This document shows, piece after piece, positions 1 through 54,031 of a stretch of 54,031 nucleotides of DNA. Within the stretch, counting starts at the first letter, position 1, and each line of letters begins with the position of its first letter. Source of the DNA: a virus; IMG/VR virus record IMGVR_UViG_3300031857_000246, positions 1 through 54,031 of that record; one strand, given 5' to 3'. The notes below the pieces were generated by a model. It made no database searches. It had not been told where the DNA came from and was given only the letters and a program-made list of their open reading frames with translations. Position numbers and translations under genes: made by a program.

Positions 1-316
1 GTGGGGAATCTTTTAACCACCCTGCAAAATTAAACCATTCAGGATTTGTTCTAATTTTTTGTAATTCATTAAAAAATGGAAACCACGTTTTAAAATCCTC
101 TAGCTCTTTGAAATAAACAACGGTGTTATGTCTCTTACGTATTTTCCAAACCTCAGACTCTAGTGACCTTGGAATCCAAATACATAGATTTGCATCAGTT
201 TCTAGTAATTCAAAAAATTTTTGTTTATACGTATCAAAACTACGTTGTGCCCATCCATTTAAGTTTTCCCTACCTAAGTCCCACAATCCGGTGACAATTG
301 TAACTTTACTATTCAT
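1..316 (-). CDS. HtrL/YibB-like glycosyltransferase-family protein, partial (3' end outside window)
   Basis: Reading the minus strand from the ATG at 314-316 gives an open frame of about 105 codons that runs off the left edge, so the C-terminus is missing. The N-terminus contains VTGLWDLGRENLNGW followed by a Tyr/Phe-rich helix and the LETDANLCIWIP segment. This is the pattern of the HtrL/YibB family, which is linked to lipopolysaccharide or capsule sugar modification and found in several large viruses. It starts 7 nt after the stop of the upstream glycosyltransferase gene and is probably co-transcribed with it. The family assignment rests on the N-terminal pattern only; the exact sugar reaction is unknown. 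Confidence 0.7.
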   Translation of the reverse strand, partial: MNSKVTIVTGLWDLGRENLNGWAQRSFDTYKQKFFELLETDANLCIWIPRSLESEVWKIRKRHNTVVYFKELEDFKTWFPFFNELQKIRTNPEWFNFAGWLKDSP

Positions 317-323
317 AATTAAA

Positions 324-1346
324 TTATTTTGTATTTCCTAAATTTAAATAAAAACCCTCAAAAGACGATACAACATAAGTTTTTTCTGGGTCAATATTTG
401 TTTTAAAATAAGTTCTCCATTTTTTTGGTAGTTCTTTTGCAATATCTGTTTTAAAGAACTGGTCATAATCAACAAATCCGTTATTTGATAAGTTTAATTT
501 TTTATAATTATTTTTTTTAAGTTGTTCCTCTACAATGTTTGTAACATCTATTGTAATTTTTTCTTGGCTATGAAGACTGCGTCCTTCATCCCGTTGTTCA
601 TTAAAATATCCATATTCAGAACTAACCAACTCAATTTTTAAGTTTGATAAATCAGTTCCATCGTAAAAATATTTTGGTATTATTGAGTAGTGTGAGTCAT
701 AACAAAAATGAAAAAATTCATAGTATTTTGTGTCGTTTTTAAATTTATTAGACTCCATTAACCATGCTTCACACTGCCACCTAGAACCTCCCCAAAAATT
801 CATAAAAGGGATGTTATTTCTAATATAGTACGCATTTACCCACCAAAAATTTCCCCAATACCAAAAATTGTGACAATGTACACCAACAATGTTGTAAGTG
901 TTTAATTTTTCAAGACATATTTTCCATTTTTCAATTAAAAAATATTCAAGCATCTCAACCCAAGAATTTTCTGATTCAATTTTAAGTTCATCAATTTCAA
1001 AGTTTACAAAATTTTTGAACTTATTAAATACTCCTTTAGTGTGGAAATAAAGAATTTTGGCGTCCTCATATTTAAAAGATAGTTCATACACTTGATTAAG
1101 TGCTAATACACCTTCTCCATAATTTTTGAACCCATGAATAAAATTTATTTTTTCATATTTAATTTTAAGAGTTTCAACAATATTAGAGTATTCTTTTTTT
1201 TCGTCCGTTAAATATATGAAAATATCGTCAGCTTTCTCATATAACCCAAACAATTCTAATTTTCTTAATTGCTCCTCAAGTTTGAGTTGCCAATCATTAA
1301 CCATGTAACAATGAGCAACAACAAAAATTTTAGAGTTGTCTATCAT
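324..1346 (-). CDS. Putative viral glycosyltransferase
   Basis: The protein (about 340 aa from the ATG at 1344-1346) begins KIFVVAHCYMVNDW. It contains the motifs ILYFHTKGV, NIVGVHCH and YWGNFWWVNAYYI, a set shared by putative glycosyltransferases of giant viruses and phages in which a family of sugar-transfer proteins carries F-H-T-K-G and G-N-F-W-W. The frame extends back to a TTG at 1364, but that start would overlap the upstream gene, whereas the ATG at 1346 lies 4 nt after its stop; I prefer the ATG. It sits in a minus-strand glycosylation operon with no gaps. Donor and acceptor cannot be told from the sequence. Confidence 0.65.
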   Translation of the reverse strand: MIDNSKIFVVAHCYMVNDWQLKLEEQLRKLELFGLYEKADDIFIYLTDEKKEYSNIVETLKIKYEKINFIHGFKNYGEGVLALNQVYELSFKYEDAKILYFHTKGVFNKFKNFVNFEIDELKIESENSWVEMLEYFLIEKWKICLEKLNTYNIVGVHCHNFWYWGNFWWVNAYYIRNNIPFMNFWGGSRWQCEAWLMESNKFKNDTKYYEFFHFCYDSHYSIIPKYFYDGTDLSNLKIELVSSEYGYFNEQRDEGRSLHSQEKITIDVTNIVEEQLKKNNYKKLNLSNNGFVDYDQFFKTDIAKELPKKWRTYFKTNIDPEKTYVVSSFEGFYLNLGNTK

Positions 1347-1350
1347 TTTT

Positions 1351-3780
1351 TTATTTTTTAACAATTATTGCAGTAATACTCCAATTAGGCCTTACTTTAA
1401 CTATTTCACAACTTTTTATATTTTCTTCTAGATATTTTGTTTCAGATTCTGTTAAATAATCAGAAAAAATTCTACCTGTTTTTTGAAACTCTTCTAACAT
1501 TTGTAAGGTCGTAGTTTTTTTAGGGTCTCCCCAATTACACCAAGCTTTTTCAGGCATCAGGGCTTCAATACTAGTATGTAAATCTTCCATCACAAATATA
1601 CCTCCACTTTTAATTGATTTAAATAAAGTTGCTAAAGTTATTTGTTGGTCGTACATCCTATGACTCCCGTCATCTAGTATTACATCAATGTCAGTATTTT
1701 CTTCTGAAAACTTTATTAGTTCTTCTTTTTTAGACTGGTCCAAAAGTTTTATACTAATCCTTTCAAAGTTATTAAATTGTCTAATTGATTCTGGGTTATT
1801 ATCTAAACCCAAAATTTCAGAATTAACAAAGTAATCGGACCAAACTTTTAATGAATTCCCGTCTAAAACACCAATCTCTACAAATTTTTTAATTTGGTCT
1901 TTTATTGGTGAAAAAGTTTTTTCATAAATCTTACTAAAGTAGTCATGTTCGTGGTGTTTATCCGTGGGATAAATTTCCGCTAATTGTGTTAACATAAATT
2001 TTGATGTATCTATTTTTATATTGAATTTATTTCGATAAATAACGTCGATAGTTCTGTATGGGGTATTACCATATGAGAATGCATGGAATATAAATTTATT
2101 CTCATTGTAATCTCTAGAATTTAAATCACCATTAGGGATGATTTTAAATTTAGTTCTATCGTCTAATCTTTCGCGTACATATTTTAAACAGGTTTGGTCA
2201 TGCCAAAGTGCGTTTTTATAATGTGGATATTCTTCACAAACATCCCACCAATCACGCATAAATTTTTTAACAAAATCTGAATTTTTAACTAAGAATACTC
2301 CAGCATTAACGATTGAGGGTCCAAAATCTTCGGTCATCAATACCTCAAAATTACCATGAATAAATTCCTCAATACGTCGATAATTGTTACAGAAAATCGC
2401 ATCAATATCTAAAAATAAAACATAATCTAAATTAGGATTTTTTTCTAACATTTCTAAAACTAGTTTAGGTTTATACCAAGTTGCGGCACGTCCCTCTAGT
2501 TTAGTTCTTATTTTTTCAGTATTTTTTTCTACAAAATAATAATAATGATTTTCTTCACAATATTTCTCATTAATAGCTTCAGTATACCTACCATATAATA
2601 CGTTATCAGTATAAAATTGACAAACACCAATTTTTAAATTGGTGTCTGCACATATTGTCGTACTTTGTTTTTTAGGGGTTTTATCTAAGACTAACCATTT
2701 TTTACCTTTAAAATCAAACATCTCACTTATTTCGTTAAGGTCTATCCCATCGACTTCGGTAGTTTCTAAATTTAAATTATTAAAATTATTTTGAACCTCC
2801 CCGTCAAATTGGACAATTAACCTACCACCTTCCTGAACTGAATTAATGTACTCATCAATTAATTTGGGGTTAGTGTTTTTAAAAATGTCAACATTTGGAA
2901 TAACTAATGTGTGAATAGAGTTTTTCCCAAAAGGACAAAATCCTCTGAAATCATAACTACTCCTCACTTGTCTTCCATAGAACTCCCAATTGTATTTATC
3001 TTTATTGTAGGCGTACCACATAGCGGTATATTCCCCATCACCATACCAAGTTTTTACAGGGGTGTGATTCCAAAAATTAACATCCGAGTCAATAATTACT
3101 TTTCGCTTCATCGGAATATTTTGGTAATAGTAGTCCAATACATCCTCAACAAAATATTGTCTTTTACCATTCGTATAATGAATAGTAAAAAATTTTTCAC
3201 CTAGAATATATTGAGTACAAAGTAAATTTGTCGTTTTAACAACAAAATCTCCATTGTTAATGAATTCAAACAAAGCTTTATCTTCTATAGTTTGGTTTGT
3301 TAAATTTTCATGATTCACTAACCCACTACATACTCTTTTTGATAAGAATAGACCAGCACCACCACCTGAATTATTACGTAATACATCAGCATTACCTAAT
3401 TCTTCTAAAACATTATCTAAAACATAATGATTCACATAAGACCCATCGTCAATTCTAAAAATATAATCAAATTCCTCATTTTTCAACACCCATCCTATTG
3501 CTTCTTTTAATCTTTCAAACATAAATGATTTAGTCTGCCCTTGGATTGGTGGATTATGGTCGTAAGTCTCAGGTGAAACACAATGTAATATCTTGTCTAC
3601 TGGGTTGTATGTAAGTTTATCATTACCTCCATCAAAAAAAATAACTTTGTGACCTAATGACTCAACTTTAGGTACCCATGTCTCTAAACAAGACATTTTT
3701 CTTGTTAATGAAGCGTCAGATATTTTAATATGATTACCATCATATTTTTTACTAGTAAATGCTAAAAAAACTATTTTCAT
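1351..3780 (-). CDS. Three-domain enzyme: GT31-like + GT34-like glycosyltransferases + SAM O-methyltransferase
   Basis: This 809-aa protein appears to fuse three enzymes. Residues 1-220 resemble beta-1,3-glycosyltransferases (GT31-like) with RIDDGSY at 109-115 as the metal-binding acidic motif. Residues about 220-375 are a linker or degenerate domain. Residues about 382-580 resemble the GMA12/MNN10 galactosyltransferase fold (GT34) with the DxD motif LFLDIDAIF (DID 458-460) and the later WHDQT. Residues about 600-809 are a class I methyltransferase of the macrocin/rhamnosyl O-methyltransferase type: EIGVLDGNSL at 635-644 binds SAM, DDGSH at 703-707 is the metal/catalytic site, and GGIFVMEDLH follows. 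The parts suggest successive addition of two sugars and methyl capping. It lies between a GT60-like gene and another glycosyltransferase. Fold calls are from motifs only; middle and C-terminal domains are the surest. Confidence 0.75.
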   Translation of the reverse strand: MKIVFLAFTSKKYDGNHIKISDASLTRKMSCLETWVPKVESLGHKVIFFDGGNDKLTYNPVDKILHCVSPETYDHNPPIQGQTKSFMFERLKEAIGWVLKNEEFDYIFRIDDGSYVNHYVLDNVLEELGNADVLRNNSGGGAGLFLSKRVCSGLVNHENLTNQTIEDKALFEFINNGDFVVKTTNLLCTQYILGEKFFTIHYTNGKRQYFVEDVLDYYYQNIPMKRKVIIDSDVNFWNHTPVKTWYGDGEYTAMWYAYNKDKYNWEFYGRQVRSSYDFRGFCPFGKNSIHTLVIPNVDIFKNTNPKLIDEYINSVQEGGRLIVQFDGEVQNNFNNLNLETTEVDGIDLNEISEMFDFKGKKWLVLDKTPKKQSTTICADTNLKIGVCQFYTDNVLYGRYTEAINEKYCEENHYYYFVEKNTEKIRTKLEGRAATWYKPKLVLEMLEKNPNLDYVLFLDIDAIFCNNYRRIEEFIHGNFEVLMTEDFGPSIVNAGVFLVKNSDFVKKFMRDWWDVCEEYPHYKNALWHDQTCLKYVRERLDDRTKFKIIPNGDLNSRDYNENKFIFHAFSYGNTPYRTIDVIYRNKFNIKIDTSKFMLTQLAEIYPTDKHHEHDYFSKIYEKTFSPIKDQIKKFVEIGVLDGNSLKVWSDYFVNSEILGLDNNPESIRQFNNFERISIKLLDQSKKEELIKFSEENTDIDVILDDGSHRMYDQQITLATLFKSIKSGGIFVMEDLHTSIEALMPEKAWCNWGDPKKTTTLQMLEEFQKTGRIFSDYLTESETKYLEENIKSCEIVKVRPNWSITAIIVKK

Positions 3781-3785
3781 AAAAA

Positions 3786-5036
3786 TTATAAATTCCCAGT
3801 GATTCGGTTACACCATCCTTTAGATTTAGAGTAAGGCCAAACAACCCAATATTTTGGTTGTTCTGCAGTTTGGAAGTCTCTCCACAATTTACAATACCCG
3901 TCAGGGTCACGCATTAGGTTATTAATTTCATTAATGTCTGCGTCTTTTCTGTATAAAGTATTATCTTTTTCATCGTGGAAAGCAACAACCCAAAATTCAT
4001 AATCTTTTTCAGGTACCTGTGAAAACCCTAAATCAATACAATGTTTGAAAATTCTTGCAAAACTATCTTCCCATTCCTGTTCAGTACTAAACGTATTTGG
4101 ATTTGGTGGATATTTTTTATCTAGTGTCCATTGTTGAACAGCTCGTTTACCAAAATGTAATCCTGCATATTTTTCATAGTCTCTTAAAGTTCTTTCAGTA
4201 CCAAAACCAAAAACACCAAATTCTTCAGGATTATATTTTTCACCATCCATCGAGAATAATTTACGATTTTTTAAATGGCACTTGTTATTTCTTTCTACCC
4301 ACTTTTTATCGTCGTCCCATTGTTTTGTTCTACCTTTACGGGTATACTCATGCCAAATAACAACTTTATGAGGGTGAAATAAATCATATCCGTGTGTATA
4401 TGCTCTTGCCGCAATTGAAATTTCTTCTCCGTGAAAATAGTATTCAGGGTCGTGTTGAACTTCTTTTGAGAACTGTCCTACTGTAAAACAAAAATGTGCG
4501 GAATAAAATCTCGCAGGGATTGGCTCGGTCATTTTTTTCCATCCAGGGATTGTCTCGGGTAAAAAGAAAACCGCACCTTCAGGAATAAATCTATCAAAAG
4601 CCATTCTCCAAGGCTCTTTAATTCTTGCGGCAGGGTCATTATCAGGGTCAAAAGACGATACATAACCCGTTAATAAAGGTTTCTTATGTCCTTTCTCTTG
4701 GAGTTGTGTAATCATTCCAATTAAGGTCTCGTCCCAGTCCTTATCAAATCTCATATGAGAATCAACCTGAAGAGTATATTCTTCATTCTTATAGACTTGT
4801 TGTATAAGATTTCTAGCCCAACAAGCACCTTGTGATTCGTTATAAGGGATATCAATAATTCTAAAACGTTTATCTTTTTTATATTTTGTAAGGTCATCAA
4901 ATCCATCATTTGGGTTGAATTGTCTAGCAATACCAAATCTTAAATTTTTTGGATTTTTTGCATTTTCAATGGCTGACTCTATGGTTGGGATTAATTGTGG
5001 GTCTCTATAAGACGCAATTTGGATAAAAATTTTCAT
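3786..5036 (-). CDS. GT60-like polypeptide N-acetylglucosaminyltransferase
   Basis: The 416-aa protein opens with IFIQIASYRDPQLIPTI and FGIARQF. It has LQVDSHMRF (D92-x-H94) as the metal-binding catalytic motif and later GEEISIAARAYTHGYD and WHEYTRKGR. These are the hallmarks of the GlcNAc glycosyltransferase family (CAZy GT60). Characterised members add GlcNAc to hydroxyproline of Skp1 in Dictyostelium or to Thr of Thr-rich mucins in Trypanosoma cruzi. Its C-terminal 130 residues are an extra region of unknown role. The next genes upstream encode Thr-run and Thr/Pro-rich virion proteins, obvious candidate acceptors. Family assignment is strong; the acceptor is inference. Confidence 0.82.
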   Translation of the reverse strand: MKIFIQIASYRDPQLIPTIESAIENAKNPKNLRFGIARQFNPNDGFDDLTKYKKDKRFRIIDIPYNESQGACWARNLIQQVYKNEEYTLQVDSHMRFDKDWDETLIGMITQLQEKGHKKPLLTGYVSSFDPDNDPAARIKEPWRMAFDRFIPEGAVFFLPETIPGWKKMTEPIPARFYSAHFCFTVGQFSKEVQHDPEYYFHGEEISIAARAYTHGYDLFHPHKVVIWHEYTRKGRTKQWDDDKKWVERNNKCHLKNRKLFSMDGEKYNPEEFGVFGFGTERTLRDYEKYAGLHFGKRAVQQWTLDKKYPPNPNTFSTEQEWEDSFARIFKHCIDLGFSQVPEKDYEFWVVAFHDEKDNTLYRKDADINEINNLMRDPDGYCKLWRDFQTAEQPKYWVVWPYSKSKGWCNRITGNL

Positions 5037-5080
5037 AAAATTATTCTTTTATGAATAAAATTAAAAACTAATTGTTAAAA

Positions 5081-5581
5081 TTAAAGACATTTTGGACATT
5101 CTTCTGAAATTGTTCCACTCACAATTTGATACTGATTTTCAGTCACTAAGAATGTGGAATAACCTGGTAAATTTTGATTTAAAACTGATTCTATATACAT
5201 ACAACAACCATCTATTGTAAGTATCATTGGTGGGGTTATTTCTTGGTAAGTTATAAAATTAAAGTAATACCCTCCACTACTATTATTTAAGAAATTTTCA
5301 CACAATTGTGGGTCACAGACCTCACAACTCTTTGCTACGGTAAAATAGTTGAATGTTGGTGGCTCCGTTGTTGTTGTGGTTGTTTCAGGTATAATTAATT
5401 GACAATTTTGACCTTGGTTTATAAAGTACAAATCGTAGGTTCCTTCGTAATTTTCAACGTCAAATGTGTAAGGAATTATATGCGAACCTAAATCAATAGA
5501 ACCACCACTTAAAGGATAAAATGTAATGTTTGCAACATCTCCTGAAAAAATTTGACTCTTTAATGTTATAACTGTTCCCAT
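5081..5581 (-). CDS. Small modular virion protein with poly-Thr linker
   Basis: The 166-aa protein has two parts. Residues 1-63 form a beta-rich module (SGDVANITFYPLSGGSID...IIPYTF...YEGTYDLYF) also found nearly intact at the N-terminus of the peptidase-fused protein at 6917-7786 and, more divergent, at 5595-6914. A Thr-run linker (PETTTTTTEPPT) follows, then a Cys-rich C-terminal domain (Cys pairs CEVCDPQLC, GCC and the terminal CPKC) with no recognised homolog. There is no signal peptide. An ATTTATAA-type element lies about 12 nt before the start. Position and repeated modules suggest a fibre or decoration protein; the function is unknown. Confidence 0.6.
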   Translation of the reverse strand: MGTVITLKSQIFSGDVANITFYPLSGGSIDLGSHIIPYTFDVENYEGTYDLYFINQGQNCQLIIPETTTTTTEPPTFNYFTVAKSCEVCDPQLCENFLNNSSGGYYFNFITYQEITPPMILTIDGCCMYIESVLNQNLPGYSTFLVTENQYQIVSGTISEECPKCL

Positions 5582-5594
5582 TTTACTTTATAAA

Positions 5595-6914
5595 TTATTT
5601 ACTAATTATTACACCTGTTGCAATATAATTAGACCCATCTCTTATTGTTATATTCCCACTATCCAAAACTTGAGGGGACCTACTAGCGGTTTCATCGTAT
5701 ATCAATATTCCATCCTCGTCTAATTGTGACGTGACACTTTCACCTGTGACCATATTTACTATAATTCTAACCACATCTTTATCCGTAACCATAAATGAAC
5801 CACTACGACTAACATTCGTATTAACAACTTCTAACCCATTTTTTAATATTCTATAAGTATTTAACTCGGAACCTCCAGCGTCGTCAAATGACCAATTAAA
5901 ATTATCTGTGGGTGGTAATGTTTCCATTGTTGCCGTAGGTGTAGGAGTTAATTCAGGTAATGTTGATGATGGTGTCAAAGTTGGAGTTTCTGTTAAGGTA
6001 GGCGTATTGGTAGGTGTTAAAGTTGGTGTACTAGTTGGAGTTTCAGTTAAAGTAGGTGTGTTTGTTGGCGTCTCCGTTAATGTTGGTGTGTTAGTAGGTG
6101 TACTAGTTGGGGTTTCAGTTAAAGTAGGGGTATTTGTTGGAGTATTAGTAGGTGTACTAGTTGGGGTTAGTGTGGGGGTCTCAGTTAATGTCTGAGTCAA
6201 AGTAGGTGTATTGGTTGGAGTTGAGGAATTTGTTAAAGTTAGTGTAGGTGTCGGTGGTGGGGTAAAGATGGTGTCGGCAGTAAAATTAAAACCTATCTCA
6301 ATATTCTGAGGTGAGAATTGTAAATTTGTAAATTCTGAAGTATCATTTAAATTATAATAATCGTAATCGACTACAATAAGTGTACTTCCTGATAAATCGC
6401 CAGCTTGTATTGTAACTCCCGAACTAATAATTAGACTATCACCAGATAATGTGCCTAACACATGTTGGAATGATACTGATAAATCAAAATCTAGTGGTTC
6501 AGTTGTTACTAGGGTATATTCGGCATTTACAGACCCAGGGCTAATAGTTGAGGTAAAGATTACTTCAGTATTCTGAGGTACAAAATTTAAGTCATAACTT
6601 ATATCGCAAATATTAAGTATTGTTGTGGTAGTTGTAGTAATTGGTTCAAAAGTAGTTGTGGTTGTTACAGGAATAAAAGTGGTTGTTGTAGTTGTTGATG
6701 GTAAGACATTAATAATACAGGTTTTATAAAATCTAATATAGTAAAAAGTATATTTACCATAAACCGATAAATTAGGTTCAATATCGTCACCATAAAAGGT
6801 AAAGGGGACTACTTGTTCACCCAAATCATAAACAGACCCGTTTAAAGACTCAAACGTAACTTGTGCAGTTTGTCCACTATAGTTTGTATCGAAAAATTCA
6901 ACGTATTGTGACAT
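5595..6914 (-). CDS. Virion/adhesin protein with mucin-like Thr and Thr/Pro tracts
   Basis: This 439-aa protein is a chain of modules: an N-terminal copy of the shared virion module (SGQTAQVTFESLNGSVYDLG), three poly-Thr runs separated by short Pro-containing spacers (residues about 76-97), and a beta-sandwich-like domain of about 115 residues. A Thr/Pro/Ser tract of about 105 residues made of repeated TPTxTxT units follows, then a C-terminal domain (about 340-439). The 115-residue domain has a clear paralog in the 1290-aa adhesin at 11589-15461 (shared DFDLSV, LGTxSGDS, NDTSEF). The tracts use mixed Thr codons, so they are kept by selection on protein composition rather than simple DNA slippage. 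It is probably a tail-fibre or capsid-surface component and a likely O-glycosylation target. Confidence 0.65.
   Translation of the reverse strand: MSQYVEFFDTNYSGQTAQVTFESLNGSVYDLGEQVVPFTFYGDDIEPNLSVYGKYTFYYIRFYKTCIINVLPSTTTTTTFIPVTTTTTFEPITTTTTTILNICDISYDLNFVPQNTEVIFTSTISPGSVNAEYTLVTTEPLDFDLSVSFQHVLGTLSGDSLIISSGVTIQAGDLSGSTLIVVDYDYYNLNDTSEFTNLQFSPQNIEIGFNFTADTIFTPPPTPTLTLTNSSTPTNTPTLTQTLTETPTLTPTSTPTNTPTNTPTLTETPTSTPTNTPTLTETPTNTPTLTETPTSTPTLTPTNTPTLTETPTLTPSSTLPELTPTPTATMETLPPTDNFNWSFDDAGGSELNTYRILKNGLEVVNTNVSRSGSFMVTDKDVVRIIVNMVTGESVTSQLDEDGILIYDETASRSPQVLDSGNITIRDGSNYIATGVIISK
5938..6258 (-). repeat. Thr/Pro-coding degenerate tandem repeat
   Basis: On the plus strand this reads as repeated GTTGG(A/T/G)GT blocks; on the coding strand it encodes TPTLTETPT-like units. 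Repeats are imperfect at the DNA level but regular at the protein level. It is internal to the gene at 5595-6914. Confidence 0.85.
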
Positions 6915-6916
6915 AG

Positions 6917-7786
6917 TTAAAAATTATTTTCTGTGGCCAAACAAATTTCACCATTCATTTTTATTAATCTCTCCATATCTGTAAATGAGATATAGGCATT
7001 ACCTTGTAATCCCCATCCCCTTCCCCAACTATTCTTTATTCTAAATAGTCTTTTTCTAGTATCAATTCCATTAATAACATAGGCGTGTCCACCAACAATA
7101 GGTCCTCCAATACGAATATTACCATTTCTATCAGGATAAAACATATTTCTATACCAATATGTCCCAGCAACTACGGGCCCAACATTTAATACGGTGTTAA
7201 TTAGTGTGTTAATGTCAAATGCCCAATAGTAGTTTTTAATTCGGTTTGTTTGTTGTAAATACTTGGCACCAGCCCTAACAGATGTACCATCATAATTTTC
7301 TCCAGGCCACTCGTCAATCTTTTGAGACTCCTTATAAATTAATGTTGGGTGTACAATAGGTGGAGTACCTCCGTGTTTTACGGGACCATCCTCAATCCAA
7401 TGTGCCCAAGAATATCCAACACATTGTGGTGTAATTCCTTGGTTTCCCCACCATTCATTTTGTTCCCAGTACCTAGATATGATTGGACTCTTATTAATTG
7501 TTATTTTATCTTTAATTAAGTAATTCTTATCTCTATTATCAATTGATATTCCCCTACCTAAACCAAACACTAACTCTGTAAGTCCTGATGGTGAAACAAA
7601 AACCTCACAACTTTGACTTTGAGCTGTAAAATTAAGGTTATATGTTCCTTCGTAGTAATCCGTAACATAAACATAGGGGATTATTTGTGAACCAATATCA
7701 ATACTACCACCCGTTAATGGGTAGAATGTGATATTAGCAACATCACCTGAAAAATTATCACTTTTTAAAATTACTACTGACGGCAT
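6917..7786 (-). CDS. Virion module fused to papain-like (C1) cysteine peptidase
   Basis: Residues 1-64 are the shared virion module (SGDVANITFYPLTGGSID...YEGTYNLNF). Residues about 100-289 are a papain-fold peptidase. NQGITPQCVGYSW places the oxyanion Gln at Q116 and the nucleophile at C122, in the spacing of bacterial and viral C1 homologs of the NQG-x3-x-C type. GGHAYVINGID supplies H234, and IKNSWGRGWG supplies N252. All catalytic residues are therefore present. There is no signal peptide or propeptide, and the structural module replaces the propeptide region. It may process virion proteins or attack host surface proteins from the particle. It lies 2 nt from the adhesin gene at 5595, and an AATAAATAT element (7792-7800) precedes the start. 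Confidence 0.8.
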   Translation of the reverse strand: MPSVVILKSDNFSGDVANITFYPLTGGSIDIGSQIIPYVYVTDYYEGTYNLNFTAQSQSCEVFVSPSGLTELVFGLGRGISIDNRDKNYLIKDKITINKSPIISRYWEQNEWWGNQGITPQCVGYSWAHWIEDGPVKHGGTPPIVHPTLIYKESQKIDEWPGENYDGTSVRAGAKYLQQTNRIKNYYWAFDINTLINTVLNVGPVVAGTYWYRNMFYPDRNGNIRIGGPIVGGHAYVINGIDTRKRLFRIKNSWGRGWGLQGNAYISFTDMERLIKMNGEICLATENNF

Positions 7787-7813
7787 TTAAAAATAAATAT
7801 CCAAATAAATGAT

Positions 7814-8443
7814 TTATACCCTTTGGAAATACTTATATATTCTTTGACTTAATCTAATTCTTGGGTCATTTTCATTTCTACCTAGGGTTTTGTAGGGGAG
7901 GATAAACCCAAAACTTAAAAACACTCTTCGTGATTTAAATTCATTAGTCCAATGTTTGTAAAGAGATGCTTCAAAACAATATAAATCGGTTTCAGATATA
8001 TTAAGTACGTCTTCTCCGATGAAAATTTGATAGTCTTCGGATAAGACACTAATATTACATTTATAATTAATATATCCGTCTATTGATGCATCATAATGGG
8101 GGGTTATCTTACCACCTGAGTCCATATCAACAACTTGTAAAAATATATTGTCTGCTGGGATTTCTAAAGTTTCAGATAATCTGCCAATAATGGACTCAAT
8201 AAAATCAGGAACTTTAATTTTTAAAACCTGACTGACAGACTGAAAGTTTGTGATATAGTTTGTGTAACTATTATTTGAAATATCTATAATAGTAGATTTA
8301 CCATTTAAATCTTTTGTGATTTCAGATAAGTGGTGATTTGGATTACCTTTATCCGATTCTAATGAATTTACCCATTCTAAAATTTTTATAACTTCTTCTT
8401 TAGTTATAAAATTTCGTATCACCTTATGATTTTCAATCCCCAT
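7814..8443 (-). CDS. 2-oxoglutarate/Fe(II) dioxygenase-like protein
   Basis: The 209-aa protein has a double-stranded beta-helix signature: TPHYD (H116-x-D118) as the first two iron ligands, YKHWTNE with H164 as the distal ligand, and RRVFLSFGF (R172/R173) for 2-oxoglutarate. This matches phage and prolyl-hydroxylase-like dioxygenases. The ATG at 8441-8443 lies inside the upstream gene (25 nt overlap), so translation is probably coupled. It sits among Pro/Thr-rich virion proteins and near a GT60-like enzyme, so hydroxylation of prolines in those proteins is an attractive but unproven role. Nucleobase or small-molecule oxidation is an alternative. Confidence 0.68.
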   Translation of the reverse strand: MGIENHKVIRNFITKEEVIKILEWVNSLESDKGNPNHHLSEITKDLNGKSTIIDISNNSYTNYITNFQSVSQVLKIKVPDFIESIIGRLSETLEIPADNIFLQVVDMDSGGKITPHYDASIDGYINYKCNISVLSEDYQIFIGEDVLNISETDLYCFEASLYKHWTNEFKSRRVFLSFGFILPYKTLGRNENDPRIRLSQRIYKYFQRV

Positions 8444-8667
8444 TTGTTAAGAAATTCTTTTGGTCCAATTTCTAACTCCATTATAGATAAATTTTTTTTA
8501 TTGTAAATCTTCATCATTTGTTCTTCAGACCCAGCCATTGTACAATACCAATGAGTCGCGGGTTCTTCTCCTGTTGGTGAACAAGGTATTTTCATTACAT
8601 TTTTATTTATCCAAGCTTCTCTAACTTGTTCTACCTTATCGTTGTCTGTTAAAATGTTAATTCTCAT
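8419..8667 (-). CDS. Small hypothetical protein
   Basis: An 82-aa soluble protein, not recognised. It has a predicted helix at 12-25 and a Trp/Cys-containing stretch (ATHWYCTMAGSEEQM) and ends in KWGLKIIR. The pattern resembles a small alpha/beta domain. It overlaps the start of the 2OG oxygenase gene by 25 nt, implying translational coupling and perhaps a shared role. The 29-nt gap before its ATG holds no clear promoter. Confidence 0.5.
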   Translation of the reverse strand: MRINILTDNDKVEQVREAWINKNVMKIPCSPTGEEPATHWYCTMAGSEEQMMKIYNKKNLSIMELEIGPKEFLNKWGLKIIR

Positions 8668-8696
8668 AATATTATTTAATTGTTTTAAATTAATTA

Positions 8697-9347
8697 TTAG
8701 TCCTTTATGATTATTTCAATTGGTGTGTAAAATAATGAATCTAAAGCATTAGTTAAATCAGTCACTCCTTTATTACTTAACACAATAAAACTATCAGGAT
8801 TATTAATATTCCCTAATGAAACAAAAGAAATTATAAATTCGTCAATAGATTCTATATATTTTGATTGTGTGTTTACAATTGTATTATTTCTTGGGAATGT
8901 GTCTACAGATATTGGGTTAGTCCCCCCAGTATAGTAGCTTCCAGGAGAAACCTTCCCCCAATTAATTTCAAATCCCAAACTATTTTCTAACACTGAAACA
9001 CAAAGATTACCTGACGAAGTAATTTCTGAGTAATCTCCCCAATAACTTGGGGTCTCCCCCGTGGCAATAAATACACATCCAGTTTGATTTATTACACCAC
9101 TTTGAACATAGGCAATATTACTAAAATCGTCATTTGAAACATAGTCTGTAATTGTATAAGTTTCACCTATGATAAATTTTCCATATAACTGACTTGTGTC
9201 ATTTGCAACTAAAATAGGTGTTTGAGTTAGTAATGCTCTATAAGTTCTATTATTTGTAATCCCTGTTACAGTTATATTACCATTAATTGTAAGGTCACCA
9301 ACTATAGTCTGACCTGATAAATTATCTATTATGTATTTTGTTGCCAT
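8697..9347 (-). CDS. Putative tail-fibre/virion structural protein
   Basis: This 216-aa protein starts with LSGQTIVGDLTINGNITVTG, a beta-strand repeat typical of fibre proteins in phages of Bacteroidota and cyanophages. It continues with KFIIGETYTITDYVSNDDF and CVFIATGETPS, a domain that recurs in large phage structural proteins. The C-terminal 90 residues are unassigned. The gene begins 2 nt after the beta-solenoid fibre gene ends, consistent with one fibre operon. No enzymatic residues are evident. Confidence 0.55.
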   Translation of the reverse strand: MATKYIIDNLSGQTIVGDLTINGNITVTGITNNRTYRALLTQTPILVANDTSQLYGKFIIGETYTITDYVSNDDFSNIAYVQSGVINQTGCVFIATGETPSYWGDYSEITSSGNLCVSVLENSLGFEINWGKVSPGSYYTGGTNPISVDTFPRNNTIVNTQSKYIESIDEFIISFVSLGNINNPDSFIVLSNKGVTDLTNALDSLFYTPIEIIIKD

Positions 9348-9349
9348 TT

Positions 9350-11551
9350 TTATTCTGTTATGTTTGTTATATTTAGGACATCATTTGAGTCGTAGTATGA
9401 TAATCTTTGTCCGCCACCTGCCCTTGTAAAGATTTCGCAATTATAAAATCCGTAGACGTGAGTTGATTCTGAAAAATCAATAGATATTACACTATTACAT
9501 ATTCTATTCATTTGGAAATAATCTACAACAATGTTATTAGTAAAATTATCTCCAATAGTATTATCATAAAAATATTCTCCGATGTTATTATCATAGAAAT
9601 TATTACCAATCACATTTCCTCTATATGAACCTCCGCCAAAACCAAAACCATCTAGAACTTCGTTACTATAAAAATTAGTACCTATTGTGTTATATGAAAA
9701 TGAACCATAACAATTATTAAATTCAAAATAATCTCCGATATTGTTACTGATTGTTTGTCCACTCATATTATTCACGAAGAAACTATAACCAACATTATTA
9801 TAACCAAATTCGGCAAATGTTTGGTTTGCTTTAAAATTTGTTTTAATATGATTACTCCAAAAATCCCCCTGAATGTTATTACCCTTGAATTCATTCATAA
9901 TTTGATTGTTTTCAAAGGTAAGATTTAAATTGTCTGAATCTCCGATTGTGTTACCTTCAAACCCATTTAATATTGAGTTTTTATATATGTTTGAATATAT
10001 ATTATTATTATAAAAATCATTTAAAATATTGTTACTTTGGAAGTTATATCTAATTGTATTAGTTGCACAATCACTTCCAATACTATTCCCTACAAAATTG
10101 TATGACCCTATATTTGTACTAATACCAATCGTATTACCCCCAAAAACTTGACCGATATTATTTTCATAAAATTGGTTATATACAGTATTATTATTATAAC
10201 CATTACCAATCAAATTACGATAATAGTTTGAATAGCTTTTATTGTTGTTATAACCATTGCCGATGTCGTTATTATAAAAGTCATTATAGATTTTATTATT
10301 TGCAAATTGGTTACCTATTTCATTATTTTGAAAATCTCCATTAGTCCAAGTGTTATCTTCAAAGTTATTCCCAATATTGTTTCTATAAAAAGAACCACCA
10401 ATTAAGACATTATAGTTAAAATCACTACCAATTCTGTTATTATTAAAATTCGCAGTTATATAATTATTATTGAAGTTTTCCCCGATGATGTTTCCATCAA
10501 AATCATCATTTGTTGAGTTGTTATAAAAACTATCACCTATTTGATTATTGTCACAATCGTCATTAAATGTGTTATTATATGACCTATTTCCTATTGTGTT
10601 GTTTGTGAATGAACCACTAATAAAAACGTTGTTTGCTAAAAGAAAATCTCCTGAGCCAAGCTCAATATATATATTTGAGTGGTTACCAATATAATTGTTA
10701 ACTGCGGTTGTCTCATTAAATGTAGTATATTCGAAAACCTCATTCACCCTTATATTAGGTTGATAGTAACTCATAACACCATCATCATAGGCCGTGTAAT
10801 ATGATGAATTACTAGTCTCATTTATTGTAACACCTGAAATAGTTGCCAAAGAATTACTATTAACTAATATGACTTCAAAAATTCGAGGGTTTAGATTACC
10901 TATCGCAACAAACGAACCTGTTGAAAAATTTGAACTAAATGTTGTTCCTGTATTACCGTATAATACTCCTGTGTTCCCTGTTATACCACTTATTCCAACG
11001 AGTCCACTAAGTGGTTCAGATTCATAATACGAATATCCAATATACCTTTTAAATAATATATTTCTGTGGTCATAATCAGTTCTATTACTAAAATTATCAA
11101 TTCTTTCAGTGATTCTACCTTTCGCGGGACTATTGCTAATTTCAGTTATGTTCCAAGAAATGTCGTATGTTATTTTATCTTTAGGGTGTAGTGTTGAGTG
11201 TACTGTCGGTGAGAATCCTGTTATTGAAGTTGCTAATAATAAAATTGGTTCGGTGTCACCTGTCATATAGTTATCCGAAAATATAGGACTACGAAGATTA
11301 TCGTAGTTTGGTTGGTCATAACAAGTTTGGAAATCTGTCATTAAGTAAAATTGACCAGGTGTTAACGTCCCTCCGGTGTATAAAGAATACAACTCATTAT
11401 AAGTGATTTCAGTGTAAGTTGTTATACCAGAAAATAAACTTTCTTTTGTTATTTTATATGTTTCAGTTTGAGCTGAATTATTTAATATAAGCCAAGTATT
11501 ATCTGTTGACCCTGTAAATTCTGGTAATTGCGAAATTTTTATATTAGCCAT
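9350..11551 (-). CDS. Asn-rich beta-solenoid tail fibre/adhesin
   Basis: The 733-aa protein opens with the fibre N-terminal motif IKISQLPEFTGSTDNTWLIL, used by many phages of this type to attach fibres. It passes through a globular region and then, from about residue 282 to 700, consists of about 40 short repeats of roughly ten residues with the pattern NNxIGxxFxxN. Regularly spaced Ile/Phe and Asn ladders indicate a beta-helix or pentapeptide-like solenoid. The last 35 residues form a separate cap. Hydrophobic and Asn positions are conserved while the others vary. It is likely a rigid shaft or polysaccharide-binding fibre. A TATAAATAC/GTATTTATA element lies 14 nt upstream of the start. Confidence 0.75.
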   Translation of the reverse strand: MANIKISQLPEFTGSTDNTWLILNNSAQTETYKITKESLFSGITTYTEITYNELYSLYTGGTLTPGQFYLMTDFQTCYDQPNYDNLRSPIFSDNYMTGDTEPILLLATSITGFSPTVHSTLHPKDKITYDISWNITEISNSPAKGRITERIDNFSNRTDYDHRNILFKRYIGYSYYESEPLSGLVGISGITGNTGVLYGNTGTTFSSNFSTGSFVAIGNLNPRIFEVILVNSNSLATISGVTINETSNSSYYTAYDDGVMSYYQPNIRVNEVFEYTTFNETTAVNNYIGNHSNIYIELGSGDFLLANNVFISGSFTNNTIGNRSYNNTFNDDCDNNQIGDSFYNNSTNDDFDGNIIGENFNNNYITANFNNNRIGSDFNYNVLIGGSFYRNNIGNNFEDNTWTNGDFQNNEIGNQFANNKIYNDFYNNDIGNGYNNNKSYSNYYRNLIGNGYNNNTVYNQFYENNIGQVFGGNTIGISTNIGSYNFVGNSIGSDCATNTIRYNFQSNNILNDFYNNNIYSNIYKNSILNGFEGNTIGDSDNLNLTFENNQIMNEFKGNNIQGDFWSNHIKTNFKANQTFAEFGYNNVGYSFFVNNMSGQTISNNIGDYFEFNNCYGSFSYNTIGTNFYSNEVLDGFGFGGGSYRGNVIGNNFYDNNIGEYFYDNTIGDNFTNNIVVDYFQMNRICNSVISIDFSESTHVYGFYNCEIFTRAGGGQRLSYYDSNDVLNITNITE
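9480..10700 (-). repeat. About 40 degenerate 30-bp repeats coding a beta-solenoid
   Basis: This coding repeat has a period of about 30 bp (10 aa) with consensus protein NNxIGxxFxxN. On the plus strand it shows as recurrent ATTATT(A/C)CCAAT-like and AAAATTATT-like blocks. DNA identity between units is moderate, so the array is old or selected at protein level. Confidence 0.8.
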
Positions 11552-11564
11552 TTTTAATTTTATC

Positions 11565-11573
11565 TATAAATAC
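11565..11573 (-). promoter_or_regulatory. Candidate late promoter element (GTATTTATA)
   Basis: Coding-strand GTATTTATA ends 13 nt before the ATG of the solenoid fibre gene, in the only gap between the 1290-aa adhesin gene and this gene. It matches the recurrent RTATTTATA motif of this window. Confidence 0.45.
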
Positions 11574-11588
11574 TTTTATTTTTTTCAT

Positions 11589-14500
11589 TTAACAAGGTCC
11601 TGTGAATGTTAATGGGAATTGACAATCAAACGCAACCCCACCACCTGCACCTGTAAATACATAAGTATATGTGCCATCCGATGAAACAATTCCTACAAAA
11701 CTAGTTGACCCATTATTATCTGTTATAGTATCATTTACTTGTATTTGTAAAGTTTCTGAAGTTTGTGTTAGTACAAGTTGATTTGTATTAATAGTTGTAC
11801 CGCCATTCCATAAGGTTGGAATCACAATATTACGTTGACAATTTGGTGTTAAAGTTAGTGTTGGTGTTGGGGATGGTGTTGGAGTTGGTGAACTTGGTGG
11901 TGCTGATGGCCAAGATTTAACGTTTGTCAGTAAAACCTGTATTTTTGCGGTCTGTGATGATGATACCGTTTCAAACCAAGAAGCCCCATTGTTTGTTGTT
12001 GCCCACCCAAAGGTGTCAGGAACCGCATTCGGGTAAGCTGGTGACAAGAAGTTTAAAACTGGGTATAAGTTAGTAGATGCTGGCGCCGCTTCAACACCGC
12101 TAGGTCTTTTTCTAACGTAGAACATAGTCATACCACCAATTACATTTGGTGAATTTCCCATATAAGTCGGAGTACCAGTGTGATATGTCGTCGTATATCC
12201 AAGTTGGACTTGACCATTTTGATTCCAAGACTCTGCAACAAATCCTACAACGTAATAACCTGTAGGTATCGTGAGAGGGGTACTAGCGTCGATTGTTCCA
12301 AAAGTCGTAGTATCATATCCAGTTGCAACTGCTCTTGTGTTTACTTGTTCGTCAGTATTACCAATTTTAACCACACCATCAACATTACCAAAAATATCAT
12401 TATATTCTTGTTGCGTAATAATTACCCAATCATTATCTGTTGCATTTTGATAACTTACTAAACTTGTTGTTAATTGGTCTTCTAACGCATCATAATTTGG
12501 GTCGACTACATACGATGGGGCTAAATTAGCTCCAGAATCTAAAAATACTGATACTGTTGTTGATTGTTCATTTGATAAAAAAGATGCACCATACACATTC
12601 CACCCTGTAAACATATAACCTGGTGATGGTACTGCCTGTATATTATATGAGACATTCTTTTCAACACTAACTTCAGTTTGTTCAGTATAAGTTACACCAT
12701 CAAATATTATTGATAAACCACCACTTAATGGTTGGATGTACAACGTTAGGGGTACTAATGGTACTACTGAAGTTGTTGGTGTCATAGTCTGTGTTGGTGT
12801 TGGTGTGGATGTAGGTGTTGAGGACTGGGTGAGTGTCGGTGTTAATGTTGGAGTAGATGTGGGTGTAGGTGTTGGTGTTGGTGTGGATGTGAGTGTAGGT
12901 GTTGGTGTTTGACTAGATGTAAGTGTGGGTGTAGGTGTTGGTAAACAAAGGTCTAATTCTGTGATTATATAACTACCATTTTCTGCAATAATAAAATCAT
13001 CGTTTTCAGTTAGAAGATATTGATTACAAGGGTTAAGATTAAAGATTGTTTCCGAAGATAGTGAGATTACTAAATCAACCCAATATGGTGACCATTTAAC
13101 ATCAACAAATTCTGACGTATCATTCAATATATTATAATCCTCTTGACGTATTACAATAGTTTCACCACTTAATAAACCTTTTGGTACCACAACACCTGAT
13201 TCAATATTTATACTATCTCCACTAATAGTCCCTAAAATATGTGTGAATGTAACCGACAAATCAAAATCTAAAGTGTTACTTAATTGTAGAGAATACACTG
13301 CTTCAATTGAACCTGGATATAGATTAGCAATTAATATTACCTCAGCATCTAATGGTATATTATAAAGTTCATAGTTTACATCGCAAGGTATAATTGTAGT
13401 TGTTGTTGTAGTTACAGGTATCGTAGTTGTTGTTGTAGTTACAGGTATCGTGGTGGTTGTGGTTGTAATTTCATAAACTATTGCTGACAAATCACACTCA
13501 GGGACAATAACCTCACAATCGGGACAATCCCAATCAAACAAATTATACCTACCCTTATTTAATTTAAAATTATGTTTAACTTCGTCAGACGTTAAAGGTT
13601 TTACATAGTAATTAAATTGTGATATACCCCCATCAAACGTACCTGCAAAGTATTTTTCTAATACTATATTTGTCGATAGTCCTGATAATGTAGTTCCACT
13701 TAAAACTGAATCAGGGAATAATTCAGGGTCTTGTTGGTATTGATAACCTAAATACGATGATGTTGTTGTCGTTGTTGAGTAATCTATTGTTGTAGTCGTG
13801 GTAACATCACCTGAAATTGGACATTCAATAAATGTTAAATTTTCTCTCAGTCCTTGTGTACCACCACCCCAAGATATGTTAAACGGAACCCCTATTTGTT
13901 TTTCCCTCTCAACGTTCAAAGCTCTAGGTATGACCTCTTCAAAATTTTCAAATGTGTGAAATTTACGTCCATTTACGTAGATTTTTAATCTACCTAATCT
14001 ATAATCTTTTTCTTTTAACCACTTATCATTTAATTCAACAACCTCTCTACCATACGGAGTTTCAATTGTTGTTACATTATATGTTGTAGTTGTTGATGTG
14101 TATGTTGTGGTATAATAGTGAGTATATGGTGGTTGAATTAATGTGACAGATTGATTGTAAGTGGATGCGGTATAAACAAAATTAGTAATGTCCCCTAATC
14201 CGCCATACCAATACAAATGACATTCGTCCATTGCACGATATCTCTCAAATACAACATCGACTTGTACCCAATGTTCAAATTTAATATAGTCAGTATTTTC
14301 ACAAAAATAATGTATTCCTTTTGGTGTACAATACTCTTGGACCGTACAACCTGATGTATAAGTTTTTGTTCCTGTACATGCATCTACGGCACATTCATCG
14401 GTTAACCTTAAAACCCTAACACATATTTTTGGATTACCCGGGTCACCACTAAATTTAACCACAAAATTGTTTGAACATGAGTCTCCACTTGGGTTAAGTT

Positions 14501-15461
14501 CAGGTGCAGTTATTTCTACCGAACTACATGGTGTAGTTTCAGTCACATATCTTAATGGTGGGTATACTGGACCACAATGTGAAAAAGTATTACCTGTATC
14601 TGAACATCCACAAGTACTTAAACAATCTAATTTTTCAGTAACACGAGTATAAGCTGAAAATCCTGATGGTGAACCTGAAGCATAATGATAAAATTTATTC
14701 TCAGCCCTTGCTCCCATATAGAAGAACATACCTGAATTTTCAGGGTAAACGTCATTTAAAGTTGTATCGCCAGTAGGTACAAAATAATCATCCCATATTC
14801 TAGGTCTTAATAATAATTCAGCACTCCATCCGTGATTTGGTCTTTCAGGTAACGTTTCATAATCGTACCCATATAACTTATAGAACCCTTGATAAAATCC
14901 TCCGTATAATTCATGGTAAACCCCTACATCAGTTTGTTTGGAAACAATCGAATAGTTGTCATTTTTTTCAATACCTGAAAATCTAATATTTGGTGGTTGG
15001 GTATATCCTGTTACTTGGAAAAATTTAGTTCTTCTGTCAAAAGATAACCTATCGAATTTTGTAAAATCGTTAATCCCTTGGGTTATGAATGCTGTCTCAC
15101 CAGTCATTTCTTTTACAAGACCATTATCAATACCTGTAAGACCTATGTCACATAAACTTGTAAACCCTGAATAACAAGACAAATCTAGATTATCTGGATT
15201 ATAGTAGTTTGACGAAACTAAAATATTAAACGGATTATATGTGTTATATTCTAAAACGTATAATTCCGAATTGTCGGGATTATTTAAATCAATCTTAATT
15301 GGTAAGACGTTCCCGTCCTCATTACCTATAATATAAGGTGAGAAAATAACTTCTTCTTTATAGTCCCTTTCATCTGACGTTAAACAGAAATCCATTATTT
15401 CAGATTTGTTTAACAAATACCATTTTGGGAAATTATATTGGTTGATATTTTGGTACGCCAT
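11589..15461 (-). CDS. 1290-residue modular adhesin with lectin-like, poly-Thr and Thr/Pro modules
   Basis: This is the largest protein in the window. An N-terminal region is followed (about 205-570) by a concanavalin/LamG-like domain: GWSAELLLRPRIWD, FYMGARAEN, RLGRLKIYVNGRKFHTFENF and a late GGISQFNYYVKPLTSDE. Poly-Thr spacers include three tandem TTTTTTIPV units. Next comes a 115-residue domain paralogous to one in the protein at 5595-6914, a Thr/Pro tract, a bacterial surface-repeat-like domain (GYMFTGWNVYGASF), and C-terminal domains ending VAFDCQFPLTFTGPC. Cys-rich loops lie around 290-390. It is probably a receptor-binding tail fibre or large baseplate adhesin. The start ATG at 15459-15461 is preceded by a GTATTTATC element. 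Confidence 0.72.
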   Translation of the reverse strand: MAYQNINQYNFPKWYLLNKSEIMDFCLTSDERDYKEEVIFSPYIIGNEDGNVLPIKIDLNNPDNSELYVLEYNTYNPFNILVSSNYYNPDNLDLSCYSGFTSLCDIGLTGIDNGLVKEMTGETAFITQGINDFTKFDRLSFDRRTKFFQVTGYTQPPNIRFSGIEKNDNYSIVSKQTDVGVYHELYGGFYQGFYKLYGYDYETLPERPNHGWSAELLLRPRIWDDYFVPTGDTTLNDVYPENSGMFFYMGARAENKFYHYASGSPSGFSAYTRVTEKLDCLSTCGCSDTGNTFSHCGPVYPPLRYVTETTPCSSVEITAPELNPSGDSCSNNFVVKFSGDPGNPKICVRVLRLTDECAVDACTGTKTYTSGCTVQEYCTPKGIHYFCENTDYIKFEHWVQVDVVFERYRAMDECHLYWYGGLGDITNFVYTASTYNQSVTLIQPPYTHYYTTTYTSTTTTYNVTTIETPYGREVVELNDKWLKEKDYRLGRLKIYVNGRKFHTFENFEEVIPRALNVEREKQIGVPFNISWGGGTQGLRENLTFIECPISGDVTTTTTIDYSTTTTTSSYLGYQYQQDPELFPDSVLSGTTLSGLSTNIVLEKYFAGTFDGGISQFNYYVKPLTSDEVKHNFKLNKGRYNLFDWDCPDCEVIVPECDLSAIVYEITTTTTTIPVTTTTTTIPVTTTTTTIIPCDVNYELYNIPLDAEVILIANLYPGSIEAVYSLQLSNTLDFDLSVTFTHILGTISGDSINIESGVVVPKGLLSGETIVIRQEDYNILNDTSEFVDVKWSPYWVDLVISLSSETIFNLNPCNQYLLTENDDFIIAENGSYIITELDLCLPTPTPTLTSSQTPTPTLTSTPTPTPTPTSTPTLTPTLTQSSTPTSTPTPTQTMTPTTSVVPLVPLTLYIQPLSGGLSIIFDGVTYTEQTEVSVEKNVSYNIQAVPSPGYMFTGWNVYGASFLSNEQSTTVSVFLDSGANLAPSYVVDPNYDALEDQLTTSLVSYQNATDNDWVIITQQEYNDIFGNVDGVVKIGNTDEQVNTRAVATGYDTTTFGTIDASTPLTIPTGYYVVGFVAESWNQNGQVQLGYTTTYHTGTPTYMGNSPNVIGGMTMFYVRKRPSGVEAAPASTNLYPVLNFLSPAYPNAVPDTFGWATTNNGASWFETVSSSQTAKIQVLLTNVKSWPSAPPSSPTPTPSPTPTLTLTPNCQRNIVIPTLWNGGTTINTNQLVLTQTSETLQIQVNDTITDNNGSTSFVGIVSSDGTYTYVFTGAGGGVAFDCQFPLTFTGPC
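12774..12945 (-). repeat. Thr/Pro-coding degenerate repeat
   Basis: Repeated GTTGGTGT/GTGGATGT blocks on the plus strand encode a TPTPTxTPTLT tract in the middle of the 1290-aa adhesin. Mixed codons argue against recent slippage. Confidence 0.8.
13391..13470 (-). repeat. 27-bp tandem repeat coding TTTTTTIPV (about 2.7 copies)
   Basis: Two nearly identical 27-bp units and a partial third unit with different Thr codons encode TTTTTTIPV. The first two copies are almost identical in DNA, suggesting recent expansion. Located in the adhesin gene. Confidence 0.85.
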
Positions 15462-15471
15462 AATTCTTATG

Positions 15472-15498
15472 ATAAATACTTTGGATTGAAGTATTTAT
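15472..15498. promoter_or_regulatory. Divergent promoter region with 10-bp inverted repeat
   Basis: In the 58-nt gap between divergent genes, ATAAATACTT (15472-15481) and AAGTATTTAT (15489-15498) are perfect inverted repeats with a 7-nt spacer. Each arm carries the candidate late element (GTATTTATC towards the minus-strand adhesin gene; GTATTTATT towards the plus-strand gene at 15520), giving two back-to-back promoters or one operator. Confidence 0.5.
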
Positions 15499-15519
15499 TA
15501 GTAAAAACAAACTATCAAA

Positions 15520-16380
15520 ATGGAGTTAAATAAAGAATATTTTCAAAACCCTTACTATTTTTTCCTAAAAACTAGGAAGGATAGTGGTTCATTATACTAT
15601 TCAATATCAAATACTTTATCTGAATCGAGAAAAAAAGACGAAAGATTTGATTTTGATTTAAAGGATATGGATAAAGTTAGAAAGATTGTAATGAAGATTA
15701 TAAAGGATAAGAAAATAAAAACTATTCCTGAATTAAAGAAGGTTTTAACCAAATCTGTAACTAAAAAAGATGATGGTGAAATTTCAGAATTTGTTGATGA
15801 GACAGGAGCTATGAAATCTTCTAGAATACCAAATATTAACCATACCTTATCACCAAACCGTACTATGGACCAAACCATTCTTAATAGAATGACAAACAAC
15901 CCAGTTACTAGAGGTTATAGAAGATATTATGGAGAAAACGAATCTAAAAAAGGTAACATAGTTAATGAAACTGATTTTTCTGACGCTTTTGGTTATGAGG
16001 AAACTAAAGAAATGGATGGACCTGAAACTTTTAACTATTTTGTTAATGATTTGGAGATGGACCCAATTGAAGCGATGGAGAGAACAAAACAATTTGGTAA
16101 GGACCCTAGCGGTGAAAAAACTAAAAAGGCACCGAAAAGGATTAGAAATCAAAAAGGGTTCATTGACAGGATGACTTTAGCAGAAAAAACATTAGAAGAA
16201 AACGCCGTCAAAATGATTGAGGATATTTTAATGAATTCAAAAACTAAGGATTATGAAGTGACTGAAAGAGAGTCACCTATCAAAAATATATTAAAGAAAA
16301 ACGTGCTAGCTTTGAAAAATATGGCCGAGAAAAATGGTTTAAGTGTTAATGAATTAATTAAAATGTTTAAAAGTGAATAG
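15520..16380 (+). CDS. Hypothetical protein, charged, possibly structural
   Basis: A 286-aa highly charged protein with no recognised fold. It opens MELNKEYFQNPYYFF. The middle holds a low-complexity region with SSRIPNINHTLSPN and GYRRYYGE, and the C-terminal half is predicted helical, ending NELIKMFKSE. It is the first gene of the plus-strand block, preceded by the inverted-repeat promoter region, and its stop overlaps the next gene by 8 nt. Neighbours are small, probably virion-associated proteins. The function is unknown. Confidence 0.5.
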   Translation: MELNKEYFQNPYYFFLKTRKDSGSLYYSISNTLSESRKKDERFDFDLKDMDKVRKIVMKIIKDKKIKTIPELKKVLTKSVTKKDDGEISEFVDETGAMKSSRIPNINHTLSPNRTMDQTILNRMTNNPVTRGYRRYYGENESKKGNIVNETDFSDAFGYEETKEMDGPETFNYFVNDLEMDPIEAMERTKQFGKDPSGEKTKKAPKRIRNQKGFIDRMTLAEKTLEENAVKMIEDILMNSKTKDYEVTERESPIKNILKKNVLALKNMAEKNGLSVNELIKMFKSE

Positions 16381-16843
16381 TAAGTTATACGGAAATATGG
16401 TCGATTTACCTAATGATGTTAAAAACGTCCTTAAATCTGCATTGACCAAACATTCCCAAACTTCAAACAATAATCAAGAAGGTATTACTAGAAATCGAGG
16501 TCTTTTAAACAAAGGTAAAGCATCCTACCAACAACTAAAAAGAATTAAAAATTGGTTTGATAATTATAACGGACCAAAAGATGCGAAAGAATATGAGTTA
16601 AATGGTGGTGATAAAATGAAAGAATGGGTAGATGGTATATTAAAACAGATGAGAAATGGTGTACTAACTAGTACTCAAATGAGAAAAGAATATCTTCCCG
16701 ATAAAACTAAAAACTCAGAATTTAATGTGGATTTGAAAAACGACAATCGACCTTCACAATCACATGGAAATTCTTTAGCCAAATATAATATTGATTTAAC
16801 AGAAAGCCTAAAAAGGATAAATGAAATAATGTCAAAAATTTAA
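16373..16843 (+). CDS. Conserved hypothetical phage protein
   Basis: A 156-aa protein read from a GTG at 16373 that overlaps the previous stop by 8 nt; an in-frame ATG at 16397 is the alternative start. The central segment (YQQLKRIKNWFDNYNG and YELNGGDKMKEWV) resembles a domain repeatedly seen in phages of Bacteroidota whose role is not known to me. The C-terminus, LTESLKRINEIMSKI, resembles the N-terminal LTESQLIKIIKNVINE region of the protein at 36209 and contains an I-N-E prohead-protease-like site. It may be capsid-associated. Confidence 0.55.
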   Translation: MNSKLYGNMVDLPNDVKNVLKSALTKHSQTSNNNQEGITRNRGLLNKGKASYQQLKRIKNWFDNYNGPKDAKEYELNGGDKMKEWVDGILKQMRNGVLTSTQMRKEYLPDKTKNSEFNVDLKNDNRPSQSHGNSLAKYNIDLTESLKRINEIMSKI

Positions 16844-16847
16844 AATT

Positions 16848-17147
16848 ATGCCACAACCAATTATACCACAAGACTATACCCAACCACTAAATGAATTGGG
16901 TCAAATTGGAGCATCTCAAAGAACCGCTCTAATCACTGTGAACACATTAAAACCACAGGCAAATGAATATTCAAGTACCAATCCTGATGCGTTGGCAGAT
17001 GGTGACAATATGGGTAGAGGTACTGGTTTCTTCTTAGATGTTTACAATCAGGCCGCAGGTACAATTACCGACATCACAGAAAGAAATTCAGAAATAGTTA
17101 TTAATGAATACAAACCAAATAACCCATATACCACACCAACTCTATAA
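16848..17147 (+). CDS. Small hypothetical protein, possibly virion component
   Basis: A 99-aa protein, not recognised. It is rich in Asn, Thr, Pro and Gly, opens with PQPIIPQDYTQPLNELGQIG and contains GRGTGFFLDVYNQAAG, which looks like an extended structural segment rather than an enzyme. Its stop overlaps the next ATG (TAATG), so it is translationally coupled to the WYL-like gene. No membrane segment or signal peptide. Confidence 0.45.
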   Translation: MPQPIIPQDYTQPLNELGQIGASQRTALITVNTLKPQANEYSSTNPDALADGDNMGRGTGFFLDVYNQAAGTITDITERNSEIVINEYKPNNPYTTPTL

Positions 17148-17560
17148 TGAAATTAACTGACACATTAAAATCTTTAATTGTCGAGGAAGTTGCCTTAGAC
17201 CAGGTTATTAGTGCGGTTAAAAATAGAAAAAAAATAATCATTTATTATGATGGTGATGAACCAGGTGGTAAGGGTTTAAGGGAAATAGAACCTGTCTGTA
17301 TAGGTAGAACTAAGGGTAAGAAAAATTTAGTAGTTCGAGCATGGGATTCTGAAGGAGCCTCACATAGAGGGTTTTTAGGTACAAGACCTATGCCAGGTTG
17401 GAGGCTATTCAAACTTAATAAAATAATAACTTTTAAGGAAACGGGTGAAACTTTTGATGAACCTAAACCTAATTTTAATTTTAATGGTGACAAAAGTTTA
17501 GAAGATATTATTATTATAGCAAAATTCGACAATAATCCCGGGGAACAAAATTTAGCTTAA
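17147..17560 (+). CDS. Small WYL-like domain protein with capsid-targeting-like N-terminus
   Basis: A 137-aa protein. Residues about 16-105 resemble the ligand-binding WYL beta-barrel of bacterial transcription regulators: VKNRKKIIIYYDG, REIEPVCIGRTKGKKNLVV, RAWDSEG and PGWRLFKLNKI. No helix-turn-helix is attached. The first 13 residues (MKLTDTLKSLIVE) look like a capsid-targeting peptide ending in an I-V-E site for the phage prohead protease. If so, the mature protein would be packaged and ejected. Stand-alone WYL domains are otherwise thought to sense nucleic acid or nucleotide ligands. Domain call is by pattern and moderately sure; targeting is inference. Confidence 0.58.
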   Translation: MKLTDTLKSLIVEEVALDQVISAVKNRKKIIIYYDGDEPGGKGLREIEPVCIGRTKGKKNLVVRAWDSEGASHRGFLGTRPMPGWRLFKLNKIITFKETGETFDEPKPNFNFNGDKSLEDIIIIAKFDNNPGEQNLA

Positions 17561-17561
17561 T

Positions 17562-18134
17562 ATGAGTAAAGATTTAATGGAAAAACTAATGATTTCTAAA
17601 GCAATTATGCAGAAATCAGATTCAATAAAAAGAGGTAATGTGAGTGAATCTTCATTGGACACCACAAGGACAATAAATGCACCTCAATTAGAGTCATTTC
17701 AACCAGTTAGTGGTAACTATAATATCCCACAAGAATTTATACAGGAGTCTCAAGTATCAAAAATGCCACAAGTGGCTACAAAAGATAGAATTGTTAATTC
17801 AAAATTACCTGATGAAATTAAACGATTAATGATTGAGAATCCTATTGAAGCACCCACATCAATGTATGGTGGGTCAGTTATTAGTGAAGAGTTGGTTGAG
17901 AAAGCTTCAAAATTAATGGGTACACAACGACCTGAACAAAAAAAAGTGGTATCAGAATCTACTAGTCCTAGTAATTTAAGAGAAATGTTACGTGAGGTTG
18001 TTGAGGAAGTTTTAAGAGAGAATGGTGTGATTGCCGAGTCCAGTCAAAAAGCTAATGAAACAATCTCCTTCAAAGTCGGGGAACATATTTTTGAGGGTAG
18101 AGTTACAAAAATTAAAAAAATCAGAAAACAATAA
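17562..18134 (+). CDS. Hypothetical phage protein, possibly head-associated
   Basis: A 190-aa protein: an N-terminal helix (MSKDLMEKLMISKAIMQK), a disordered Pro/Ser/Gln-rich middle, a charged helix at 135-152 (NLREMLREVVEEVLRENG) and a small C-terminal beta segment (ISFKVGEHIFEGRVTKIKK). Several (I/L)-x-E sites (LREM, LREN, IAES) lie around the helix. Proteins of this shape occur near head genes in other large phages, but I cannot name a function. A 51-nt gap follows it. Confidence 0.5.
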   Translation: MSKDLMEKLMISKAIMQKSDSIKRGNVSESSLDTTRTINAPQLESFQPVSGNYNIPQEFIQESQVSKMPQVATKDRIVNSKLPDEIKRLMIENPIEAPTSMYGGSVISEELVEKASKLMGTQRPEQKKVVSESTSPSNLREMLREVVEEVLRENGVIAESSQKANETISFKVGEHIFEGRVTKIKKIRKQ

Positions 18135-18140
18135 TCTGTA

Positions 18141-18171
18141 TTGATAGTCTGACTTTCTGTTGTTATACTTC
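18141..18171 (+). promoter_or_regulatory. Weak host-type promoter candidate
   Basis: TTG (18141-18143), a 20-nt spacer and TATACTTC (18164-18171) partly match the Bacteroidota promoter TTG-N19/20-TAnnTTTG, 14 nt before the glycosyltransferase start. Two of the conserved TTTG positions differ. Confidence 0.25.
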
Positions 18172-18185
18172 TAAAAAAAGTAAAA

Positions 18186-19406
18186 ATGACAGAAAAGATT
18201 AATGTTTTAGTAGCCCCATCAGACAAAACAGGAGTAGGTAAATTCCGCTCTGTAGACCCTCACATCGCATTACAACGACTTTATCCTGAAGATTTTCATG
18301 TTGATATTGTTTACGATTTTAATTTTGCGGATATCAATTTTTGGAAAAAGTATCAGATAGTACATTTCCATCGTAGTATTGGTCACGATTTTGACCAAGC
18401 GGTCAATCTAATTAAAATGCTTAAAAGTTTAGGTATTATAATGGTTATGGATTTAGATGATTATTGGTTACCAACTAAAGAACATCCACTTCATTCTTTG
18501 ATTTTACAAAACAAAATGAATGAAAAAATAGTTAATAATCTAAAAGTTGCTGACTATGTGATAACTACAACTGAAATGTTTGCTAATGAAATTAGAAAAA
18601 TTAACAAAAATGTTGTTGTTATACCAAATTCTATAGACCCTAGTGAACCACAATTTCAATATGAAAAAACTGAAAGTGATTTATTACGTATTGGTTGGTT
18701 AGGAGGTTCTTCACATCTACATGATTTAATGTTGTTAGATGGTACATTTAATAAATTACGTTCAGATAGAAACAAGTTTCAAACATATTTGGCAGGATTT
18801 GACACTAGGGGTACAGTCACAGAAATTAATCGTGATAATGGACAACAAACACAACGTCCAATTAAACCTCATGAGACTGTTTGGTATCAGTATGAAAAAA
18901 TAATGACTGACAATTATCATGGACTAGACACAAATTATGTAAATTTTCTAATGAAATTTAAGGAAGAACCATATCCCAATATGGACAATCAACAATACGT
19001 TAGAGTTTGGACTAGACCTGTTAATGCATACGCCGCTAACTATAAAAGATTTGATGTTTCGTTGGCACCAATTAAAAATCATATCTTTAATAGAGTTAAA
19101 TCACAATTAAAGGTTATTGAGGCGGGATTTCATAAAAAAGCATTGATTGCGTCAAATGTGGGTCCGTACACAATCGATTTGAAACATTGTTTAGATAAAG
19201 GTAATTTTGTATCGGGTGCTAATGCTTTTTTAGTTGATGAGAATAAGAACCATTCAGACTGGTCAAAATACATTAAAAAATTAATCGATAATCCAAACTT
19301 GGTTACCGATTTGGGAGAATCTTTGTATGAAACAGTTAAAGATACTTACCATATTGATACAACAACTAAATTTAGAAGTGAATTTTATAAATCTTTAGTA
19401 AAATGA
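18186..19406 (+). CDS. GT4-like (GT-B fold) glycosyltransferase
   Basis: A 406-aa glycosyltransferase. The N-terminal half has INVLVAPSDKTGVGKFR, the IVHFHRS strand end, VMDLDDYW and the linker VVVIPNSIDP. The C-terminal half has LRIGWLGGSSHLHDL and the nucleotide-sugar-binding region QLKVIEAGFHKKALIASNVGPY followed by FLVDEN. This is the usual two-Rossmann layout of family 4 enzymes. Its stop overlaps the next ATG by 4 nt (ATGA), so it is coupled to the exonuclease gene. The sugar and acceptor are unknown. Confidence 0.8.
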   Translation: MTEKINVLVAPSDKTGVGKFRSVDPHIALQRLYPEDFHVDIVYDFNFADINFWKKYQIVHFHRSIGHDFDQAVNLIKMLKSLGIIMVMDLDDYWLPTKEHPLHSLILQNKMNEKIVNNLKVADYVITTTEMFANEIRKINKNVVVIPNSIDPSEPQFQYEKTESDLLRIGWLGGSSHLHDLMLLDGTFNKLRSDRNKFQTYLAGFDTRGTVTEINRDNGQQTQRPIKPHETVWYQYEKIMTDNYHGLDTNYVNFLMKFKEEPYPNMDNQQYVRVWTRPVNAYAANYKRFDVSLAPIKNHIFNRVKSQLKVIEAGFHKKALIASNVGPYTIDLKHCLDKGNFVSGANAFLVDENKNHSDWSKYIKKLIDNPNLVTDLGESLYETVKDTYHIDTTTKFRSEFYKSLVK

Positions 19407-20101
19407 TAAACACACCTTTAGACCACATCTTATTTATTGATATTGAAACTGTGGGAATCACTAGTACATATGAACAATTCTGTGTTGATTACCCTGAGCT
19501 TTGTTTCCAATATAAAAACTACTATGATTGGTTTCAAAAACGATTTGTGGAAGACTCTCATTTAGACTTAGGTGAAATGTTTAATAAACGTTCAGCTTTA
19601 GTTCCAGAGTTTGCAAAAATAATTTGTGTTTCAGTAGCGTTTGTTGACCCAAAAGGAGAGTTAAGAAAACAAACTTTTTTTAATTCAGATGAGAAGGTGT
19701 TACTTAAAGAAGTTAATAGTCTATTAGATAAGGTTAATAAATTAAATTTTATACTTTGTGGACATAATCTAAAGAACTTTGATATCCCAATGTTAGCAAA
19801 ACGTATGATTATCAACGGAATACGTCCATCACAGATGTTACCGACACACGACACAAAACCTTGGGAGATTAAAGCGATTGATACTAAGGAATTTTGGCAG
19901 TATGGTCAGTTTGGAGCGATTTCTTCCTTAGAATTAATGTGTGTTAGTATGGGTGTACCATCATCTAAAACTATGGAAGTAACAGGGGACTCAATTCACA
20001 AAACTTACTGGTTTGATGAGAAATACGACCAAATAAAAGAGTATTGTGAAAAAGATGTTGAGTGTTTAGTTGAAGTAATAAAAAAAATTAAAAGTCTATA
20101 A
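19403..20101 (+). CDS. DnaQ-like 3'-5' exonuclease (DEDDy)
   Basis: A 232-aa protein with ILFIDIETVG (D13, E15; motif I), CGHNLKNFDIPML (motif II) and YCEKDVECL (motif III, Tyr-x3-Asp). It matches the predicted 3'-5' exonuclease family related to the proofreading domain of family B DNA polymerases. It lies 1 nt before dUTPase and 4 nt into the preceding gene. A role in DNA repair, recombination or host DNA breakdown is likely; no polymerase domain is attached. Confidence 0.85.
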   Translation: MINTPLDHILFIDIETVGITSTYEQFCVDYPELCFQYKNYYDWFQKRFVEDSHLDLGEMFNKRSALVPEFAKIICVSVAFVDPKGELRKQTFFNSDEKVLLKEVNSLLDKVNKLNFILCGHNLKNFDIPMLAKRMIINGIRPSQMLPTHDTKPWEIKAIDTKEFWQYGQFGAISSLELMCVSMGVPSSKTMEVTGDSIHKTYWFDEKYDQIKEYCEKDVECLVEVIKKIKSL

Positions 20102-20102
20102 T

Positions 20103-20693
20103 ATGAGTGAAAAAAATTTTAACATTAATGATTATAAGTTTCTTTTTGAGAAGGATGGTGACGACGGTAATTATAAAAAGATTTTAGATTCATTTTCAGA
20201 TAGAATCAGTAATATCCAAGACAAATTTGATGTTAGTGGATTCACCCCAAAAAAAATATTAGAGTATAAAGTACTAAGTCCGTATGCTACTCATCCTTCT
20301 TATGTATATCCTACGGACTCAGGATTTGATTTATACTCTACCGAATCTCTGATAATTCCACCATTAGGAAGAGCTTTAGTTCCCACAGGTTTGTCATTTG
20401 ACCTACCTGATGGAACCGAACTTCAAATTAGAAGTAAAAGTGGGTTGGCCATCAATAAAGGTATAATGGTTTTAAATTCACCAGGAACTGTTGATTGTGG
20501 TTACACAGGTGAAGTTAAGATTATCCTATTTAATTGTTCGTCTGAAGCTGTTGAAATTGAGAGAGGGATGAAAATCGCTCAAGCGGTATATGTTAATTGT
20601 ATGAATGGTAAGTGGGTTGAGTTGGAGGAAGTTGATGAAATTAAAGGGAAAGATAGAAACGATAATGGTTTTGGTAGTACAGGTTTAAAATAA
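20103..20693 (+). CDS. dut: dUTPase (deoxyuridine 5'-triphosphate nucleotidohydrolase)
   Basis: A 196-aa trimeric-type dUTPase with all five motifs: DSGFDLY (72-78), RSKSGLA (110-116), GTVDCGYTGEVKI (128-140, catalytic Asp 131), ERGMKIAQAV (153-162) and RNDNGFGSTG (185-194). It hydrolyses dUTP to dUMP and keeps uracil out of phage DNA. The first 50 residues are an extra charged extension not needed for the fold and absent from typical dUTPases (about 145 aa). Gly-Tyr-Thr replaces the more common Asp-Tyr-Arg after motif III. Confidence 0.95.
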   Translation: MSEKNFNINDYKFLFEKDGDDGNYKKILDSFSDRISNIQDKFDVSGFTPKKILEYKVLSPYATHPSYVYPTDSGFDLYSTESLIIPPLGRALVPTGLSFDLPDGTELQIRSKSGLAINKGIMVLNSPGTVDCGYTGEVKIILFNCSSEAVEIERGMKIAQAVYVNCMNGKWVELEEVDEIKGKDRNDNGFGSTGLK

Positions 20694-20711
20694 AAATATA
20701 AAATATTAGTC

Positions 20712-21365
20712 ATGTATTTAAAACAACCCTATAAAATTTTTTATGATACAAAAAAGTATCCTTTCAAAGAAATTGTAAAAGAAATATTAGAAATTAACAA
20801 TTCTGAATTTGATTTATCCGAACTTCATAAAATCGAGAAGTATGATTTATTAGTTCGTGAAAAAGACCAATCAACTAAATGGCATAAAAAGTATTACGAA
20901 AAGTTTGAATCTAAATTTAAACCTGTTTATCTAGAACTAGTCACAGAACTAAAAGAAAGATATGGGTATTCTTCAATAGTATACCAACAAATCCCAACAT
21001 TTAGAGTTCAATTAGGTGATGGTAATTTAGGTGTTGGTGAATGGCATAAAGATAAAACATATAATCATGGCAGTGATGAACTTAATTTTTGGATGCCGTT
21101 TGTAGACACTAATGACCTAAATTGTGTATGGTTTGAGTCTGAGGAAGATAAAGGTGATTTTAGACCATATAATGTAAATTATGGGGAAATTTTAGTTTTT
21201 GATGGTGCAAACTTAAATCATGGGAATCAAAAAAACGATAGTGATTTCACTAGAGTTTCAGTTGATTTTAGATTAGTTGACCCAAATAAATTCAAACCAA
21301 ACCAAGAAGGGTCGATTAATATGAAAACTAAATTTGACATCGGCGGATATTTTGAAAAACTATAA
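20712..21365 (+). CDS. StrG-like 2OG-Fe(II) oxygenase-fold protein
   Basis: A 217-aa protein resembling the streptomycin-biosynthesis StrG family. The motifs are YQQIPTFRVQ, GEWHKDKTYNHG (H112-x-D114), ELNFWMPFV, NYGEILVFDGANLNHGNQ (H170) and FTRVSVDFRLVD (R181). The HxD...H...R set fits an Fe(II)/2-oxoglutarate dioxygenase. It sits directly before two glycosyltransferase-domain genes, so sugar or glycan modification is plausible. This is the second dioxygenase in the window and unrelated in detail to that at 7814. Confidence 0.72.
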   Translation: MYLKQPYKIFYDTKKYPFKEIVKEILEINNSEFDLSELHKIEKYDLLVREKDQSTKWHKKYYEKFESKFKPVYLELVTELKERYGYSSIVYQQIPTFRVQLGDGNLGVGEWHKDKTYNHGSDELNFWMPFVDTNDLNCVWFESEEDKGDFRPYNVNYGEILVFDGANLNHGNQKNDSDFTRVSVDFRLVDPNKFKPNQEGSINMKTKFDIGGYFEKL

Positions 21366-21367
21366 AT

Positions 21368-22879
21368 ATGATAACAATAATTTACTCAACTCATAAGGAT
21401 GAGAACTACAATTCCAAGTTTAAATCTCATCTAATAAAGAGTGTTGGACTAAAAAATGTTCAGATACTAGAATACGTAAACCATAACGAATTTCCTTTAT
21501 CAATTGTATATAATAAAGGAATTTCTGAAGCCAAATATGACATTATTGTTTGTTGTCATAATGATATTAAACTTGAAAGTGGTTGGGGTAAAAAACTTCT
21601 AAAAGACTTTTCTAAAAATCCTGAATTTGGGATTATAGGTAAAGCTGGGTCTTGTTATTTTCCAAGTTCAGGTGTGTACTGGGAAAAAATGAATCAAACG
21701 ATGGTTGGTCAGGTATATCACGAACCAAAGGGACAAAAAAAATGGTTAAGTAAGTACTCAAATAAATTTGAATTTTTAATGCCCGTTGTAACAATTGATG
21801 GTTTATTTATATCTTTCAATAGGAATAAAATTAAACATCTTTTTGATGAAAGTATTCCAGGTTTTCATTTTTACGACCATGCTTTTTGTCTACCTAACTA
21901 TTTAGATAATGTTAAAATAGGTGTAACAACATCTTTTGATATTACCCATGAATCCGTGGGTATGGTAGGTGATGATTTTCATGTAACTAAATTAATATTT
22001 TTAAAGAAATACGGAGTTCATTTACCACAAGATTTAAAACCAAATGAGTTTGTTTGTGAAAAAACCACACCAAAAAAAATTAAAACAAATGATAAAGTTG
22101 CAATAATCATACCGACAAAAGGATTAACTAGCATGCTATTTCAATGTTTAGACTCTTTTTATGAACATTGTCACTCAGATAATTTTCACATTTTTATTGG
22201 TGACACAGGGTCAACACCAAAAGAGTTAGACGAAATTGAATCCTACATTAACAATAAAAATAATATAACATTAATTAAATACGATTGGTATCAGTACTCA
22301 AAAACAAATAACACGATAGTTAAAGATAACATTAGTAATGAGTATACATATCTGTTATTTTGTAATAACGATATAAAGATAATGAACGATGTTATTTACA
22401 AAATGTCTGAGGTTTTTAGAACTAATACTAAAACTGGAACTGTTGGATGTAGATTATATTTTGAGGACAATACGTTACAACATAATTCAATGATTATTTA
22501 CCACAGAAAGGATATGAACCTGTTCATCCCAACGCATGAATTTTTTGGCAGTTACTACCGTAGTACAACTGGAAAAAAGAATTGTTTGGGTAATACTGCG
22601 GCTTTGATGATGATTAAAAAGAAAACATTTGATTTATTAGGTGGTTTTGATGAGAACTATTTGTATCACTTTGAGGATGTAGATTTGAATCTAAAATGTA
22701 AAATGATAGGTTTGACAAATATTTTTGAAGGTACTGCGGTAGCTTATCATTATGAATCAATGTCTAAGAAAGTTGAGGGTAAGAGGGAGGATTTAGAAAA
22801 GAAAGACACATTTTTATTAAATAAAAAAATAAATGAGAATTTAAAATTATTACAAAATGACATTTTAGTCTTACAATAA
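21368..22879 (+). CDS. Two-domain GT2-like glycosyltransferase
   Basis: A 503-aa protein with two GT-A domains. Residues 1-225 (ITIIYSTHKDENY, VCCHNDIKLESGW with H-N-D at 64-66, VTIDGLFISF) form the first. Residues about 240-480 form a second, classical family 2 domain (VAIIIPTKG, IFIGDTGST, LLFCNNDIKIM with N-N-D at 333-335, CLGNTAALMMIKK, LLGGFDENYLYHFEDVDLN). Such tandem enzymes often build alternating disaccharides. It is followed by a 45-nt AT-rich gap. Specificity is unknown. Confidence 0.8.
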   Translation: MITIIYSTHKDENYNSKFKSHLIKSVGLKNVQILEYVNHNEFPLSIVYNKGISEAKYDIIVCCHNDIKLESGWGKKLLKDFSKNPEFGIIGKAGSCYFPSSGVYWEKMNQTMVGQVYHEPKGQKKWLSKYSNKFEFLMPVVTIDGLFISFNRNKIKHLFDESIPGFHFYDHAFCLPNYLDNVKIGVTTSFDITHESVGMVGDDFHVTKLIFLKKYGVHLPQDLKPNEFVCEKTTPKKIKTNDKVAIIIPTKGLTSMLFQCLDSFYEHCHSDNFHIFIGDTGSTPKELDEIESYINNKNNITLIKYDWYQYSKTNNTIVKDNISNEYTYLLFCNNDIKIMNDVIYKMSEVFRTNTKTGTVGCRLYFEDNTLQHNSMIIYHRKDMNLFIPTHEFFGSYYRSTTGKKNCLGNTAALMMIKKKTFDLLGGFDENYLYHFEDVDLNLKCKMIGLTNIFEGTAVAYHYESMSKKVEGKREDLEKKDTFLLNKKINENLKLLQNDILVLQ

Positions 22880-22924
22880 TAATTTTTTATATACAAAAAA
22901 TTTAATAAACATATATTTTAAAAT

Positions 22925-23665
22925 ATGAGTAAAAAAATAGGTACTTTTATTTTTGTACACGACCAAGAAATTGTCCTAGACTTTATTAATTGTGAAAAAT
23001 TTCAAGTCTTTGAAAATCTTACATTTGTATTTGTTGGTAATAAAGACACTTCAAAAATTGAAAATATTAGTAATGTTGTGATTTGTAAAAACCTCGTATA
23101 TAATATTGAGGAATATCCTAAACTTACTTCGTATACTGGGTGGTATGCCATATGGAAAAATGAATTATATAAAGAATATGACTACTTAAATTTATTTGAG
23201 TATGACGTAAATATTTTAGAAAATTTTAATGAATCTCAGTCAGAAGTATTAGAATCAGGGTTGGTTGGGTATATACCATTATCAATTAATAATTCATCAT
23301 ACATAAGAGTTAAAAAATGGAGTGAGGAAATAATCCTCTCAATTAAAGAAAAATACGATACGGATATTTACAAACTTGTAGATAATTTAGATAAAAATTT
23401 CAATTGTTCTATAACATCCAACCATACATTTAGTAAAATTAATTTTGAAAATTATATGTTGTGGGTTGAGCCCCTAGTTGAGGACATAAAAGATTTAGAG
23501 ATGGCAGGACACCAAATTGAAAGGTCAATAAGTTTTTTCTATTTAGTTAACAACATCGAATTTAAAATTCTTCCTTATGTTTTAAAACATTTTCAATTCG
23601 ATAGTCATAAAACACAAGGTATTAGTCAAGAAAAATTTAACACAAATTACAAAAAATTATTATGA
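22925..23665 (+). CDS. Putative glycosyltransferase-like protein
   Basis: A 246-aa protein beginning KKIGTFIFVHDQEIVLDF with a GT-A-like beta-alpha layout and YLNLFEYDVNIL in the place of a DxD motif. It has no confident family match. Its stop overlaps the start of the next gene, which is a clearer glycosyltransferase, and all neighbours handle sugars or methyl groups. A sugar-transfer or glycan-modifying role is therefore inferred from context and weak motifs. Confidence 0.45.
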   Translation: MSKKIGTFIFVHDQEIVLDFINCEKFQVFENLTFVFVGNKDTSKIENISNVVICKNLVYNIEEYPKLTSYTGWYAIWKNELYKEYDYLNLFEYDVNILENFNESQSEVLESGLVGYIPLSINNSSYIRVKKWSEEIILSIKEKYDTDIYKLVDNLDKNFNCSITSNHTFSKINFENYMLWVEPLVEDIKDLEMAGHQIERSISFFYLVNNIEFKILPYVLKHFQFDSHKTQGISQEKFNTNYKKLL

Positions 23666-24354
23666 TTAAATTTGATGATATAAAAGTAATTACGTTTGCA
23701 AAAGGTAATTTTTTGAATTCGCAGACTATTCTTTCGGAACATCTTAATAAATTAGGTATTAGTAATCAAATAAATCTTTCTGATAAAGATTTACCTGAGG
23801 ATTTTAAACAAAAACACAAACTTTTTTTTAACGAAATACGTGGCTATGGTTATTGGATTTGGAAACCATTTATTATTTTAAATGAAATTTTTAAATTATC
23901 TAATAATGAGATTTTGGTGTACATAGACTCTACTGATTTACCCAAACTACCTTTTTTTGAGTTTTTACAAACACATTTTATAACTGAAGATATTTTACTT
24001 ACAAATCGTGGTTACAAAAATGGAGAGTGGACTAAAAGAGATTGTTTCATTAGTATGAATTGTGATAGTGAAAAATATCATAATGCGATACAATTAGAGG
24101 CCGGATTAATGGCGTTTAAAAAAAATGATTTATGTATTAATCTCCTATCAGAATGGTTTGAATTTATGCAAAACAAACAAATAGTTGACGATAGTCCAAA
24201 TACTTTAGGATTTCCAAATCTTACAAATTTTAAAGAACATAGACATGACCAAAGTATATTAACAAATCTAAGTATTAGTAAAAATATAAAAAACTTCAAC
24301 ATTGGGAGTGAATATGTAAATTTTAATTTTAATCAACCAAGAATATATATATGA
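23662..24354 (+). CDS. Putative capsule-type glycosyltransferase
   Basis: A 230-aa protein with a recognisable set of motifs: EIRGYGYWIWKPFII, EILVYIDSTDLP (acidic metal-binding motif), QLEAGLMAFKKND and DDSPNTLG with EHRHDQSIL near the C-terminus. The Gly-Tyr-Trp-Lys-Pro plus EHRHDQS pattern is typical of a family found in bacterial polysaccharide clusters and giant viruses. Overlaps of 4 nt with both neighbours indicate coupled translation. Specificity is unknown. Confidence 0.65.
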   Translation: MIKFDDIKVITFAKGNFLNSQTILSEHLNKLGISNQINLSDKDLPEDFKQKHKLFFNEIRGYGYWIWKPFIILNEIFKLSNNEILVYIDSTDLPKLPFFEFLQTHFITEDILLTNRGYKNGEWTKRDCFISMNCDSEKYHNAIQLEAGLMAFKKNDLCINLLSEWFEFMQNKQIVDDSPNTLGFPNLTNFKEHRHDQSILTNLSISKNIKNFNIGSEYVNFNFNQPRIYI

Positions 24355-24998
24355 AAAACTTATTATCAAATATAAACCCTCAGACAATAATCGAGGATGA
24401 GTTCATTAAAAATCTACTTAATTTTGAAGATGTCTTTAAAGAAATACTAAGTGTATGTAACAATAAATTTAGTTTTGGTACTGGTAGTTACTTGTTTGAC
24501 GGTACAAAATACGAGTATTGTGATAAAATGTTTCAAAAACAAGTTCTACTTTATGAAAAAGTCAAAAATATTAATAGTGTATGTGAAATAGGTACTTACA
24601 TGGGACATTCACTATTAATAATGCTGATATCTAATCCTAGACTAAGGATTACGTCTATTGACATTGATGATACCTTTAGTTTACCTGCCATTAAATTATT
24701 AGAAAAAAAATTTAATACAAATATAAATTTTATAAAAGGAAGTAGTTTAGACGTACTCCCCAATCTCCAAGAAAAATTTGACTTATTTCATATTGATGGG
24801 ACACACAAATTAGATTTTGTAACAAAAGAATTTGAAATGTGTAAGAATCTTACTTCATCAGATGAAATTAATGTTATATTTGATGATTATGACACAATAT
24901 CTGAAATGAAAAATCTTATTCTTAAAAAACATACTATTTTAGAACAGGTAGTCCCAAATTGTAATTGGAGAAATTCTTATTTAAAAATAAAATTATAA
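24351..24998 (+). CDS. Class I SAM-dependent methyltransferase
   Basis: A 215-aa protein with VCEIGTYMGHSLL (SAM-binding motif I), RITSIDIDD (motif II), DLFHIDGTH (acidic motif) and NVIFDDYDT. This is the layout of small O-methyltransferases of the Methyltransf_24 type. It lies between a glycosyltransferase and another methyltransferase, so glycan methylation is likely. No target-recognition domain for DNA is present, which argues against a DNA methylase. Confidence 0.75.
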   Translation: MKNLLSNINPQTIIEDEFIKNLLNFEDVFKEILSVCNNKFSFGTGSYLFDGTKYEYCDKMFQKQVLLYEKVKNINSVCEIGTYMGHSLLIMLISNPRLRITSIDIDDTFSLPAIKLLEKKFNTNINFIKGSSLDVLPNLQEKFDLFHIDGTHKLDFVTKEFEMCKNLTSSDEINVIFDDYDTISEMKNLILKKHTILEQVVPNCNWRNSYLKIKL

Positions 24999-25008
24999 AG
25001 ATAAAATT

Positions 25009-25626
25009 ATGAAAACAGAATTATGTGAAATAATGACTAGACATGGTAGTGATAAAGGACATGGGGTGCATAACTACACTATTTTTTATTATGAATTATT
25101 TAAAGACATCAAAGATAAAAAAATGAATATTTTTGAGCTAGGTTTAGGTACAAATAACACAGATATTCCATCTAATATGGGTAGTTCTGGAAAACCTGGA
25201 GCTTCTTTGAGGGGGTGGAAAGAATTTTTTACAAACTCAATGGTTTATGGGGCGGATGTTGATAAAAGAATATTATTTAATGAGGATAGAATAATTACGT
25301 TTTATTGCGACCAAAAAAATCCATTAGAAATAAAAAATATGTGGGAAAGTGAGATACTTAATAACTTATCATTTGATATTATTATTGAGGATGGTTTACA
25401 CGAATTTGATGCTAATTTAATTTTTTTAGAAAATTCACTTCATAAATTAACAAATGATGGTGTTTATATATGTGAAGATTTAAAACCAAATACAATTGAG
25501 TTATTTGAAAAAGAAATACCACTTTTAGAAAAAAAATACCCTGATTGTAAATTTGAATTGAAAAAATTAGAAAATTCCCTGAATGTATATAACGACAATA
25601 ATATATTAGTTATTAAAAAATTTTAA
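25009..25626 (+). CDS. Sugar O-methyltransferase (macrocin/rhamnosyl type)
   Basis: A 205-aa protein with RHGSDKGHGVHNYT, IFELGLGTNN (SAM motif), GKPGASLRGWKEFF, VYGADVDKRILF, TFYCDQ and IIIEDGLHEF (catalytic/metal Asp). It belongs to the same broad family as the C-terminal domain of the fusion protein at 1351-3780 but keeps a longer set of conserved motifs. Members O-methylate sugar hydroxyls. It starts 10 nt after the previous methyltransferase and precedes phoH. Confidence 0.75.
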   Translation: MKTELCEIMTRHGSDKGHGVHNYTIFYYELFKDIKDKKMNIFELGLGTNNTDIPSNMGSSGKPGASLRGWKEFFTNSMVYGADVDKRILFNEDRIITFYCDQKNPLEIKNMWESEILNNLSFDIIIEDGLHEFDANLIFLENSLHKLTNDGVYICEDLKPNTIELFEKEIPLLEKKYPDCKFELKKLENSLNVYNDNNILVIKKF

Positions 25627-25634
25627 TACAAAAA

Positions 25635-26372
25635 ATGACAAGAAAAAAAACAACACCTACTAAAGAATCACCACTTATGATATCTGAAAGTACTTCAAAA
25701 CTCTCTAAGAAAGACCAAATTAGGTCAATTATTAAGAGAAGTAAAAATAAATTCCTTACTGATAGTCAAAAGGAATATTATGATAAATTATATAATAACC
25801 AAATTACAATTTGTTCAGGTCCTGCAGGTGTTGGTAAAAGCTACATTGCAATGAAGGCAGCAGTTGACTTAATCCACGACAGTGATAATTCATTTGAAAA
25901 GATTATTATTGTTAGACCTGCGGTTGAAGCCGAGGAGAAGTTAGGTTCATTACCTGGTAACTTGGAAGAAAAATTAGACCCGTATATCTTCCCATCTTAT
26001 TACTTACTTAACAAAATTATCGGAAAAGAAGCTAGAGAAAAACTGAAACAAATTGAAGTTATTGAAGTATTTGCTTTAGCGTATATGAGAGGTATGAATA
26101 TTGACAACTCAATATTGATATTTGAAGAGGCTCAAAACTCATCTCCAAGTCAAATGAAACTTCTATTGACAAGAATTGGGTTTAATAGTAAATTTTTTAT
26201 ATCTGGAGATATTGAACAAACTGACAGATATAAAGATAAAAGACACTCAGGATTATTTGACGCAATTGAAAAATTTAGTGATGTTCCTGACATTGGGGTT
26301 CACAAATTTGGAGATGAAGACGTTGTTAGAAATCCTTTAATTTCTAAAATATTAAAAAAATACGACACATGA
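25635..26372 (+). CDS. phoH: PhoH-like P-loop ATPase
   Basis: A 245-aa protein with Walker A GPAGVGKS (62-69), IIVRPAVEAEEKLGSLPG, Walker B ILIFEEAQN (160-168) and ISGDIEQTD sensor region. It is a PhoH-family ATPase, very common in marine and freshwater myoviruses and proposed to act in RNA metabolism or phosphate stress; the true role is unsettled. The N-terminal 40 residues are basic and disordered. It lies inside a glycosylation cluster and its stop overlaps the next ATG. Confidence 0.92.
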   Translation: MTRKKTTPTKESPLMISESTSKLSKKDQIRSIIKRSKNKFLTDSQKEYYDKLYNNQITICSGPAGVGKSYIAMKAAVDLIHDSDNSFEKIIIVRPAVEAEEKLGSLPGNLEEKLDPYIFPSYYLLNKIIGKEAREKLKQIEVIEVFALAYMRGMNIDNSILIFEEAQNSSPSQMKLLLTRIGFNSKFFISGDIEQTDRYKDKRHSGLFDAIEKFSDVPDIGVHKFGDEDVVRNPLISKILKKYDT

Positions 26373-27022
26373 AGATTGGGTTTAATTTTGTAGGTATAAG
26401 TTACGAAAAGGATAAAAGAGATTGGAGGATTGAAAAAGAGGCTTTTAAAAAACAAGTTATCGATTGTTGGGACAACTCTAATAATAAAATTATTAAATTA
26501 ACAACTTATAAACAATACTCAACACACAATAATAACTTAAATGAGTCGGCTCGTTGGTATAACCCTACAATAGATGAATTGTTAGATTTTTTTAAACCTA
26601 AAGACTTATTACTTTTAAATGTTGAAAATTCTAGTCAAATAAAAACATTTTTACAATCATTACTATTGTGGGAATTTGAGGATGTTGATTTTATTGTTTG
26701 TAGTAGATTTGATATTAAGTATAACGTTCCTGTTAATAATAATGTCGACTTAAATAAAATCAATTTTTTATTTAGAGAAGGTAAGTGGTGGACTGAACGT
26801 AGGTATATATGTGACAATTTTTTTATAATACCTAAGAAATTTTTAGAGTCATTTACTAAAGCAATGCACTTACATCTCAAAAAAAACTCTTGGGATTGTA
26901 TAAACATACACCCGATTTATAATTATTTATTGTTTTTTTTAGATGAAAACAATTTTCATTTCATGTATAATGATATGAATTCTTATAGTCATCATAATCC
27001 ATATTATACTTTACTAAGATAA
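26369..27022 (+). CDS. Putative glycosyltransferase-like protein
   Basis: A 217-aa protein without firm family. KIGFNFVGISYEKDKRDW and especially FIVCSRFDIKY resemble the donor-binding strand and acidic motif of GT-A-like viral sugar transferases; FFIIPKKFLESF near 150 is also typical of that fold. Overlaps of 4 nt and 1 nt with its neighbours place it in the same operon as phoH and the HAD-like gene. The function is inferred weakly. Confidence 0.4.
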   Translation: MKIGFNFVGISYEKDKRDWRIEKEAFKKQVIDCWDNSNNKIIKLTTYKQYSTHNNNLNESARWYNPTIDELLDFFKPKDLLLLNVENSSQIKTFLQSLLLWEFEDVDFIVCSRFDIKYNVPVNNNVDLNKINFLFREGKWWTERRYICDNFFIIPKKFLESFTKAMHLHLKKNSWDCINIHPIYNYLLFFLDENNFHFMYNDMNSYSHHNPYYTLLR

Positions 27023-27627
27023 TGAGAATAGGAATAGAGGTTAATGGTGTACTAAGAGACACCATTTCTAAATTAGAACAAGTTTATCAAAAATACTTTA
27101 TTGATAAGTGGGAAGGGTTTGATGAAACCCCTGATTTTGACTATGGTATGAATTTACCAGTAACTAGTTTAAATTTAAAAGAGCATTTTAAATTTAAAGA
27201 TGATGAGGAATTCTTTTCATTTTTATATGAAGAAAACTCAATGGAAATATTTGGACACGCGGGTTCAACCGAGACTTTCACATTCAATGACTTTAATAGC
27301 ATTTATTTAGAATTACGTAACAAAAATGATGTCGTAATTATATCGGATGAGATTGGGAAGTCGAAACCAGCAACATTATTCTTCTTGTCAAAATTTGGAT
27401 GTTTAACTGAAGAAGTTAAATTTTATTCAAATTCCACAATAAATTCGATGTGGGATAGAATAGACATTTTACTTACTGCAAATCCTGACTTATTATTAAA
27501 CTATCCTAAAGATAAAAGAGTTATTAAATTCAATACACCATACAATGAACATATTGAATTTGGCGAATCTATTGACACTTTAAAGGATTTTTTAGATAAA
27601 CTTAAAATTAAAGAATTAAATGATTAA
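27022..27627 (+). CDS. HAD-superfamily-like protein with altered catalytic motif
   Basis: A 201-aa protein laid out like small HAD phosphatases or 5'-nucleotidases: motif I region IGIEVNGVLRDT, motif II VVIISDE, motif III GKSKPATLFFL and motif IV MWDRIDILLTANPDLL. In active HAD enzymes motif I is DxDGVxxD; here the nucleophile Asp is Glu (E6) and the second Asp is Asn (N8), while motifs II-IV look intact. It may be a pseudo-phosphatase or a binding protein. It overlaps the previous gene by 1 nt and the next by 8 nt. Confidence 0.6.
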   Translation: MRIGIEVNGVLRDTISKLEQVYQKYFIDKWEGFDETPDFDYGMNLPVTSLNLKEHFKFKDDEEFFSFLYEENSMEIFGHAGSTETFTFNDFNSIYLELRNKNDVVIISDEIGKSKPATLFFLSKFGCLTEEVKFYSNSTINSMWDRIDILLTANPDLLLNYPKDKRVIKFNTPYNEHIEFGESIDTLKDFLDKLKIKELND

Positions 27628-27883
27628 AATTTTAAATGAAAATTATTACTTCGACTTAGATGTTTTGGACGCCTGTGTTCAAATGCCTAAAATAGAATCT
27701 TATTCCGGTGAAAATCACATCAATATCGTAAAATACGAAATGATTAAATTAATGGTTGAGGTCGTTATGGATTCGCAGGAGGAAGTCGATGAGAAACTAG
27801 GACCTAGGGCTGAAGGGATATCAATACCTTTTAAATTAGCATTTAACACCCTTTTAAATAAAAAAATAATAAATAAATACTAA
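27620..27883 (+). CDS. Small conserved hypothetical protein
   Basis: An 87-aa acidic protein with a helical middle (VKYEMIKLMVEVVMD), the turn EEVDEKLGPRAEGI and a C-terminal helix IPFKLAFNTLLNKKII. Small proteins with this IPFKLAFNTLL ending occur beside late-transcription and structural genes in related phages, without assigned function. The 8-nt overlap with the HAD-like gene suggests coupling. Confidence 0.5.
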   Translation: MIKILNENYYFDLDVLDACVQMPKIESYSGENHINIVKYEMIKLMVEVVMDSQEEVDEKLGPRAEGISIPFKLAFNTLLNKKIINKY

Positions 27884-27884
27884 A

Positions 27885-28949
27885 ATGGACGAATTACAAT
27901 TAAAAAAATTAGAAGAATCTATTAAAAATCTCGAAGAAAAAACATCGAGAATCTATTTGATGGTACAAGATACCAAAGGTAACCCTAAAGCCTCAGTAAG
28001 GTACATGTATCAAATGGGTATGGCTCTTAAAAACGGAGGGTTTAACATCATTATTCTTCATGAAAAAAATGACTATATTGGTGTTGGTGAGTGGTTAGGT
28101 GAGGAATATATGTCACTACCTCATAAATCTATCGAATCAAAGAACTTGGAGGTTGCACCTGAGGACTTCATCATTATCCCAGAGATTTATGCATTTGTTA
28201 TGGAACAAGTCGTTAAATTACCTTGTGCTAAAATAGTTCTATGTCAGGCATACGACCATATGTTAGAGACATTGAAACCTGGTATGAGTTGGCCACAATA
28301 CGGATTTTACAAGTGTATCACAACTAGTGAGTTTCAAAAAGAGTATATTAGTAGTGTGATGAGAAATGTTTCATTCGATATAATTGAACCTTACATTTCT
28401 AATACTTTCACTAAAAATACAACACCGCCAAATCCGATTATTGCAGTTCACACCCGTGACCAAAGAAAGACGATGAACATTATTAAATCTTTTTATTTGA
28501 AATTCCCACAATATCGTTGGGTGACGTTTAGAGATTTAAGAGGCGTTTCTGAACAAACATTTTCAGAATACTTGAGAGAATCATTTCTTTCAGTTTGGGT
28601 AGATGAGACAAGTGGTTATGGTACATTCCCATTAGAGTCTATGAAATCTAACGTATTGTGCTTAGGGAAAACACCTAATTTAGTACCTACTTGGATGAAT
28701 GAAAATAATGGTATTTGGATTACTAACGAAAACTTGATAATTGACTATATCGCTGATTTGTTACAAAATTGGTTGGAGGATAATATTAGTCCTGAGATTT
28801 ATGAAAAAATGGACGAGACAATTAACTCACTACCAACTGAAGAAAGTTTCAATACACAAGTAATAGCTACATTTAGTGAATACTTTGTTAACCGAATTTC
28901 AGGATTTAAGTCACAATTAGATAAAATGAAAACACAAGAACAAGAATAA
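27885..28949 (+). CDS. GT-B glycosyltransferase-like protein
   Basis: A 354-aa protein. KASVRYMYQMGMALKNGG, IILHEKNDYIGVGEWLG, IIPEIYAFVME and the C-terminal DETSGYGTFPLESMKSNVL give the two-lobe GT-B pattern; the last motif is the expected donor-binding region (family 4-like E-x7-E). An N-terminal coiled coil of 20 residues precedes the fold, and the C-terminus ends in a charged helix. It lies 1 nt before a family 2-like gene and just before the late sigma factor, so it may be expressed with structural genes. Confidence 0.65.
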   Translation: MDELQLKKLEESIKNLEEKTSRIYLMVQDTKGNPKASVRYMYQMGMALKNGGFNIIILHEKNDYIGVGEWLGEEYMSLPHKSIESKNLEVAPEDFIIIPEIYAFVMEQVVKLPCAKIVLCQAYDHMLETLKPGMSWPQYGFYKCITTSEFQKEYISSVMRNVSFDIIEPYISNTFTKNTTPPNPIIAVHTRDQRKTMNIIKSFYLKFPQYRWVTFRDLRGVSEQTFSEYLRESFLSVWVDETSGYGTFPLESMKSNVLCLGKTPNLVPTWMNENNGIWITNENLIIDYIADLLQNWLEDNISPEIYEKMDETINSLPTEESFNTQVIATFSEYFVNRISGFKSQLDKMKTQEQE

Positions 28950-28950
28950 T

Positions 28951-29799
28951 ATGGAAAACAATGAAGAAGTAAAAATTGATGCCGAATACATTAAGGTTGA
29001 GGGTCAAATGGATTTAACGGTAGTATTACCAATTAAAACTATATCAGCTAAAAGATTTGATGAATTATTTGATGCTGCGATTAAATCTGTAAGAAATCAA
29101 TTAGTTTCTTGTAGTGAATTAATTATAGTTCATACCGATGAAACACCCCTTGTTGAATTTTTAAAGTCTTATGACTTTTTAAATTTAAATGTACGATTAT
29201 TGGAATGGGTAAATGAACCTAATTTTGCCGAACAAGTTAATTATGGTGTTAATAAAGCGGAAACTAAGTGGATTTCAATTCTAGAATTCGATGATGAATA
29301 TTCATCCATTTGGTTCAAAAACGCTAAAAAATATTCTGAAATTTACACCGATGTGGATATTTTCTTACCAATTGTTGTGGATATTGACGATAAAGGTGTG
29401 TTTGCTGGATTTACAAACGAAGCAACATTTGCAGCAAATTTCTCACAAGAAATTGGAATTTTAACAAATGATACCTTACAACAATATCAAAACTTCCAAA
29501 GTTCAGGTATGGTCTTTAAAAAGTCTTTGTTTGAAAAATTTGGTGGTGTTAAAAGTAACATTAAATTAACATTTATTTATGAAATGTTTTTAAGATATAC
29601 ACATAATTCTGTGAAAATTATGACTATCCCTAGAATAGGTTACAAACACGCTAATATGAGAGAAGGTTCAATTTTTTGGCAACATAAGTTTGGTACAGAA
29701 AAACTTTCAGAAAATGAAGTTAGATTTTGGATTCAAACTGCAAAACAAGAGTACTTCTTCACAGAGGAGAGAGCTATAAATTATGAACAGGTTAATTAA
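28951..29799 (+). CDS. GT2-like glycosyltransferase
   Basis: A 282-aa protein with DLTVVLPIKTISAKRFDEL, SELIIVHTDE, ISILEFDDEYS (D-D metal motif) and SSGMVFKKSLFEKFGG, the order of a GT-A family 2 enzyme. The last 60 residues (RIGYKHANMREGSIFW) are less usual. Its stop overlaps the start of the late sigma factor by 1 nt. Likely to act with the GT-B gene before it; target unknown. Confidence 0.65.
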   Translation: MENNEEVKIDAEYIKVEGQMDLTVVLPIKTISAKRFDELFDAAIKSVRNQLVSCSELIIVHTDETPLVEFLKSYDFLNLNVRLLEWVNEPNFAEQVNYGVNKAETKWISILEFDDEYSSIWFKNAKKYSEIYTDVDIFLPIVVDIDDKGVFAGFTNEATFAANFSQEIGILTNDTLQQYQNFQSSGMVFKKSLFEKFGGVKSNIKLTFIYEMFLRYTHNSVKIMTIPRIGYKHANMREGSIFWQHKFGTEKLSENEVRFWIQTAKQEYFFTEERAINYEQVN

Positions 29800-30554
29800 T
29801 GACACAATCCGCAACAACTTTAGTTAGCGGTAATCAAAAGGCAGATAACGATAAAAAAGTAAAAAAAGTTAAGTCAGATAATTACTTTGATGTTAGAGAG
29901 GAATCTGCAGTAAGGATGTTTTTATTAACTGATTGTGTAATTGAAAGAAATCAAATATACAATCAGTTTTTAAGAGCTCCGTTAGATAAGATGATATCTT
30001 CAATTATAAGAAGATATAAACTATACCGAAAAGACATGGATTTTGTCGAAATTCACGCAGATACCCATTCTTTTTTGATGACAAAAATTGATAAGTTTAG
30101 ACCTTCTGAAAATAAGAAAGCTTACTCTTACTTTGGTACTATATGTAAAAATTACCTTATGGGTCAAATTATTAAAGACCAGAAGGAGATGAATAGGAAA
30201 ATATCTTATGAGGACATTTCTTCCGATTTAGAAGAAAGTAATAGTTTTTCATATAGGATTGATGAGGAAGAAATTGAAACTGACGTATTATTATTAAAAT
30301 TTGTAACTCAACTCCGCGAATATATAGAAACAGAACCATTAACTGAGAACGAAATCAAATTAGGTGACGCCCTAGTTGATTTGTTTGAGAATCATAATTT
30401 AATTTTTTCATCCGCGGATAATAATAAATTTAATAAAAATGTAATTTTATTATCTTTAAGGGAAATGACCAACTTATCTACTAAGGAAATTAGAATATCT
30501 CTGAAAAAATTTAAAAAACTTTACGTAGGTATAGTTAACGAAGTTTATAAATAA
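29799..30554 (+). CDS. Late-transcription sigma factor (T4 gp55-like)
   Basis: A 251-aa protein. After a charged N-terminus, residues about 52-130 resemble sigma region 2 of T4-type late sigma factors: IYNQFLRAPLDKMI, RRYKLYRKDMDF, TKIDKFRPSENK and KAYSYFGTICKNYLMGQII. The C-terminal part is short and lacks a clear sigma region 4 helix-turn-helix, as in gp55 (185 aa), though this protein is longer. It should direct RNA polymerase to phage late promoters, perhaps the RTATTTATA elements seen here. The gene ends 20 nt before one of those elements. Confidence 0.75.
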   Translation: MTQSATTLVSGNQKADNDKKVKKVKSDNYFDVREESAVRMFLLTDCVIERNQIYNQFLRAPLDKMISSIIRRYKLYRKDMDFVEIHADTHSFLMTKIDKFRPSENKKAYSYFGTICKNYLMGQIIKDQKEMNRKISYEDISSDLEESNSFSYRIDEEEIETDVLLLKFVTQLREYIETEPLTENEIKLGDALVDLFENHNLIFSSADNNKFNKNVILLSLREMTNLSTKEIRISLKKFKKLYVGIVNEVYK

Positions 30555-30562
30555 AAAAAAAT

Positions 30563-30571
30563 ATATTTATA
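30563..30571 (+). promoter_or_regulatory. Candidate late promoter element (ATATTTATA)
   Basis: ATATTTATA ends only 3 nt before the ATG at 30575. If it is a -10-type element, transcripts would begin at or after the start codon and be leaderless or miss it, so it may alternatively serve a downstream gene or act in RNA. Confidence 0.35.
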
Positions 30572-30574
30572 AAT

Positions 30575-30940
30575 ATGAGTAGACCAAAGAAAAAAGAGAT
30601 TAATCTAACCAAAGAATCGATGTTATCATTGATGCAGGAGATTTATAACGAATTAGTTGAACAAAGAAATACCGCAATCAGGATTCAAAATAAAATGCTG
30701 TCAATGATGAAGGAACCTGAAGATATGACAGTTATTGGACCTGTAATTGAAAAACAACAAAAAATTGTTAATGATTGTGTTGAAAAAAAATTACAATTAT
30801 CTAAATTACAATCAACAATGTGGGAAAAAACACAAAATAGTGAGATAGAACTTACATTGAACGATTTAGATGAAGGTCTTATAAGTTCTCTAATCGATAG
30901 AGAAATTGAGGATGATAAAAACTATAAATTAAATAAGTAA
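30575..30940 (+). CDS. Small helical protein next to late sigma factor
   Basis: A 121-aa helical protein (KESMLSLMQEIYNELVEQRN) with a basic N-terminus and an acidic tail (SSLIDREIEDDKNYKLNK). No homolog recognised. It follows the gp55-like sigma gene, and its size resembles T4 gp33 (112 aa), the co-activator bridging polymerase and sliding clamp; only size and position support this. The stop overlaps the ATG of the next gene (TAATG). Confidence 0.45.
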   Translation: MSRPKKKEINLTKESMLSLMQEIYNELVEQRNTAIRIQNKMLSMMKEPEDMTVIGPVIEKQQKIVNDCVEKKLQLSKLQSTMWEKTQNSEIELTLNDLDEGLISSLIDREIEDDKNYKLNK

Positions 30941-32880
30941 TGCCATTACCTTCAGATAAATTTGATAGTGCCGCAGGTAAAATTGATGGATTCAAAACCT
31001 ATAAAGAAGTTTCAGCTGGAATCAAGGAACTCAAAGAAAAAGGTAGTAACTTTGAAGCAGCAGCAAAGGATAAAGCTCAGGGTATATCGTCAAAAGCTCA
31101 AGGTCTAACATCACAAGCAGAGTCCACGATAGCTTCTGCTAAAGATAAGGCAAAACAATTCCAACAACAGGCAACTACACAACTTGACCAACTATTACAA
31201 TTAATTTCACTTAATACCGGAAATAGTTCAAGTACTGTTAATGCTTTGAAGGGTATATTTAACAAGGTTATTATTGCAACTTATAAACGAATCCCTGAGA
31301 TTTTATTACAGGAAGCAATTAATGCAGTTGGGTGTTCCCAACAACAAGAATTTCAGCCTCAAGTTTTATATATTAAAGTCCCTTCCATTGATTTATTAAA
31401 CATTCTTTTTTTATCACCAGATGAGCCACCCGGTAGATTTTGTTATGAAAAAGCACAGCCTCAAAATGGACAAGCTCCATTTGCCATGAATAAACTTCTT
31501 AATCAAATATTAAATCAAGAAAATGTACCCTTTCCTGGTTACATTGGTTTTTCAGGTAAAGAGTTGTTTGATATTGAATACGTAACTGTTGATGACCAAG
31601 GAAACTTTGGTGACTTTTATAAAGTAACGTTGAAAAATCGTTTATCCTTAAATGGTCAGGTACAAAACAAAGTTGGGGATTTTATTGTTGACTACTACAA
31701 GTCAATTAAAATTTTTGACGTGGCGTCAGTTTACCAATTAGTGATGGATTTAATTATGAATTCTTTTTCAATATCCGCTAATATAGGGACAAAACAGGTA
31801 GAATTAAAAAGTAAATTTGAGATTATATTACAAAGAATTTTAGGTTTGTGTTTTGATAATACAAATGAAATTGACATTGCTGGTACATCAAAAGTATCTG
31901 AAACTGACGCAATTGACGAGTCATTTTTTCAATTCACAGATATAGACCTCCGTAATATTGAAACCAAATTAAGTAATATTAGTCAAGGGGTAATTGAGTT
32001 TGAGAGTTGTGAAAATGTTAAACTTCCTGTAGATACTGAATTAATTAATTCACAACTTGATTTATTATTTGATGCGGATAATTTAGAAGACCAAATTGAG
32101 ATTGCTAATAATTTAACCGACGTTATTGCTGATAAATGGAAAAATCTATTAACAATACCCTATCTAGATTTTAAATTAAGTTTAGATTTATCTTTTATCA
32201 AAGAGTTACCAAAAGCGTTATGTACTGCAATATTATCACCAAAGGTATTATTACCAATTATGATAATGATTAAGGCACTTCAACAACAACTAGAAGCTGT
32301 TGACATTGAGGATTTTTTAAAGAAATTTAAAAAATTTATTATCAATTTTATGTCTAAATTAGGTGCAATATTTTTAGAAGAGTTATTTAAAGTCCTTAAA
32401 AAAGAAATAAGAAAACTTATCGCTTCAATAATCTCTGACATTCAAGATGAAAGAGTTCAAAAGGCATATTTAATTATTTCCCAACTAGTTGAGGTAATTG
32501 AGATTGTTGTGTCTTTAATTAAAGATTATAGAAGTTGTAAATCTTTAATTGATGAAATATTAGCATTACTGAGATTAGCTGGTAATTTAGTAGGAAACCA
32601 ATTACCATTCCCATTAGCGTTTGGTGCTCAACTAAGGAGTGGTACTTCAGGGATACGTTCATTTATAAATACTATTGAGGAGATGCAGAAACTAGGAATA
32701 CCTACAGGACCAATGCCCGACGGGTCACCAAATTTAGGTATAATTTCAATGTTTTCACAATTACAAGGTCAAGAAAAAGAATCGGCCCAAAACTCTAAAA
32801 CCACAACCGCATTACCAGCATTAACAGTATTACCAGTAATGGTAACACAACCTGACCAAGCTGACGGATTAATACAATAG
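30940..32880 (+). CDS. Large virion structural protein, probably baseplate or tail
   Basis: A 646-aa protein. The first 90 residues form an Ala/Gln/Lys-rich amphipathic helix region (KDKAQGISSKAQGLTSQAES), followed by globular parts with VLYIKVPSIDLLNILFLSP and GYIGFSGKELFDIEYV, long hydrophobic helices (about 440-560) and a Pro/Gly-rich tail with IPTGPMPDGSPNLG. It lies directly before a gp5-like spike gene, as baseplate or hub partners do. The helix-rich parts could suggest a tape-measure-like or inner-baseplate role, but the length is short for a tape measure. Confidence 0.55.
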   Translation: MPLPSDKFDSAAGKIDGFKTYKEVSAGIKELKEKGSNFEAAAKDKAQGISSKAQGLTSQAESTIASAKDKAKQFQQQATTQLDQLLQLISLNTGNSSSTVNALKGIFNKVIIATYKRIPEILLQEAINAVGCSQQQEFQPQVLYIKVPSIDLLNILFLSPDEPPGRFCYEKAQPQNGQAPFAMNKLLNQILNQENVPFPGYIGFSGKELFDIEYVTVDDQGNFGDFYKVTLKNRLSLNGQVQNKVGDFIVDYYKSIKIFDVASVYQLVMDLIMNSFSISANIGTKQVELKSKFEIILQRILGLCFDNTNEIDIAGTSKVSETDAIDESFFQFTDIDLRNIETKLSNISQGVIEFESCENVKLPVDTELINSQLDLLFDADNLEDQIEIANNLTDVIADKWKNLLTIPYLDFKLSLDLSFIKELPKALCTAILSPKVLLPIMIMIKALQQQLEAVDIEDFLKKFKKFIINFMSKLGAIFLEELFKVLKKEIRKLIASIISDIQDERVQKAYLIISQLVEVIEIVVSLIKDYRSCKSLIDEILALLRLAGNLVGNQLPFPLAFGAQLRSGTSGIRSFINTIEEMQKLGIPTGPMPDGSPNLGIISMFSQLQGQEKESAQNSKTTTALPALTVLPVMVTQPDQADGLIQ

Positions 32881-32882
32881 TT

Positions 32883-33095
32883 ATGTCATCAGATATTAGA
32901 AAAAAAATATTAGAAGTTTCTCAAAATTGTTCAGAAAGAACAAATAAAGAACTTATTGAGTCTATGGATTTTTTAAAACAGGATTTTGAACAAACTAAGA
33001 GTAATATCATACATCTTACAAAACATTTAGATGGGATAGAATCCGTTTATAACAAAATATTAACAGAATACGAAAAACGAATAAATGGTAGATAA
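32883..33095 (+). CDS. Small coiled-coil protein
   Basis: A 70-aa protein predicted to be almost wholly helical (DFLKQDFEQTKSNIIHLTK with heptad-like Leu/Ile spacing). It lies 2 nt after the structural gene and overlaps the gp5-like gene by 11 nt, so it is probably a baseplate chaperone or small structural subunit. No homolog recognised. Confidence 0.45.
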   Translation: MSSDIRKKILEVSQNCSERTNKELIESMDFLKQDFEQTKSNIIHLTKHLDGIESVYNKILTEYEKRINGR

Positions 33096-34629
33096 ACTTA
33101 AAGATAGTAAAATAATTTTTCCTGGTGAGGTCATTAGTAACCAAGACCCGTTATTTTTAGGTAGAATTAGAGCTAAAGATAAAACTAAAAATTTTTTAGA
33201 TATCGTTGGTGCTAATCAAATAATATATTTGAATGAAACTAAAACTGACCTCGCTAAAGAATATTGGTGGGATAAGGAAAAAGACCCTTTTGTTTTTAAC
33301 TCATTATTACCGATTGAATTGGGTACACGACCCAAGGAAGGTGAGTACATTAACATTATATATATGAACAAGGATGTTAATTACCAAGACCAATATTATA
33401 TCCAACCACCCCCTTCACAAATAACAAATATTGGTAGGGACGTATACGAAAGTGCAGTTGGTAATACCGGACAAGGTTCACAAAATAAATCAGGTCCCGC
33501 ATTAAAAGACACCTCAAATAAAACAGCTCCTGAGTCCTTTGGGGTGTTCCCAGAACCTAATGACACGGCAATTCTAGGTAGGAGTACATCTGATTTAATT
33601 ATTCGTGATGATATTGAATCGGGTCACTCCTCAATTATGTTACGTTCTGGAAAATGTGAAACTTTAAAATCTAACACAAAACCTCTTCCCTATGATAAAA
33701 GAGCATTTATACAATTATCAGATTTTTCAACAACTATAAATCCACCTGATAGTTTTTCATTTAATAATGTTTCTGAGGATGAACAACTTATTCGTTATTT
33801 AATTGAGTGGAATGTTCTTAATTTAGAAAACCAATTTGATAGTTTTATATTTAATTTAACAATATATGAGTTAGCACCTAAAGATATTTTTACAACATCT
33901 AATTTTAATGAAAATACCCCATTAGGTTCAAATGCAAAACTTTTTAAGACTTATACTTTTTATAATAAAACAAAAAATGATGTTGTAAAAATTACAAATA
34001 AATTATTAAAAGGTTTCAAAGACGGGACATGGAATTTACCTGATAGTCCTAAAGGAACTATTACTAATCAGTTTCCATTTGCATTTAGAGCTAATCCATT
34101 AACTTATAAATGGTTTGATGACCCAACCACACCACAATTTGCTAATTTAAATTTAGTATATCCTAGAATAAGAATTTCACCTGCAAGTATTTTATCAGGA
34201 TTTGGATTACAAGCTAATCCTGAACAGGAAGGACCACCGACAAAATCAACGCCATCTACATCTAAAATTAATACTAGTAACGCTAATAGAAATACCTTTG
34301 GTGTACAGGGTGCAAATAAGTTATTCTTATTATCTCACAATTCATCTATAAGTGACAAAGGTGTAATTGATTTATCTAATTCAATTTATGGATTATCTCA
34401 ACAACAAATAATGTCTGAGGTATATCCAAAAACTGAACCAATGGTTAGGGGTGAACAATTAATGAAATTACTAGATTTAATGGTTAAATTTATGATTGCT
34501 CACGTACATCCTTTCCACGGAGTCCCACCAGTACCGACTGCATCGGACGGTACAACATCGGCACAGATACTTACAGAATTACAAAATGCACCTAATAATA
34601 TTCTAAATCAAAATATCCGAATTAATTGA
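33085..34629 (+). CDS. Baseplate hub/spike protein with gp5-like OB domain
   Basis: A 514-aa protein starting with IIFPGEVISNQDPLFLGRIR, the N-terminal OB-fold signature of T4 gp5/VgrG-type spike proteins. GTRPKEGEYINIIYM and ILGRSTSDLIIRDD with HSSIMLRSGK follow. A C-terminal region has MVRGEQLMKLLDLMVKFM and AHVHPFHGVPP. No lysozyme domain is inserted, unlike T4 gp5, and no clear triple beta-helix repeat is seen. It probably forms the hub or central spike; the peptidoglycan-degrading activity must lie elsewhere. Its stop codon overlaps the promoter-like element of the next gene. Confidence 0.7.
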   Translation: MVDKLKDSKIIFPGEVISNQDPLFLGRIRAKDKTKNFLDIVGANQIIYLNETKTDLAKEYWWDKEKDPFVFNSLLPIELGTRPKEGEYINIIYMNKDVNYQDQYYIQPPPSQITNIGRDVYESAVGNTGQGSQNKSGPALKDTSNKTAPESFGVFPEPNDTAILGRSTSDLIIRDDIESGHSSIMLRSGKCETLKSNTKPLPYDKRAFIQLSDFSTTINPPDSFSFNNVSEDEQLIRYLIEWNVLNLENQFDSFIFNLTIYELAPKDIFTTSNFNENTPLGSNAKLFKTYTFYNKTKNDVVKITNKLLKGFKDGTWNLPDSPKGTITNQFPFAFRANPLTYKWFDDPTTPQFANLNLVYPRIRISPASILSGFGLQANPEQEGPPTKSTPSTSKINTSNANRNTFGVQGANKLFLLSHNSSISDKGVIDLSNSIYGLSQQQIMSEVYPKTEPMVRGEQLMKLLDLMVKFMIAHVHPFHGVPPVPTASDGTTSAQILTELQNAPNNILNQNIRIN

Positions 34630-34637
34630 TATTTATC
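34629..34637 (+). promoter_or_regulatory. Candidate late promoter element (ATATTTATC)
   Basis: ATATTTATC starts on the last base of the previous stop codon and ends 12 nt before the ATG at 34650. Same family as the other RTATTTAT elements. Confidence 0.4.
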
Positions 34638-34649
34638 TAAAAAAGATAA

Positions 34650-36212
34650 ATGTCAATTCACAGGTCATATTTTTCAAAGAATAATACAATAATTTATAAT
34701 TCTTTAATCAACACAGGTCAAAATCCTGTTGTTGATTTATTTTTTGGGTCGTCAAATGGTACGGTCTCTAGTCCTGGTTTTTCTAGATTAATTTTTGATT
34801 TAGATTTAAATACTCTATATGAGAAGTACAATAATGGGACTTTAGGAAATAATTGTTGTAATGTGGTAACTACGACCACAACTAATTCAACTATTACCAC
34901 TACAACTACCACGTCACCATTTTGTGTACCAAATATGAAACACGTATTAATGATGACCAATACTATAAAATTTGATGATTCATTAATCAACACATATAAT
35001 TCTGATGATAGGTTACGTGCAACATCATTTGATTTAGTTCTGTTTAGAATACCAAAAACCAATGATGGATTTCCACAATATTGGGATGAGGGTGTTGGGT
35101 ATGACTATTATAATACTAATAAAACATTGATTAAGGACAATGGTTATATTAACTTAACTGACCCAGAACAAGATAAACAAGTATCTGATAGACCTTCAAA
35201 TTGGTACCAAGGAACGACATTAGAATTTTGGGGAACTCCTGGTATATATGATAACAAAAACTCAGGGACAACTAACTATTCAGGTCTTACAATAATTGCA
35301 AAACAACATTTTGAATTTGGTAATGAGGACATCAATTTTGATATGACAGATGAAATTAATGGAATATTAACTGGTCAAATAACTGGTGTCACGGGATGGG
35401 GAATTGCGTTCTTACCTGACTTTGAGAACATTACGGGACTAACATCTAATTATTCGGTTTCTTTTTTCTCAAGACATACTCAAACATTCTATGAACCATT
35501 TTTATTAACAACATATGATGATATAATCCAAGATGATAGAAATCTCTTTGTTGAGTTTCAAAATAATAAATTATACCTTTATGTTAATATTGGTGGTAAA
35601 ATGCAGAATTTAGACACCGCACCAACTGTTTCTATATTTGACTCAAATGGTGACCCACTTACAGGAATGACAGATTTACCTTCTTGTCAGAGGACTTTAG
35701 GTGTTTATGAAGTATCTCTTCCCGAATTTGTTGGTTATTTTACACCTTGTACATTTACCGATAAATGGTCAAATGTATACTATAATGGTATAAAACTACC
35801 TGGCATTGAAAATGAATTTATTTTACAACCATTTAATAAAAAATTCAAGATAGGCTCATTGTCAGTTGACCCACAAATCTATGGATTTGATTTTTACGGA
35901 ATTAAACAAGATGAGAAAATATTAAATACTGATATTAGGAAGGTGGGTGTTGTAATTAAAAAAGCTTATACTACTAATACACTTTTACCTTACGTTGACG
36001 CAAGTTATCGAATATATGTTAGAGAAGGTACCACTGAGGTTCAGGTACAAGATTGGACAACAATTAATAGGACCCCAAATGAGTATTATTTTATATTTGA
36101 CACTAGAGATAAAATACCAAATGAATATTACATTGATATTAAAGTAGAATCTAGTGGTCAAATAGATACTTATAAAAAACAGATTAAATTCCAAATAGTA
36201 AACAAAAAATGA
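34650..36212 (+). CDS. Virion structural protein with poly-Thr linker
   Basis: A 520-aa beta-rich protein. An N-terminal domain with FFGSSNGTVSSPGFSRLIF, a Thr-run spacer (residues about 73-90) and a large domain with WYQGTTLEFWGTPGIY, TGWGIAFLPDFENITG and KFKIGSLSVDPQIYGFDFYG suggest a baseplate or fibre-attachment protein. The Thr-run spacer is like those of the adhesins in the left block, 20 kb away, so the same decoration may apply. No enzyme motif seen. Its stop overlaps the next ATG. Confidence 0.6.
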   Translation: MSIHRSYFSKNNTIIYNSLINTGQNPVVDLFFGSSNGTVSSPGFSRLIFDLDLNTLYEKYNNGTLGNNCCNVVTTTTTNSTITTTTTTSPFCVPNMKHVLMMTNTIKFDDSLINTYNSDDRLRATSFDLVLFRIPKTNDGFPQYWDEGVGYDYYNTNKTLIKDNGYINLTDPEQDKQVSDRPSNWYQGTTLEFWGTPGIYDNKNSGTTNYSGLTIIAKQHFEFGNEDINFDMTDEINGILTGQITGVTGWGIAFLPDFENITGLTSNYSVSFFSRHTQTFYEPFLLTTYDDIIQDDRNLFVEFQNNKLYLYVNIGGKMQNLDTAPTVSIFDSNGDPLTGMTDLPSCQRTLGVYEVSLPEFVGYFTPCTFTDKWSNVYYNGIKLPGIENEFILQPFNKKFKIGSLSVDPQIYGFDFYGIKQDEKILNTDIRKVGVVIKKAYTTNTLLPYVDASYRIYVREGTTEVQVQDWTTINRTPNEYYFIFDTRDKIPNEYYIDIKVESSGQIDTYKKQIKFQIVNKK

Positions 36213-36820
36213 GAAAGATAAGACTAACTGAAAGTCAATTAATAAAGATTATTAAAAATGTCATAAATGAAGGAATAGATACTCCTAATTTCATTAATGA
36301 CATTTTAGAAAAAATAGGTGATGTTGGTTATAAAGGATTAACCGAAATCGAACAAACAATGATTGATTCATTTTCAAATGATATGTTTGATAAAGATAAC
36401 ATAATATTTTTAATTAATAAAAAAATAGCTAAGGGGGGGTTAAAATCTTTATCCGAAATTGAACTTTCATTCTATGAGGACAACTCACCAATTACTGACG
36501 AAGACGATGGAGGTCAAGATTATGTTGGTGTTTGGGATTATGAAAACCCACAAAGTGATTTAAATGGTATGCAATTTAGGTATCGTTCATCATATGATGA
36601 GGACGATGGTTTAATACATGAAGGTGAGCTAATTGTTGGTGATTATAGTTTTTTTGGGAATGTTTATTGTGATATTGAGGGGAACTATGACACTTGTAGT
36701 TTTGAAACGGATGATGATGAACTTTTATTTGAAGTATTTAAGGGTAGTGAAAAAGAAGTTAGAAGATTTTTTGAACAGGTCTGTGACGATTTAAAAGGAA
36801 ATTTTAATGAAATGTTATGA
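36209..36820 (+). CDS. Capsid-associated candidate with targeting-like N-terminus
   Basis: A 203-aa acidic protein. The first 21 residues form a helix beginning MRKIRLTESQLIKII and ending in V-I-N-E at residue 21 followed by Gly. The I-N-E site equals that of the major capsid protein (residue 60) and fits T4-type prohead protease cleavage. The rest contains two similar helical segments (GYKGLTEIEQTMIDSFSND and GGLKSLSEIELSFYEDN) and an acidic beta-rich C-terminal domain. It is probably an internal head protein; the molecular role is unknown. It overlaps both neighbours by 4 nt. Confidence 0.55.
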   Translation: MRKIRLTESQLIKIIKNVINEGIDTPNFINDILEKIGDVGYKGLTEIEQTMIDSFSNDMFDKDNIIFLINKKIAKGGLKSLSEIELSFYEDNSPITDEDDGGQDYVGVWDYENPQSDLNGMQFRYRSSYDEDDGLIHEGELIVGDYSFFGNVYCDIEGNYDTCSFETDDDELLFEVFKGSEKEVRRFFEQVCDDLKGNFNEML

Positions 36821-37275
36821 GAAATATAGAACACAAAATAACTAGATTACTAAGAGAAGAAACTGAAAGATATATGTTTTTCAGTAATTTAGAACAAATG
36901 AGAAGACAATGCGATTTATTGTTAGATTTAGACCAAAACCAAGTTGAGGGGATTCTTAAAAATGGACACGATTGGGCTCAAGACCACATTGCGGAAGCTA
37001 AGAACAATATGGACCAAGTTTTTGATTTCTTAATGAATGAAACTAAAAGTACTCATAAGATGCAAGATGAGGTTAGGTATCCGATGGAACCCGAAACAAT
37101 GATGGAAGGACGTAAAAAATCAGGTACTAAACTTTGTGCTAGAGGTAAAGCCGCCGCAAAATCAAAATTTAAAGTATATCCTAGTGCTTACGCTAATGGT
37201 TACGCAGTTCAAGTGTGTAAAGGTACCAAACCAGGATTAGACGGAAAGAAAAAATGTTCGTCACCATATTGTTAG
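36817..37275 (+). CDS. Internal-protein candidate with basic Cys-containing domain
   Basis: A 152-aa protein. A short basic N-terminal helix ending LLRE (residues 11-14) again fits a prohead-protease site. Residues about 95-152 are a basic domain with GTKLCARGKAAAKSKFKVY, PSAYANGYAVQVCKG and a C-terminal CSSPYC. This YPSAYANGYA domain recurs in many phage proteins of unknown role, and its charge and Cys pairs would suit DNA binding inside the head. Function unproven. Confidence 0.55.
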   Translation: MRNIEHKITRLLREETERYMFFSNLEQMRRQCDLLLDLDQNQVEGILKNGHDWAQDHIAEAKNNMDQVFDFLMNETKSTHKMQDEVRYPMEPETMMEGRKKSGTKLCARGKAAAKSKFKVYPSAYANGYAVQVCKGTKPGLDGKKKCSSPYC

Positions 37276-37299
37276 TATAGAATTTTTGTCATATCTTTG
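37269..37299 (+). promoter_or_regulatory. Bacteroidota-type promoter
   Basis: TTG (37269-37271), a 20-nt spacer and TATCTTTG (37292-37299, matching TAnnTTTG) lie 20 nt before the ATG at 37320. This is the host primary-sigma consensus of Bacteroidota, so the gene is probably expressed early. Confidence 0.55.
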
Positions 37300-37319
37300 T
37301 CGTATTAATCATAAATGAT

Positions 37320-37733
37320 ATGAACAATTTTAAAAAACTATACGTTAAATTACGTATTCAATTACGTAATTTGATGACACAACCAGAACATTATTTGGAA
37401 GAAAAAAAATACACATCAATGTGTGTTTCAGTGGCAAAGACTCTAATTTCATTACCTGATTCTGAACTTATATATACCCCACAAAGTTACAAATACTACA
37501 TTAAAAATGTAAGGTTGGGGATTTATATGGTTATTAATAATGATGTACTATCTGTGACTAATCATTCATACTCATATGAAGTCAAATTATCAGGTAAAAG
37601 TTCAAGAATTTTAACAAATAATTTTGATTATCATCTCGAAAAAAGAGGACAAGAGTTTGATTTAGAAATGATAAAACAAATTAAAGAGTCGTTATCTTCT
37701 GTATATAATAAACTAGAAATTACGAATAAGTAA
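37320..37733 (+). CDS. Hypothetical protein under host-type promoter
   Basis: A 137-aa protein, basic N-terminus (KKLYVKLRIQLRNLM), central mixed alpha/beta part (SYKYYIKNVRLGIYMVINND) and a helical end. Not recognised. It has its own host-type promoter and its 3' end overlaps by 14 nt the convergent gene on the other strand. The promoter suggests an early host-takeover role; that is inference. Confidence 0.5.
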   Translation: MNNFKKLYVKLRIQLRNLMTQPEHYLEEKKYTSMCVSVAKTLISLPDSELIYTPQSYKYYIKNVRLGIYMVINNDVLSVTNHSYSYEVKLSGKSSRILTNNFDYHLEKRGQEFDLEMIKQIKESLSSVYNKLEITNK

Positions 37734-38679
37734 TTTTTTTCAAGTGATTTTTAATACTCTCAACTAATCTTGTAAACAAAATTTCTTCGTTAGTTTTTTT
37801 CTTCTTTGGTTTATACGATACCATTTTAGGTTTATTTCCTGTACCTGTCTTTGGGTTTGATTTTTCAGCTTTTCTCTTCTGAGCACAAGCTGATTTTTTT
37901 TGACTATCTGACATTTTTCCAGCCACCCCTGCTGCACGACATTTAGGATATGCTTTATCTGATGCCTCAGGTCTCCCACAAGGAGGATGTTTACCATTTT
38001 TATCTCTTTTACAGATATTAACCCAAGGACCCTTTGGTTGTTTACTACCTTTTGGTTTTTTCTTAGTACCGAACCAAACGGCTAAATCCTCTTTAATTGT
38101 ATGTACATCATGTGTGGGTAATTTATATCCACTTTCAGGATGTTTTTCCCACACACCAACAACCTTTTTTGTGTTGTTTTTTAATTTTTTTTGTTTTTTT
38201 GTCGTATTAACCGGGTGTTTTGAAAACTCACTAAAAGGACCTAGCTCTTGTTTTCTCCATTTTTTTAACCCTAACTCTATCGGTCCTGTATAAGGTCCTG
38301 ATGAGACCCAAGAATCTGTTGCTTCACGTAAAAAATCTTTTATTTTCTTTTTTAAACTATCCATATTTTCTTTTAGATTGTAATCATTATTCAAAATACC
38401 TCCATCTTCATCATTTTGTTCAGGATGTTTTTTACTATTTAAAGATATTTTTCTTGTCTTTTTTTCTAATTTATTAGCGACTTTTCTTGGCTCATCCATT
38501 TTACCATCGTAACTATCATAAGCTAATAAAGCATTATTATACTTAGATACAGGTTCAGTAAATGGGGTTAAACTATCCTTATCAAACATTCTTGTTCCTG
38601 GTTGTAACGGAGCTTGGTATTTTCCTACCGATGTATTTGTGGAAGTTGCCTCATTTATTTTATTTTTTTTGTAATTCAT
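37720..38679 (-). CDS. Basic Lys-rich head/DNA-associated protein candidate
   Basis: I take the ATG at 38677-38679 (320 aa) because an upstream frame to 38745 would run into the divergent gene and encodes an unlikely Phe/Cys-rich start. The N-terminus MNYKKNKINEA has a K-I-N-E/A prohead-protease site at residue 10, and FLREATDS gives a second site further in. The C-terminal half carries a strongly conserved-looking basic module: LAVWFGTKKKPKGSKQPKG, HPPCGRPEASDKAYPKCRA and AGVAGKMSDSQKKSACAQ. This module appears in many phages and giant viruses without known function; Cys/His spacing could bind zinc. It is the only minus-strand gene inside the plus block. Confidence 0.6.
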   Translation of the reverse strand: MNYKKNKINEATSTNTSVGKYQAPLQPGTRMFDKDSLTPFTEPVSKYNNALLAYDSYDGKMDEPRKVANKLEKKTRKISLNSKKHPEQNDEDGGILNNDYNLKENMDSLKKKIKDFLREATDSWVSSGPYTGPIELGLKKWRKQELGPFSEFSKHPVNTTKKQKKLKNNTKKVVGVWEKHPESGYKLPTHDVHTIKEDLAVWFGTKKKPKGSKQPKGPWVNICKRDKNGKHPPCGRPEASDKAYPKCRAAGVAGKMSDSQKKSACAQKRKAEKSNPKTGTGNKPKMVSYKPKKKKTNEEILFTRLVESIKNHLKKITYS

Positions 38680-38698
38680 AAAATTTACCCTATATTTG
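38669..38698 (+). promoter_or_regulatory. Bacteroidota-type promoter
   Basis: TTG (38669-38671), a 19-nt spacer and TATATTTG (38691-38698, matching TAnnTTTG) precede the ATG at 38716 by 17 nt. It should drive the two plus-strand genes up to the terminator at 39563 and begins inside the 5' end of the minus-strand gene. Confidence 0.55.
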
Positions 38699-38707
38699 TA
38701 TAAATAT
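38699..38707 (-). promoter_or_regulatory. Candidate late promoter element (ATATTTATA) for the minus-strand gene
   Basis: In the 36-nt gap between divergent genes, minus-strand ATATTTATA ends 19 nt before the ATG at 38679. It overlaps the region downstream of the host-type promoter for the opposite gene. Confidence 0.4.
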
Positions 38708-38715
38708 TTGATTTT

Positions 38716-38949
38716 ATGGAACAGACAGAAGAAACAGAAAAACAACCATTAGGTTCGTTATTTGGAACGATTAATTACTATAGTCTTGATGACTTAGATA
38801 GATTTGTTGCGTCCATGCAAAAAGACCAGGCAGTGTATTGTTTGATTCAATCAGTACATCTAGGGTTTCAAAAACAAATTTTCTCAATGCAGGAAATTGA
38901 AGTACTTTCAAAATGTTTACGTTTAATAGTTCAAAAAGATGAAAAATAG
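38716..38949 (+). CDS. Small hypothetical protein under host-type promoter
   Basis: A 77-aa protein: an acidic N-terminus (MEQTEETEKQPLG) then a helical part (SLDDLDRFVASMQKDQAVYC, FSMQEIEVLSKCLRLI). Not recognised. It is driven by a host-type promoter and overlaps by 11 nt the secreted CAP-domain gene, suggesting a two-gene early unit. Confidence 0.45.
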   Translation: MEQTEETEKQPLGSLFGTINYYSLDDLDRFVASMQKDQAVYCLIQSVHLGFQKQIFSMQEIEVLSKCLRLIVQKDEK

Positions 38950-39559
38950 TTTGTTTATTCTATTTTTGTTGTTAGGTCTAACCCTATACTCACAAAATGA
39001 TTGTTATATGTATAAATCAAATATAAGATACCTTGAGTGTAGTAATGGGTACATCACAACAAACAAATATCCCGTTACGTCTGAAAATAGGTATTTACGT
39101 AATCTAAACATTGATTATCTAAGACTAGATTCAATTAATTACAACATTGAAAAATGTTTAAATGAATTTAGACGAGAATATAATTGTCCACCTCTAACAC
39201 ATTTGAAAATTTTAGATGAATTAGCAAAATTACAATGTGATTATAACTATTATAATCATACAACAGGTCATTATAATTCCAAATATGGTGAGGATGTTGG
39301 ATTAAGAGCTCAATACCTTGGTATAACGACGTTAAAAAGAGTTGGTGAGGTCTGTATGTACCGACAACATAGTTTGCTTGAATTTCCTAGCTATAAATCA
39401 ATAAATTTAGACTACGTTAGAGATGTTATGGATTACTATTGGTTATCCCCACTTCATAGGAATTGTTTGTTGAATTTAAACTACGTTTACTATGGTTTTT
39501 ATAACCATTATAATAAGGACACTAAGGAATATTATAATGTAATGATTGTAGGGTATTAA
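38939..39559 (+). CDS. Secreted CAP/SCP-domain protein
   Basis: A 206-aa protein with a signal peptide (KNSLFILFLLLGLTLYSQ, likely cleavage near residue 18, typical of flavobacterial secreted proteins). The body has the CAP superfamily order: CLNEFRREYNCPPLTHL, HTTGHYN (H111), GEVCMYRQ (E137), and WLSPLHRNCLLN (H173) with a final YYNVMIVGY. The CAP cavity residues (two His and a Glu) are present. Phage-encoded secreted CAP proteins are unusual; acting at the host envelope, possibly in superinfection exclusion or lysis, is a guess. It is followed directly by a palindromic terminator. Confidence 0.7.
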   Translation: MKNSLFILFLLLGLTLYSQNDCYMYKSNIRYLECSNGYITTNKYPVTSENRYLRNLNIDYLRLDSINYNIEKCLNEFRREYNCPPLTHLKILDELAKLQCDYNYYNHTTGHYNSKYGEDVGLRAQYLGITTLKRVGEVCMYRQHSLLEFPSYKSINLDYVRDVMDYYWLSPLHRNCLLNLNYVYYGFYNHYNKDTKEYYNVMIVGY

Positions 39560-39562
39560 ATA

Positions 39563-39592
39563 AAAAAAGGTCAGATTAATCTGACCTTTTTT
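39563..39592. terminator. Bidirectional intrinsic terminator
   Basis: A perfect 30-bp palindrome with core AAGGTCAGATTAATCTGACC, flanked by A6 and T6, sits between the convergent genes ending at 39559 (+) and 39610 (-). It should terminate transcription from both sides. Confidence 0.88.
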
Positions 39593-39609
39593 ATCATTGA
39601 AGATTAAGA

Positions 39610-41472
39610 TTATCTTAACTCTCTCAAGTCGAATGTACGTACACCATCAACTTGGATACGTCCGTAGAAACGGTTGTTAACCATTTTCTTAGCGTAACGT
39701 GTCATGATACCCTTGATAGGAGTAAAGTTGAATGGGTTATACATAGTTGGAGTTAATTGAAGTGGTACGTATGGAGCGTAGATGTAACCAGTATCCAATA
39801 AAGATGTACCCTTATGACCAATCAAAACTGTGTTTGGTGGGAAGTATGGGTCACGATATACTTGGTAACGACCTGCTAAAGTACCAACTCTTTCAATACC
39901 CATGTTGTATTGGTCTTGCTCAGGAGCAGCATTTGATACGTGGAAATATTCCAAGTCATCAAAAATCGCACTGATTTCAGAAGATACAACAATCCAGTTA
40001 GCACCACCTCTTAGGGTAGACTTGTGGATTTGAGCAGAGATTTGGTTGATAGCTGTAATCAACGTTTGGTTCCAATCCTTTTGAGTGTAAGGAACTGCGT
40101 TATTACCTAGTCTCTTCCATCCGTTGTAATCCCAACGTAATGTCCAAGCTGCACCTTTACGTAAGTCACGTAAGATTTCACGGTCAATTTCAGCAGCAAC
40201 TTGCTCAGAAAGTAATGCTGTTAATTCAGCTTCAGCGTCGATGTTGTGGAACGCAGCCACGTCTTGAGCCATTTCTGGAGACCATTGTGCTCTTAATTTT
40301 CTTTCAGTTACAGAAACTGTTACAGACTCTAAATCGAAAGAAACTTCACCAATTTTGTCTTCAAATTCTAACTCTTCGTATCTACGATAAACAACTTTGA
40401 ATGCTTGGCCAGCACCAGTAAATGCTGCCCAGTTAACTGACATACCAGTGTAGCCATCTAAAGTGTCACCAGTACAAGTTAAACATACTGGACATTGTAA
40501 ATCCACTTCAAGATAGATACAACCATCTTGTGAACAAATATCCCAATATTTTCCACCTGAACCAGTTGTTGGGAATGATGTAGAACCCCAAGAACCATAT
40601 TGTACTAAACCTTTACCATATTGTTGAGTAACAGCACGGAAAGGAACAATAGAAACACCAGTCAAACATGATGCAGTCCAACCAGATTGAGCAGTAACGT
40701 TTGATTGAGCAACAACTCTTAAATCAGAAAGGAAAGTTTCAGTATCCATTTCGTTTCCGTCAGGACCGATTAATTTACCTTCACCACTTGTTGCGAAACC
40801 ACACATTTGGATTAACGCTTTTCTGATAACTTTGTTAGTGTAAGCAGCAGTAGTTGTAGAACCAGTTGTCAAAGCACCATTGTCCCAAGCAACTAAAGTT
40901 GCGTTTTGTGTGATTGCAGTCCACTGACCTTTTGAATAATCAAATAAACCAGCTGGGTCTAAGTTAGGTTCGTTACCTTCATAGAACAAATCATAAAGAT
41001 TCTTAGTGTAATAATCAGTACCTGCAGTACCATTAGCCATTTGTGGGTAACCTGCATCTGGACTTCCAGGATAGTTACCAGGTGAACCTACTGGTGCATA
41101 GTGTTGACCTGATGCAGTAGCAGTTGCTCCAGTGTAACCTTGGATACGTGGTACGAAGTAGAACAATTTACCAATTGGTAAGTTCATAGCTTGTACAGAT
41201 ACGATATCGTTAGCCAACAACTTAGAGAATACACGTCTTACGATTGGGAATACGACAGTTTCAAAAGAACCTGAAGAATCTGTAGAAGACGCTTCGTTAA
41301 TCAAATGTGACGCTTGGTTTTCATACAATTGTGCAACATTTTCTTTTAGGTGGCCTTTAAGACCTTCTAGGAATCCTAATTTATCCCATTTGTTTATAGT
41401 GTCTTCTTTGATAACTTTCAAGTGCTTAAGACCGATGTTACCAACTAATCCACTTTCTAATAATGCTCCCAT
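39610..41472 (-). CDS. Major capsid protein (T4 gp23-like)
   Basis: A 620-aa HK97-fold capsid protein of the T4 gp23 type. Residues 1-60 form a helical pro-region ending HLINE/ASSTDSSG, the expected prohead-protease site (E60/A61), leaving a mature chain of about 560 aa. The sequence continues with FETVVFPIVRRVFSKLLAND and QAMNLPIGKLFYFVPR and ends with RYAKKMVNNRFYGRIQVDG. T4 gp23 is 521 aa, so extra loops (notably about 120-180 and 290-350, with a CPVCLTC motif) are inserted. Codon use and GC are visibly higher than in neighbours, as expected for a very highly expressed gene. It lies downstream of the scaffold gene. Confidence 0.92.
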   Translation of the reverse strand: MGALLESGLVGNIGLKHLKVIKEDTINKWDKLGFLEGLKGHLKENVAQLYENQASHLINEASSTDSSGSFETVVFPIVRRVFSKLLANDIVSVQAMNLPIGKLFYFVPRIQGYTGATATASGQHYAPVGSPGNYPGSPDAGYPQMANGTAGTDYYTKNLYDLFYEGNEPNLDPAGLFDYSKGQWTAITQNATLVAWDNGALTTGSTTTAAYTNKVIRKALIQMCGFATSGEGKLIGPDGNEMDTETFLSDLRVVAQSNVTAQSGWTASCLTGVSIVPFRAVTQQYGKGLVQYGSWGSTSFPTTGSGGKYWDICSQDGCIYLEVDLQCPVCLTCTGDTLDGYTGMSVNWAAFTGAGQAFKVVYRRYEELEFEDKIGEVSFDLESVTVSVTERKLRAQWSPEMAQDVAAFHNIDAEAELTALLSEQVAAEIDREILRDLRKGAAWTLRWDYNGWKRLGNNAVPYTQKDWNQTLITAINQISAQIHKSTLRGGANWIVVSSEISAIFDDLEYFHVSNAAPEQDQYNMGIERVGTLAGRYQVYRDPYFPPNTVLIGHKGTSLLDTGYIYAPYVPLQLTPTMYNPFNFTPIKGIMTRYAKKMVNNRFYGRIQVDGVRTFDLRELR

Positions 41473-41506
41473 TTTTTAATTTGGTTTTTTATTTTTGTGT
41501 TTATTT

Positions 41507-43090
41507 TTATTTTATTAACTTTTGCATGATATCCTTCATTCTCATGAATTGAGGATTCTCATAAGTTTTAGATTCAATCAAATTGATTGCGGAACCTGTT
41601 GAAGGTGTCTTATTGATTTTAGTTTCAACTGATTCTTTAACAATTTGACTATCGTTTTTCGATGAAAGTTCATCCTTTATAGTTTTATATAAAGTCTTAG
41701 ATTCTTTAATTGACTCAGCTCCATCAAAACGTCTCAAAATGTTAATCTTTTCTTGTTTTGTAGTAGTATGTTCAGTGAACAATCTAGTAGCATAAGCCAA
41801 GTTAGAATTAAATACCGCAACTTCGTTAAGTTTGTCTCTGAATAAATTCAAAGCTTTACGATATTCATCATTCTTAGATTTTAACATTTCAATTTCAGTG
41901 TTAACTGATTCAGTTGCTAAATGACGTGGTGCAGTTCTTGGTTTGTTTAAACCATTTCTACCCCATTTCTTACCATTACCTAGTGTTCTAGCAGCTTCAG
42001 TATGTTCACCTTTTTTCGCTTTTGCTGGTGCTGGTTCATTTTCCTTATTAGGATTTCTCATCGGATTACCAGGTTTTCTTTCAGTTTCAGTACCAGGTTT
42101 AACTTTTGGTTTTGCAGGTGCTGTTTTAGTTTCACCTTCCTTAAACTCAAATTTTGGACCTTTACCCATTCCAACTCCACGAGAACCTTGTTTTTTATCT
42201 TCTTTAAATCCTCCTGTAGTTTTCTTGTAATTAAACTTTGGTTTACCGAATCCTTTACCTTTAGGTTTGAATCCAATACTTTCATTTGTCATTTCTTCAT
42301 TTTCTTCGTCGTAATCCTCATCTATTTCTTCGTCAATTTCTTCATCCATTTCTTCGTCCATTTCTTCGTCCAAAGTAATTTCGTAAATTGTTTCTTCAGA
42401 TGACATTTCCATGTTGTCCATCTCATCCATTTCATCAATCTCATCAATATAAGACTCTTGGAATTCGTTATCAAACTCGAATTCGTCATCATCATTATTA
42501 TTATCTAAATTGTCATTGTCTGACACATTAGATATTGCAGAAAGAAGTTCATCCATTTCTTCTGGAGTAAACTCTTCAGATTCGAACATTTCTTCGTTTG
42601 ATTCCATTTCGTTAAGTTTGTTTTTTGGATTTTTAGTAACTGACTCACCCATTTTGATTAGGTAATTTTTATCAGTGTTATTATCTGATAATGAGATAGT
42701 ATCGTCACTATTTTTTTTAATAATGATACCATCATCCTCACCCATTTCCATGAATGCTTTGATAACGTCTGACATAGGGGCATTTGTTAAATCTTTAACA
42801 ACTTCCTCTTCATCGTCAACTGACAAATCAACATCTGTATCGTCTATATCTGTATCCTCTACATTATCAATATCAACCTCATCGGTATCCATTGTTGCAG
42901 CATCATCAACATCCATAGTGTCAACATCAATTTCTTCGTCGTCTTGTTCCTTTAAGGATTCTTTTACTAGTTCATTGATTTCTTCCTTCATTGTTGAAGC
43001 AAGTATTCCTTTTGCATTCTCAGCGATTACATCTTCCAAATTTTTCATTTGGAGTACCGCTTCTTCGACTAATGATTTTTTATCACTCAT
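41507..43090 (-). CDS. Prohead core/scaffolding protein (gp22-like)
   Basis: A 527-aa, extremely acidic protein in the gp22 position between the prohead protease and major capsid protein. Helical ends (SLVEEAVLQMKNLEDVIAEN, and a C-terminal domain with LNLFRDKLNEVAVFNSNLAY and ATRLFTEHTTTKQEKINIL) resemble T4-type scaffolds. The middle is a long Asp/Glu tract and a basic Gly/Lys/Pro segment. That segment includes TAPAKPKVKPGTETERKPGN, nearly shared with the protein at 52813-53658. Numerous (I/L)-x-E sites would let it be shredded during maturation. It is longer than T4 gp22 (269 aa). Confidence 0.8.
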   Translation of the reverse strand: MSDKKSLVEEAVLQMKNLEDVIAENAKGILASTMKEEINELVKESLKEQDDEEIDVDTMDVDDAATMDTDEVDIDNVEDTDIDDTDVDLSVDDEEEVVKDLTNAPMSDVIKAFMEMGEDDGIIIKKNSDDTISLSDNNTDKNYLIKMGESVTKNPKNKLNEMESNEEMFESEEFTPEEMDELLSAISNVSDNDNLDNNNDDDEFEFDNEFQESYIDEIDEMDEMDNMEMSSEETIYEITLDEEMDEEMDEEIDEEIDEDYDEENEEMTNESIGFKPKGKGFGKPKFNYKKTTGGFKEDKKQGSRGVGMGKGPKFEFKEGETKTAPAKPKVKPGTETERKPGNPMRNPNKENEPAPAKAKKGEHTEAARTLGNGKKWGRNGLNKPRTAPRHLATESVNTEIEMLKSKNDEYRKALNLFRDKLNEVAVFNSNLAYATRLFTEHTTTKQEKINILRRFDGAESIKESKTLYKTIKDELSSKNDSQIVKESVETKINKTPSTGSAINLIESKTYENPQFMRMKDIMQKLIK

Positions 43091-43103
43091 TTTATGTTTT
43101 CTT

Positions 43104-43112
43104 TATAAATAT
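43104..43112 (-). promoter_or_regulatory. Candidate late promoter element (ATATTTATA)
   Basis: Minus-strand ATATTTATA ends 13 nt before the scaffold ATG and follows a terminator, so it probably drives the scaffold and major capsid genes as a separate late unit. Confidence 0.5.
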
Positions 43113-43171
43113 GTTATTTTTTATAAAAAATTAATTTTTGATTAATTCTAGATAATAAATATGTTATAAAA

Positions 43172-43199
43172 TAAAAAAAGGAGGTAAAAACCTCCTTTT
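43172..43199 (-). terminator. Intrinsic terminator upstream of scaffold gene
   Basis: Stem AAAAGGAGG (43176-43184), loop TAAAAA, stem CCTCCTTTT (43191-43199). Read on the minus strand it is followed by a T-run, just after the stop of the 71-aa gene at 43224. It separates the protease unit from the scaffold/capsid unit. Confidence 0.8.
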
Positions 43200-43223
43200 G
43201 AAAACATTAAATACGATTATAAT

Positions 43224-43439
43224 TTATTCGAAAATCTCATCGATTTTACTTTCAGCAACTGAAGTAATTCTCCAATCATAACTAAAGGATTCATACGCTT
43301 TAGTAACTTTTGCCTCCACGTCTGTTACATTATAACCCTTTACGAGTTTTTCTTCTCTTACCTTTTTAATTTTTCCTGAGTTTTCATCTGGCAAATCATA
43401 CTGAATTTTTGCCACAAAATATTTTTCGTCCATTTCCAT
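43224..43439 (-). CDS. Small protein resembling DUF4494
   Basis: A 71-aa protein, KYFVAKIQYDLPDENSGKIK, KLVKGYNVTDVEAKVTKAYE, WRITSVAESKIDEIF. The pattern resembles the small domain DUF4494 of Bacteroidota and their phages (beta strands, a TDVEAK helix, and a conserved ESKI end); its function is unknown. It lies 34 nt after the prohead protease gene and before a terminator. The match supports a Bacteroidota host. Confidence 0.6.
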   Translation of the reverse strand: MEMDEKYFVAKIQYDLPDENSGKIKKVREEKLVKGYNVTDVEAKVTKAYESFSYDWRITSVAESKIDEIFE

Positions 43440-43473
43440 AATTTATTTTTTTAAAAATATACGACAATTAAAA

Positions 43474-44211
43474 TTACCTATCAAGGTATGCGGAAAGTTT
43501 TTTCATTAAATCTAAAGATTTATTTGCAGAATCTTCACCACCTGTTAGAGTTCTAGATGCTTTCATTTTGTTTTCCTCATCTAAATTCTCCTCAAAATTA
43601 TTTCTATCCTCAGGATTTGAGAATAAATAAGCCCCGGGTGTTGATGGGGAGGATACTAGGTCAAAACATATTAATTCAAAATCATCTTGTACTTCATTTT
43701 GTTCTCCGACCTTTTTTAATGACCCTACACCACGAGAAGAAATACCAAGGGTTACACCTTGTCTTAAATAATTTGCGGCTAAATCTCCTTTAGTTGAACA
43801 GATACCTCTTTCATGAAAACCTGGTGAGGTTAACAATCTTAATTTACCCATTAAAATCTTACCATCCCACCACACATCTGTTATGATGTGTGCAACTCTA
43901 TCTAAATCTATTAATGATGATTCAGGGTGATTCAACTCAGAAAGTGAAACACCCTTAGCAATCATTTTTTTATAGTTCTCAGCTTCTCTTTTAAGAATTT
44001 TTTCAGGGTAAACCCTTCCGTTTCTATTTGGAGTATTATATTTCTGTAGTACTGCGTAAAACTCAAATGGTTTAGAGTAATCTAAAAAATTTTTATTTTC
44101 TTTTATTATCTCAGCATTTCCATTTTCTCTAGGGTTGATGTATCCTGCGTCGTATTCAATTAGGATACCTTTTCCAGAATCAGTAGGTCCTAATATTTTT
44201 AAATTATTCAT
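43474..44211 (-). CDS. Prohead maturation protease (T4 gp21-like)
   Basis: A 245-aa serine protease of the gp21 type: FYAVLQKYNTPNRNGRVYPE (51-70), ELNHPESSLIDLDRVAHII with catalytic His 95, TSPG (128-131), GVTLGISSRGVGS with catalytic Ser at 158/159, and DDFELICFDLVSSPSTPGAY. It should cleave head proteins after (I/L)-x-E motifs, removing the capsid-protein pro-region and destroying the scaffold. The C-terminal 40 residues are a disordered tail with possible self-cleavage sites. It has the candidate late element ATATTTATA 14 nt upstream. Confidence 0.9.
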   Translation of the reverse strand: MNNLKILGPTDSGKGILIEYDAGYINPRENGNAEIIKENKNFLDYSKPFEFYAVLQKYNTPNRNGRVYPEKILKREAENYKKMIAKGVSLSELNHPESSLIDLDRVAHIITDVWWDGKILMGKLRLLTSPGFHERGICSTKGDLAANYLRQGVTLGISSRGVGSLKKVGEQNEVQDDFELICFDLVSSPSTPGAYLFSNPEDRNNFEENLDEENKMKASRTLTGGEDSANKSLDLMKKLSAYLDR

Positions 44212-44225
44212 CTTATATTTTTTAT

Positions 44226-44234
44226 TATAAATAT
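44226..44234 (-). promoter_or_regulatory. Candidate late promoter element (ATATTTATA)
   Basis: Minus-strand ATATTTATA ends 14 nt before the ATG of the prohead protease, squeezed between it and the previous stop codon at 44236. Confidence 0.45.
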
Positions 44235-44235
44235 A

Positions 44236-44688
44236 TTAATTACGAATAACTTCAAAGTCCTCTTTTTTAGAAATAGAAAAATTGAAATGTTTATTGTTTT
44301 TTAGACAATATTTTATAACTGAATCAGTAATCTTTTTCATATGATTTTTTAATTCTAAACATTTAAAATCATAGTGTTTAGTTGTGTAAAATACACATTC
44401 TAGATTCATAAAAGACTTTTTACCAAACATCACCCCACTAGACCTCAAATCCATATCACATATAAAATTTGATTCAAATAAATTTCTATCAATTAAATCA
44501 CCTATTGTTAATTTAATTGTTCTAGTAAGATGATTAATTATTTTTTCAGCGTTTTCTATGAAATCTTTTGGTTCTACCCAAGATTGAATGTTTAGATATA
44601 CTGATTTAAGATTTTTAAAATCTACTGTTCCGTAACTTACTTTAAATGACTTATAACCTGTAAGTTTAATACTTTTTCCTTTTTTCAT
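44236..44688 (-). CDS. Hypothetical protein in head cluster
   Basis: A 150-aa basic alpha/beta protein (KLTGYKSFKVSYGTVDFKNL, MDLRSSGVMFGKKSFMNLEC, NFSISKKEDFEVI), not recognised. It lies between a core-like gene and the prohead protease. It has an upstream near-consensus host promoter (TTTG, 20-nt spacer, TATATTTT-G), unlike its neighbours, so it could be expressed at a different time. Confidence 0.5.
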   Translation of the reverse strand: MKKGKSIKLTGYKSFKVSYGTVDFKNLKSVYLNIQSWVEPKDFIENAEKIINHLTRTIKLTIGDLIDRNLFESNFICDMDLRSSGVMFGKKSFMNLECVFYTTKHYDFKCLELKNHMKKITDSVIKYCLKNNKHFNFSISKKEDFEVIRN

Positions 44689-44717
44689 TAACCATTTTAA
44701 TACTTGTTTATTTGTAT

Positions 44718-44750
44718 CAAAATATAGTTAACAATTATAAAAAAAACAAA
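44718..44750 (-). promoter_or_regulatory. Weak host-type promoter candidate
   Basis: On the minus strand TTTG (44747-44750), a 20-nt spacer and TATATTTTG (44718-44726) approximate the Bacteroidota promoter with one extra T, upstream of the gene at 44688. Confidence 0.3.
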
Positions 44751-44754
44751 AATT

Positions 44755-45459
44755 TTAAAGATTATTAAATAATTGACGCAATTTCATTAAATTAATCTGA
44801 TTTTTTGGTTCAGTTTTAATTCTCTCAATTGTCTCAGTTATTTTTTCTTTAGTTGGTGTGTCTGAAATAGAGACCAATTCGTCTAATTTTTCAATAGTCA
44901 TTTCAGATAATAAATCGTATTTAGATACTATTTCAGATTCAGTTAGTGTCAAATACTTATTTAAAGTTTTTAGTTCATTTTCAGATAAATCTGACAAATA
45001 CTCCTTAGTAGTGTTTTCGGCTATCTCATAAACTTTATTTAAAGGTATACTAGGTGTGTCAGTTTTTTTATCCTTTAAAATAATTTTTTTAGTTATTGTT
45101 TTTTTTGCCTCTAAAATTTTCTCAATATCCAAATCCTCATTAAAAATATTATCTATAATCTCATATGTGTTAGACTCAGTGGGAATTTCCTTTACCCAAC
45201 TCTCAAGTTGTAAAATTTTTTTGGAGTTAAAATTTAATTTCTCAAATTGTCTGATACACTCATTAATGAATAAATCTGCATCGTTTGGATTTAGTCCTCT
45301 TTTTCTATCCATAATATCGTAAAGATAAAATGCTTTTGCAATATTTTTATCCTCTAAAACTAAAGACTTAAAAGTTTTAATCTTGTCTTTAAAGGTGTTA
45401 TCAGACATAGATTCAACTAGAATCTTCTCAACTTTTGATTTTATTAGACCTATTTTCAT
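44755..45459 (-). CDS. Helical head/core-like protein with cleavable N-terminus candidate
   Basis: A 234-aa charged, mostly helical protein. Its N-terminus MKIGLIKSKVEKILVE/S ends in an L-V-E prohead-protease site at residue 16, and further sites (FNEDLD, LLSE) occur. Its place between portal and prohead protease is that of T4 core proteins gp67/gp68, so a prohead-core or internal role is likely. No sequence match recognised. The candidate late element ATATTTATA lies 9 nt upstream of the start. Confidence 0.5.
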   Translation of the reverse strand: MKIGLIKSKVEKILVESMSDNTFKDKIKTFKSLVLEDKNIAKAFYLYDIMDRKRGLNPNDADLFINECIRQFEKLNFNSKKILQLESWVKEIPTESNTYEIIDNIFNEDLDIEKILEAKKTITKKIILKDKKTDTPSIPLNKVYEIAENTTKEYLSDLSENELKTLNKYLTLTESEIVSKYDLLSEMTIEKLDELVSISDTPTKEKITETIERIKTEPKNQINLMKLRQLFNNL

Positions 45460-45468
45460 TTTTTTATT

Positions 45469-45477
45469 TATAAATAT
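45469..45477 (-). promoter_or_regulatory. Candidate late promoter element (ATATTTATA)
   Basis: Minus-strand ATATTTATA ends 9 nt before the ATG at 45459, in the 35-nt gap after the Thr/Pro adhesin gene. Confidence 0.45.
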
Positions 45478-45494
45478 ATCAATTTACGATTAAA

Positions 45495-47849
45495 TTATTG
45501 TGGACAAACTCCACCAATACAAGCCCCGTAAAAAGCCACTGCCATATTAGCCGTTAATCCGCTTATATTACCAACTTTACAATATTTTGGAGTTCCGCTA
45601 TTTGCCGGAACTACTTCATTTTTGGTATTTCCATTACATTGCGTAAATGTAATAACACCTGTAGTTTGTCCAGTGTTGACAACTTTAAAACATAAACAAT
45701 TACTTGTTGGTGTCACGGTTGGTACTGGATTAAAAGATTGTGTAGGTGTTATAGTCCTTGTTGGTGTTGGAGTACTTGTTCTTGTCGCTGTGGGTGTTGG
45801 TGTTAATGCACATTGATTATTTACACATAACCCTAAAGTTTGTTTTATAATTCCTGACACATTTGGTACACTACTAGCACAGAAATTAGAAGTTGTGGTA
45901 TTGGCACCAACTACAATATTAGTGCTTTGATTTGAACAATTGGTATAAGTTACTACTATCGCACTTGTTGTTGTATTTTGTAAACGATGACACAAACAAT
46001 TATATGTTGGTGTTGGTGTACTTGTTCTAGTTGGTGTTGGTGTGCTTGTTCTAGTTGGTGTTGGACTTCCTGTCCTTGTTGGAGTATTTGTTAAGGTTGG
46101 GGTTATTCCAGGTGTTGTAGTTCTAGTTGGGGTATTCGTTAAAGTTGGGGTTGCCGTTCTAGTTGGGGTCGCTGTTCTAGTTGGAGTTGCCGTTCTAGTT
46201 GGAGTTGCCGTTCTAGTCAATGTTGGTGTTGGTGTTGGTGCTGGTGAACAATTTCCGTTTACACAAGTCCCGACATATAATACTTGGAGTCCTGTAGTAA
46301 CTACTGGTAGTTGTCTAGCACAGAAATTATTACTAAATGAATTTGGTAATACAAAAGTATTAGATGCCCCTCCATTACACCCTAAATAAGAAAAAGTTTT
46401 TGTGGTTACGGTATTGTTCCTCACACGATAACAAATACAGACGTTTGTAGGTGTTAAAGTAGGTGTTCTTGATGGTGTTGAGGTATTTGTTGGTGTTAAT
46501 CCAAATGTATTTGTCGGGGTTACAGTTCTAGTTAGCGTTGGTGTTGGTGTCGGATATAGTTGACAAGAATTATTTAAACAAGAGCCCACCGTATTAATTA
46601 TAATACCTGACATATTTTGTACAGATTTCGCACAAAAATTATTACTTGTAAAATTAGATGGTACTATGATTGTTGTTAAAACATTATTACAATTGGTATA
46701 TGTGACATTTTTTGTTGTTGTTGTCGTATTTTGTAAATTATAACATAAACAACTATTGGTACTTGTTGGAGTTGCGGTTCTAGTTGGAGTTGCGGTTAAT
46801 GTTGGTGTAGTTGTTTTTGTCGGTGTAGGTGTAGGTGTCTTAGTTACAGTAGGTGTTGCACTTGCGGTTCTAGTTGGAGTAACTGTTTTAGTCGGAGTTA
46901 CCGTTGGTGTTAAGGTTTTGGTGCTAGTTACCGTTGGTGTTGGGGTTACAAATACAGGAATGTCTTTAACTTGTTGGTATCCATATATCATATAACCCTT
47001 TAGCTCTATATTACTTTTTGCGGGAGACACCCAATTATCGTAAGCATTTTTAAAATTTAGATATGCCTGTTCAAATCCAAACTCCTCAAAGTATGAGTGC
47101 ATATATGAAGTTCCACCATGATAAATTATTATTATTTCAACATTCCTATTTGACCCTGATGCCGCATAACCTAATAATTCTAATTCTTCATCAATTGTGG
47201 TTAATCCATAATTTGTGGTTGCCGTAAATTGATTGGTTGTTATGTAACAAGTTAACAAAATCCTATCTGTTCTATTAACTAAAAACGTGGAAATTTGTGA
47301 TGGGGTATAAGCCGAAGTCTCATCCCTTATCAGTCCAATATAAGCATCAAAAGTAACATTAGTACCTGATGTAACTGCAGACACTTGTAACATTTCATCC
47401 CTATATGTTAAAAACGGAACTGTCCCAACATTATCAGGATAATTCCAAAATTCATTCTCTAAATTAAATACATTAAAAGTTTCTGCCGAACTAGTACAAC
47501 CCGTATTAAAGAAATAACGTGAATTATTTCCAGTTGTTCCAGTACCAACCAAAGTATTACTACTACCCCCAATACCACCAACTTCCAATACTCCCGATTC
47601 TCTAACAGAAACGTTATAAGCCCTAACATTTGTACGACCTGAACTACTAGCTAATATGGGTGTTAAATCATAAAAATATAACGCATTAAAACCAAAATAT
47701 TCTGTGAATATTTTTAAATTATTTTTTTCTGAACCATTATTAATTATTGTATCATAGTCATTTACATATAACCCTTTGAACTGAATCAATGGGGTACTAG
47801 ATGGTGTTGGTGTTAGGGGTATTGTTCCCGTCGGGAGTGGAGTTGACAT
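45495..47849 (-). CDS. Thr/Pro-rich adhesin with TIM-barrel-like domain and four six-Cys repeats
   Basis: A 784-aa protein placed, oddly, between portal and head-core genes. Residues about 22-300 (FKGLYVNDYDTIIN, VFNLENEFWN, TFDAYIGLIRDE, DRILLTCYITT, NVEIIIIYHGG) resemble a TIM-barrel-like domain seen in Bacteroidota proteins of unknown activity. Then come four domains of about 65 residues, each with six Cys in the order C-x-C, C, C, C, C, separated by Thr/Pro/Arg tracts such as TPTRTATPTRTATPT. The layout is that of a mucin-like extended stalk with disulphide knots. No signal peptide; it is presumably part of the virion surface (head or neck fibre). The tracts are likely glycosylation targets. 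Confidence 0.62.
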   Translation of the reverse strand: MSTPLPTGTIPLTPTPSSTPLIQFKGLYVNDYDTIINNGSEKNNLKIFTEYFGFNALYFYDLTPILASSSGRTNVRAYNVSVRESGVLEVGGIGGSSNTLVGTGTTGNNSRYFFNTGCTSSAETFNVFNLENEFWNYPDNVGTVPFLTYRDEMLQVSAVTSGTNVTFDAYIGLIRDETSAYTPSQISTFLVNRTDRILLTCYITTNQFTATTNYGLTTIDEELELLGYAASGSNRNVEIIIIYHGGTSYMHSYFEEFGFEQAYLNFKNAYDNWVSPAKSNIELKGYMIYGYQQVKDIPVFVTPTPTVTSTKTLTPTVTPTKTVTPTRTASATPTVTKTPTPTPTKTTTPTLTATPTRTATPTSTNSCLCYNLQNTTTTTKNVTYTNCNNVLTTIIVPSNFTSNNFCAKSVQNMSGIIINTVGSCLNNSCQLYPTPTPTLTRTVTPTNTFGLTPTNTSTPSRTPTLTPTNVCICYRVRNNTVTTKTFSYLGCNGGASNTFVLPNSFSNNFCARQLPVVTTGLQVLYVGTCVNGNCSPAPTPTPTLTRTATPTRTATPTRTATPTRTATPTLTNTPTRTTTPGITPTLTNTPTRTGSPTPTRTSTPTPTRTSTPTPTYNCLCHRLQNTTTSAIVVTYTNCSNQSTNIVVGANTTTSNFCASSVPNVSGIIKQTLGLCVNNQCALTPTPTATRTSTPTPTRTITPTQSFNPVPTVTPTSNCLCFKVVNTGQTTGVITFTQCNGNTKNEVVPANSGTPKYCKVGNISGLTANMAVAFYGACIGGVCPQ
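45504..46751 (-). repeat. Four six-Cys domain repeats separated by Thr/Pro/Arg tracts
   Basis: Repeat units lie at about 46563-46751, 46248-46439, 45810-45998 and 45504-45698 (about 190-195 bp each). Units share CLCYxLQNTT, YTNCN, NFCA and C(V/L)NxxC positions but differ elsewhere. Intervening tracts, plus one before the first unit (to about 46960), code TPTRT-type repeats. Confidence 0.8.
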
Positions 47850-47851
47850 TT

Positions 47852-49666
47852 TTAATCTTTAAGCAATTTATTTAGTTTATTTTCCATTTCAGTTAACGAG
47901 TCACTACTTTTATCAAAATTAAAATAATCATCATCCATTGTTTCTAGTAAGATGTTTAATTGTTTTTCCTTTGACTCGGGTGTAATTCCTGCTGGTTCTG
48001 CCGCTGGTTCAGGTGTAGGTTCTGCCGCTGGTTCACCTAATCCCCCTCCTAAATCACCACTAGGCATTCCGCCTCCTCCAGCTTCACCACCTCCAGCTTC
48101 AGGTGTTGTAGTAGTCCCACTTGTTGACCCATACAACTTGTCAATATTATCAAATAATCCTGTATGTTTTATAACCTCAGCAGTTGCCGCTAACTCACCC
48201 GCAACGGCTTTCTCAACACGTTGTTGTTGGATATCAAGTTTAATTTCTTCATCAGAAAACCCAAGGATATTTTTTTTAGCCCAAGATACTGAGGTCGGTG
48301 CTATACCTTCAATTGGTGTGACCGCATCTTTATACAATACAACTTTTTCTTTCCAAATGTCAATTTTTAACAAGTCTGCCTGAGAAGATGGGTTGGTTAA
48401 CATTAAATTAAAATTGTTAAGTTCATCTTCAAACCCTAATAAGAACAAATGGATAATTGCAATTTTATTTAATTCTGCCAATACACACTTTTGAATTCTA
48501 TTGATAGTTCTAGCGAAACGAATATCTAGTAATGAAAGGTTTTTACCATCCCCAACCACTTCCTCAAACCCTAAAAATGCTTTAGGTACACGAAGTGCAG
48601 TAAGTAGTTTCTTTTGGATGTATTCAATATCTGCAATCTCAGATAGGTTTGTAGCTCCGGGTAATGTGTCAATTGGATTTGGTGCCGCTGGGTCTCTAAC
48701 AGGAATAAAATAATCTTGGTCAACCGCCATTTGATTAAACCTCATATCCACATTACCCGTTTTATTATCAACAACTTGAGACCTTTTAAATTTATTGGCA
48801 ACTCTTTGTACATATGGTTCAATATCTTTGTCATCCATATTACCCACAAATACTTTAAATACTCTTCTCTCAGGTGCTCTAGATGTTCTGTAAATTAACA
48901 TTGCATCTTCAGACAATAATAATTGTTTCCAAATACGTCTCGCTTTTTCTAACATCGATGTACCATAAGGAAGTTTTCTATCATCACCTAACAATCTAAA
49001 ATGTGCAATTTCCCAAGTATTGAATTCCATTTCTTTATTTTTCCAAACAAACTTTAAACCATTTGTCTCTACGTCAGCATTATCCAAATTAGATTTTCCC
49101 TTCATTCCTCTTTCAATCCTTTCGATTTCAATGTTAGGTAGTTGTGAACACCCAACGACACCCTTTTCAGGGTCTAATCGTAAGTAAACAAAGTTATCAC
49201 CATACTTACAAACATTTCTTATCCACATAGGTAAGTTAGTATTGACATCCAATGCATTATTGAACAAATCAGTTAATACTGATTTAATCCTTTTAGACTC
49301 AGAATATATTTGTAACATATGACCATTTTGGTCAGGGGTTGTGGATTCTTCAGCATAAATGTCTAAAGATGCCGAAATTTCAGGAGTATATTCCATAGAT
49401 TCATAATCATAATATGATGCCAATCTAGTGGGTTCAAAATATACTCCTTGAGTATATAAATTATTTTCAATTTTAGCCCACTGGTTAGCGAGATAAAATG
49501 TTTGTTGTGCTTGTAGTTTTGCTAAATCATATTCACCTTTTGACGTGGTTTTTAGTAATTCTTTTTTATCAAATTTGTAGACTGGATAGTCTTGACCTAA
49601 TAAAGAATTTGGACCGAATGTCTGCGATAATCTTTGCCAAACTGTTAATTTTTGATTATTTTCCAT
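47852..49666 (-). CDS. Portal protein (T4 gp20-like)
   Basis: A 604-aa portal protein: an N-terminal region with LWQRLSQTF-like start (WQRLSQTFGP), YYDYESMEYTPEISASLDIY, PMWIRNVCKYGDNFVYL, FRLLGDDRKLPYGTSMLEKA, RIWKQLLLSEDAMLIYRTSR and APERRVFKVFVGNM, followed by ALRVPKAFLGFEE. These match gp20-type portals of T4-like phages. It forms the dodecameric ring through which DNA passes. The C-terminus has a disordered Gly/Pro/Ala-Glu stretch (about 510-560) absent from T4. It follows terL by 37 nt with a candidate late element in the gap. Confidence 0.93.
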   Translation of the reverse strand: MENNQKLTVWQRLSQTFGPNSLLGQDYPVYKFDKKELLKTTSKGEYDLAKLQAQQTFYLANQWAKIENNLYTQGVYFEPTRLASYYDYESMEYTPEISASLDIYAEESTTPDQNGHMLQIYSESKRIKSVLTDLFNNALDVNTNLPMWIRNVCKYGDNFVYLRLDPEKGVVGCSQLPNIEIERIERGMKGKSNLDNADVETNGLKFVWKNKEMEFNTWEIAHFRLLGDDRKLPYGTSMLEKARRIWKQLLLSEDAMLIYRTSRAPERRVFKVFVGNMDDKDIEPYVQRVANKFKRSQVVDNKTGNVDMRFNQMAVDQDYFIPVRDPAAPNPIDTLPGATNLSEIADIEYIQKKLLTALRVPKAFLGFEEVVGDGKNLSLLDIRFARTINRIQKCVLAELNKIAIIHLFLLGFEDELNNFNLMLTNPSSQADLLKIDIWKEKVVLYKDAVTPIEGIAPTSVSWAKKNILGFSDEEIKLDIQQQRVEKAVAGELAATAEVIKHTGLFDNIDKLYGSTSGTTTTPEAGGGEAGGGGMPSGDLGGGLGEPAAEPTPEPAAEPAGITPESKEKQLNILLETMDDDYFNFDKSSDSLTEMENKLNKLLKD

Positions 49667-49693
49667 ATTAAAATTTAACCCTATTCATTTTTT

Positions 49694-49702
49694 TATAAAT
49701 AC
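49694..49702 (-). promoter_or_regulatory. Candidate late promoter element (GTATTTATA)
   Basis: Minus-strand GTATTTATA begins immediately after the terL stop codon region and ends 27 nt before the portal ATG. Confidence 0.45.
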
Positions 49703-49703
49703 A

Positions 49704-51461
49704 TCATCTTCTACTTCCAAACAACCAACCATATTTTGCGTAGTCTTCTCTTGAAAACTCCATAGGGTGGTTTTGTCCTCCAACAACATACGAAGGGACG
49801 TATGTATTTTGGTTTATACTTTTTGATACATTTTCATTCTCGGCAACTGACCAAGACTCTAACATAGTTTTTGCTTGCTCTGTAACTTTGGTTAAAGAAG
49901 AAAATGAATTTTCACCAACGTAACAAGCAATTGCGATTGACATAATTAGGTCATCGTGTTGTCCTTTTTGGTGGTCAGGTCTTCCATTAACATAAACAAA
50001 AGTATTCATCTCGTTTAACAATCTTGATGAATATACCTTAAACCCGTGTCTTAAATATTCCTCATATGCCGCAATTATTTGAACTCGTTTATTATTGAAG
50101 TTAATTCCTGGTATTTTTTCATTCATTTTTGGGTCATATTTCCATCTATTTGTCGAATCTAATCCATCAATATATAAATTTTTATAACCCAATTCTTGTA
50201 ATTTTCTTGACGTAGTGACACCCATACCTCCTGTAATATCAACAACAATAAATGCTGAATACATAGTTCCCCATTTATAACATAGTTCCGCCAAAGTGTC
50301 AGGTGGAAGTTTTCCAATATATTCAGCAACTTGTTCCCTTGTTTCAAAATCAATAATTTGAAACGTAGAATAGTCTTCACTATCGCCACGACTTACGTCA
50401 ACTCCCATAATATACCTATGACCTTCAAGTGGGTCTTTCCATATCCATAATCCACCACTAACCATCTTACCTTGTGGTTCTCTAACCATATTGGCTCTAA
50501 TGTCTTCAGTAAGTCTACTATCAAATACGTTATCACCAGAACCTAAAAAAGCACATTCTAATTCCTGATTAACTTTACGTTTGTCGTATTTAAGTTTTTT
50601 AACCATTTTCTCATACCAAGATGAGGTTGGTTTGTAACCTTGACCAATTAAAGAATTAACTTCAACATAGTCTTTAACTTTGTCTGAAAAATCAATTACT
50701 TCATCATTTAAATGTTCCTCACGATTTAAAAAATAATGAATGATGTCATCACATTTAACTAATTGTAGGTCTTTATTATATCTTGGGTCCTTATACCAAA
50801 CCATTGGGGAGATTTTAAAATCGTTCATCCCTTTTTGTGCTTGGTCAAAAATTTCATAGTATATTGGGTCATAACCATTTGGGGTTGAAATGACTATTAC
50901 CTTACCTCCTGTTGATAAAGATGCCATACAAGCTGCCCAAAAGTCACCATCTGCCTCGATATATGCTGCCTCGTCAAACACCAATATTGTTGGTGTGTAA
51001 CCACGTAAGGCATCGGTGGATGTTGCTACGGCTTTAACCTCACATCCATTTGTTAATTTAAAGTGTCTTTGTGAATTTTTTTCAGCAGAAAATGTAACCC
51101 CTACCCATTTTGGCCATTGTTCGGTGAAACCACGAACTTTGTTAGCCATCTCAACGGCAGTATCTAATTTGTTTGCAATAATAAGAACCTTTTCAGGTTT
51201 ATTCTTTTTGGCAAATACTAATTTCTTTGATGCCCATGCGGCAGTTACTGTTGACACACCTGCCTGACGATACTTTAACGCAATATTTTCATTAAAGTTT
51301 TCATAATCCTCAACAAGTGTTATTTGGTCAGGAAATAATTCTAGTGGAACATACTGAGAAACAGTATTATCATAAGTTTGTAGATAAGTTTTTAAGGCGT
51401 ATGGAGTGTCCTTCATACACCTTGTGTACTCAATTATTAATTCTTCTTTTGTCATTGCCAT
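49704..51461 (-). CDS. terL: Terminase large subunit (T4 gp17-like)
   Basis: A 585-aa packaging motor. The ATPase half has the P-loop variant KYRQAGVSTVTA (63-74) with Val instead of the usual Lys, Walker B ILVFDEAAYI (159-168, D163/E164) and the coupling motif STPNG (193-197). The nuclease half has IMGVDVSRGDSED (D355), FIVVDITGG (D408) and GQHDDLIMSIA (D503/D504). It cuts and pumps DNA into the prohead. The start codons ATG...ATG (Met-Ala-Met) fall inside a 14-bp hairpin (see site at 51452-51490), and a GTATTTATC element sits in the hairpin loop. Confidence 0.95.
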   Translation of the reverse strand: MAMTKEELIIEYTRCMKDTPYALKTYLQTYDNTVSQYVPLELFPDQITLVEDYENFNENIALKYRQAGVSTVTAAWASKKLVFAKKNKPEKVLIIANKLDTAVEMANKVRGFTEQWPKWVGVTFSAEKNSQRHFKLTNGCEVKAVATSTDALRGYTPTILVFDEAAYIEADGDFWAACMASLSTGGKVIVISTPNGYDPIYYEIFDQAQKGMNDFKISPMVWYKDPRYNKDLQLVKCDDIIHYFLNREEHLNDEVIDFSDKVKDYVEVNSLIGQGYKPTSSWYEKMVKKLKYDKRKVNQELECAFLGSGDNVFDSRLTEDIRANMVREPQGKMVSGGLWIWKDPLEGHRYIMGVDVSRGDSEDYSTFQIIDFETREQVAEYIGKLPPDTLAELCYKWGTMYSAFIVVDITGGMGVTTSRKLQELGYKNLYIDGLDSTNRWKYDPKMNEKIPGINFNNKRVQIIAAYEEYLRHGFKVYSSRLLNEMNTFVYVNGRPDHQKGQHDDLIMSIAIACYVGENSFSSLTKVTEQAKTMLESWSVAENENVSKSINQNTYVPSYVVGGQNHPMEFSREDYAKYGWLFGSRR

Positions 51462-51490
51462 ATCTGATAAATACCTAGATATGGCAATGA
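51452..51490 (-). promoter_or_regulatory. Hairpin over terL start with promoter-like element in the loop
   Basis: Perfect 14-bp inverted repeats (51452-51465 and 51477-51490) with an 11-nt loop. On the terL mRNA the 3' arm contains both possible start codons, so a long transcript would hide them. The loop holds AGGTATTTATC (minus strand), a candidate late promoter element; transcripts starting after it would lack the 5' arm. Confidence 0.55.
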
Positions 51491-51493
51491 AAT

Positions 51494-52810
51494 TTAGTCA
51501 TCAGATAAATCAATACCTAAACTATCCAAAAACCCTGAGATATCATCGTCACCCGGTTTAATATTTTTCGATTGTTTGTATTCTTCATATTGTTGTAACA
51601 TATCCATAGCATCTCTTACAATCTCTTTCATTTCCAATTTAGCTTTACTAATATCTTTTGGGTCATCGGAAATCACCAAAGACATTAAATTGAGGAATTC
51701 TTTTGGTTTTTTTGAATATAACAATTTTTTAAACCAAGGATTAACTTTTGAATTTTCCAATGCTTCTATTGGTAATACATTCCTTAAAGCATCCACAACT
51801 TCAGGTCCAATACGGATTTGCATAATTTCATTCTCAAACGTATCAGTTTGACCATATACTTCACCAGCATAACCTGGTTCAGTTTCTCTAAATTGTTCTC
51901 TTGTTGGAGCTTCTTCAATACCCTTAATAATTTCGTGTACTAATATTGGGAAAATGATTCCTTGTGCTACGATTTTTGTATCAGGAGCATCTTCATCAGG
52001 TTCTCCTCCACCCATTTCATCATTTTCTTCTTCGTCAGCATCTTCTAAATTAACACTACCCGCAACACCTTGTCCTGTTTGAGTCGCCATTTCAATGAAA
52101 TCCTCCATAGTAAAATAAGAGATATCCAACATGGTCATTAATTTTGAGTACAATGATGCAAGTTGTGGACTTTTTCTATCTAACTGAGATTTAATTGATG
52201 GGTCTTCAAAATAGTAATGACCTTTTTTAGCTTCACCTTGGGTAATTGCATTTGCCAAATTTCTCATCTGAACGTGTTGTTGGAATTCCTCTTCCTCTGT
52301 TGGGAAATCAGGGTCAAATGCTTGTTCTCCATATTTTTCAAAATCAGGAACATTTTTTCGTTCCTTTCTTTTTTTTGGTCCCATTTGGAAATTTGGTGCG
52401 GAAAAATCGGTTTCTTCTTGTCCTAATGATAGTTCATACTGAAACCAATCTTTATCAATACCAGTTTTTTCAGCCGCAACTCTTAATGCCAAATCTTTAA
52501 GATATTTTTTATGAGGTGACTCTAACCTCATAATTTCTTTAACTAAAGAATACATAGACATAAACAAAGTACGAATTTCTTCGATACTACCTAATGATTC
52601 TTTACCATGTGCTTGTCTTGCTTTTCTAACAATGTTCTCAAATCTTTTTGATGACATTCTTTCGACATCTGCAACCCCTCTTTTTAAAGCGGGATTTTTA
52701 GCAAATAAACTTTCAGGTGAACCTAATTTTCTTTCAGTCCTTGGGTCCATCCTTTCAGGAAACCCTTCAGGATAACTTATTGGTGCCTCTCTTAAATTTC
52801 TCTTTGCCAT
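51494..52810 (-). CDS. Hypothetical head/packaging-associated protein
   Basis: A 438-aa protein upstream of terL, not recognised. N-terminus MAKRNLRE/APISYPEGFPE carries an L-R-E/A site at residue 8. The body is mostly helical and charged with an acidic stretch (DADEEENDEMGGGEPDEDAP) near 265-285 and the end GFLDSLGIDLSDD. The position would suit a small terminase subunit, a neck protein or an internal protein; its length is far above typical small terminases (about 160 aa in T4 gp16). The function is unknown. Confidence 0.55.
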   Translation of the reverse strand: MAKRNLREAPISYPEGFPERMDPRTERKLGSPESLFAKNPALKRGVADVERMSSKRFENIVRKARQAHGKESLGSIEEIRTLFMSMYSLVKEIMRLESPHKKYLKDLALRVAAEKTGIDKDWFQYELSLGQEETDFSAPNFQMGPKKRKERKNVPDFEKYGEQAFDPDFPTEEEEFQQHVQMRNLANAITQGEAKKGHYYFEDPSIKSQLDRKSPQLASLYSKLMTMLDISYFTMEDFIEMATQTGQGVAGSVNLEDADEEENDEMGGGEPDEDAPDTKIVAQGIIFPILVHEIIKGIEEAPTREQFRETEPGYAGEVYGQTDTFENEIMQIRIGPEVVDALRNVLPIEALENSKVNPWFKKLLYSKKPKEFLNLMSLVISDDPKDISKAKLEMKEIVRDAMDMLQQYEEYKQSKNIKPGDDDISGFLDSLGIDLSDD

Positions 52811-52812
52811 TT

Positions 52813-53658
52813 TTATTTCTTTAAAATTTTGTTAATTGCCGACATAAATTCGTCTTTCTTTCTTTGCATTTGTGAATTAGAAACTTCTTTAGTTTCAATT
52901 TTTTTAGCCTTAGCTGGTGCCGGACCTTCACCTGGTCTTGGATTTCTTCCAGGATGTGATGGTTTTGGTCTTGTTTCAGTTCCAGGTTTAACTTTTGGTT
53001 TAGCTGGAGCTGTCTCAGTTTCAGACATTTCACTCTTACCATAAATGATACGACCAATTGGTTTATTCATCTTAGGTTTACCAATTAAATTAATAGTTGT
53101 TTCCATATCTTTTGATTTTGTTTCAAGCAAAGATACGAAATTTTTCTTAGTGATTCTACCTTGTATGTTATTTTTAATCAAGTTCTCAAATTTAGACTCA
53201 AGAATTGTCATATAAGGATTTTTACCCTCATTAACATCTTGTTTAACTTGTTTAACACATCTTTCATATTTATTTTTTTGTTTTGCTGACCACTCACTTC
53301 TTTCAGTAGTTTTAAACTCTTTACCTAGTTGTGCTGTACAAATAGCCCAAGGGTTATATTTCGATTTCTTTTTCTTTTTACCCTCTGACATTTCACCATC
53401 TTTGATTACTTTGTTTTTAGGCGCTTCAGATTTACCTGACTTTTGTAGTACTCTTACTCCACCACCAGGTGTTGGTGTTACTTCACCATTTGATACATTA
53501 ACACCCTCACCTTTCTTTTGCATATCTGCAACTTCAGATGCGGTATAATCAGTTATTTTAACAGTTTGAGTTTTAGTGGTGGCTTCTTGTAATAAAACAT
53601 TAACAATCTTTTTTAAATCAGATTCGTTAATTTTTAAAATATTTTTATTCTTTTTCAT
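52813..53658 (-). CDS. Internal-protein candidate sharing a linker module with the scaffold
   Basis: A 281-aa basic protein. The N-terminus INESDLKKIVNVLLQE/A ends in an L-Q-E site at residue 25 and resembles the LTESQLIKIIKNVINE start of the protein at 36209. Residues about 95-145 hold a module with KYNPWAICTAQLGKEF and NKYERCVKQVKQ, seen in other phage proteins. Near the C-terminus, TAPAKPKVKPGTE followed by PKPSHPGRNPRPGEGPAPAK is nearly shared with the scaffold at 41507-43090. It is probably packaged in the head; its function is unknown. It overlaps the upstream gene by 14 nt. Confidence 0.55.
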   Translation of the reverse strand: MKKNKNILKINESDLKKIVNVLLQEATTKTQTVKITDYTASEVADMQKKGEGVNVSNGEVTPTPGGGVRVLQKSGKSEAPKNKVIKDGEMSEGKKKKKSKYNPWAICTAQLGKEFKTTERSEWSAKQKNKYERCVKQVKQDVNEGKNPYMTILESKFENLIKNNIQGRITKKNFVSLLETKSKDMETTINLIGKPKMNKPIGRIIYGKSEMSETETAPAKPKVKPGTETRPKPSHPGRNPRPGEGPAPAKAKKIETKEVSNSQMQRKKDEFMSAINKILKK

Positions 53659-54031
53659 AAACTAAATTTTTTTCAAATTCAAGGATTAGGTCTCGTTCAT
53701 AAAGTTTATCTTCAACTTCTTTAAGGGTCATTCCAAAATGAAAGACTAGTCTAGTTATTCTATCGAAATCTAAATCATCATCCATTTCCCAACCTAAAGC
53801 AATAACTTTATCTACAGCATCAAAAAAAGAAAAAAAATCAGAATTTTGAATCAATTCCATTTTTAATTTAGAATTCTTCAAAATACCGACTTTTTTTATA
53901 TGTTCCAATTTTGGTGGTTTTGGGTATCCATTTGCGGGTTTTGAGTCCCAATCTTCACCTTCACAATTTTTTTCATCACCAAAAATAAATTCATACATAA
54001 AGTTACCTTTATAGTCAGAACCTAATTGGTT
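53645..54031 (-). CDS. Hypothetical protein, partial (5' end outside window)
   Basis: The frame stays open to the right edge: 11 codons (NQLGSDYKGNF) precede the first internal Met at 53998, so the true start lies outside. The visible 128 residues include YEFIFGDEKNCEGEDWDS, KPPKLEHIKKVG, MELIQNSDFFSFFDAVDKVI and a helical end. The pattern looks like a small cytoplasmic phage protein of unknown role that is common near head genes. It overlaps the next gene by 14 nt. Confidence 0.6.
   Translation of the reverse strand, partial: NQLGSDYKGNFMYEFIFGDEKNCEGEDWDSKPANGYPKPPKLEHIKKVGILKNSKLKMELIQNSDFFSFFDAVDKVIALGWEMDDDLDFDRITRLVFHFGMTLKEVEDKLYERDLILEFEKNLVYEKE

What the first reader, a model, noticed from the sequence alone, without database searches (positions are those of the whole stretch)
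1..15461. Possible phage-encoded mucin-type O-glycosylation system acting on its own adhesins
A GT60-like gene (3786-5036) sits 44 nt from a run of virion proteins full of poly-Thr and Thr/Pro tracts (5081-5581, 5595-6914, 11589-15461; also 34650-36212 and 45495-47849). Known GT60 enzymes add GlcNAc to Thr in Thr-rich Trypanosoma cruzi mucins or to hydroxyproline in Skp1. The same block has a glycosyltransferase-glycosyltransferase-methyltransferase fusion, two further sugar genes and a prolyl-hydroxylase-like 2OG oxygenase (7814-8443). Together they would suffice to initiate, extend and methyl-cap glycans on phage fibres. Tract composition, adjacency and motifs are seen; acceptor identity is inferred.
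Basis: partly seen in the sequence, partly recalled or inferred. Interest (0 to 1): 0.85.

Follow-up and report, generated by a model that had tools for sequence, protein, structure and literature searches.

The report
Phage mucin-type protein sugar-coating system
This virus of bacteria carries a close relative of the enzymes that start sugar chains on mucins, beside genes for proteins with long threonine-proline stretches, and the two recur together in other phages, which suggests that some phages build their own mucin-like coat.

Summary
3786-5036 is a true GT60 (PF11397, E 1.6e-72); its predicted structure matches mucin-initiating polypeptide GalNAc-transferases best. It lies 44 nt from genes with long Thr/Pro tracts. 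In 30 non-redundant viral GT60 loci the gene just upstream carries such a tract in 13; genes more than three away do in 21 of 380, random viral genes in 3 of 821. Among 50 records chosen by another gene, tracts occur in 20 of 21 with GT60 and 16 of 29 without. In cultured jumbo phages XacN1 and RAS14, which have GT60, a giant protein beside the baseplate genes ends in a Thr/Pro tract; nine relatives without GT60 show none in the stretches read. Glycoproteins were reported in XacN1. The prolyl-hydroxylase step is not supported: that gene is in 2 of 44 GT60 records. Tracts also occur without GT60. Most likely GT60 starts O-glycans on tract threonines and a variable downstream cassette extends and caps them; sugar, acceptor and glycan are untested. 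Phage-encoded virion glycosylation is known; a GT60/Thr-tract version appears unreported.

The parts
3786..5036 (-). GT60-family polypeptide glycosyltransferase, the proposed initiating enzyme
   Evidence: PF11397 E 1.6e-72; D92-S93-H94 invariant in 30 phage members; model pLDDT 91.5, best matches GT27 GalNAc-Ts
5081..5581 (-). 166-aa protein with a TTTTTT tract, 44 nt upstream of GT60
   Evidence: N-terminal 64 residues 61% identical to 6917-7786
5595..6914 (-). 439-aa protein with poly-Thr and T-P-T-x tracts, proposed acceptor
   Evidence: 146 tract residues, 70 Thr
11589..15461 (-). 1290-aa protein with poly-Thr and T-P-T-x tracts, proposed acceptor
   Evidence: 157 tract residues, 72 Thr; a domain shared with 5595-6914, 46% over 115 aa
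34650..36212 (+). 520-aa protein with a short poly-Thr tract
   Evidence: 25 tract residues
45495..47849 (-). 784-aa protein with T-P-T-x tracts, between portal and the next head-region gene
   Evidence: 229 tract residues, 102 Thr; present at this place in 3 of 57 relatives
1351..3780 (-). GT34/DUF273-like and methyltransferase-like fusion directly downstream of GT60, proposed extension and capping enzyme
   Evidence: PF05637 E 4.8e-13 at residues 406-474, Methyltransf_24/31 at 634-757 below their cut-offs; phrog_21658 methyltransferase E 2.4e-21
324..1364 (-). 346-aa protein of the same run, no family match; sugar-related role is a guess
   Evidence: no Pfam or PHROG match
2..316 (-). HtrL_YibB-like gene, cut by the window's end
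   Evidence: PF09612 E 2.1e-08; the same family recurs beside GT60 in relatives
7814..8443 (-). 2-oxoglutarate oxygenase-like protein; link to the system not supported
   Evidence: HxD...H...R invariant in 14 members; fold ties AlkB and prolyl hydroxylase; in 2 of 44 GT60 records

Best explanation
The phage encodes a mucin-type O-glycosylation system for its own proteins. In the host cytoplasm the GT60 enzyme attaches a first sugar, most likely alpha-GlcNAc from UDP-GlcNAc, to threonines of long tracts in which about every second residue is Thr (T-P-T-x), on fibre and decoration proteins of the particle. Enzymes encoded just downstream extend, methylate or otherwise cap the chains, and this part varies from phage to phage. 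Shown: GT60 identity, GT27-like predicted fold, tract architecture, physical linkage and statistical association. Inferred: acceptor, donor sugar, virion location in this phage, order of steps, and purpose (shielding or glycan-dependent adhesion).
For: GT60 profile match and DxH motif invariant in 30 members, a motif shared by GT27 and GT60, which are grouped as polypeptide Ser/Thr O-glycosyltransferases (PMC7185993, passages). The 29 best structural rows are all polypeptide GalNAc-transferases, Z 18.7-22.1; next entry 17.1. Tract gene directly upstream in 13 of 30 loci, gaps 19-108 nt, against 21 of 380 beyond three genes and 3 of 821 random viral genes. Strict tract pattern in 35 of 44 GT60 records against 0 of 27 random ones; GT60 in 15 of 38 tract-chosen records against 1 of 27 random. 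Within a set chosen by another gene, 20 of 21 against 16 of 29, p 0.0016; 15 of 15 against 4 of 11 after merging at 95% identity, p 0.0005. XacN1 and RAS14: GT60 plus a C-terminal Thr/Pro tract on a giant baseplate-adjacent protein; 0 of 9 relatives without GT60. At least two glycoproteins reported in XacN1 (PMC5852040, section 10). Downstream genes include further GTs, methyltransferases, carbamoyltransferases, GT10 and a sulfotransferase.
Against: Tracts are commoner than GT60: 23 of 38 tract-chosen long records show no GT60, and tract composition is alike with and without it. In the terminase-chosen set the association is not significant (5 of 6 against 5 of 10, p 0.22). 9 of 44 GT60 records lack the strict pattern and 6 of 30 loci have no tract gene. 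Of 98 genes beside tract genes only 2 are GT60. A random record with two GT60 genes has no strict tract. Records are fragments, and kinship between them is not fully removed. No biochemical data on this enzyme.
Confidence: 0.7

Rival explanations
1. Shared neighbourhood only: GT60 and the tract proteins both belong to a fast-changing fibre and glycan module. The tracts are unmodified flexible linkers, and GT60 glycosylates another virion protein.
For: Tracts of the same composition occur in records without GT60 and sit beside GT60 in only 2 of 98 tract-adjacent genes scanned. Nothing here tests the acceptor.
Against: The GT27-like fold and GT60 family point to a Thr acceptor in mucin-like sequence. 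In an unrelated lineage the tract is an added C-terminal end of a protein whose relatives, in phages without GT60, lack it. Association also holds in a set chosen by another gene.
Confidence: 0.15
2. GT60 acts on the host: it modifies a host surface protein or glycan, for example to change the receptor and exclude other phages.
For: Phages are known (recalled) to carry glycosyltransferases that alter host surface polymers. Bacterial chromosomes encode GT60 relatives (186 confirmed, 80 kept).
Against: The adjacency to tract genes is not expected; GT60 and its closest folds act on polypeptides.
Confidence: 0.1
3. The acceptor is hydroxyproline: the 2OG enzyme hydroxylates tract prolines and GT60 adds GlcNAc to them, as in the Skp1 pathway.
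For: Gnt1, a GT60, uses hydroxyproline in the Skp1 pathway (PMC6939170, passages). Prolyl hydroxylases are among the structural matches of 7814-8443, and relatives of that gene often lie among tract genes (75 of 795 genes, 41 of 80 loci).
Against: The gene is in 2 of 44 GT60 records; AlkB-type folds match equally well; a poly-Thr tract without Pro lies directly beside GT60. Other, unrecognised prolyl hydroxylases were not excluded.
Confidence: 0.05

Closest known systems
[quoted passage not shown]
   Same: Same Pfam family; Thr acceptors in mucin-like proteins, alpha-GlcNAc as first sugar (PMC7504415 and PMC6939170, passages)
   Different: Eukaryotic secretory pathway; here a phage gene, cytoplasmic by inference, with its own downstream cassette
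Gnt1 of the Skp1 pathway (GT60)
   Same: Same family; cytoplasmic pathway, followed by a bifunctional glycosyltransferase (PMC6939170, passages)
   Different: Needs hydroxyproline; the matching oxygenase is not generally present with phage GT60 (2 of 44)
Polypeptide GalNAc-transferases (GT27)
   Same: Closest solved folds of the model; DxH motif
   Different: About 11-16% identity in the structural alignments; another CAZy family; no Pfam GT27 match was reported for the window protein
Virion glycosylation of mycobacteriophages Che8, Corndog and Myrna
   Same: Phage-encoded glycosyltransferases modify particle proteins (passages in PMC12363180 and PMC12691614; original paper not held)
   Different: Capsid and tail tube proteins are named as targets; no GT60 or Thr-tract link is mentioned in the passages seen
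Xanthomonas phage XacN1 ORF334 and Stenotrophomonas phage RAS14
   Same: GT60 49% and 44% identical to the window's; Thr/Pro-tailed giant protein nearby
   Different: Different phage lineage; gene after GT60 is a carbamoyltransferase, not the GT34/methyltransferase fusion

Membership tests
GT60 (PF11397) | Profile match over the curated cut-off | tested here: met
   245 bits against 21
GT60 (PF11397) | DxH instead of DxD in a GT-A fold | tested here: met
   D92-S93-H94 invariant in 30 members; GT-A/GT27-like model; motif named in PMC7185993
GT60 (PF11397) | Transfers alpha-GlcNAc to Thr or hydroxyproline of a polypeptide | not testable with these tools
   needs an assay
Mucin-type O-glycosylation | Thr/Ser/Pro-rich acceptor tracts linked to the enzyme | tested here: met
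Mucin-type O-glycosylation | Glycans present on the tract | not testable with these tools
   glycoproteins reported in XacN1 without naming the proteins in the text read
Prolyl 4-hydroxylase (7814-8443) | HxD...H metal site and Arg for 2OG | tested here: met
   invariant in 14 members
Prolyl 4-hydroxylase (7814-8443) | Fold closer to P4H than to other 2OG oxygenases | tested here: inconclusive
   AlkB-type up to Z 13.8, P4H up to 13.1
Skp1-type hydroxyproline pathway | Prolyl hydroxylase present with GT60 | tested here: not met
   this 2OG family in 2 of 44 GT60 records, fragments included; other hydroxylase families not tested
Phage virion glycosylation | Modified proteins are in the particle | not testable with these tools
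   inferred from gene place; a homologue of the XacN1 tract protein is annotated as seen by MS in PA5oct

The most novel reading that the evidence does not exclude
A widespread group of tailed phages makes true mucins: GT60 starts O-glycans on arrays of tens to a hundred or more alternating threonines on head and tail proteins, and an exchangeable downstream cassette (methyl-, carbamoyl-, fucosyl-, sulfo- and other transferases) gives each phage its own glycan coat. A matching set exists in a cultured bacterium: Jiulongibacter sediminis has GT60, a TPT-rich protein, a carbamoyltransferase and an FkbM/HtrL-type protein side by side, so the system may pass between phages and bacteria.
Probability: 0.4. 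Interest if true: 0.88.

Novelty: new variant of a known kind. Interest (0 to 1): 0.76.

Why it matters
Mucin-type O-glycosylation is usually thought of as eukaryotic (general knowledge). A phage version would show how mucin-like proteins can be built without a Golgi, would offer compact enzymes for glycoengineering, and would add a shield or adhesion layer to models of phage particles. It is directly testable with one enzyme and one peptide.

Tried and rejected
Prolyl hydroxylation as a general part of the system: dropped, 2 of 44 GT60 records; the control call had 1 of 41, and that one, G040, is a close relative of the window with GT60. Terminase-chosen control: 16 records only, not significant. 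Genes beside tract genes in tract-chosen loci: GT60 in 2 of 98. Solved structures by sequence: no hit by phmmer (E up to 1) or profile (E up to 10). Bacterial genomes: the 80 best of 186 relatives were kept; tract genes directly before GT60 in 4 of 76, tract genes in all 12 of 1054, so the linkage is mainly a phage feature in this sample. Literature on novelty: 'phage' with 'GT60' 0 papers; 'threonine-rich', 'bacteriophage', 'glycosyltransferase', 'tail fiber' 0; 'mucin-like', 'Thr-rich' and others 1 unrelated paper; broader searches listed nothing on GT60 with Thr tracts in titles or abstract starts. The library holds open-licence papers only.

Rows dropped before counts. GT60 records: 44 of 59 loci (14 under 40 kb and one duplicate left out). 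Tract-chosen records: 38, from the 80 listed of 120 stretches, 40 kb or more, one repeat record merged. Random records: 27 of the 80 listed loci. Terminase records: 16 of 80 loci. 2OG records: 50 of 53 of 40 kb or more; the three left out are close relatives of the window. Family scans used 77 of 89 downstream, 43 of 52 upstream and 98 of 103 tract-adjacent proteins. In one search one record (G114) also matched the backward control pattern 15 times, so part of its signal is simple repeat. CM1 was not fetched. XacN1 relatives: nine, chosen by me from 63 records with the baseplate gene, read over about 43 kb each, not whole genomes. Absence of GT60 in them rests (tblastn, E up to 1e-5).
Full report
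What is there. The window is a 54,031-base virus record with phage head genes: terminase 49704-51461, portal 47852-49666, major head protein 39610-41472; its terminase is a distant relative of those of many cultured myoviruses, best 29% or less. No tRNA gene was found. The left part, on the minus strand, holds the genes of the finding. 3786-5036 is GT60: PF11397 at 245 bits and PHROG 24687 at E 1e-168, so phage GT60s have been catalogued before, as 'glycosyltransferase'.

The enzyme. An alignment of 30 phage GT60s keeps D92-S93-H94, the HGEE stretch at 202-205 and H229 invariant. DxH in place of DxD is a mark of GT27 and GT60, which are grouped as sharing polypeptide Ser/Thr O-glycosylation (PMC7185993, passages). 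AlphaFold2 gave a model with mean pLDDT 91.5. The 29 best rows by VIA-align are all polypeptide GalNAc-transferases (Z 18.7-22.1, rmsd 3.4-4.1 A over 260-284 residues); the next entry, B4GALNT1, has Z 17.1. Foldseek's best rows are the same family. The last 85 or so residues form a further part that these matches barely test.

The tracts. Five proteins of the window carry Thr tracts. Over the GT60 loci a tract Thr is followed two residues later by Thr in 79% of cases, and one residue later by Pro in 43%: alternating T-P-T-x chains. All four Thr codons appear over the tracts of the window, and their GC (0.37-0.44) is above that of the window (0.313), so neither a DNA repeat nor composition explains them.

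Linkage. A scan of viral contigs gave 59 GT60 loci, 30 after clustering at 90% identity. Tract genes: 13 of 30 at position -1, 8 of 29 at -2, 6 of 28 at -3, 0 of 30 at +1, 2 of 30 at +2, 3 of 30 at +3, and 21 of 380 beyond three genes (p 3.8e-8 for -1 against these); random viral genes 3 of 821, genes around terminases 39 of 943. Of the 13, nine are on the GT60 strand and four point the other way; gaps are 19-108 nt. 24 of 30 loci hold a tract gene, 22 within three genes.

Co-occurrence. GT60 is in 15 of 38 long records chosen for a tract and in 1 of 27 random long records (p 0.0007). The strict tract pattern is in 35 of 44 GT60 records and 0 of 27 random ones. Kinship could produce this, so I used sets chosen by other genes. 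With the terminase the direction is the same but weak: 5 of 6 against 5 of 10, p 0.22. With the 2OG gene: 20 of 21 against 16 of 29, p 0.0016; after merging at 95% identity 15 of 15 against 4 of 11, p 0.0005. Merging pools fragments, which helps large groups to show both traits, and kinship among clusters is not fully removed.

A second lineage. In the phage collection only XacN1, RAS14 and CM1 match this GT60. In XacN1 and RAS14 the giant protein next to the baseplate wedge gene has a Thr/Pro tract near its C-terminal end; the two proteins are 56% identical, so they are not independent. Nine relatives fetched by the same baseplate gene have no tract gene in the stretches read. In eight of the nine a giant protein alignable with that of XacN1 is there; in SCTP-2 none was found beside the baseplate gene. 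The PA5oct homologue is annotated as seen by mass spectrometry. [quoted passage not shown] It does not name ORF325 in its main text, so I do not know which proteins were glycosylated. It also reports no visible tail fibres (section 13).

The cassette. Families among 77 scanned genes at +1 to +3 of GT60 in the viral loci: further GT60 (7), Methyltransf_24 (6), HtrL_YibB (6), FkbM methyltransferase (4), GT2 (4), carbamoyltransferase (3), PLOD-type GT (3), GT10 (3), CmcI-type (3), GT25 (2), sulfotransferase (1), UDP-galactopyranose mutase (1). A carbamoyltransferase follows GT60 in XacN1, RAS14 and the cultured bacterium Jiulongibacter sediminis; the last has a TPT-rich 262-aa gene on the other side of GT60, a second GT60, and an FkbM/HtrL protein. 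In the window this place is held by 1351-3780 (GT34/DUF273-like plus methyltransferase-like).

What does not fit. Tracts are commoner than GT60 and look alike with and without it, so GT60 is not their only possible partner or they have a use of their own. The 2OG oxygenase is not tied to GT60, and its fold does not tell prolyl hydroxylase from AlkB, though it often lies among tract genes (75 of 795 genes).

Verdict. I put 0.7 on GT60 glycosylating tract threonines of phage proteins, and less on the full picture of a dense, phage-specific mucin coat.

Noticed in passing
window 6917-7786 (-): A papain-like peptidase (phrog_16701 E 2.5e-57; Pfam PF00112 below cut-off) shares its N-terminal 64 residues with the tract protein 5081-5581 (61%): perhaps a particle-borne protease on a common anchor.
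   Followed up: partly
window 45495-47849 (-): The 784-aa tract gene between portal and the next gene is in 3 of 57 relatives; three others with 94-96% identical terminases lack it, so it looks like a recent gain.
   Followed up: partly
L426 (Jiulongibacter sediminis) 7945-15148: Chromosomal set of a second GT60, a TPT-rich protein, GT60, carbamoyltransferase and FkbM/HtrL protein.
   Followed up: partly
window 7814-8667 (-): The 2OG oxygenase gene overlaps an 82-aa gene; a gene of about that size overlaps it in the same way in 3 of 4 relatives printed.
   Followed up: partly
window 9350-11551 (-): 733-aa protein rich in repeated N-x-I-G-N/F-x-x-N motifs, by eye a possible beta-helix; no PHROG match.
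   Followed up: no
window 18186-29799 (+): A second group with glycosyltransferase-like genes: GT4-like 18186-19406 (below cut-off), GT2-type 21368-22879 and 28951-29799.
   Followed up: no

What the first reader, a model, noticed from the sequence alone, without database searches (positions are those of the whole stretch)
6917..7786. Papain-like peptidase fused to a virion module
An intact Gln-Cys-His-Asn set (Q116, C122, H234, N252) follows a 64-residue module shared with two neighbouring virion proteins. A cysteine protease carried on a fibre or head surface would be unusual. It could cleave host surface proteins, mature the adjacent adhesins or act after entry.
Basis: partly seen in the sequence, partly recalled or inferred. 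Interest (0 to 1): 0.62.

Follow-up and report, generated by a model that had tools for sequence, protein, structure and literature searches.

The report
Papain protease on phage adhesin carriers
An uncultured T4-like phage encodes a papain-type protein-cutting enzyme attached to a short anchor that its relatives use to carry many different lectins and enzymes; relatives carry the same enzyme, one copy per genome, at the tip of different adhesin-like proteins, so it is probably a protein-digesting tool on the virus surface, though this has not been shown by experiment.

Summary
The minus-strand ORF 6917-7786 (289 aa) is a 66-residue N-terminal module followed by a complete papain-fold peptidase with Q116, C122, H234 and N252. 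PHROG 16701 'peptidase' matches at E=2.5e-57. The predicted peptidase domain scores pLDDT about 90 or more over most of its length, and its best PDB match is xylellain. The phage C1A family is already known as standalone genes, often in lysis cassettes.

What appears new is the fused form. In a clade of uncultured phages the peptidase is always the last domain (59 of 59 fused proteins) of interchangeable carriers: the 66-aa module, a large 'QNINQY' protein, a 'MEFYIK' protein, or small ORFs. There is exactly one copy per genome (18 of 18). Carriers changed at least 12 times on the tree. Twenty carrier-bearing relatives lack it, so it is accessory.

The same module also carries lectin-like domains and, in relatives, an LCIB-type carbonic anhydrase. 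I infer a display anchor on the tail fibre or virion surface. No virion proteomics supports this, and the one standalone homologue tested by mass spectrometry (XacN1 ORF382) was not reported in virions.

Best reading: a virion-displayed protease acting on host-surface or matrix protein. Confidence: peptidase about 0.95, virion location about 0.6, substrate about 0.4.

The parts
6917..7786 (-). 289-aa ORF: N-terminal module + C1A (papain-type) peptidase
   Evidence: identical in L004/L005; syntenic 595-aa homologue in sister phage
7589..7786 (-). residues 1-66: shared N-terminal module (beta-rich, low-confidence model)
   Evidence: pLDDT 40-50
6920..7561 (-). residues 76-289: complete papain-fold peptidase domain (same extent as standalone phage homologues)
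   Evidence: PHROG 16701 E=2.5e-57; alignment with 9 isolate-phage proteins; structure
7439..7441 (-). Gln116 codon (oxyanion hole)
   Evidence: nearly invariant column
7421..7423 (-). Cys122 codon (nucleophile)
   Evidence: nearly invariant column
7085..7087 (-). His234 codon (GGH motif)
   Evidence: nearly invariant column
7031..7033 (-). Asn252 codon (KNSWG motif)
   Evidence: nearly invariant column
5081..5581 (-). 166-aa ORF with the same N-terminal module (nt 5381-5578), TTTTTT linker and another C-terminal part
5595..6914 (-). 439-aa ORF with a divergent copy of the module (nt 6690-6914) and TTT/PT-rich stalk
11589..15461 (-). 1290-aa 'QNINQY' protein: lacks the peptidase here but its homologues carry it at their C-terminus in about 39 other loci
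9350..11551 (-). 733-aa 'KISQLP...' protein with repetitive beta-helix-like NNNxIG repeats, resembling tail-fibre/adhesin genes; context only
   Evidence: family resemblance is the author's reading; a KISQLP-type neighbour in L125 matches PHROG 'tail assembly protein' E=2.6e-4

Best explanation
The gene encodes a propeptide-less papain-type (C1A, xylellain-like) peptidase tethered by an N-terminal 66-residue module to an externally exposed phage structure, most likely a tail fibre, whisker or other adhesin assembly. Shown: the peptidase fold (predicted) and intact catalytic set, the modular fusion, one copy per genome, repeated carrier switching, and C-terminal placement. Inferred: the module and the other carriers are virion components; the peptidase sits at the outer tip of a fibre; and it digests a host-surface, S-layer-like or extracellular-matrix protein during adsorption (or on release), much as polysaccharide depolymerases do on other phages. 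Because the enzyme is accessory, and its mount changes while its single copy stays, selection seems to act on having the activity on the particle rather than on any one carrier.
For: Fold and catalysis; purifying selection, dN/dS 0.17. Tip position: the peptidase is the last domain within 6 residues of the C-terminus in 59 of 59 fused homologues, often behind Thr/Pro-rich stalks (28 of 59). Interchangeable carriers: the 66-aa module, QNINQY, MEFYIK and small ORFs; 12 carrier changes on the tree against a minimum of 4; L147 and L148 have near-identical peptidase plus stalk on different carriers. One copy in 18 of 18 long contigs; MEFYIK single copy in 16 of 18. The module also carries LamG (E=3e-13), Gly_rich_2 (E=4e-11), an LCIB-type carbonic anhydrase (E=3e-28) and a 'tail protein' PHROG domain (E=4e-12). 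Tail-fibre and tail-assembly PHROG genes lie just downstream in L131 and L125. Accessory: 0 of 20 other MEFYIK-bearing contigs have it. In several actinophages the standalone homologue sits in the lysis cassette beside lysin A and holin (PMC4982276 describes a cysteine protease-like lysis gene), consistent with envelope-directed activity.
Against: No virion proteomics, activity or host is known for this phage. The module and the MEFYIK and QNINQY domains match no characterised structural family. The XacN1 virion mass-spectrometry study lists its homologue (ORF382) as a potential lytic enzyme but reports only the chitinase, lipase and one M23 peptidase as packed (PMC5852040); that homologue lacks the anchor. 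The module's predicted structure is low confidence. There is no signal peptide, so location rests wholly on assembly. Nothing here identifies a substrate.
Confidence: 0.5

Rival explanations
1. The peptidase is a lysis or cell-wall enzyme (tail-associated or late endolysin-like) that cuts peptide bonds in the peptidoglycan or in envelope-bound protein, for entry or release, rather than a surface-protein depolymerase.
For: Actinophage homologues lie between lysin A and holin/lysin B; XacN1 authors list it as a potential lytic enzyme (PMC5852040); BFVD structural neighbours include phage Lysin A and endolysins.
Against: Sequence and motifs (Q..C, GGH, NSWG) are C1A protease, not NlpC/P60 or CHAP; no such Pfam match. 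Fused carriers are lectin/adhesin-like, not tape-measure or baseplate-hub lysozyme positions.
Confidence: 0.2
2. It is a maturation protease: it cleaves the module-bearing or mucin-like adhesins, or itself, during assembly.
For: It is fused to and lies beside the proteins it could process; the fusion would guarantee co-assembly.
Against: It is absent from 20 of 20 other MEFYIK-bearing contigs, and standalone homologues occur in actinophages and jumbo phages without these carriers; the phage has its own head maturation protease (phrog_207, E=1.3e-42).
Confidence: 0.12
3. It is an intracellular host-takeover or anti-defence protease, and the N-terminal modules are unrelated to the virion.
For: No signal peptide and no disulfide-type cysteines (2 Cys in 53 of 59 fused domains); it is accessory; some homologues are standalone.
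Against: Repeated, independent fusion as the terminal domain of lectin/stalk proteins is hard to explain for a cytosolic effector.
Confidence: 0.1
4. It is a virion-packaged effector delivered into the host at entry.
Against: It has no recognised ejection features; it lies in the fibre/adhesin island, not with internal head proteins, and on large stalked carriers (up to 1736 aa) that could hardly be injected.
Confidence: 0.05

Closest known systems
Phage xylellain-type C1A peptidases (PHROG 16701; XacN1 ORF382; SEA-PHAGES 'cysteine protease')
   Same: Same domain, 28-41% identical to the window peptidase domain, same catalytic set; horizontal acquisition by tailed phages already reported (PMC10380794)
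   Different: All 52 matching isolate phage records match only the peptidase part (query residues 62 onward) and lack the N-terminal module; annotated neighbours are often lysis genes or unrelated genes
Xylellain (PDB 3OIS), short bacterial C1A peptidase
   Same: Best structural and sequence match in the PDB
   Different: About 20% identity, TM-score about 0.6; bacterial enzyme with no virion-type module
Tail-associated depolymerases and NlpC/P60 tail peptidases of jumbo phages (PMC7824862)
   Same: Works like: an enzyme carried on a tail protein; papain-like fold in the NlpC/P60 case
   Different: Different family (no NlpC/P60 match) and, by motif, a general protease rather than a wall amidase or polysaccharide enzyme
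Polymorphic-toxin-style C-terminal domain swapping (PMC3482391, abstract only)
   Same: Constant N-terminal trafficking or anchor domain, interchangeable C-terminal effector
   Different: Here the cargo enzyme stays constant and single-copy while the carrier changes; no immunity gene was noticed; works-like comparison only

Membership tests
Papain family C1A (MEROPS/Pfam PF00112) | Gln-Cys-His-Asn active-site set in order with GGH and NSWG motifs | tested here: met
Papain family C1A (MEROPS/Pfam PF00112) | Papain two-domain fold | tested here: met
   AF2 model pLDDT about 90 or more over most of residues 81-289; 231 PDB matches E<=0.001, the listed ones all papain family
Papain family C1A (MEROPS/Pfam PF00112) | Pfam gathering score | tested here: inconclusive
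   Window protein 18.6 bits against 20.7; sister phage 21.1 and relatives up to 29.9 bits pass
Papain family C1A (MEROPS/Pfam PF00112) | Endopeptidase activity, E-64 sensitivity | not testable with these tools
   needs recombinant protein
PHROG 16701 phage peptidase | Profile match over nearly the whole family model | tested here: met
   E=2.5e-57, profile positions 5-230 of 234
Virion structural / tail adhesin protein | Presence in particles | not testable with these tools
   no proteomics; standalone homologue not reported in XacN1 virions
Virion structural / tail adhesin protein | Anchor domain homologous to a characterised structural protein | tested here: not met
   module and MEFYIK profiles have no credible PDB, Pfam or PHROG match; BppU_N hint did not hold
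NlpC/P60 or CHAP wall hydrolase | Pfam match to NlpC/P60 or CHAP | tested here: not met
   none at E<=1
Prohead maturation protease | Match to head maturation protease families and location in the head cluster | tested here: not met
   that role is filled by ORF 43474-44211, phrog_207 E=1.3e-42

The most novel reading that the evidence does not exclude
A widespread group of uncultured T4-like phages has a plug-in display system: conserved anchors (the 66-aa module, MEFYIK, QNINQY) carry exchangeable lectins and enzymes, including a papain protease kept at one copy per genome but moved from anchor to anchor, and an LCIB-type carbonic anhydrase. Such particles would carry protein-digesting and metabolic enzymes on their surface, a protein counterpart of polysaccharide depolymerases.
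Probability: 0.35. Interest if true: 0.75.

Novelty: new variant of a known kind. Interest (0 to 1): 0.55.

Why it matters
Phages are known to carry sugar-cutting enzymes on their tails to get through capsules. A general protease displayed the same way, and moved between carriers while kept at one copy, would point to protein layers (S-layers, adhesins, matrix proteins) as a barrier or target that these phages attack. It would also offer a short, compact display tag and a new set of phage proteases to test. The single-copy, carrier-switching pattern makes the question directly testable by proteomics.

Tried and rejected
BppU_N (baseplate) as the identity of the MEFYIK carrier: weak (2 of 8 members, E 0.088), gone with a wider, trimmed set; dropped. 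Structure of the MEFYIK-peptidase fusion: poor model (pLDDT 51), not used. The module in isolate phages: no match by tblastn with two module variants. Cellular origin: the first genome scan found nothing; the second found only partial, weak relatives, so host-genome ancestry is not traced here. A viral scan with the mixed alignment A1 failed for lack of conserved stretches, replaced by A3/A4. A first MAFFT alignment misplaced module-only rows and was not used for folding. Plus-strand reading of 6917-7786 is full of stops. The conserved roughly 120-aa gene just upstream of several actinophage peptidases was not pursued. Literature searches for a virion-displayed protease found none in the held library, which is incomplete.

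Full report
WHAT IS THERE. The ORF at 6917-7786 is on the minus strand and encodes 289 residues. Residues 1-66 are a small module; residues 76-289 correspond to a complete standalone phage peptidase. PHROG 16701 'peptidase' matches at E=2.5e-57. Pfam Peptidase_C1 is just below its cutoff for this protein (18.6 against 20.7 bits) but is passed by the sister phage (21.1) and by relatives up to 29.9 bits. The identical gene is found in two other assemblies of 105 and 164 kb. The record is a T4-like phage: major head protein (E=8e-66), head maturation protease, portal and terminase are in the window, and the head protein matches T4-type phages only distantly.

FOLD. The AlphaFold2 model has about pLDDT 90 or more over most of residues 81-289 and a helix/strand order typical of papain; residues 1-71 are low confidence. 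Foldseek against the PDB gives 231 hits at E<=0.001; those listed are all papain-family enzymes, with xylellain (3OIS) on top at E=1.7e-9. Among viral structures, hits include phage and giant-virus C1 peptidases and some phage lysins. No propeptide, signal peptide or disulfide pattern is seen: 53 of 59 fused domains have two cysteines.

THE PHAGE PEPTIDASE FAMILY IS KNOWN. tblastn finds it in 52 isolate-phage records (Xanthomonas XacN1, Stenotrophomonas RAS14/CM1, Streptomyces, Gordonia, Mycobacterium, Arthrobacter), always without the N-terminal module. In Gordonia and Arthrobacter phages it lies in the lysis cassette beside lysin A and holin; in others it does not. A published survey states that short, xylellain-type C1A peptidases were acquired by myoviruses and siphoviruses (PMC10380794). 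The XacN1 paper lists its copy, ORF382, among potential lytic enzymes, and names a chitinase, a lipase and an M23 peptidase, but not ORF382, as found packed in virions (PMC5852040).

THE FUSED FORM. A sister phage has the same gene order, but its protein is 595 aa: module, Thr-run linker, a 300-aa domain, then the peptidase. That middle domain is 35% identical to the N-terminus of the window's 784-aa protein beside the portal gene, so domains move about in these genomes. Scans of IMG/VR with two alignments returned about 100 loci. Classification of 83 of them: 39 with the peptidase at the C-terminus of a 'QNINQY' protein of roughly 900-1,740 aa (homologous to the window's own 1290-aa protein, which lacks it); 10 on a 'MEFYIK' protein; 6 on the 66-aa module; 6 on other N-terminal parts; 22 standalone. 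In all 59 fused proteins examined the peptidase is the last domain. On the peptidase tree the fused forms lie in one well-supported clade and carriers change 12 times (least possible 4; shuffled mean 42). L147 (QNINQY carrier) and L148 (MEFFIK carrier) share nearly the same peptidase and PT-rich stalk. Every one of 18 long contigs searched has exactly one peptidase; MEFYIK is single-copy in 16 of 18; QNINQY is present in 13 of 18. By contrast, 0 of 20 other MEFYIK-bearing contigs of 70-318 kb have any peptidase, with the same query that matched all 18 earlier contigs. All these records are fragments or of unknown completeness.

THE MODULE. It recurs in about 20 other contigs, at the very N-terminus (offset 0-5 residues in nearly all), followed by unrelated parts: a LamG lectin domain (E=3e-13), a domain matching a 'tail protein' PHROG (E=4e-12), Gly_rich_2 (E=4e-11) and an LCIB-type beta-carbonic anhydrase (E=2.6e-28). 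It has no credible match in PDB, PHROGs or isolate phages. An anchor on an exposed structure is the simplest reading, but it is an inference.

HOW IT LIKELY WORKS. Shown: intact active site under purifying selection (dN/dS 0.17), modular fusion, terminal position, single copy, carrier switching, accessory distribution. Inferred: carriers are on the virion surface; the enzyme works outside the host on a protein of the envelope or matrix. Rivals are a wall or lysis enzyme, an adhesin-maturation protease, a cytosolic effector, or an injected effector; each is weighed in its own section. The phage's separate head maturation protease and the absence from many carrier-bearing relatives argue against a housekeeping assembly role.

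NOVELTY. A C1A peptidase in phages, and enzymes on tail proteins, are both known. I found no description of this enzyme as a swappable terminal domain of phage adhesin-type proteins in the papers available, but the library lacks most subscription journals. I therefore rate it a new variant of a known kind.

Noticed in passing
window 3786-5036, 1351-3780, 7814-8443 with stalk proteins 5595-6914, 11589-15461, 45495-47849: Thr/Pro-rich mucin-like stalk proteins sit beside a PF11397 GlcNAc transferase (E=1.6e-72), a Glyco_transf_34 protein, and a 209-aa ORF with a 2-oxoglutarate-oxygenase-like HYD...H pattern (no Pfam match). This may be phage-encoded hydroxylation and glycosylation of the stalks.
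   Followed up: partly
L147:11356-12432; also L148:11267-12343, L026, L028, L029: The same N-terminal module carries an LCIB-type beta-carbonic anhydrase domain (PF18599, E=2.6e-28 for L147); Cys, His and Cys candidates for zinc ligands are conserved in all five.
   Followed up: partly
L171:614-2725: A MEFYIK carrier protein of 703 aa carries a proprotein-convertase P domain (PF01483, E=9.5e-7).
   Followed up: no
window 45495-47849: 784-aa protein next to the portal gene; its N-terminal 300 aa is the domain inserted in the sister phage's module-peptidase protein (35% identity), followed by PT-rich repeats.
   Followed up: partly
L010, L012, L013, L160: In Gordonia phages a conserved small gene of about 120 aa lies directly upstream of the peptidase gene and overlaps it by 4 bases: a possible partner or inhibitor.
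   Followed up: no
window 38939-39559: 206-aa ORF with a CAP (cysteine-rich secretory protein) domain, E=2.2e-5, unusual in a phage genome.
   Followed up: no
L076, L129, L132, L148: In several homologues a PTPSKTK-type repeat stretch is inserted inside the peptidase itself, between its N-terminal strand and the WWGNQG motif.
   Followed up: no
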